Virus record (IMG/VR): IMGVR_UViG_3300011116_000735
Span: 1 to 27,225 of that record
Source of the DNA: a virus
Length of the DNA stretch: 27,225 bases
Reading direction: 5' to 3' (one strand)
Positions 1 to 27,225 of this stretch are shown here, one piece after another (the stretch's first letter is position 1; each line of letters opens with the position of its first letter). The translations under genes were made by a program, and so were the position numbers. A model generated the notes under the pieces. The model was not told where the DNA came from. It searched no databases and worked only from the letters and a program-made list of their open reading frames with translations.

Positions 1-602
1 GCTGCCCCTCCACCCGCTCCTCCACAGCATATTCCTGATGACAGAAACGTAACGGCCGGCGTTCCCGTAGTATTAGCATTCATTCCGGCACTTCCTGCTG
101 CACCTGCTAAGCGATAATGAAACCCACGGCCGGCTAATCTCATGTTGCCAATCAAAGCGAGCGTACCCGCCGTTCCACCAGCCCCGCCAGCAGTAGTATT
201 TGCAATTCCGCCACCGCCTCCACCGTAGGCAACTAATAAGAAATTAACGTTTGCTGTTTCTGAAGGCTCAATAGTTATAGTAGTATTGCTGCCAGCAACA
301 CCAGCAGCGCCAGCCGTCGTACGCCCTCCAAAACCAACGTCAACATATAGACTGTCTGGAACGCACATGGTAGGTATTAATAGAGTTGTACTGGCCGAAG
401 ATCCACCGCCTCCGCCCCCGCCAGACGCGTTGTCAGTGGCGACTGATCCACCACCGGAACCACCACCGCCAATCGCGTAGATAAACAGCATGTTACTACC
501 GCGCGGCTTAATCCATGTGTTATAAACACCTGTAGTACCAGTGGTCTTAAAGATCTGTACGTTGGCTCCAGGTGTGTTTAGTATGTCAAATACATCAATC
601 AT
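1..602 (-). CDS. Glycine-rich tail fibre/adhesin-like protein, C-terminus outside the window
   Basis: The reading frame starts with ATG at 602-600 and stays open to the window edge, giving about 200 residues without a stop. It opens MIDVFDILNTPGANVQIFKT, then has a W-I-K-P-R-G segment followed by runs such as GGGGSGGG and GGGGGGG, with more Gly/Ala/Thr-rich stretches further on. The pattern of an aromatic/KP motif before glycine runs is typical of glycine-rich domains at the ends of phage fibres and adhesins. T4-like gp38 adhesins also bind receptors through glycine-rich loops, but I see no specific gp38 homology. The start lies 9 bp after the upstream gene's stop and has no clear Shine-Dalgarno sequence, so coupling to that gene is likely. 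A receptor-binding role is inferred from composition and from its place at the end of the fibre cassette. Confidence 0.75.
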   Translation of the reverse strand, partial: MIDVFDILNTPGANVQIFKTTGTTGVYNTWIKPRGSNMLFIYAIGGGGSGGGSVATDNASGGGGGGGSSASTTLLIPTMCVPDSLYVDVGFGGRTTAGAAGVAGSNTTITIEPSETANVNFLLVAYGGGGGGIANTTAGGAGGTAGTLALIGNMRLAGRGFHYRLAGAAGSAGMNANTTGTPAVTFLSSGICCGGAGGGA

Positions 603-611
603 GATAGGATA

Positions 612-1376
612 TTAATACTTGCCGCCGATTGCAGTTACAATCCATCCCGCCGCAACGGTAGTGCCGAGGCCGACTATAATCTTATATCCCGGCGGTAGAG
701 CTACGTTCATCGGGTAGTCGACGTCTACAAGAGCAGCAGACGCAGAAGATGTTGTGGCTGGAAGCGATACCTCGCCGAAGAATATATTGTTGTTGATAAA
801 TCCACCAGGCATTCCCTGATACGGCGGGCCGGCGTTCGACGCGGTCAGCGTGGCTGTAGTCTGCGTGTAGGAATTAGTTGTAGAAGTAAAGTACATGGTT
901 TCGCCGTTGGTCACGTTGCCGACGAATATTCGATATGAAGCCGCGCCGGTCGCCGCGTTCCACGCCCACGCTACACTTCCCGTTGGCCCGGTGACGGATA
1001 CGGACGCGGTCTCAGTAGACATGGCCGTTCCCACTCCCTGCCAGTCCACAGCCTGAATCTTGGCGAAGTAGCTGCCAGTCAGCATCGTGCCACCCGAAGC
1101 GCTTGGCGTTCCGGTGGGAGTTCCAGACACGGCTGATATGGCCGACGCCAGATTACCTATGCCTGGATTGATGTACACGCGCGCTACTGTAGCGACGTTG
1201 GTGCCGATCGGCTTAAGCCTGAGTCGCTGGACAAAACCACCGTTGGTGTTATCTGACAAGAAAACTTGAGCGTTATTGATGCTCTGGCCAGTGTAGTCGT
1301 TAGCAGCAGTCGTTAGAGTAGCGCCGCCCTGTATGTCTCCAACGCGCGTAAAGATTGGTTGAATATTTCCGGCCAT
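612..1376 (-). CDS. Small virion structural protein with an inserted Fn3-like domain (254 aa)
   Basis: The N-terminal ~72 residues (motifs TRVGDIQGG, NGGFVQRLRLKPIGTN, VARVYIN) and the C-terminal ~60 residues (FGEVSLPATT, DVDYPMNVALPPGYKIIVGL, GTTVAAGWIVTAIGG) match a small structural protein common in tailed phages. There, as I recall, the two parts are nearly adjacent. Here residues ~83-190 separate them. This stretch looks like a fibronectin-III/Ig-type beta-sandwich (SYFAKIQAVDWQG, then SVAWAWNAATGAASYRIFVG), the kind of domain often found as an accessory on phage virions. A strong AAGGAG Shine-Dalgarno sequence 5 bases before ATG 1376 fixes the start. The gene sits between the short fibre gene and the glycine-rich adhesin. 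Its exact place in the virion is unknown; a fibre or capsid decoration is possible. Confidence 0.8.
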   Translation of the reverse strand: MAGNIQPIFTRVGDIQGGATLTTAANDYTGQSINNAQVFLSDNTNGGFVQRLRLKPIGTNVATVARVYINPGIGNLASAISAVSGTPTGTPSASGGTMLTGSYFAKIQAVDWQGVGTAMSTETASVSVTGPTGSVAWAWNAATGAASYRIFVGNVTNGETMYFTSTTNSYTQTTATLTASNAGPPYQGMPGGFINNNIFFGEVSLPATTSSASAALVDVDYPMNVALPPGYKIIVGLGTTVAAGWIVTAIGGKY

Positions 1377-1385
1377 AATAACTCC

Positions 1386-1829
1386 TTATGGTAATGCGTA
1401 ACCAGCCGCTATAGCGTATGACTGGCCGAGTGGTGTTACAATACTGTTAGCGATGTACACCGCGTTTGCGACGTATACCGTGTTTGATGAGCTGTCGAAA
1501 GTAAAGCCCGCGGTACCGCCAAACGTGCCTGAGCTGTTGAACTGCACGTTTGTGTTGGCTCCAGACGGTGTGCCGCTTCCCCCAGACACAGTACCCCAGT
1601 ACAATCCACCGGTGCTGTTAGACACAAGCCCCAGACCAGCGCTGCCAGTCGTACCGTTTGCTATAATTGAAGTTATAGTGACGTTACCGGTAAGCGTTGG
1701 GTTATTGGACAGTACTACTGATCCGGTACCCGTGACGCTGTTAGAAAATGTCACGCCGCCATAGGTTATCGTCGCGGTGGTATTTCCCAGATATAACCCG
1801 CCATTAAGCCTTAGGTCATACTCTGACAT
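1386..1829 (-). CDS. Short fibre-like protein related to the collagen-like fibre (147 aa)
   Basis: This is a Thr/Ser/Asn/Gly-rich protein with no charged core, typical of trimeric beta-structured fibres. Two of its motifs recur in the neighbouring 1338-residue fibre: IIANGTTGS followed by GLYWGTV resembles ISANGTTGS...RIYWATR just before the first collagen block there, and GANTNVQFNSSGTFGG resembles GANTNVQFNDSGVFGG just after the last collagen block. In this gene the two modules are nearly adjacent, so it looks like the large fibre with its collagen stalk missing. The AATAAATA late-promoter match at 1860-1867 lies 30 bp upstream; the Shine-Dalgarno sequence is weak. The C-terminus (PLGQSYAIAAGYALP) is short and unrecognised. 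It could be an independent short fibre or a fibre-tip or adaptor subunit. Confidence 0.75.
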   Translation of the reverse strand: MSEYDLRLNGGLYLGNTTATITYGGVTFSNSVTGTGSVVLSNNPTLTGNVTITSIIANGTTGSAGLGLVSNSTGGLYWGTVSGGSGTPSGANTNVQFNSSGTFGGTAGFTFDSSSNTVYVANAVYIANSIVTPLGQSYAIAAGYALP

Positions 1830-1859
1830 AGTTGATATCTCTGCTCGTTGTTTTGTTGA

Positions 1860-1867
1860 TATTTATT
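1860..1867 (-). promoter_or_regulatory. T4-type late promoter match (AATAAATA)
   Basis: On the minus strand this reads AATAAATA, fitting the NATAAATA late consensus. It lies in the gap between the large fibre stop and the short fibre start, with a predicted start site near 1854 and a leader of about 25 bases. Confidence 0.6.
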
Positions 1868-1875
1868 AGCATGAA

Positions 1876-4800
1876 CTATATTCCTATTGCCATCCAGCGG
1901 ACCAGCGCAGCGGTAGCGTTAGCCGTTCTCACAACTATAGATGTCGTATTTGCCGTTATGATCGATACGAAGTTACCAGAACCGGTGGCACCCGTGGTAT
2001 TACTGGTGGCAGTCGCTGACCATATCGCTGTCGGGAAGGCAAGACCGGTGTTTGTTGAGAACACCACGTTGCCCACAGACGTGTTTGATAGAACAGTACC
2101 CCACTGCAAGATCATACCTCCAGGCAGCGTGGTGTAACCGTTACCTGTCGCCGCATAGGTGCTCGTGTTAACTACGAAGATGTTAGCCGTCGAGTTAGAT
2201 ATCTTAATTGAGCCGGCTGTTATCTGTGTATTAGCTGTAGCGCCTGTTATTGTGAGCGCCGTTGAATTAACTATATTGTTAGACGCACCGGCAGTACCTG
2301 TTATAAGAGAAACAGTAGCAGTGCCCGTATTAGTCTGAAGAGTTATAGATGGAGAGCCGGTAACTGTAGAGTTGCCAGACGTCATGCCGGTAGAAGAAAC
2401 CACCGTGCTCGTATTGCCGAACGCACCGGTGCCCGTGTACAGACCAATCGCAGCCGTGCCTGTGTTTGACAGCACGTTAACATTGGCCGCGATAGCTGTA
2501 GTAGTATTACCAACGTTTAGATCTACTGCGAGTTTGTCAAAGCTGAAGTAGCTAACACCGCCGAATACACCAGAGTCATTGAACTGAACATTTGTGTTTG
2601 CACCTGCCGGTGCTTGTGAACCGGTGTAACCTATTGAGCCAGTAAACCCGACTGAGCCAGTGAAGCCTACAGAGCCAGTGTATCCAACAGAGCCAGTATA
2701 GCCGACATTGCCTTGGGATCCAGTAAAACCAACACTGCCCTGAGAGCCAGTATAGCCCAGAGAGCCAGTGAATCCAGTGGCGCCCTGTGAGCCAGTATAA
2801 CCAGTTGTTCCTTGAGATCCAGTATATCCGAGTGAGCCAGTATAACCAACAGATCCTGTATATCCAACTCCTCCCTGAGAGCCGGTGTAGCCTATACCGC
2901 CAGTAGTTATAACACCAGCAGTGGTGTTGACACCAAGAACAATTCGCTGTAAGCTTACTGTAACGGCTGAGCTATCGCCCTGGGCGTATAATCTTACACT
3001 GCCAGAGTCTACGTTTGAAGTAAATACACATACTGGATATGTATTATTGCTGAGAAGAATTCCGTATTCTGTAGAGTTAACATCAGATCCGTCTGAATTG
3101 AGAAGTATCTCAGACGACTTATATCTAGAATTAACTGTATCTTTAGAAGACGTGATATATTTTATCGTAGAAGTGCTGGTTAAAGCTAGCGTATCGATCA
3201 GAGTTACTGCAGTTGTTACTGAAGTATTAACGACGTTGAAGATATTTGTATTAGAACCAACGCCAACTGAGCCGGTATATCCGGTGGCACCTTGAGATCC
3301 TGTATATCCCGCACCCTGAGATCCGGTATAGCCCAGAGAGCCAGTAAATCCAGTGGTGCCCTGAGATCCTGTATATCCCGCACCCTGAGATCCGGTATAG
3401 CCTAGAGAGCCAGTAAATCCAGTGGTGCCCTGAGATCCTGTATAACCCAGCGAGCCTGTAAATCCAGTGGTGCCCTGAGATCCAGCGTAGCCCAGAGAGC
3501 CAGTATAGCCTGTAGAGCCCTGAGATCCGGCGTAGCCAAGAGATCCTGTATAACCAGTTGAACCCTGAGATCCAGTATAACCAATGACGCCCTGAGATCC
3601 GACATAACCAACGGAGCCAGTATAACCCGTTGCGCCTTGAGATCCAGTATAACCAATGACGCCCTGTGAGCCGGTATATCCTAAAGATCCAGTATAACCT
3701 GTAGTACCCTGATCGCCCTGAGAACCAGTATATCCAGCAGATCCAGTATATCCCACTGAACCAGTATATCCAGTAGCTCCCTGCGAGCCGTCATAACCTA
3801 TTACACCCTGAGAACCAGTATAACCTACAGAACCGGTGTAGCCCGTAGCTCCCTGAGAGCCGTCGTATCCTATGACACCTTGAGATCCAGTATAACCTAC
3901 ATCTCCCTGCGAGCCAGTATAGCCAATAACTCCACGAGAGCCGGTATAACCTATGTCTCCCTGTGAGCCAGTATAACCTATGTCTCCCTGAGATCCAGCG
4001 TAGCCAAGCGAGCCCGTATATCCGGTAATACCAATCGAACCAGTATAACCAATGTCTCCCTGAGAGCCAGCATATCCTAGAGAGCCGGTGTAGCCGATAT
4101 CGCCCTGAGATCCTGTATATCCTATATCACCCTTAGAGCCAGTATATCCAATCACGCCCTGAGAGCCAGTGTAGCCGATATCACCCTTAGAGCCAGTATA
4201 TCCAATCACGCCCTGAGAGCCAGTGTAGCCGATAGACCCGGTATATCCAGTAGCTCCAATCGATCCAGTGTATCCTAGATCGCCCTGAGATCCAGTATAA
4301 CCAGTCGCACCCTGAGATCCGGTATAGCCCTGCGCGCCTCTGTTAGCGATGGCCACGATTATAGACGCGTCGCTCGCGAATCCGTTATAACCGTCGCCAG
4401 CAGATGATGAGAGTGTTACCGGTACTTCGATGTAAGAGTTGTCGTGAACAGTAATTGCAGCTGATACTGTCCAGTTCTGATAGCTGTTTGAGTCTGAAGC
4501 AGACTGTATGATGATCGTATCTGTGGCCTCGAGAAGAGCTAAGAAGATATCGATGTCTACTGACTGCGAGGTGAGGTGGTTTAGATTGATCTGAGTCGCG
4601 CTGCGCTGCGTAGCGTTATTCCATAGAATATATCCAGCGCCTGGGTTGACGTTGCTGGTAGAGGTTGTATTTGCGTAGTATGGATAATAGCTAGACGACA
4701 CACCGGCTGCGCCGGTATCACCCTTTGAGCCAGTATAACCAGTAGTTCCCTGAGATCCAGCGAAACCAATAGATCCCTGCGAACCGGTGTAGCCGATATT

Positions 4801-5892
4801 GCCGATAGAGCCGGTAAAACCTGTCGATCCCTGAGATCCAGTATAACCAATAGATCCCTGAGAACCGGTGTAGCCGATGTTGCCCTGAGATCCGGTATAA
4901 CCGACGTTGCCCTGCGAGCCAGCGTATCCTAGAGATCCAGTGAAACCAATGGATCCCTGCGAACCCGTGTAGCCTATTGCGCCCTGGGAGCCGGTGAATC
5001 CAAGCGAGCCAGCATATCCCGTGGCGCCCTGAGAACCAGTATATCCGACGCCCTGAGAGCCCGTATATCCAAGCGAACCTGTATAACCAGTATCTCCCTG
5101 AGAACCGGCGAAGCCAGTGGTACCGCGCGATCCCGCATAGCCGATAGACCCGGTATATCCAGTAGCTCCAATCGATCCCGTAAAGCCTATAGCACCTTGA
5201 GAACCAGCATAGCCGATCGATCCAGTATAACCAAGATTACCCTGCGAACCCGTATAACCGATAACACCCTGAGATCCAGTATATCCGATTGATCCAGTAT
5301 AACCAAGATTACCCTGTGATCCAGCGAAGCCAGTAGATCCCTGAGATCCGGTATATCCCGCTCCCTGCGAGCCAGAATATCCTAGAGATCCTGTATATCC
5401 GAGATCTCCCCTTGAGCCGACGTATCCCGTTACGCCCTGCGATCCGGTATAACCTAAAGAGCCAGTGTATCCAATAGAACCAGTATAACCCAAAGATCCG
5501 GTATAACCCAAAGATCCAGTGTATCCAATAGAACCGGTATAACCAACGCGTGTAGCCCAATATATTCTATTGCCATCTGTAGTTAATATCTGATCAAAAG
5601 ATCCAGTAGTGCCGTTAGCCGATATGTTTACAGCTGTGACTACGTTTGCTGTTATAGTATTGGATGACAGAGATACGATATTGGCAGCTGGAGCCGAAAC
5701 GCTGTTGCTTACGCTTACGTCGACATTATTGGCGCCGACGGCAAACACCGTGTTGCCGGTCGACACATACATGATGCCATCGGCCATGTTGATGGCTGGC
5801 TCGCCTGGCAGCGGTATGTTAGTTGTGTTTGGTACCTTACCAGATACCGACGTGCGCTTGAACTGCACCGGCACGTTGACGGTATTAGCCAT
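1876..5892 (-). CDS. Giant collagen-like tail fibre protein (1338 aa), three collagen segments, gp53-like C-terminus
   Basis: Order of parts: N-terminal ~116 residues (QFKRTSVSGKVPNTT, GEPAINMADGIMYVSTGNTVF), a module common at the N-termini of phage fibres and probably the attachment end; collagen block 1, ~117-397; globular insert 1, ~398-518; collagen block 2, ~519-877; globular insert 2, ~878-998; collagen block 3, ~999-1093; C-terminal part ~1094-1338 ending in GMILQWGTV...LVRWMAIGI, which resembles the gp53-like C-terminal domain of tail fibres. The Gly-X-Y repeats are mostly GYT GSQ GxI/GxT/GxL, with no proline in any block and four one-residue breaks. Roughly 240 triplets could form a stalk near 200 nm if fully triple-helical (inference). 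A Shine-Dalgarno-like AAGGAA precedes ATG 5892. The leader carries two palindromes and a perfect late promoter, and the glycosyltransferase gene diverges from it. Confidence 0.9.
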   Translation of the reverse strand: MANTVNVPVQFKRTSVSGKVPNTTNIPLPGEPAINMADGIMYVSTGNTVFAVGANNVDVSVSNSVSAPAANIVSLSSNTITANVVTAVNISANGTTGSFDQILTTDGNRIYWATRVGYTGSIGYTGSLGYTGSLGYTGSIGYTGSLGYTGSQGVTGYVGSRGDLGYTGSLGYSGSQGAGYTGSQGSTGFAGSQGNLGYTGSIGYTGSQGVIGYTGSQGNLGYTGSIGYAGSQGAIGFTGSIGATGYTGSIGYAGSRGTTGFAGSQGDTGYTGSLGYTGSQGVGYTGSQGATGYAGSLGFTGSQGAIGYTGSQGSIGFTGSLGYAGSQGNVGYTGSQGNIGYTGSQGSIGYTGSQGSTGFTGSIGNIGYTGSQGSIGFAGSQGTTGYTGSKGDTGAAGVSSSYYPYYANTTSTSNVNPGAGYILWNNATQRSATQINLNHLTSQSVDIDIFLALLEATDTIIIQSASDSNSYQNWTVSAAITVHDNSYIEVPVTLSSSAGDGYNGFASDASIIVAIANRGAQGYTGSQGATGYTGSQGDLGYTGSIGATGYTGSIGYTGSQGVIGYTGSKGDIGYTGSQGVIGYTGSKGDIGYTGSQGDIGYTGSLGYAGSQGDIGYTGSIGITGYTGSLGYAGSQGDIGYTGSQGDIGYTGSRGVIGYTGSQGDVGYTGSQGVIGYDGSQGATGYTGSVGYTGSQGVIGYDGSQGATGYTGSVGYTGSAGYTGSQGDQGTTGYTGSLGYTGSQGVIGYTGSQGATGYTGSVGYVGSQGVIGYTGSQGSTGYTGSLGYAGSQGSTGYTGSLGYAGSQGTTGFTGSLGYTGSQGTTGFTGSLGYTGSQGAGYTGSQGTTGFTGSLGYTGSQGAGYTGSQGATGYTGSVGVGSNTNIFNVVNTSVTTAVTLIDTLALTSTSTIKYITSSKDTVNSRYKSSEILLNSDGSDVNSTEYGILLSNNTYPVCVFTSNVDSGSVRLYAQGDSSAVTVSLQRIVLGVNTTAGVITTGGIGYTGSQGGVGYTGSVGYTGSLGYTGSQGTTGYTGSQGATGFTGSLGYTGSQGSVGFTGSQGNVGYTGSVGYTGSVGFTGSVGFTGSIGYTGSQAPAGANTNVQFNDSGVFGGVSYFSFDKLAVDLNVGNTTTAIAANVNVLSNTGTAAIGLYTGTGAFGNTSTVVSSTGMTSGNSTVTGSPSITLQTNTGTATVSLITGTAGASNNIVNSTALTITGATANTQITAGSIKISNSTANIFVVNTSTYAATGNGYTTLPGGMILQWGTVLSNTSVGNVVFSTNTGLAFPTAIWSATATSNTTGATGSGNFVSIITANTTSIVVRTANATAALVRWMAIGI
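2614..2898 (-). repeat. Collagen-like coding repeat, block 3 (~31 triplets)
   Basis: Nine-base units encoding Gly-X-Y, mostly GYTGS and GFTGS alternating with GSQ/GSV/GSL. The block ends at SQAPAGANT, where the first proline appears and the C-terminal domain begins. Confidence 0.85.
3293..3430 (-). repeat. Near-perfect 69-bp tandem duplication inside the fibre gene
   Basis: Copies at 3293-3361 and 3362-3430 differ at a single base (gcccag versus gcctag). Each encodes 23 residues and includes one GAGYT break in the Gly-X-Y phase. The identity exceeds what the protein repeat requires, so a recent duplication or gene conversion is likely. Confidence 0.85.
4127..4234 (-). repeat. Perfect 54-bp tandem duplication inside the fibre gene
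   Basis: Copies at 4127-4180 and 4181-4234 are identical. Each encodes 18 residues (six triplets, GYTGSKGDI and GYTGSQGVI). Synonymous sites also match, pointing to recent slippage or recombination. Confidence 0.88.
4702..5544 (-). repeat. Collagen-like coding repeat, block 1 (~93 triplets)
   Basis: Gly-X-Y triplets run from RVGYTGSIG to GDTGAAGVS. The block is proline-free, with Tyr/Phe-Thr in GYT/GFT triplets and two one-residue breaks (GAGYT near 5358, GVGYT near 5049). Some GYA/GFA units replace Thr by Ala. Confidence 0.85.
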
Positions 5893-5911
5893 ATGGCTCT
5901 TATTCCTTCTT

Positions 5912-5923
5912 GCTTATATAAGC
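5912..5923. promoter_or_regulatory. 12-bp palindrome GCTTATATAAGC in the fibre leader
   Basis: A perfect inverted repeat centred on TATATA. It lies between the predicted late start site (~5959) and the Shine-Dalgarno sequence of the fibre gene. As RNA it could form a 4-5 bp hairpin; as DNA it could bind a dimer. The function is inferred. Confidence 0.4.
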
Positions 5924-5933
5924 CCAGCCACCA

Positions 5934-5947
5934 GTCCTATATAGGAC
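5934..5947. promoter_or_regulatory. 14-bp palindrome GTCCTATATAGGAC beside the divergent promoters
   Basis: A perfect inverted repeat, also centred on TATATA, with its centre 23 bp from that of the first palindrome. It abuts the plus-strand CATAAATA element. As RNA in the fibre leader it could fold into a 5-bp stem with an AUAU loop. Confidence 0.45.
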
Positions 5948-5955
5948 CATAAATA
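5948..5955 (+). promoter_or_regulatory. T4-type late promoter match (CATAAATA) for the glycosyltransferase gene
   Basis: CATAAATA fits NATAAATA and is the only plus-strand match noticed. The predicted start is near 5961, giving a leader of about 27 bases with TTGGA ahead of ATG 5988. Confidence 0.55.
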
Positions 5956-5964
5956 ACTATGTCA

Positions 5965-5972
5965 TATTTATA
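5965..5972 (-). promoter_or_regulatory. T4-type late promoter, perfect TATAAATA, for the collagen-like fibre
   Basis: The minus strand reads TATAAATA, identical to the T4 late consensus. The predicted start is near 5959, leaving a leader of about 67 bases that carries both palindromes. It opposes the plus-strand CATAAATA at 5948-5955. Confidence 0.7.
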
Positions 5973-5987
5973 CTATTGGATTTTACA

Positions 5988-8636
5988 ATGATATCTGTCG
6001 CTATAGTTGATACAATCGGGTTGGTCTACGACGGCTCTACACTGTCCAAGAGAGGGCTCGGAGGCTCAGAGTCCGCTGTAATCCTTATGTCCAGAGAGCT
6101 GGCAAGGCTTGGATTCGACGTCACGGTCTACAACAACTGCGAGGACTCTCAGGCTAGACCCGGCGAGTACGACGGGGTTAAGTTCAAGCCGTTCAGGGAG
6201 TGCCAGGGCCAGATCCACGACGTCGTGATATCGTCTAGAACTGTGCTCCCGTTCTGTCCCGAAGAAGAGTACAGGCACTTCACAAATACTCCAGCGCCGT
6301 ACTCTACGTTCGACGGGCTCCGTAAGGCGAAGCTCAAGATCCTGTGGCTTCACGACACGTTCTGCGTCGGAGACCACCTCATCGAGAAGATGGTCTTGGC
6401 CGGTCAGATCGACGAGCTGTTTACTCTATCAGACTTCCACACGTCGTACATAGCGAACTGCGACCACGGCGCCAAGCGAAACTTCGAGGTGCTGAAGAAC
6501 AAGATCTTTATGACTCGTAACGGCGCGGTAAACCACAAGGACTGGGTAGACGTCTCTGCCAAGGATCCAAACCTCTTCGTCTACAACGCATCAGTCACCA
6601 AGGGAATGATCCCGCTCGTGACCAAGATATGGCCGGAGCTGAAGAAGAGAATTCCTACCGGTAAGCTGGTGGTGATCGGTGGGTTCTACCGCTTCAGGGA
6701 CGGCGCGCCTCCGGACAAGCAGGAGGAGGACTGGCATCGACTGAGGAAAGAGTATGAGGCCAAGGGTCTTGACATTCACTTTACCGGTGTTATCCCCCAG
6801 CACGAGATCGCCGACATACTGACTAGGGCCTCTTACTTCCTCTACCCAGGCGCATTTCCAGAGACGTTTGGAATCTCCACGCTCGAGTCTCTACTGTACA
6901 ACACACCGCTCGTGACGTGCCGGTTCGGCGCCGCTGAGGAGACAGCCATCGAGCAGGCCTGCTACCTGATGGACTACGCCATAGAGCCAAACGGTCTGTT
7001 CCCCCACATCAACAGCGACGCCCAGATCTCTAAGTTTATAGAGCTAGCTCATCGCGCATATAACGACAGGTATCTACACCAGCAAAAGATGTACGCCTGC
7101 AACGCGGTGAGAGACATCGCTGATTGGTACTCAGTGGCCATGCAGTGGAAGCAGCACATCTACAAGAAACTGGGTATGTATCTGCCTGTGGACGAGTATC
7201 GCATGGTCAGGAGTATCAACGATCGAGTTCATCGAGTCTACAGCCGCAGGTTTTCCAACCGCGAGGAGTGGGGAGTAAGCAAGAGCGCTGAGCAGCATAT
7301 CGTGGTGGTCACACCTTTCTACAACGCTAAAGACTACATAGCGAAGTGCGTGGAGTCTATCGCCGCTCAGGACTACGATAACTGGTCGATGATACTCATA
7401 GACGACAACTCTACCGACGACGGGTTTGACGTCGCGTTTAGATATGTAGACAGCCTGCCGCAGAAAATTAGAGAAAAAATTACGATCAGGAGAAACAATC
7501 AGAACGTCGGCGCGGTTCGAAATCAAGTTGAAGCTATTCGACGACTCGAGTCGACTGACATAGTGATGCTGGTAGACGGAGACGACGCGCTGGTAAACGA
7601 CCCGCACGTGTTTGATCTATACAACAACGTATTTCACCAGGGCGCTGAGTTCTCATACGGTTCCTGCTGGTCTATGGCTGACAACATCCCTCTTATCGCT
7701 CAGCCATACCCACCTGAGGTAAAGCGCGACCGGTCTTATAGAAAGCATAAGTTTAACTGGGGCATGCCTTACACACACCTGCGCGTATTCCGCAAGAGTC
7801 TAATCGATAAGGTAGATGACTCTGAGTTTCAAGACGATAACGGCGAGTGGCTTAAGGCCGGAGGTGACAACGCCACGTTCTACAGCTTAATCGAGCAAGC
7901 CAAACCATCGAGAGTATTAGCGTGTCCTGACGTCGTGTATCTCTACAACGACAAGAATCCAATCAACGACTACAAGGTAAACAGCGCGGAGCAGCAGAAG
8001 AACATGAAGTTCGTGATATCAGACGGCTTAGAGATGAAGATTACAAGCCCAACAGACGTCAAGAAGATACTCATCGCCATTCCTACTGCAAGATACATCG
8101 AGCCCGAGACCTTTAAGTCGGTATATGATCTGCAAGTTCCTGACGGGTATGAGACTGAGTTTCAGTTCTTCTACGGCTACAACGTAGATCAGGTAAGAAA
8201 CCTGATAGCCAGCTGGGCTCAGCGCTACGACTACCTACTCTCGGTAGACTCAGACATCGTGCTGCCTAGAGACTCGCTGAAGAAGATGCTGAGCCACGAT
8301 AAGGATATAGTCTCAGGAATGTATATACAGAGAATTCCTGGAACTCACTCGCTTGAGCTGTATGGACCTAGCGGCCGGCTGACGTACGATCAGCTAAAGG
8401 ACAAGGGTCTCATGGAGATCGTGAGCTGCGGCTTCGGCTGCGCTCTGGTGAAGGGAGAGGTGTTTAGAGAGGTGGGTTACCCACAGTTCGTGTATCACTC
8501 AGCGCTAGACCACAAGGACACGATCTCAGAGGACACGGACTTCTGCCACAAGGCTCGAGCCAAGGGGTTCAAGATCTGGACAGACACGAGCATAAAGTGC
8601 GCGCATAAGGGCACGACTTGGTTTAACGTCGACTAG
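5988..8636 (+). CDS. Three-domain glycosyltransferase fusion (882 aa)
   Basis: Domain 1 (~1-420) is a GT-B, GT4-like transferase: an N-terminal glycine-rich loop (RGLGGSESAVILMSREL), then FPETFGISTLE with the E-x7-E pair at E292/E300. Domain 2 (~437-680) is a GT-A, GT2-like transferase: VVVTPFYNAKDYIAKCVESI, LIDDNSTDDG and a DGDD acidic motif at 530-533. Domain 3 (~692-882) is a second GT-A-like unit: ILIAIPTARYIEP, an SVDSDIVLP acidic motif at 754-756, then SCGFGCALVKGEVFREVG and SEDTDFCHKARAKGF. ATG 5988, with GGA 7 bases upstream, is preferred over an in-frame TTG at 5976. It is the only plus-strand gene in the window, flanked by structural genes on the opposite strand. Sugar donor and acceptor cannot be read from the sequence; modification of virion fibres, or of the host surface, is possible. 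Confidence 0.88.
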   Translation: MISVAIVDTIGLVYDGSTLSKRGLGGSESAVILMSRELARLGFDVTVYNNCEDSQARPGEYDGVKFKPFRECQGQIHDVVISSRTVLPFCPEEEYRHFTNTPAPYSTFDGLRKAKLKILWLHDTFCVGDHLIEKMVLAGQIDELFTLSDFHTSYIANCDHGAKRNFEVLKNKIFMTRNGAVNHKDWVDVSAKDPNLFVYNASVTKGMIPLVTKIWPELKKRIPTGKLVVIGGFYRFRDGAPPDKQEEDWHRLRKEYEAKGLDIHFTGVIPQHEIADILTRASYFLYPGAFPETFGISTLESLLYNTPLVTCRFGAAEETAIEQACYLMDYAIEPNGLFPHINSDAQISKFIELAHRAYNDRYLHQQKMYACNAVRDIADWYSVAMQWKQHIYKKLGMYLPVDEYRMVRSINDRVHRVYSRRFSNREEWGVSKSAEQHIVVVTPFYNAKDYIAKCVESIAAQDYDNWSMILIDDNSTDDGFDVAFRYVDSLPQKIREKITIRRNNQNVGAVRNQVEAIRRLESTDIVMLVDGDDALVNDPHVFDLYNNVFHQGAEFSYGSCWSMADNIPLIAQPYPPEVKRDRSYRKHKFNWGMPYTHLRVFRKSLIDKVDDSEFQDDNGEWLKAGGDNATFYSLIEQAKPSRVLACPDVVYLYNDKNPINDYKVNSAEQQKNMKFVISDGLEMKITSPTDVKKILIAIPTARYIEPETFKSVYDLQVPDGYETEFQFFYGYNVDQVRNLIASWAQRYDYLLSVDSDIVLPRDSLKKMLSHDKDIVSGMYIQRIPGTHSLELYGPSGRLTYDQLKDKGLMEIVSCGFGCALVKGEVFREVGYPQFVYHSALDHKDTISEDTDFCHKARAKGFKIWTDTSIKCAHKGTTWFNVD

Positions 8637-8875
8637 AAGGTACCGTCGTCGATTCTTCTGACGACATAAGTGTGCGTGGTATTGCTGTACACCAGCACTC
8701 CGCCGTCTACCTGATCTGAGGCGTCTACGTCGGCCAGAGAAGCCATGTTGTTGATCTTAAGCGACGCCGGATTGTTCTTCAGCTCTAGAGCCGGCTGAGT
8801 CGGCGGCGAGTTGAGAGACCCAATGTTGGAGACCTTGATCCTAGACGTCTGACGTATAGTCGCCTTAATAGCCAT
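8633..8875 (-). CDS. Small phage structural protein (80 aa)
   Basis: The protein starts MAIKATIRQTSRIKVSNIGSL and contains NNPASLKINNMASLADVDAS, then DGGVLVYSNTTHTYVVRRI. The SLADVD...DGGVLVY pattern recurs in small structural proteins and fibre segments of marine T4-like phages, often beside the next upstream gene's family. Its exact role is unknown. The start overlaps the preceding stop as TGATG, so translation is probably coupled. Its TAG stop overlaps that of the convergent glycosyltransferase gene in a shared CTAG. Confidence 0.7.
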   Translation of the reverse strand: MAIKATIRQTSRIKVSNIGSLNSPPTQPALELKNNPASLKINNMASLADVDASDQVDGGVLVYSNTTHTYVVRRIDDGTF

Positions 8876-9213
8876 CAGTGAGTTACTCTCGGGGTTACAG
8901 TTACTATACCCTCTACTATTCTCGTTATAGTGTTTGACGCGTCGGTGAGCTTCACGTCGTATACGTAGCGCCCATACTCTAGATTAGAGGTCTGGTCGGC
9001 GCTAAGCGAGAGGGTCAGAACTCCAGCGGCAGTATTAGTCCCGGTGTTTGCGGTAAACACGGCAGCCGCGTCTGTCGAGCTGTACCACCTGCGTATCTCA
9101 GCGTTGGCGGTGTAGGCGGCGAGATCGATAGGGTCGTTGTTCTCGTCGGTCAGGTCTATCTGCGTGGTGAACGTCGTGCCCTGATCTACGTTGATATTAG
9201 CTTTTGTAGCCAT
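8875..9213 (-). CDS. Small beta-sandwich phage structural protein (112 aa)
   Basis: Motifs: INVDQGTTFTTQIDLTDENN near the N-terminus, IDLAAYTANAEIRRWYSS, LTLSLSADQTSNLEYGRYVY, and a C-terminal IVEGIVTVTPRVT. This layout is seen in small Ig-like or baseplate-appendage N-terminal-type proteins of many tailed phages, where they accompany fibre genes. The length suits a single domain without a stalk. It starts 2 bp after the stop of the repeat-fibre gene and has no strong Shine-Dalgarno sequence, so it probably depends on upstream translation. Role inferred: virion accessory or adaptor. Confidence 0.7.
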   Translation of the reverse strand: MATKANINVDQGTTFTTQIDLTDENNDPIDLAAYTANAEIRRWYSSTDAAAVFTANTGTNTAAGVLTLSLSADQTSNLEYGRYVYDVKLTDASNTITRIVEGIVTVTPRVTH

Positions 9214-9215
9214 GT

Positions 9216-10649
9216 TTAGACCGTGATCGATGTCCTGTGAATCTTGGCGACTATAGTAGTGTTAGACGTTGGCGCGCACTGCAGGTTAAAGTTGCCGCCA
9301 GAGACTGTGGCCGTGAACGTTCCCATCAAGGCGCCGTTGTTCATCACGCCGTACTCCGTGATGTAGCCAGTACTGCCGTCATGAACTCCGAGAATCTTGC
9401 TGATCTGGTATCCGGTGCTGTTCGCCAGCTGGACTAGATACTCAGCAGATCTGTATAAAGCGACGGCGAAGGAGTCTACAGTCTGCGTCGAGGTATTGGC
9501 GAAAGTATAGTTGTTTACCGCCGTAACGCTTATAGACCCAATGTTTAGAGTCTTAGAGACGTTGTTATTAGACGTAAACGCTATGAAGCCATATGTAGAG
9601 TTACCGAGCTTGTAGGTGTCGTTCTGAACTGGTATCAAATCGCCGTTTGCGATAGTCGTTCCAGTATATGTAGTCGTGCCGTTGACGTATAGGTTACCGA
9701 CGACACTTAGATTTCCAGCTACGTTAGCGTTCTGAGTAACCGTAAACATCGCGCCTGAGACGGTAACGTTCGCGTTAAGCGCTGTGTTTCCGGATACTGT
9801 TAGCGATGTTAGGCTGGCGTTTCCGGAAACGCTCAGGTTAGCTATAGAGGCGTTGCCAGATACCGTGATGTTGTTTGAGAATGTAACTAGGTTTGAGAAC
9901 GTAGCGTTGCCCGTTACAGCCAGCGTGTTCGAGAGACTGACGTTACCCGTCACAGTCAGCGTGTTCGAGAGACTGACGTTACCCGTTACAGCCAGGGTGT
10001 TTGACAGGCTTACGTTACCGGTTACCGCTAAAGTATTTGCAAGCGAGACGTTGCCTGTTACTGAGAGAGCGTTGGACAGCGAGACGTTGCCTGTTACCAG
10101 CAGAGTGTTTGACAGGGTGACGTTGCCTATAGCTCTCACCGTGTTGGCGAAGTAGGCGTTGCCGGCCACGTTGGCCGTGTTTGAGAAGTTTACGTTGCCT
10201 GTGACTAAGAGAGTGTTTGAAAGGCTGACGTTACCCGTTACAGACAGGGTGTTTGAGAAGCTGACGTTTCCTGTGACCAGCAGAGTGTTTGACAGAGCTA
10301 CGTTGCCGACAGCCGTCACGTTGTTCTGGAAAGCCGCGGTGTTTACCACCTGGATCCAGCTGTTCACGGTGACGTTTGAGTTGAACAGGGCGTTTGATGA
10401 GAACGTGGCGTTGGAGGATATAGTTATTGTGTTCGACGTGGAAGTGTTGCCGCCGCGCAGGTTGCCTGTAACAACCATGATGTTTGCTGAGAAGTAGCCG
10501 TTCACCACGCTGTTGCCTGTGGTGACTGACCCGCCGCTGGAAGCGTCAGCGGTCAGCGCGTTGGAAGATATAATTCCAACGATCTGATTGGTTCTCTCCA
10601 ACCAGGTGCCGAAGCTCTGAGAATTAGCAATGGGAGTTAGCGTTATCAT
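9216..10649 (-). CDS. Repeat fibre protein with 12-residue beta repeats (477 aa)
   Basis: The N-terminus (ITLTPIANSQSFGTWLERTN) is a probable attachment domain. It is followed by at least a dozen 12-residue repeats of the form GNVSLSNTLAVT (with LLVTGN, LSVTGN and AYFANT variants), then a looser VSGNAS region. The periodicity suggests a trimeric beta-helical stalk. The C-terminal ~110 residues (VDSFAVALYRSAEYLVQL, ITEYGVMNNG, GTFTATVSGGNFNLQC) form a globular domain that also occurs inside the collagen-like fibre. The start overlaps the previous stop as TAATG. It is unusually rich in Asn-x-Ser/Thr. A tail or side fibre is the best call; attachment site and receptor are unknown. Confidence 0.82.
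   Translation of the reverse strand: MITLTPIANSQSFGTWLERTNQIVGIISSNALTADASSGGSVTTGNSVVNGYFSANIMVVTGNLRGGNTSTSNTITISSNATFSSNALFNSNVTVNSWIQVVNTAAFQNNVTAVGNVALSNTLLVTGNVSFSNTLSVTGNVSLSNTLLVTGNVNFSNTANVAGNAYFANTVRAIGNVTLSNTLLVTGNVSLSNALSVTGNVSLANTLAVTGNVSLSNTLAVTGNVSLSNTLTVTGNVSLSNTLAVTGNATFSNLVTFSNNITVSGNASIANLSVSGNASLTSLTVSGNTALNANVTVSGAMFTVTQNANVAGNLSVVGNLYVNGTTTYTGTTIANGDLIPVQNDTYKLGNSTYGFIAFTSNNNVSKTLNIGSISVTAVNNYTFANTSTQTVDSFAVALYRSAEYLVQLANSTGYQISKILGVHDGSTGYITEYGVMNNGALMGTFTATVSGGNFNLQCAPTSNTTIVAKIHRTSITV
9895..10310 (-). repeat. 36-bp coding repeats in the fibre gene
   Basis: Tandem 36-bp units encode the 12-residue repeat. Units at 9921-9950 and 9957-9986 match base for base over 30 bp; others diverge at synonymous and hydrophobic positions. 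The boundaries are approximate. Confidence 0.8.
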
Positions 10650-10876
10650 TAAGCCTTATTCCTCAGCAGGTCTAATATCTCTGCGATATTCTGCTTTATT
10701 TCTGTTACTTCTCGGTTAAGTCTTACGTTGTCTTCCATTATTCTAGACATGTTAAGTCTTCGATCACGCTCCTCGCGATATTTATCAAGACTACGAGTGT
10801 CAACCGTGAGCACGGCCTTAGAATCTGAGCTCTTTATTAAGTCTTTTCTGTCTCTTATTCTAAAATACTCTGGCAT
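10649..10876 (-). CDS. Small coiled-coil protein in the structural operon (75 aa)
   Basis: A highly charged N-terminus (MPEYFRIRDRKDLIKSSDSK) is followed by DTRSLDKYREERDRRLNM, then a predicted helix whose Leu/Ile/Val spacing (NVRLNREVTEIKQNIAEILD) fits a coiled coil. Similar short proteins with a KYREERD-type motif occur in structural gene blocks of T4-like marine phages, without a known function. ATG 10876 follows the upstream stop as TAACATG, and the stop overlaps the next start as TAATG, so it is coupled on both sides. An oligomerisation or assembly helper is possible; that is inference only. Confidence 0.75.
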   Translation of the reverse strand: MPEYFRIRDRKDLIKSSDSKAVLTVDTRSLDKYREERDRRLNMSRIMEDNVRLNREVTEIKQNIAEILDLLRNKA

Positions 10877-10877
10877 G

Positions 10878-13115
10878 TTATATCTGCAGCGCCACGCAGC
10901 GTATGTTGTTCATGATCGGAATTACTATAGAGTTGTTAGATATCGGCACGACCTTAACGGCGAAGGTCTTGTACGTGTCGAATACCACGTCTGAAGAGTT
11001 TACGTATCTAACCACGTTGTTGTTTCTGTCATATAGGAACGCGCTGGATCTAGTCTGGATTCCTGGTATATAACCAACCGTGACGTTCGACGACGTGAAG
11101 GTGGCGTTCGAAGATATAGTCATGGTAGAGTTATTGGTTATACCAACTATCTGTCTGACGTTAAACTTAGTCGTTGTGTTATCAGCGAGATATATGAACG
11201 AGTTGTTGGTATACTTTGACGTATCGGCTACAGATATAGTGGTGTTTGAGTGAGTCACACCGGCCGTTACGTCTACCATGACTGAAGTAGGCAGTCCATA
11301 CTGCAGCTCTACTATGTCGCTGCGGTTGATAGACGAGCTGAACAGCGCGTATGACGTAGTGGATTCGGTAAGCTCTGACCAGTCCTTTGAGGCGAAAGAG
11401 TCTGAGTCCGCGCCGTTGAGGAACTTGCCGTAGACCTTGAAGTTAGATCCAACAGGCCTGTACGCTGACATGTATAGGATCAGATCTTCGGCGTCCTGCT
11501 TGTCGGCCAGCACTACGTTCTTGCAGACATAGCGGGATGCGGCGTAGTAGCCGTTACCCAAGCTCTCGTTGAACAGCGTAGAAGCTGCCACCACCGCGTT
11601 GGCAGACGACGTCGCACCAACCACCGTGGTGTTGCTCACCGCGAAAGAACCGACAATGTCGTTTACCCTGAGATACGAGCTGTTCGCGAAGTCTACTATA
11701 CCAGTGGCAGATCCCTGAGTCACCAGCTCTCCGGCGACGAATGAGCTGTTCGTGTTGGTAAGCGATAGGTAGTAGCCAGTCAGCTGCGCCTCTGCTGCCA
11801 CGATGTTTCTCGTTACCGTAGCGCTTGTTCCGAGAGTGTCGATGTACGGAGAGGTCAGGTTGTTAGAGGTGTTGATGACCGCGGTTACGATTAGGCTGTC
11901 GTTCGCCCCGATAGTACCGTTTGCCAGCGCGTTAGATCTAGACATGAGCAGGCGCTCGTTGTCCACGAACTCATACGGCAGGTTTACGGTAGTAGAAAGT
12001 CCTGAGGCGTCTTGCGTTAGATTATTAGCGTAGCCTCTGAAGGTAAACGTAGTGTTTGTCTGCAGCGGGCTGATGTAGTTGATCAGGGGCGTCAGGCTCT
12101 GATATGGCTTATTGGCGATTGAGAGAACATTAGCCGACGCGCCTGACGAGTACCCGAAAATAAACTGCCCTGTGCTGTTGGCAAAATTCAGAGATGTGTT
12201 TGCCAGACCCATTTCAACGACTAGCTCTTCCGGTTCGTCCGCGAAGTATGAGACTGTAGCCTCACAGATACCGTATAGAGCTCCATTTCCTAGAACTGCA
12301 CCGGCCACACAGCTATTATTACTAAACGTGGTGTTTGACGATACAGTAACTGCTGTCGAGTTAACCGTGGTCAGAACCTTTACCAGATTAAACGCTGACT
12401 TGTCTTGCTTAGAGATATAGATTAGATTGTTGACCGCGAAGTCTGATACAGCTGAGTTTGGAACCAGTATCAGCGAGTTGCTGTAAGTGGTTACGTTTGT
12501 TATCTTGTTGTTGGAGACGTATAGCGCCTCTTGATTTCTAAACGTGCCGTATCTGTCAGTGATCTGCACGAAGTCAGTTGGAGCCAGCTTGAATACTACG
12601 TTAGCGGTAGCAGACGTTATGCTGGTATTTCCCTTGAAGAAGTCTGCGACGTACAGACTATACTTCATGCTCTCCTTGAGAACTGGAGTAAACACCTGAT
12701 CGTTAGACGAGATGAATAGATTTCCCAGCTGGTTGTTGGTATAGATCGGCGCGCCCGTCGTGACGTCGTTCTCACCCAGCTGTGCTGTCCATACCAGATA
12801 CTCGTCGTTGCCGCCGTCTGGGATTAGCACTATGGCGTACTGCTTGTTGGTCTGCACGAATGGCAGAGAGTTGAAGTTGAACGTGGTGCTCGCCGAAGCG
12901 TCTCCGCTGACGTTAGTCTGCGAGGCTGTTAGATACGACGTGCCTCCAGCTATAACGTTCGAGGTTGGAAACCCATTCTCAACCGTGCGAATCTGCAGGG
13001 TTATGCCGTAGGTGCTCGAGACTGCCTTGAAGAAGATATCAATCTTTGAGAGAAATACGCCGTCAATGCCGTTGTTCGGCTGGAATACTAGAAATGTTTG
13101 AGCGATAGGTTTCAT
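10878..13115 (-). CDS. Baseplate/fibre structural protein, companion of the DUF4815-type protein (745 aa)
   Basis: The N-terminal ~170 residues (KPIAQTFLVF, GVFLSKIDIFFKAVS, GITLQIRTVENGFP, QYAIVLIPDGGNDEYLVW) form a beta-sandwich module. In other T4-like phages I recall this module as the C-terminal part of the long DUF4815 protein. The rest is Asn/Ser/Thr-rich and contains modules also seen in the gp7- and gp8-like proteins, for example GIVDFANSSYLRVNDIVGSF and HSNTTISVADTSKYTNNS. The start overlaps the upstream stop as TAATG. No catalytic motif is visible. It probably belongs to the baseplate periphery or a fibre, but no T4 counterpart can be named. Confidence 0.72.
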   Translation of the reverse strand: MKPIAQTFLVFQPNNGIDGVFLSKIDIFFKAVSSTYGITLQIRTVENGFPTSNVIAGGTSYLTASQTNVSGDASASTTFNFNSLPFVQTNKQYAIVLIPDGGNDEYLVWTAQLGENDVTTGAPIYTNNQLGNLFISSNDQVFTPVLKESMKYSLYVADFFKGNTSITSATANVVFKLAPTDFVQITDRYGTFRNQEALYVSNNKITNVTTYSNSLILVPNSAVSDFAVNNLIYISKQDKSAFNLVKVLTTVNSTAVTVSSNTTFSNNSCVAGAVLGNGALYGICEATVSYFADEPEELVVEMGLANTSLNFANSTGQFIFGYSSGASANVLSIANKPYQSLTPLINYISPLQTNTTFTFRGYANNLTQDASGLSTTVNLPYEFVDNERLLMSRSNALANGTIGANDSLIVTAVINTSNNLTSPYIDTLGTSATVTRNIVAAEAQLTGYYLSLTNTNSSFVAGELVTQGSATGIVDFANSSYLRVNDIVGSFAVSNTTVVGATSSANAVVAASTLFNESLGNGYYAASRYVCKNVVLADKQDAEDLILYMSAYRPVGSNFKVYGKFLNGADSDSFASKDWSELTESTTSYALFSSSINRSDIVELQYGLPTSVMVDVTAGVTHSNTTISVADTSKYTNNSFIYLADNTTTKFNVRQIVGITNNSTMTISSNATFTSSNVTVGYIPGIQTRSSAFLYDRNNNVVRYVNSSDVVFDTYKTFAVKVVPISNNSIVIPIMNNIRCVALQI

Positions 13116-16100
13116 TAGGCTACCATCTGTTCATATAGACTGAATTTGTTTATACTCAAATATTCGTCGTATGTCATCATCTTAATTCCAAGCATTCCAT
13201 AGTTTACGGTGTAGTAGCCATTCTCGTTCAGGCGCACTGCCTCGGGAACTACTTCCATAATCTCCTGAGCCATAACGCCGACGTACTCAACACTGCTCCA
13301 CAGGTACTGGAATTTATATAGCTTGATGCCGTTTAGAGTGTTGAGATATACTATATTTCTCTTCAGACGTGAGTCAGAAAACCAGTGAGGCGGCACGGAC
13401 GGGGTAACTATAGCTATATTCGGTCCAGGTACATATCCGGACGTCTGTATTGTTCTTGTCTGAGTCACTTCTGTCTGCACCAGCTGAGCCTGTCTTGTAT
13501 TTAGTATCGATCTTCCGTAAGACACCGACAGGCCGCTGCCGACGTATGTGGCAGTAGCCTGAGTGCTTATGGCGCTCTCGCCTTGAGTTAGATCTGAGAT
13601 GTCTAGAAGCTTGAACACCAGATCGCCGGTCCTGAACGTGCTGCTAGGTATCTGGAACACGCCGGATATAGACCCGTTGCTAGACGTAGTCATTGCGGCT
13701 CCAAGAGTAGGAGCGCATGAGAACGGGAGTGCCAGCGGCGACGTGTACTGATAGTACTCATTAGTAGCAGTACCATTATTATCATACACTGTGTTTACAA
13801 CCAGCGGCGCGTTGTTGTTATCGACGTAGATTCCGCTTACCGTGGTAACAGTACCGGTGTATGGCGTTATCTGAGCGCAGTAGTCTGAAACCGGTATGTC
13901 GTTGAAATAGGCGTAAACACGCGTGTTAGGCTTAAGGCCAGTAGCCTTGAACAGCACTAGCTTCTGCCTGACGTACGGGCTGATGCTTATGTCTGTAACG
14001 TATGTTCCGAGATTCAACTGGGTGTTTGACGTCGCGACTCCCAGAGTAGTTCCAGTCTGTACCTGCGACGATGTGGTTACCGCTGGTAGCTGAGAAGTAT
14101 ACCATGTAGTCTTCGGGGATCCCCATCCACCTGAGCTGGTGATGTACTGATCTGCCACGGGCTGAGCGCCAGGCACCACGTTAGTCGAGCTGCTCGTAGT
14201 AACCCAGTTGCTCCACGTCGTTCCCCAAGCCTCTTGAGCTTGAAGATTTACCCAGTTAGAGGCTAAGTCTAGATTGTTCACGACGTCAGGAGACTCGTAT
14301 GTGCTTGGCTGAGTATCACCCGGTGGGTTCAGAACTATGTTGCCCTTCCACTCATATACATTGCCCTCGATGCAGTTGTGATACTTAGAGGCATACGGCT
14401 GCTGCTGGAATAGAGCTTCGGTATGATCGATCGCGATCACGTCCCCTCTTCTCTTGAGACCAGCGCTGCGCGTCGTGTCCACGCGCATCAGTCTGTTTAC
14501 CTGCTCGAAGAACGGGCGCGCCTGGTTGGCGTTTGTATCTACAGCTATACGATACTGTGGGTCTAGAGTATTGCCGATGTCATGGCCTCTGAACGGCTCG
14601 ACCATAATACCATTCTTGAATCGATTCTGACCGGTGATATCGCTTCTGACCTGAAGGTTTGTCGTTGACTGCTCGAGTGCGTTGAGAGACGTGTAATACT
14701 CGACCTTACTGATTCTGTTGTCGAGAACGCCGATGTCTCCCATCGTATATCTCTTGGTCTGCGTCAGAGATATAGATACAGAGTAGTCATACCTGCCGTA
14801 GAGCTTGGCGAGATATGGCGTCAGCGTTGGGTATGGCGGGACGTCTAGAATTCCCAGAGTCATAGTGTTCGGGTCTTCGACCGGCGCCAGCGGCTGGAAC
14901 TCAGACATACCCTCCTTGATGTAGAGCTTGCCGTTGGTGTCTATGGCGACTCTGTCTCTTCTCGGGAGGTAGTGCGCTAGATCGGTGTTGAAGTTCTTAT
15001 TGGCAGATGGCAGGTAAGAAGCTGTTCTACCACCTGAGTTATATATCAGGAAGGTGAGAGTGGTAGCTGGATTCTCCGTGGCGTATCCAGCCGTAGTCGA
15101 GCCAGGAGTCGCGTCGTAGTTTGTCGCGACGCTGGCCGTATTGCTAGACATCGGTCTGAAGTCGATCGAGTCCCTGAGATCAAACACCGCGCCGGTCGAC
15201 GGAGACGTAAACTGCGGGATCTGAGTAGTAGATATCGCCTGAGTGTTAGACGTGTTGACGTCGTCTACAGGATACGAGTTAGCTGTGAAGAACGAGACGC
15301 CCGTACCAACTGTAGAGGTAAAGTTATCTACCGATACCAGCAGAAGAGCGTTCGACGGCAGCGCTACGTTTGACTTTAGATATGCCAGATCGTAGTGAGT
15401 GTCTCTCTGGCCGCTGTCCAGCGAGAATCGCGTTGTTACATCGGTGGCGGTGTTGGAGTAGCTGCCGTTAGTGCTGAGCCATACCTTATTGATCTTAAGG
15501 ACATCTGGAATTCCCAGACACCACGGTCCTGAAGTACCGCCAGCGTTATTAGATACGTTTATTCTCACTAGCGTGCTCTTCTTAACTGCCTTTGGAATAG
15601 GCGAGAGCGATGAGCCCTGGCGGTTCAGGTCATAGCACACCGACGTGCTGAACGAGGCGTTGACCACCGATCCTAGATTGAACGTAGTGGTGTTGCTGGC
15701 TATAGAAACGCTGCGTCTAGACCTGTTGACAAATGGGATTGGCAGTCCGGCTGGGAATGCCTCCTGATGGTTTAGACCAGCGCCAACTGCGCTGAACGCT
15801 GAGTTCACGGCTAGAAGCGTGTTATTGGTAACGCTTACTACGCGACGTAGATCACCTGCCACATATATGAAGTCACCGGCGCTATAGCTCGTTGTAAAGG
15901 TCGTAGAACTTCCAGTAACGTTTGTAGTCACATTAGATACCGAGACTGTTCCCGTGCTGTTTGTCGAGTATCCGTTGACCGTCGGTATGACGTCGAAGGT
16001 AGACGCCTCAACAGACGACAGCGTTCCAGTATAGAGAAACGTCTCGGTTCCAGTCGGAGCCGCCGCAGGTAGCGCTAGCGCCAGCGTGGCGTTAGCAGAG

Positions 16101-17701
16101 CCTACAGAAGTAAACGACGCGTTCGATCTGTTTCTATAAACATATGATGTATTGGTAAACGAGTCCTGCTTTACAGCTCTCTGGTTTAGCGGATATATCA
16201 TCGAGATGTTTGGTATTTCTTCGATGAGAGCTATATTCGTGTTAGAGGTGTAGTCATACGACAGGACGACGTCGGCGACAGCCTTCAGTGATCCTGAGTA
16301 GTATATTATAGACGCAGCCTGGTTGAAGTTAAAACCAGCGTTCATCTGGACGTTGAACAGATACATCGAGTACTGAGCATCGTCGCCTGGAGTTCCGGTT
16401 GAGTACTCTATACCTCTGATATAAGCAGTACCAATCTTGGTGCTAGACGAATACGAAGTAGTCAGGAGAGTCTGATTAGTGATGGCTTTCTTCGCGACAG
16501 AGTGTATCTCAACCTGTGCCAGATTCTGCACGTTGAAGTCGCCGACGAACTCGGCTACGTTTACGTAGTAGCCAAAGTTCATTGATATGGACTGGTTGTC
16601 CAGACTCTCGTAGTCATTTCCCTTTCGGAGATCAACGCTGACGTTGTTTAGAAAATCTACTCGATATCCCTTGACGTAGCCGATGCCTGGACCAGAGATT
16701 AAGTTATGGTATGAGTTAGCGGCAACGGCGTTTACAGTCGGGTCCTTGGCGTTAACGCTGAGTAGGAATGGATTGACGACGAAGTCGCCGTTGGTCTCGT
16801 ATGTTCTCTGCGCTAGCTCGGTGCCCAACGCTGAGTACTGAGGGTTGGTCTTAATGGTGACCGGCTGACCGTTCTGATAGTCGCAGATTGAGAAGAAGGC
16901 CGCTGTGTTAGAGGTGTCTGATGTGGCGCGCGTTATCAGGTTTGGCGTCAGCTTCAGACGGTGGGCACCGGGCGCGCCGTAGTTTGGAGCTCCCTGGGCG
17001 TTGTCGTATAGCTGGGTGTTAGAAGCCGGAGTCTCGATGTCTTCAATGACTCCAAAGCCAACAGAGACGTTGTTTGGCTGGTTAGAATACTTGGTCACGA
17101 TCGCGGTCTGCGACGGGACGCGGATGAAATAGCCTTTCTTGAAGATCACACCGTCTGTAACCGTCATGGCGTAGCCGTAGCCAGAGCTGTTGGCGATAGT
17201 GGCTACAGTTACGTTACCAACTGCCACGTTGGCTGAAGTGGCGATTACCAGATTGTCATTGTTGCTGAACGCTTGCTGGCCAGAACCGTTTGAGTATGTT
17301 CCAGAGTTTAGATACTTGACGTACAGAGTGTTGAGGTCTGGCGCCTGCGACTCGAAGCCAGTCTGCGCGTCTACTATGAGACCCTTTAGACCATTGGCGT
17401 TACTGACCACACGCCCGACGAAGTCAGATATAGTAAAAGCAGAGCCGTTTGAGTATGTATCCTTAATCTTGACGTATGAGTACTTGTCGTCGAAGGAGAA
17501 GGCGCATCCCTCTATTACAGACCCCTCCTTATAGATGCTGCGACCAAACTTGTTGATCTGATCCTGCAGGATGCTCTGCACCTGATTCATCTCGCGCGCC
17601 TGAACCGGCACACCTGGTCTGTACAGGACGGCGTACTGATTAGCGTTGTCCGAGAAGTCGTCGAAGTAGGGCGACAGGGACAGGTCTGTATCTAGAGCCA
17701 T
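13115..17701 (-). CDS. DUF4815-type baseplate/fibre protein with C-terminal S74 intramolecular chaperone (1528 aa)
   Basis: The N-terminus (TDLSLSPYFDDFSDNANQYA, LYRPGVPVQAREMNQVQSIL, FGRSIYKEGSVIEGC) is the hallmark of the DUF4815 family found beside baseplate genes of many tailed phages. The middle holds several beta-rich modules, one of which (TTFTTSYSAGDFIYVAGD) resembles a segment in the gp8-like protein. The C-terminal ~87 residues (FSDSRLKRNI, then EYVGVMAQEIMEVVPEAV) form an S74 endosialidase-type chaperone. The catalytic pair is S1442 and K1447 with the family's five-residue spacing, so self-cleavage just before S1442 is expected after trimerisation. The start has an AGAGGA Shine-Dalgarno sequence 6 bases upstream and a late-promoter match at 17728-17735. 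Confidence 0.85.
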   Translation of the reverse strand: MALDTDLSLSPYFDDFSDNANQYAVLYRPGVPVQAREMNQVQSILQDQINKFGRSIYKEGSVIEGCAFSFDDKYSYVKIKDTYSNGSAFTISDFVGRVVSNANGLKGLIVDAQTGFESQAPDLNTLYVKYLNSGTYSNGSGQQAFSNNDNLVIATSANVAVGNVTVATIANSSGYGYAMTVTDGVIFKKGYFIRVPSQTAIVTKYSNQPNNVSVGFGVIEDIETPASNTQLYDNAQGAPNYGAPGAHRLKLTPNLITRATSDTSNTAAFFSICDYQNGQPVTIKTNPQYSALGTELAQRTYETNGDFVVNPFLLSVNAKDPTVNAVAANSYHNLISGPGIGYVKGYRVDFLNNVSVDLRKGNDYESLDNQSISMNFGYYVNVAEFVGDFNVQNLAQVEIHSVAKKAITNQTLLTTSYSSSTKIGTAYIRGIEYSTGTPGDDAQYSMYLFNVQMNAGFNFNQAASIIYYSGSLKAVADVVLSYDYTSNTNIALIEEIPNISMIYPLNQRAVKQDSFTNTSYVYRNRSNASFTSVGSANATLALALPAAAPTGTETFLYTGTLSSVEASTFDVIPTVNGYSTNSTGTVSVSNVTTNVTGSSTTFTTSYSAGDFIYVAGDLRRVVSVTNNTLLAVNSAFSAVGAGLNHQEAFPAGLPIPFVNRSRRSVSIASNTTTFNLGSVVNASFSTSVCYDLNRQGSSLSPIPKAVKKSTLVRINVSNNAGGTSGPWCLGIPDVLKINKVWLSTNGSYSNTATDVTTRFSLDSGQRDTHYDLAYLKSNVALPSNALLLVSVDNFTSTVGTGVSFFTANSYPVDDVNTSNTQAISTTQIPQFTSPSTGAVFDLRDSIDFRPMSSNTASVATNYDATPGSTTAGYATENPATTLTFLIYNSGGRTASYLPSANKNFNTDLAHYLPRRDRVAIDTNGKLYIKEGMSEFQPLAPVEDPNTMTLGILDVPPYPTLTPYLAKLYGRYDYSVSISLTQTKRYTMGDIGVLDNRISKVEYYTSLNALEQSTTNLQVRSDITGQNRFKNGIMVEPFRGHDIGNTLDPQYRIAVDTNANQARPFFEQVNRLMRVDTTRSAGLKRRGDVIAIDHTEALFQQQPYASKYHNCIEGNVYEWKGNIVLNPPGDTQPSTYESPDVVNNLDLASNWVNLQAQEAWGTTWSNWVTTSSSTNVVPGAQPVADQYITSSGGWGSPKTTWYTSQLPAVTTSSQVQTGTTLGVATSNTQLNLGTYVTDISISPYVRQKLVLFKATGLKPNTRVYAYFNDIPVSDYCAQITPYTGTVTTVSGIYVDNNNAPLVVNTVYDNNGTATNEYYQYTSPLALPFSCAPTLGAAMTTSSNGSISGVFQIPSSTFRTGDLVFKLLDISDLTQGESAISTQATATYVGSGLSVSYGRSILNTRQAQLVQTEVTQTRTIQTSGYVPGPNIAIVTPSVPPHWFSDSRLKRNIVYLNTLNGIKLYKFQYLWSSVEYVGVMAQEIMEVVPEAVRLNENGYYTVNYGMLGIKMMTYDEYLSINKFSLYEQMVA

Positions 17702-17710
17702 TAATTTCCT

Positions 17711-20700
17711 CTAAAACTTAATGATTATATTTATTTTCTCACTGGAGGTGTTTGACCTCTCGAATGGTAATATATTCTCCAGATATGTAGTCAGGCCACT
17801 ATTTCTGACCAGCTCCGGCTGCCATATTGTATTTGCCAACTCACTTACGCCTATTGCGCCAGAATTACTTCCCACTATCTGATTATTTCCCTCGGAGAAA
17901 TCTCCATATACATCATATAGAACCAATACTGGATATGTGTTTGAGATAGTTCCGACGGTGGTATTTCCCTTGCTCAGCGTATCTCCGGCTGCGATGGTGC
18001 CGTTAGCTCCCACACATCTTATGTATACACCGTTTGAATATAGCGCTATTGCGGTACCACCAGACGTACTGGTCAGCAAGTCGCCATTTATTACTGCTAC
18101 CAGATTAGAAGACAGCACTATGTCTCTATCGCTGTTAAACGAGAGCACCGTGCCAACTGCGTTAGAAGAGTTTTGGGTTACGTCCTCAAGCTGCTGAAAC
18201 GCGCCAGTGTTTGACGTCAGAGGTATACGGCAGGTCTGTGTGAATTTATGACCAAAGTTGGACGTGGCGTTGATGGCGCCGTTTGCTATAGTGATAGTCG
18301 CGACGTTCGCGTAGGCGTTTGTGGTGGCGTCTAGCAGGGTATCGCTGGCGTTGAAGTGACCCTTGATGTTAGACACTCTTATGCTGGTGTTGCTGATGAT
18401 CTGAGAGATGGTAGCGGTCGCGCCGGTAGTAACTTCAGACACAGACTCAACGTTTGACAGCAGCCTGAAGTATGACACGGCTGAGTTAACCATGTTGTTA
18501 GCCGCCGTGGTGAGAACGTTTGCCTGAGCTCCAGACGTCAGACCTTTTATAGCTGTGTTAGAGTTATTAGTGGCAGCTGTAAAGAATGGAAGGCCAGAAC
18601 CAGTTCCAAGAACGTTCTTGAGCTCTAAATAAGATGAGTTAGAGTAGACGACAATACCGGCCTTCGCCGTGTTTGCCTGATAGGCTATCTCACCTGGAGT
18701 AAAGCTAATACCGTTGTTCGTTCCTAGATAGAGCTTCACTCTGTCGAATGTATCAAGCGTGAGAGTCGCGTCGTTGAAAGTCGGGTCTTCGATTATTCCG
18801 ACTCTTCTAAACTTTCCACTGATTGGAAACTTATAGCTCTCGTTAGATCCATTTGCAAACGTTACAGAGATGCCTGCATACTTTGCACCGAGCGCCATGT
18901 ATGAGTTCGCGCCGTGACCGGCGATAGGGCTTATCGCGGCTTCTGCGGCTGCAGCAGAACCATACTGTCCGTTTGATGCGATTACTACGTTGGCCTCAGT
19001 ATATCCTGAGCCGTTGTTGATCATCACGACTTCTGTTATCTGTCGCGTCGGGTTGTTATTGCTGGTATCGACGTATGCGTAGGCTAGTGCGTTACTGCCG
19101 TCGCCAGTTATAGTCACCTTTGGAGATATAACGTATTCGGTCAGGGGGCCAGGAGTAGTGCTGGTGGCTAGAACTACTGAATTACCAATCGGGGCGCCGC
19201 CGGAAGTCTTTACATATATCGGCTGTCCGGACTCGAAGCTACCGATCGGGTTAGACACCGTAATGTTTGGAAAGCTAGTGACGGCGTCGATGTATGATCT
19301 GGTGTTAGAAGACTGACCCCTGACGTAGAGTCCAGCAGTAAACGTACCAACTATGGATGAGAGCTCTATAGACGAGCTGTTTGAGAACGCTATCACCCCG
19401 TTGGCTCCCTGGTCGACGTCATTAACGTCTACCTGAGTTACTTTTTCGCCAGCGATGAAAGACGCGCCGGCCGGTGTGGTATTTGATATATCAACTCTAA
19501 CACCAGTTAGATTCGTATAGCTGACAGTGCCGTATCTGTTTGTTACAGATATAGACGACGGTATTACAGCAGACGGGACTGAGTAGTGGACGTTAGACGT
19601 TAGGTTAGCTGTAAACACAGTGTCCACGATCACGATCGTGCTGTTAACTGAAGTCACGCGACGAATTTGCGTGTTGGCGTCGTCGCCGACGTTGATGAAG
19701 TCGTTGACGGCGTAGTCCGTGACGAACGCCGTGCTGCCGTTAGCGATCACGAAGTTGTTTCCGGAAATAACTCTGACAAGACCAGACTTAGCAACTCCAG
19801 CTGAAGCCGTGTTGTATATCGGCAGGCTGAGAGAAAACGCGTTCGACGCGTTATTCTTCGTTATGATTAGGTGAGAAGAGTTTGCTGTAGTTATAACGCC
19901 GGCGGCTCCGGTATCGCTCTGCACGACGTTATTTCCAGCCATCATGTATCCATTCTTATAGAGATACGCTATGTCGACAGAATTCTGACTGACTACGTGC
20001 CCGACCAAGATCGGCGGTACGTCCGTGAGAGTCAGGTTAACCTTGACGTCAAACGGGGTGTTTACTAGAAGAAGCTTGTTGACGCCGTCATACTGAGTGA
20101 CGTTTCTGATCTGCCCGGCTGAGCCGCCAGCTTTTAGATATATCGATGAGTTAACGTAGTAATCGGTGTTTGAGCTAGACGTGTTTGGCAGAGCGGCCAC
20201 ATATCCGTTGTTGGCTACACCGACTAGAAATCCAGTCTCATATATCTGATAGTTATTTCCGGCATTAGTTAGCTTTATGTAGTCGATTGTACCGCCGACA
20301 GCTGATGACTCTACGTCATTGTTTGTGGTGACCGGCACGTATGACGGCGTCGAGAACTTTGTGTTGGCCGCAGTTTCGACCGTAAACATATACTTCCAGA
20401 TATATCCGTCGCTAGTCTTAAACGTGCCAGACGTAGTCGTCAGGTTTGGCTTTATGGTCGACGCCGCATTGGCGTTATTATAGATACACTTGTAGATGCC
20501 GCCTGTATCGGTGAGCACGTAGAAGTCTTTGTCAAACAGCGCCGGATCGTTCTGGGAGTACTGGGCATAAACTGTATTGTTGGCCCACTGCACCTTTCGT
20601 ATCATGTATGAAACGTCGGTATTGGCGATAAGCTTGCCGTAGACCATGTCGTGGTATATAGACAGCTCTGACTGCTCGACCGACGCGTTTGCCGCCGGCG

Positions 20701-20827
20701 GGATGTTATCGTCAGACCATGAGTTTGGTCGACCCACGAATAGATAATACGACTTGCTGAGCTTCTTTATGTTGCTCACGAAGCTGTCTATATTATCTAT
20801 GATCTGATTTACTGTTATGACTGCCAT
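17711..20827 (-). CDS. 8: Baseplate wedge protein, gp8-like, greatly expanded (1038 aa)
   Basis: The ends match T4 gp8 (334 aa) by recalled motifs: LFVGRPNSWSDDNIPP near residues 29-44 versus T4 FGRSEPWSSN, SDGYIWKYMFTV at 139-150 versus DGYVWEYLFEI, and a C-terminal segment (GLTTYLENILPFERS, then EKINIIIKF) versus MIYMENRPPI...EEINILFTF. In T4, gp8 forms a dimer in the baseplate wedge that contacts gp7 and gp10. Between these ends are several hundred extra residues of repeated beta modules, for example GVIAFSNSSSIELSSIVGTF and AGIVVYSNSSYLELKNVLGT. A late promoter at 20847-20854 gives a predicted leader of about 14 bases. The homology call is from recalled motifs, not from a search. Confidence 0.8.
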   Translation of the reverse strand: MAVITVNQIIDNIDSFVSNIKKLSKSYYLFVGRPNSWSDDNIPPAANASVEQSELSIYHDMVYGKLIANTDVSYMIRKVQWANNTVYAQYSQNDPALFDKDFYVLTDTGGIYKCIYNNANAASTIKPNLTTTSGTFKTSDGYIWKYMFTVETAANTKFSTPSYVPVTTNNDVESSAVGGTIDYIKLTNAGNNYQIYETGFLVGVANNGYVAALPNTSSSNTDYYVNSSIYLKAGGSAGQIRNVTQYDGVNKLLLVNTPFDVKVNLTLTDVPPILVGHVVSQNSVDIAYLYKNGYMMAGNNVVQSDTGAAGVITTANSSHLIITKNNASNAFSLSLPIYNTASAGVAKSGLVRVISGNNFVIANGSTAFVTDYAVNDFINVGDDANTQIRRVTSVNSTIVIVDTVFTANLTSNVHYSVPSAVIPSSISVTNRYGTVSYTNLTGVRVDISNTTPAGASFIAGEKVTQVDVNDVDQGANGVIAFSNSSSIELSSIVGTFTAGLYVRGQSSNTRSYIDAVTSFPNITVSNPIGSFESGQPIYVKTSGGAPIGNSVVLATSTTPGPLTEYVISPKVTITGDGSNALAYAYVDTSNNNPTRQITEVVMINNGSGYTEANVVIASNGQYGSAAAAEAAISPIAGHGANSYMALGAKYAGISVTFANGSNESYKFPISGKFRRVGIIEDPTFNDATLTLDTFDRVKLYLGTNNGISFTPGEIAYQANTAKAGIVVYSNSSYLELKNVLGTGSGLPFFTAATNNSNTAIKGLTSGAQANVLTTAANNMVNSAVSYFRLLSNVESVSEVTTGATATISQIISNTSIRVSNIKGHFNASDTLLDATTNAYANVATITIANGAINATSNFGHKFTQTCRIPLTSNTGAFQQLEDVTQNSSNAVGTVLSFNSDRDIVLSSNLVAVINGDLLTSTSGGTAIALYSNGVYIRCVGANGTIAAGDTLSKGNTTVGTISNTYPVLVLYDVYGDFSEGNNQIVGSNSGAIGVSELANTIWQPELVRNSGLTTYLENILPFERSNTSSEKINIIIKF
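17728..17735 (-). promoter_or_regulatory. T4-type late promoter match (AATAAATA)
   Basis: It lies inside the last codons of the gp8-like gene. The predicted start is near 17722, and the leader of about 21 bases includes AGAGGA before ATG 17701. It allows expression of the DUF4815-type protein apart from the upstream operon. Confidence 0.6.
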
Positions 20828-20846
20828 ATATCTAGCTCGTTTAACT

Positions 20847-20854
20847 TATTTATG
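20847..20854 (-). promoter_or_regulatory. T4-type late promoter match (CATAAATA)
   Basis: It overlaps the stop codon of the gp7-like gene and lies 19 bp before ATG 20827 of the gp8-like gene. The predicted leader is about 14 bases with only a weak ribosome-binding site (CGAG). Confidence 0.55.
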
Positions 20855-22964
20855 ATGAGGTTAGAGAGAAGCTCTGAGCCTGCGAAGCTTCATTCTGCAC
20901 TTCAGAAAGTACTCTGAAAGTACCGAATAGAGCTATGCCAGATGGATGTACTAGGTCTCTCACAAATTGCTCATACGTATTTAACATTCTAGAGGCGATG
21001 ATGTCATATGACTGCGCCTGCCAATACTTACTGTCGATTATATGCTGAGTATCGCTTATGAAGCTCTTCCTGCTTGTAAACTGTCCGGCTCCCACGCCGT
21101 TGAGATCGACGACCGCTCTTCCAGAAATGACTGTCTGATTCTCTGTGTTAGAAGATATGAGATTAGCGCTGATACCCGGCGAGTAACCAAAACCAGAGTC
21201 TATTATCTCAACAGATGTAACGACACCGTTGGCATTTCCAGCGACGGCGTTTACAACTGCATTGTATCCCTTGTAACCGCCCTTGTCTACTATCTTAAGA
21301 TCATATATGTCTTGCTGCAGTATCGATACGGTAGGATTGCTTGAGTATCCCTGGCCTGGATTAATTCCAGTGATATATGATATTGTTCCGACCTCTAGGT
21401 CATAGATGTTTAGAGACAGATTAATCTCTGCGTCTAAATCTTTATTAGTCAGAGTAGGTTTAGTCAGAGAAGTCCAATCTGTATTTCTAGTAATACTCGC
21501 TACTGTAGCTGTAGCACCAGTATTACCGCTGACTATGCCGTATCCCGGCACGAAGTATCCAAAGTCTCCTGTAACAGTCATCATGCTGGAGTTCACAAAC
21601 GAAATTGTCCCGTTTCCGTAAGTATTTTGAATTGGAAACAACGTGTTTATGGATACTACGGAGCTCGAGGTATTACTAATTAGCACCACGCCGCTGGTGA
21701 GATTTGCGTTTGTGATGTCAGCGCCGCTGATATACAGCAGAGACCCATCTACTCTATAACTGACTAGACTAGATATACCAAGAGACCCGTTGGATAGACT
21801 CTCGCCGTTAGACAGACCATTGTTTACTAGCGTATTTACGTCGGCGGTTATGACGTTTACCTTCGCGCCGCTGTAGACATTCTCGCCGTTGTAGAAAGTT
21901 CCAGTAACACCGGTTATCGCTAGATTGCACCCGTCTGCAGATGAGTCTAGTATAGTCGTGTTTGAATCGCTAATGACGTCGGTGTTGATCTTAAACACTT
22001 CTTTGTCGACTAGACCGCCGATGGCAAAAGTCGCGCCAGCACCACCGCCACCAGTGACGGTTATCGTAGCATTAACTGAAAACCCAGACCCGCCGTTTAG
22101 AAGAGTGAATGCGACTTTACCGTTCTCATCTCTAACAGAAGACACTCTAGCAGACCCGCCTGAACCCTCGCTCGAGTCTACTCTCAGCGTATCTCCAACC
22201 GAGAAGTTAGAACCGCCGTTAGTTATACCAATAGAAGATAGAGATCCAATGATGAACGGCGCCGTGCTGTCCTTCAGAGCCAGACTATATTGGCTCTTCT
22301 GGGTTGTAGTGAGCTTTCCGTACTGATATGCGCTTATCTTGCTGCCATACGAGTCGATGTAAAGATCACTGCAGAGTATTTTCTGCCCGTATCTGAAGAC
22401 ACCAGTCACAGCGCTTAGAATTAAGACGTTTATAATCTTATTGCTCACGCTCTTCTGATAAAAATTTTCTACTACAGCAGTGCCTAGACCGTCGCTGCTC
22501 TGTATGGTTTTTCCAAGAAGGTCGACTAGATACGCGTTATCTGTTACCTCGATATATCTCAGCTTGACGTACTCGTTGTCAGAGAGCTTAAAGACGTCGT
22601 CGCCAGGGATATAGATGTCGATGTCTTCGTCAAACAGAAGTCTAAACAGCAGCTCGTAGGCTCTCTTAGATCCCTTAGACTTGTAGAGATCTGTGACGTG
22701 CTTGGCCATGAGACGCTTGTCTGCTGAGATAGACTCAGGCAGCGACATCATGTACTTATTCTTGAAGTATTTTACGAATGAGTCTAGAGTAGTGTCTATG
22801 TCGGCGTATTCGTACAGGCTTCTAGCCTGGTTGAGAGGCATGCCTGCGCTCTCCATCCACTCGTAGTACGCGCGAACGAAGGCTATGAAGTTAGGTCCGT
22901 ACTCCTTATAGAACTCTGGAAACTGAGTCTGTACGAACGGCGATATGTATTTTTCTACAGACAT
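20850..22964 (-). CDS. 7: Baseplate wedge core protein, gp7-like (704 aa)
   Basis: The N-terminal ~170 residues (QFPEFYKEYGPNFIAFVRAY, ADKRLMAKHV at 81-90, YKSKGSKRAYELLFRLL at 94-110, then DEDIDIYIPG) parallel the region near residues 700-850 of T4 gp7 (LNADKRDAVARFFES, YSTKGIEASYKFLFKVLYNE). The C-terminal VHPSGIALFGTF at ~672-683 parallels T4 gp7 VHPVGFGFIAI. T4 gp7 is the wedge subunit that forms the core bundle with two gp6 chains, so the place directly after gp6 fits. Unlike T4 gp7 (1032 aa), the long N-terminal portion is absent and ~430 residues of beta modules (NGGSGFSVNATITVTGGGG, GTISFVNSSMMTVTGDFGYF) are inserted before the C-terminal motif. The start overlaps the gp6 stop as TGATG. 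Confidence 0.72.
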   Translation of the reverse strand: MSVEKYISPFVQTQFPEFYKEYGPNFIAFVRAYYEWMESAGMPLNQARSLYEYADIDTTLDSFVKYFKNKYMMSLPESISADKRLMAKHVTDLYKSKGSKRAYELLFRLLFDEDIDIYIPGDDVFKLSDNEYVKLRYIEVTDNAYLVDLLGKTIQSSDGLGTAVVENFYQKSVSNKIINVLILSAVTGVFRYGQKILCSDLYIDSYGSKISAYQYGKLTTTQKSQYSLALKDSTAPFIIGSLSSIGITNGGSNFSVGDTLRVDSSEGSGGSARVSSVRDENGKVAFTLLNGGSGFSVNATITVTGGGGAGATFAIGGLVDKEVFKINTDVISDSNTTILDSSADGCNLAITGVTGTFYNGENVYSGAKVNVITADVNTLVNNGLSNGESLSNGSLGISSLVSYRVDGSLLYISGADITNANLTSGVVLISNTSSSVVSINTLFPIQNTYGNGTISFVNSSMMTVTGDFGYFVPGYGIVSGNTGATATVASITRNTDWTSLTKPTLTNKDLDAEINLSLNIYDLEVGTISYITGINPGQGYSSNPTVSILQQDIYDLKIVDKGGYKGYNAVVNAVAGNANGVVTSVEIIDSGFGYSPGISANLISSNTENQTVISGRAVVDLNGVGAGQFTSRKSFISDTQHIIDSKYWQAQSYDIIASRMLNTYEQFVRDLVHPSGIALFGTFRVLSEVQNEASQAQSFSLTSS

Positions 22965-24763
22965 CAGCCGCTTACTATAGAGATCGACAGGCCTGAGCCG
23001 GTGTCGATCTCGACGATGTTGTTTCTATTGGCGTAGATGTCTTGATTAACGGCTGCGGCAAATATTCTAAGACCACCCGTAGGAACTGAGTCTATCTGTG
23101 TGGAAGACACTCGAACTGTTCCATTGGTGTAGTCCACGCTTCCCACGACGCTGTAGTTAATAGAGCTTGTAGAAACTGTGCTCTCCAGCTTATATAGATT
23201 TCCAGCAGTATTATTAACACCGCTGATGTAGTCGGTGAGAGTATATGTTCTGCCACCAGACTTAAAGGCATTGCTGAGTACTGATCCTGGACGCAGAGCG
23301 TTACCGTGGAAGTCCGCAGTAAATATCTGCCCGTTGATGGTCTCTAGGTCTACAAACTTCTTGTATATGAAGGCAGTAGTCTCGTTGCTCAGTATGCTGG
23401 CGTCGGCGAGATCTATCGCTGACATAAGAGCAGAGAGCCTGAAATTTCTACCAAACTGCTGAAGCTCGTTGCTGTTAAAAGTAGATATCGCGTTGACTAC
23501 GACAGTATTCATCTGAGACGGGGTGAGACCAGTCTGAGTAAAGTCTACGTGAACTTTAGACGACAGCGTCACGTACATGTACTCTGGATCTATTATAACC
23601 GGAGTGATTCCCAGAACAGCTCTAGGCTTTAGGAATGAGAGAAGGTCGTTCTTTCTAGTCTGCGTAAGAGCGTTTCCAGAATAAGTGCTTGCAGATACGT
23701 AGACTTTACCGTACTCAACGTCTCCGAACTGAGATATCACGTCGCCGCCATAGGCGTTGACGCTCTGTATGTCTGGAAAGTTTGCTAGGATCAGGTCGAT
23801 GTAGTCCTGATTAGTGACCACACGCTCTTGAGTCTGGAAGTGACGAGGCGCGTTGTATCGAATAGACTCTATAGACTCAGCCATCGCGCCGTCAGCGCTG
23901 TTGGTGACAGTCGTGGTCGTTAATCCAGCTTGAACGTCGGTGTTGTTTATACCGCCGAGATCATTCTCGATGACGAACGTGTCGATACCGTTTGCCAGAT
24001 CACCCTCGCACGAGCGATACTCAGCCGTGATCACAGCGCCGTTCAACGGTCTCCTGCCTAGTACTCCGTCTCCAAATACTATCTGATAGCGGCCGTCTAT
24101 ATCTGTCTGTAGGAAGTAGGAGTTTGAGGTGTTGTCTAGACCGAACAGATTCTCCGCCAGCAGGAACTCAGCTGTGTTTGCGCCGTTGTTCTCCGAAACG
24201 ACGACGACCATGCTCTCGGCGTCTATGTTTGGGTTGAGCAGCGTGAACTTCTGAGTCTCGTCCGAATAGTTCATGACGAAGGCATCCTGCGAGTATGAGC
24301 CCTCGTATATATGCAGGTTAGCAGCTGTAAACGTGTTGTTTCCAGACGTCAGCGTCAGAGTCTTGTCCGTCGTGAAAGTGTAGTTACCGTTTAGGTTCTT
24401 GCCGGTGAAGGACGTTCCCTTTGGTATCGTCAGGACGTTTGCGTTTGAGGTCGGAATAACCATATTAATCACCGCGGCGGCAGATCTGCGAGACCGCGGG
24501 GTGTAGTTGAGCATCTTGGCGTGAGAGGCGACAGACGATCTCAGCTGCGCTGAGTCAAGGAACATCTCAGACACAGCCATGTTGAGGTAGAACGCGTTCA
24601 TGAAGGTGTTGTAGGACAGCACGTCCAGCAGCACGTTCATGTTTGATCCCTCGTAGTCGTAGTCCTTGAACGCCGACTGCGTGCTTAAAAACGCCTTGAG
24701 GTTATTCTTGAGAGTGTCGAAGTCCAGCGAGGCTAGACTAATTGATGAGTTTGCCGTTGCCAT
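22964..24763 (-). CDS. 6: Baseplate wedge protein gp6 (gpJ-like family, 599 aa)
   Basis: The N-terminus (SLDFDTLKNNLKAFLSTQ, FKDYDYEGSNMNVLLDVLSY, FYLNMAVSEMFLDSAQLR, HAKMLNYTPRSRRSAAAVI) is diagnostic of T4 gp6 and the wider baseplate J-like family. Downstream, TIPKGTSFTGKN, RYQIVFGDGVLGRRPLNGA and the YNAPRHFQTQERVVTNQDY segment also fit. In T4, two gp6 chains with one gp7 form the iris-like ring of wedges whose opening triggers sheath contraction. The length is slightly below T4 gp6 (660 aa). It begins one base after the gp25 stop (TAGAATG) and overlaps the gp7-like start, matching the functional order gp25-gp6-gp7 in the inner baseplate. Confidence 0.93.
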   Translation of the reverse strand: MATANSSISLASLDFDTLKNNLKAFLSTQSAFKDYDYEGSNMNVLLDVLSYNTFMNAFYLNMAVSEMFLDSAQLRSSVASHAKMLNYTPRSRRSAAAVINMVIPTSNANVLTIPKGTSFTGKNLNGNYTFTTDKTLTLTSGNNTFTAANLHIYEGSYSQDAFVMNYSDETQKFTLLNPNIDAESMVVVVSENNGANTAEFLLAENLFGLDNTSNSYFLQTDIDGRYQIVFGDGVLGRRPLNGAVITAEYRSCEGDLANGIDTFVIENDLGGINNTDVQAGLTTTTVTNSADGAMAESIESIRYNAPRHFQTQERVVTNQDYIDLILANFPDIQSVNAYGGDVISQFGDVEYGKVYVSASTYSGNALTQTRKNDLLSFLKPRAVLGITPVIIDPEYMYVTLSSKVHVDFTQTGLTPSQMNTVVVNAISTFNSNELQQFGRNFRLSALMSAIDLADASILSNETTAFIYKKFVDLETINGQIFTADFHGNALRPGSVLSNAFKSGGRTYTLTDYISGVNNTAGNLYKLESTVSTSSINYSVVGSVDYTNGTVRVSSTQIDSVPTGGLRIFAAAVNQDIYANRNNIVEIDTGSGLSISIVSG

Positions 24764-24764
24764 T

Positions 24765-25190
24765 CTATCTCACTCGCTGGAGTATTAGACTTACCGATGC
24801 CTGCTCTGGATTATTCATGATGTAGAAGAATATATTTACCGTGAACTGATTCTGATCCGCGTTGGGTATCACCTGAACGGTAAGATCCGACGCGGACACC
24901 CGCGGTTCATTCTGCTTTATCGTATTTAGTATGTCTTTCTTGAGGTCATCCGCAGTAAACCCAGTGAATGGCTCAAACAGCATGCGAGATACATTACCGC
25001 CGACGTCTGGCTGGAACAGCCTCTCGCCAAGATTAGTAAGCACTAGGTTTCGAACAGATTGCTTCACGCTGTTATCGCTGCGAAGTCTAGCCAGATCGTT
25101 GGATAGCGGGCTCTTGTCGAATGATGACAAGAAGTCGCTGAAGTACTCCTGTTTTACGTCTAGCTGGGTGTAGTAGTCTATTCTTGCCAT
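24765..25190 (-). CDS. 25: Baseplate wedge protein gp25 (141 aa)
   Basis: This is a single gp25-like domain: RNLVLTNLGERLFQPDVGG (residues 47-65), SRMLFEPFTG, then the conserved E-P-R at 95-97 in KQNEPRVSA, and a C-terminal beta strand region (QFTVNIFFYIMNNPEQ). gp25-like proteins (T4 gp25, P2 gpW, type VI TssE) join wedges to the hub/tube start and nucleate the sheath. The length is close to T4 gp25 (132 aa). No Shine-Dalgarno sequence is visible, and the late-promoter match ends only 8 bases before ATG, so its own transcript would be nearly leaderless. A start further upstream is unlikely because the needle gene ends at 25205. Confidence 0.94.
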   Translation of the reverse strand: MARIDYYTQLDVKQEYFSDFLSSFDKSPLSNDLARLRSDNSVKQSVRNLVLTNLGERLFQPDVGGNVSRMLFEPFTGFTADDLKKDILNTIKQNEPRVSASDLTVQVIPNADQNQFTVNIFFYIMNNPEQASVSLILQRVR

Positions 25191-25198
25191 GGTTTTCG

Positions 25199-25206
25199 TA
25201 TTTATT
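25199..25206 (-). promoter_or_regulatory. T4-type late promoter match (AATAAATA), very close to the gp25 start
   Basis: It overlaps the stop codon of the needle gene. With T4 spacing the start would be near 25193, three bases before ATG 25190. It may be a true near-leaderless promoter or a chance match. Confidence 0.45.
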
Positions 25207-26005
25207 AAACGTGCGGTATGATGCTGCTGATCGTGTTGGCTTGAGACGTGATGGTGTTGGCGTGAGTGATGATCGTATTGGCAGCGTTGGTGATGATGAT
25301 GTCGCCGTTGGTGCTGATCGCGCCAGACGCGTCTAGAGTTATTCTAGAAGCCACTATCTTATACTCTCCAGCCACCTGAAAGTTACGATCGCCCAGCGTG
25401 AGCTCAGTAGAGTTTCCCTTTACTACAGCTGATAGATTACCGCCCACAACAGAAACCATATCCTGGCCGGCCGATGCATATATATTCTCACCAGCAGTGG
25501 CCGTTATGTCCTTACCAGCAGTAGCGGTAACGCTCTCGCCGGCGTGAATCTCGGCAGACTTGTTGACAGCCGCAGTTAGACTACCACCGATCGACGCTGT
25601 GGCGTTGCCGTTTATCTCCACGTGGGCGTCACCGCCGACTACAAGCCTGAGCATGCCGCCGATCTTGACGTCGCCGTTCTTGTCTATCGTCAGAGTCAAG
25701 CCACCCTTGGTATACTTGTACTCGTTGGCGCTGACTAGCTCTACCTTGCGCCCGTCTTCAGATATCTCGAAGTACGTACCGGCTCGATGACCCATTCGCA
25801 CGCGCTCGCGGCCCGGTGTGTCGTCCCAGTGCATCTCGTGCCCAGAGCGCGTGACCATCGCGTTGTTGTATGGATACTCGGGCGCTGCTGTCGATGGTGG
25901 AAGACGGTTATTTGCGTCTGACGACTTGCTCAGAGTCTCTGTGCCAGGGCCAAGCTCTCCGGGCATTGTGCCTGAAAGATTATATGTTGGATACTCTATG
26001 CTCAT
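25205..26005 (-). CDS. 5: gp5 C-terminal needle (beta-helix spike) as a separate gene (266 aa)
   Basis: Residues ~40-80 (EYPYNNAMVTRSGHEMHWDD, then TPGRERVRMGHRAGTYFEI) match the entry to the T4 gp5 C-terminal domain, where a similar ESGH...DDTPGRERYRLVHPTGT stretch occurs. A run of about a dozen octads of the V-x-G-x5 type follows (VVGGDAHV, SIGGSLTA, TAGKDITA, VVGGNLSA), which in T4 forms the triple-stranded beta-helix that pierces the outer membrane. The last ~25 residues switch to seven-residue units ending in ANT and finish with SSIIPHV. The gene begins one base after the stop of the OB-fold gene (TAACATG), so the two are coupled. No lysozyme domain lies in either gene. Confidence 0.88.
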   Translation of the reverse strand: MSIEYPTYNLSGTMPGELGPGTETLSKSSDANNRLPPSTAAPEYPYNNAMVTRSGHEMHWDDTPGRERVRMGHRAGTYFEISEDGRKVELVSANEYKYTKGGLTLTIDKNGDVKIGGMLRLVVGGDAHVEINGNATASIGGSLTAAVNKSAEIHAGESVTATAGKDITATAGENIYASAGQDMVSVVGGNLSAVVKGNSTELTLGDRNFQVAGEYKIVASRITLDASGAISTNGDIIITNAANTIITHANTITSQANTISSIIPHV

Positions 26006-26006
26006 G

Positions 26007-27225
26007 TTAATACTGCTGCAGCACTTGCTCTATGGCGCGCAGCTGTGCTTGATTCTGCGCCTCTCTATTATCTATCTGATCCATAATCGCCAAATTTTCT
26101 TCGGCAGTATTAACCGGAACGTTCGCCTCGATAAACTTCTCCTGCTCGACTGTAATAGTCTGCGGGGCTTGATTTGTATCAAGCATATCGGCAGACATAA
26201 CTGGAGGAGGCAGCGTTACGGTCTGAGGAGACTCATACGGGTTGGTCTTACCGGAGCTAGACGGTGTAGTAACCGCTGTGGACGACGTCGTTGCCGGCGG
26301 GTCTGGAATTGGAGGTGGCGTAGGCTCAGCCGCCTTCATGGCAAAATCGCGCAGCTTGCTGGTAGCAGCTAGAGCAGATACAGCCTCGCTTAATATCGAT
26401 GAGAAGCCGCCACCTATTATAGAGGACAGTCCAAACGCCTGAGACATCAGCCCACCAACCGTGCTGCCAAGCATCGATGTTGGATCTATATTTGTCATGG
26501 TGTTTGCTAGGAGCAAGAGCTGTGCTATACCACCGTTCGCCGCTAAAACTTGAATCTGAGTCGGAAGAGCAGCTAGAGCTTCTGCCTCAGCCTTACCCTG
26601 CTGCAGCATGTCTTGCGCTCTTACTAGAGAAAATGCTAGACCACCGATGCCTCCCGAAAAAGACGAGGCGGCTGACATGATCTGGTTTAACGCGTAGCTC
26701 TCGTAGAATCCAGAAACCGAGTCAGCCATCGAGCCAGACATGTTGTATGGATCGGCTTGTGTTAGAAGACTGAGTATATTTCCGCCATGAGACGCCATCG
26801 GCCCGATGCCGCCCGATACGGCTGGAAAAATCGCGCCGATTTGAGATAGAGCTGGAAAATTTCTCAGGCCAAGCGCCGCGTTTAAGTCTTGACCGCGCGC
26901 TGAGTTTGCGACGTCGTTATACGCTGGATCTATCGCGTACGAACCGTCGACGATCTCTCCAGGTCTAGTTCTACCGGCGGACGCCAGCGTTCCAGTGGCT
27001 ACAAGAACGCGGCGATCGCTGTCCGCGAAATATCCATCCACTATAGTTCCAGGTATTACGCCGACCGGCGATCCAGAAACACCCCTTACAGCTGCGCCGC
27101 TGTTGATCGGGGTGCGCGTCAGCGCCCACGGCAGCTCTGCGTTTGGTATCAAGGTCTCATTGTCGTGGAGACCAAATACTCTTACCTGCAGGCGTCCCTG
27201 CTTGTACGGGTCCATGACGTTTACG
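26007..27225 (-). CDS. 5: gp5 N-terminal OB-fold hub protein without lysozyme, N-terminus outside the window
   Basis: MDPYKQGRLQVRVFGLH, then ELPWALTRTPINSGA and GSPVGVIPGTIVDGYFAD, match the OB-fold domain of T4 gp5 (RMDPLKLGRVRVRVVGLH, then LPWMSVIQPITSAAM). The frame stays open upstream of the first Met (V-N-V before it), so the true start lies beyond 27225. After the OB fold come ~200 Ala/Gly/Ser-rich, probably helical residues, a Pro/Thr/Ser linker around 290-325 (EPTPPPIPDPP) and a Gln-rich C-terminal helix. The T4 lysozyme domain that normally sits between OB fold and needle is absent. gp5 joins the gp27 ring to the needle. The needle gene follows at one-base spacing. Confidence 0.87.
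   Translation of the reverse strand, partial: VNVMDPYKQGRLQVRVFGLHDNETLIPNAELPWALTRTPINSGAAVRGVSGSPVGVIPGTIVDGYFADSDRRVLVATGTLASAGRTRPGEIVDGSYAIDPAYNDVANSARGQDLNAALGLRNFPALSQIGAIFPAVSGGIGPMASHGGNILSLLTQADPYNMSGSMADSVSGFYESYALNQIMSAASSFSGGIGGLAFSLVRAQDMLQQGKAEAEALAALPTQIQVLAANGGIAQLLLLANTMTNIDPTSMLGSTVGGLMSQAFGLSSIIGGGFSSILSEAVSALAATSKLRDFAMKAAEPTPPPIPDPPATTSSTAVTTPSSSGKTNPYESPQTVTLPPPVMSADMLDTNQAPQTITVEQEKFIEANVPVNTAEENLAIMDQIDNREAQNQAQLRAIEQVLQQY

What the first reader, a model, noticed from the sequence alone, without database searches (positions are those of the whole stretch)
1876..8636. Hypothesis: a dedicated glycosyltransferase modifies a proline-free, threonine-rich collagen fibre
The collagen blocks encode no proline, the residue that normally stabilises triple helices, but place Thr in the third position of most GYT/GFT triplets. 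Glycosylated Thr in that position stabilises a worm cuticle collagen, and Thr in BclA spore collagen carries sugars. A three-domain glycosyltransferase is divergently transcribed from the same 95-bp region as this fibre. Together they could be a fibre plus its stabilising or masking enzyme.
Basis: inference. Interest (0 to 1): 0.7.

Follow-up and report, generated by a model that had tools for sequence, protein, structure and literature searches.

The report
Phage collagen fibre with dedicated glycosyltransferase
In a widespread group of uncultured T4-like viruses of bacteria, a collagen-like tail fibre with a strict repeating motif almost always travels with one particular multi-domain sugar-adding enzyme gene, so the virus probably coats its own collagen fibre with sugar chains.

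Summary
Window 5892..1876 (-) encodes a 1338-aa tail fibre with 248 Gly-X-Y triplets and no Pro in them. Window 5988..8636 (+) encodes an 882-aa GT4+GT2+GT-A enzyme, divergent across 95 bp. I tested whether the pair is meaningful. Of 23 contigs of at least 50 kb with GYTGS collagen, 21 encode this GT, against 0 of 32 with GPx or GIQ collagens. In 44 T4-like contigs chosen by a baseplate gene, one has both and 43 have neither. Nineteen lineages keep the divergent arrangement (<600 bp), with T4-late-promoter-like motifs. The near-invariant unit is G-[YF]-x-G-S (905/917), with Ser from both codon families. Aromatic collagens with Thr but no Ser never carry the GT (0/103, against 34/103 with both). 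Some GT-linked collagens contain Pro. Best explanation: the enzyme builds a short, sometimes methylated, O-glycan on the fibre's collagen, with Ser the likelier acceptor. Glycosylation itself is untested.

The parts
1876..5892 (-). collagen-like tail fibre, 1338 aa
   Evidence: Pfam Collagen 328.7 bits; C-terminal PF21882 Gp53-like_C 37.6 bits
4695..5544 (-). first collagen block (about 95 triplets, fibre residues 117-399), proline-free, G[YF]xGSx hexads
3256..4338 (-). second collagen block (about 121 triplets, fibre residues 519-879)
2614..2901 (-). third collagen block (32 triplets, fibre residues 998-1093)
1879..2625 (-). C-terminal stretch with the tail-fibre domain Gp53-like_C
   Evidence: PF21882, E=3.3e-9, above cut-off
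5965..5972 (-). TATAAATA, T4-late-promoter-like, reading towards the fibre
   Evidence: same motif in fibre direction in 16 of 19 divergent lineages, 2.6 expected
5948..5955 (+). CATAAATA, late-promoter-like, reading towards the glycosyltransferase (only + strand hit in the window)
   Evidence: GT-direction motif in 9 of 19 lineages, 2.1 expected
5988..8636 (+). three-domain glycosyltransferase, 882 aa
5988..7187 (+). domain 1, GT-B fold, GT4-like, EX7E motif E292...E300
   Evidence: (Z about 27-28 to GT4 enzymes)
7293..7967 (+). domain 2, GT-A fold, GT2-like, DD 472-473 and DGDD 530-533
8055..8633 (+). domain 3, GT-A fold, Anp1/STIV-A197-like, DSD 754-756
8875..9213 (-). 112-aa protein, like an L-shaped tail-fibre assembly protein; sits beyond the GT in many relatives
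   Evidence: synteny

Best explanation
The glycosyltransferase is a late-expressed, soluble, self-contained glycan builder whose main substrate is the collagen shaft of the neighbouring tail fibre. The most likely steps are as follows. One domain attaches the first sugar in O-linkage to the fibre chain within the hexad G-[YF]-x-G-S; the Ser is the likelier acceptor and Thr a possible second one. The other domains extend the chain by one or two sugars. In relatives a fused FkbM methyltransferase caps it. The dense sugar coat would replace proline/hydroxyproline as stabiliser and hydration layer of a proline-poor triple helix, and would also mask the shaft. Shown here: the genes, domains and motifs; specific co-occurrence and conserved divergent linkage; late-promoter-like motifs in both directions; strict constraint on Ser. 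Inferred: glycosylation itself, the acceptor residue, the order of the domains, and the stabilising effect.
For: GT side: of 25 lineages (<90% identity) found by GT sequence alone, 18 have a G[YF]xGS collagen within about 10 kb, and six of the seven others end at contig edges. The control of GT4-only homologues has collagen in 2 of 29 whole records. Collagen side: 35 of 115 GYTGS loci carry the GT against 0 of 191 GPx/GIQ loci (p=3e-17); on contigs of at least 50 kb it is 21 of 23 against 0 of 32. T4-like background: 1 of 44 contigs has the GT and the same one has the motif. Arrangement: 19 lineages divergent with a gap under 600 bp and late-promoter motifs. An MAG contig shows the same layout. 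The globular parts of the window fibre have no match (E<=1e-4) in any of the relatives' loci, so what the paired fibres share is the collagen motif. Motif: 905/917 aromatic triplets are followed by GS, with TCN and AGY codons both used; GT presence is Ser+Thr+ 34/103, Ser+Thr- 4/38, Ser-Thr+ 0/103, Ser-Thr- 1/81. Catalytic motifs are intact and there is no transmembrane segment. Precedent: SgtA beside bclA3 adds GlcNAc to Thr or Ser of collagen repeats (PMC7157674).
Against: No modified peptide has been seen. All these viruses are uncultured fragments. Eight GYTGS fragments have neither this GT nor any GT2 hit yet keep the G[YF]xGS rule, e.g. 117/117 in L133, so the motif could be structural, or the GT could lie outside those fragments. 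Co-occurrence can reflect inheritance of one tail-fibre module rather than enzyme and substrate. Distance varies, and in 14 lineages the nearest collagen is not in the tight divergent position. In the window the FkbM domain is missing.
Confidence: 0.6

Rival explanations
1. The enzyme modifies host lipopolysaccharide or capsule to block superinfection, and sits in the host-recognition cluster next to tail fibres, as proposed for pelagimyophages.
For: Glycosyltransferases are common in the host-recognition cluster of pelagimyophages and were read as O-chain modifiers (PMC7029224); domain 2 resembles bacterial polysaccharide enzymes.
Against: It predicts linkage to tail fibres in general. Instead the family is tied to one collagen type and absent with GPx, GIQ or G[YF]TG(A/P) collagens. 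There is no membrane segment, and the promoter motifs are late-type.
Confidence: 0.17
2. G[YF]xGS is a purely structural solution for proline-poor triple helices, and GT and fibre are merely inherited together in one module.
For: GT-less fragments keep the motif; Thr and polar residues in Y are common in bacterial collagens and thought to build hydration networks (PMC8968730).
Against: Linkage survives large GT divergence (mean identity 56%) and changes of order and orientation. Other aromatic triplets do without the Ser: only 18/287 in GPx/GIQ loci are followed by it.
Confidence: 0.15
3. The enzyme glycosylates virion proteins other than the collagen, for example the Asn/Thr/Ser-rich neighbouring structural proteins.
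For: Mycobacteriophages glycosylate capsid and tail-tube proteins with their own enzymes (reported in PMC12363180); a Ser/Thr/Asn-rich repeat protein lies near (window 9216-10649).
Against: Those neighbours were not found beside the GT in most relatives, whereas the collagen is the recurrent partner.
Confidence: 0.06
4. The enzyme glycosylates phage DNA bases.
For: T4-like phages are known for DNA glucosyltransferases, and phage GTs have been read that way (PMC12619734).
Against: Late-type promoters, fusion of three GT domains with a methyltransferase in relatives, and tight linkage to one fibre type do not fit; T4-like contigs without the fibre motif lack the enzyme.
Confidence: 0.02

Closest known systems
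Clostridioides difficile SgtA / BclA3 (spore collagen O-GlcNAc transferase)
   Same: GT gene beside a collagen-like surface protein; GT-A enzyme shown to add GlcNAc to Thr (and Ser) of collagen repeats (PMC7157674).
   Different: SgtA is one GT-A domain plus TPR repeats and acts on GPT repeats; here three GT domains, and the marked motif is proline-poor G[YF]xGS in a phage fibre.
Mimivirus L230 (collagen lysyl hydroxylase / glucosyltransferase)
   Same: A virus encoding a GT for its own collagen-like proteins, which are also low in proline (PMC9614988).
   Different: L230 glucosylates hydroxylysine and has a hydroxylase domain; no hydroxylase domain was found here, and Lys is rare in the fibre.
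Chlorovirus PBCV-1 A064R and A111/114R (multidomain virion glycan enzymes)
   Same: Several transferase domains, in A064R with a methyltransferase, in one polypeptide building a virion-protein glycan (PMC9614988).
   Different: They act on N-glycans of the capsid protein; domain make-up differs; no collagen substrate.
Mycobacteriophage virion glycosyltransferases (Che8 gp110, Corndog gp38)
   Same: Phage-encoded enzymes that glycosylate virion proteins and shield them from antibodies (reported in PMC12363180).
   Different: Capsid and tail-tube targets, not a collagen fibre.
Uncultured Caudovirales proteins A0A6J5T3W3 and A0A6J5M7M7
   Same: Same enzyme family, 44-49% identity over most of the length.
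   Different: Annotated only as generic GT or FkbM proteins; no function or partner assigned in the annotation shown.

Membership tests
Collagen-like phage tail fibre | long Gly-X-Y repeats plus tail-fibre domains | tested here: met
   248 triplets; PF01391 328.7 bits; PF21882 above cut-off; tail-fibre PHROGs
Collagen-like phage tail fibre | forms a stable trimeric triple helix in the virion | not testable with these tools
   no structure or virion data
GT4 (domain 1) | GT-B fold and conserved EX7E motif | tested here: met
   PF00534 E=5.7e-11; fold Z 27-28, rmsd about 3 over about 320 residues to GT4 enzymes; E292 and E300 invariant in 20 homologues
GT2 (domain 2) | GT-A fold with DxD-type metal motif | tested here: met
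   PF00535 E=1.4e-23; TarS, SpsA, GalT1 folds Z 19-20; D530-D533 invariant
Anp1/A197-type GT-A (domain 3) | GT-A fold with DxD | tested here: met
   STIV A197 Z 20.8, rmsd 2.0 over 165 residues, Mnn9 Z 16.9; DSD 754-756; PF03452 below its cut-off in the window copy, above it in L011
Dedicated collagen glycosyltransferase (works like SgtA) | genomic pairing with a collagen-like gene | tested here: met
Dedicated collagen glycosyltransferase (works like SgtA) | transfers sugar to the collagen repeats | not testable with these tools
   needs in vitro assay or mass spectrometry
SgtA family proper | single GT-A domain followed by TPR repeats | tested here: not met
   three GT domains and no TPR family in hmmscan
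LH3/ColGalT-type tandem GT-A collagen enzymes | matching two-domain GT-A arrangement | tested here: inconclusive
   both domains align in order, but rmsd is 19-20 angstrom over about 330 residues
FkbM methyltransferase fusion | C-terminal Methyltransf_21 domain | tested here: not met
   absent in the window copy, present in L009 and L011

The most novel reading that the evidence does not exclude
A phage collagen-glycosylation system: one multidomain enzyme recognises the sequon G-[YF]-x-G-S in a proline-poor triple helix and builds a complete, sometimes methylated, oligosaccharide on it, so that sugar replaces proline/hydroxyproline as the stabiliser of a tail-fibre shaft in a widespread group of uncultured T4-like phages.
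Probability: 0.4. Interest if true: 0.78.

Novelty: new variant of a known kind. Interest (0 to 1): 0.62.

Why it matters
It turns a guess about two neighbouring genes into a specific, testable enzyme-substrate pair found in more than 30 distinct lineages, with a candidate sequon and a clear control set (aromatic collagens with Thr but no Ser). If true, it would be a phage counterpart of SgtA/BclA3 and Mimivirus L230, would suggest how proline-poor collagens are stabilised, and would question the habit of reading all glycosyltransferases in T4-like host-recognition clusters as LPS modifiers.

Tried and rejected
Thr-in-Y as the marker of GT-linked collagens: rejected, because GPT-rich and G[YF]TG(A/P) collagens lack the GT. 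Proline-free as a requirement: rejected. Tyr as acceptor: unlikely, since Tyr and Phe interchange freely, 429 to 488. Cultured phages as a test bed: no full-length GT relative among 50,697 records, and the collagens of S-CRM01, S-CAM7, CRP-114, P19250A and two huge uncultured phages lack the motif. LH3/ColGalT1 fold similarity: the domains match one by one but not in arrangement, so it was not used as evidence. A literature search for the motif strings found no phage paper. Bacterial genomes: only one full-length relative, on a phage-like MAG contig, so no bacterial operon helps.

Full report
WHAT IS THERE. The window is a 27,225-bp IMG/VR virus fragment that carries a T4-like tail and baseplate module; a gp6-like baseplate-wedge protein is among its genes. 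The fibre ORF runs 5892..1876 on the minus strand, 1338 aa. It has 248 Gly-X-Y triplets in three blocks with two globular inserts. None of the triplets contains proline; Thr is in Y in 100 of 248 and in 76 of 92 aromatic triplets. The C-terminus matches the tail-fibre domain PF21882 above its cut-off, and the N-terminus weakly matches tail-fibre families. The enzyme starts at ATG 5988 and ends at 8636 on the plus strand. Domain 1 is GT4-like, domain 2 GT2-like, domain 3 a further GT-A domain, with catalytic motifs in place (EX7E 292-300, DGDD 530-533, DSD 754-756) and no transmembrane stretch. An AlphaFold2 model of the whole enzyme has mean pLDDT 84.8. The two genes are divergent with a 95-bp gap that holds one T4-late-promoter-like octamer in each direction.

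DO THE TWO GENES BELONG TOGETHER? STARTING FROM THE ENZYME. Relatives were found by GT sequence only. The four closest (72% identity) all have a GYTGS/GFTGS collagen divergent from the GT, and those that extend far enough have the same 112-aa gene on the other side. A script that finds Gly-X-Y runs showed such collagens beside most full-length relatives, in various orders and orientations; GT4-only homologues, which served as control, almost all lacked them. Whole-record checks put a collagen about 9 kb from the GT in one clade that seemed to lack it, and found a collagen match in only 2 of 29 control records. After clustering at 90% identity in the GT4 domain there are 41 GT lineages with mean pairwise identity 56% and minimum 37%. 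Nineteen have the collagen divergent within 600 bp, 14 within 5 kb otherwise, two within 10 kb, six none. Some of these 41 came from collagen scans; counting from the same table only the 25 lineages reached by GT sequence, 18 have an aromatic-GS collagen, six end at contig edges, and one (L059, a shorter and most distant enzyme) has only a short run without aromatic residues.

STARTING FROM THE COLLAGEN. A pattern scan for GYTGSxGYTGS gave 72 distinct contigs that were then searched whole. A profile search found a strong GT match in 46 of them; a further 22-bit hit is not counted. Among contigs of at least 50 kb the count is 21 of 23. Control collagens were fetched with GPxGPxGPx and GIQGIQG patterns. 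In loci of at most 15 kb the GT family occurs in 35 of 115 GYTGS loci and in 0 of 191 controls. In whole control contigs of at least 50 kb it is 0 of 32; the four listed hits are at most 72 bits and cover one domain or less. In 29 of the 35 linked loci the nearest collagen is upstream on the opposite strand, most within 600 bp.

IS IT JUST T4-LIKE BACKGROUND? Contigs anchored on the baseplate gp6 protein were searched whole: 1 of 44 has the GT and the same one has the G[YF]TGS pattern; 43 have neither. Both features are rare in T4-like phages and come together. In the divergent regions the motif NATAAATA occurs towards the fibre in 16 of 19 (2.6 expected from shuffles) and towards the GT in 9 of 19 (2.1 expected). 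That these are late promoters is inferred from the known T4 consensus. A MAG contig assigned to a gammaproteobacterium shows the same divergent layout with a 110-bp gap; it is probably a phage.

WHICH RESIDUE? In GT-anchored loci, 905 of 917 aromatic triplets are followed by Gly-Ser. Ser uses TCN 683 and AGY 222 times, so it is kept by selection rather than by copying alone. Tyr and Phe swap freely. Thr is present in 722 of 917 but is replaced by Gln (96), Ala (27), Val (23) and Asn (17), and by Ser only 9 times. In 24 loci, P(Ser | aromatic before) is 0.99 and P(Ser | other) 0.04. In control collagens only 18 of 287 aromatic triplets are followed by Ser. Two further scans separated the features. 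Over all scans, loci with at least six aromatic triplets carry the GT as follows: Ser+Thr+ 34/103, Ser+Thr- 4/38, Ser-Thr+ 0/103, Ser-Thr- 1/81. Ser against no Ser among Thr-rich collagens gives p=4e-12; Thr adds something within the Ser group, p=0.009. These p-values treat loci as independent, which related contigs are not. So Thr alone does not predict the enzyme, and the G[YF]xGS unit does. Within the Ser+ class the limit of 15 kb and contig ends depress the rate.

HOW IT MOST LIKELY WORKS. A soluble enzyme with three transferase domains, in relatives fused to an FkbM methyltransferase and in others split so that domain 3 is a separate ORF, is what one expects for building a short glycan directly on a protein. 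PBCV-1 A064R and A111/114R are experimentally studied viral examples of such multidomain enzymes (PMC9614988). SgtA, whose gene lies immediately upstream of bclA3, adds GlcNAc to Thr and also Ser of collagen repeats in vitro (PMC7157674). Mimivirus L230 glucosylates viral collagen. Mycobacteriophages glycosylate virion proteins (PMC12363180; the primary paper is not held). By analogy the phage enzyme should decorate the fibre shaft during late infection. A sugar coat could stabilise a helix without proline, as proposed for BclA hydration networks (PMC8968730), or shield it; nothing here separates the two.

WHAT SPEAKS AGAINST. The motif also occurs on fragments of 24-116 kb in which no GT2 domain was found. 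These may be incomplete genomes or may show that the motif is structural. Module inheritance can mimic enzyme-substrate pairing. No biochemical data exist. A report on pelagimyophages reads such enzymes as LPS modifiers (PMC7029224). I put 0.6 on fibre glycosylation and about 0.4 on Ser of G[YF]xGS as the main acceptor.

NOVELTY. The parts are known kinds (collagen fibre, GT4, GT2, GT-A, FkbM). The pairing, its breadth, the motif and its tie to the enzyme were not found in the papers searched, which hold only open-licence PMC text. Hence a new variant of a known kind.

Noticed in passing
window 5948-5972; L098 and L108 divergent regions: The two late-promoter-like octamers lie head to head and in some relatives overlap into a near-palindrome (TATTTATAAATA type), so one element may fire both ways or the two may exclude each other.
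   Followed up: partly
L090:6393-7160 (-): A cytidylyltransferase/HldE-like nucleotidyltransferase (by eye) sits between fibre genes and GT in the 151-kb relative, hinting at a phage-made nucleotide sugar as donor.
   Followed up: no
L090:2886-3716 (-) and 7262-11549 (-): A further small GT2-like gene and three repeat proteins with FG-GAP/integrin-like SVAVGSGRIVVGA repeats lie in the same module (by eye).
   Followed up: no
L445 (S-CAM7) 8891-14332: A cultured cyanophage has a Thr-rich GATGATG collagen gene followed by a group-1 glycosyltransferase and a 2OG-Fe(II) oxygenase, possibly another phage collagen-modifying set.
   Followed up: no
window fibre residues 177-180, 281-284, 837-840, 860-863: The collagen blocks contain short GAG or GVG interruptions that shift the triplet register, as in natural collagen breaks.
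   Followed up: no
window 9216-10649 (-): Structural protein with about 36-bp tandem repeats (SNTLxVTGNVSL) that matches bactofilin; the repeat number differs in relatives.
   Followed up: no
window 13115-17701 (-): Large DUF4815 protein ending in a Peptidase_S74 (endosialidase-type) chaperone domain.
   Followed up: no
L011:9505-9892 (-): The collagen ORF next to the GT appears frameshifted in two near-identical contigs; real or assembly error is unknown.
   Followed up: partly
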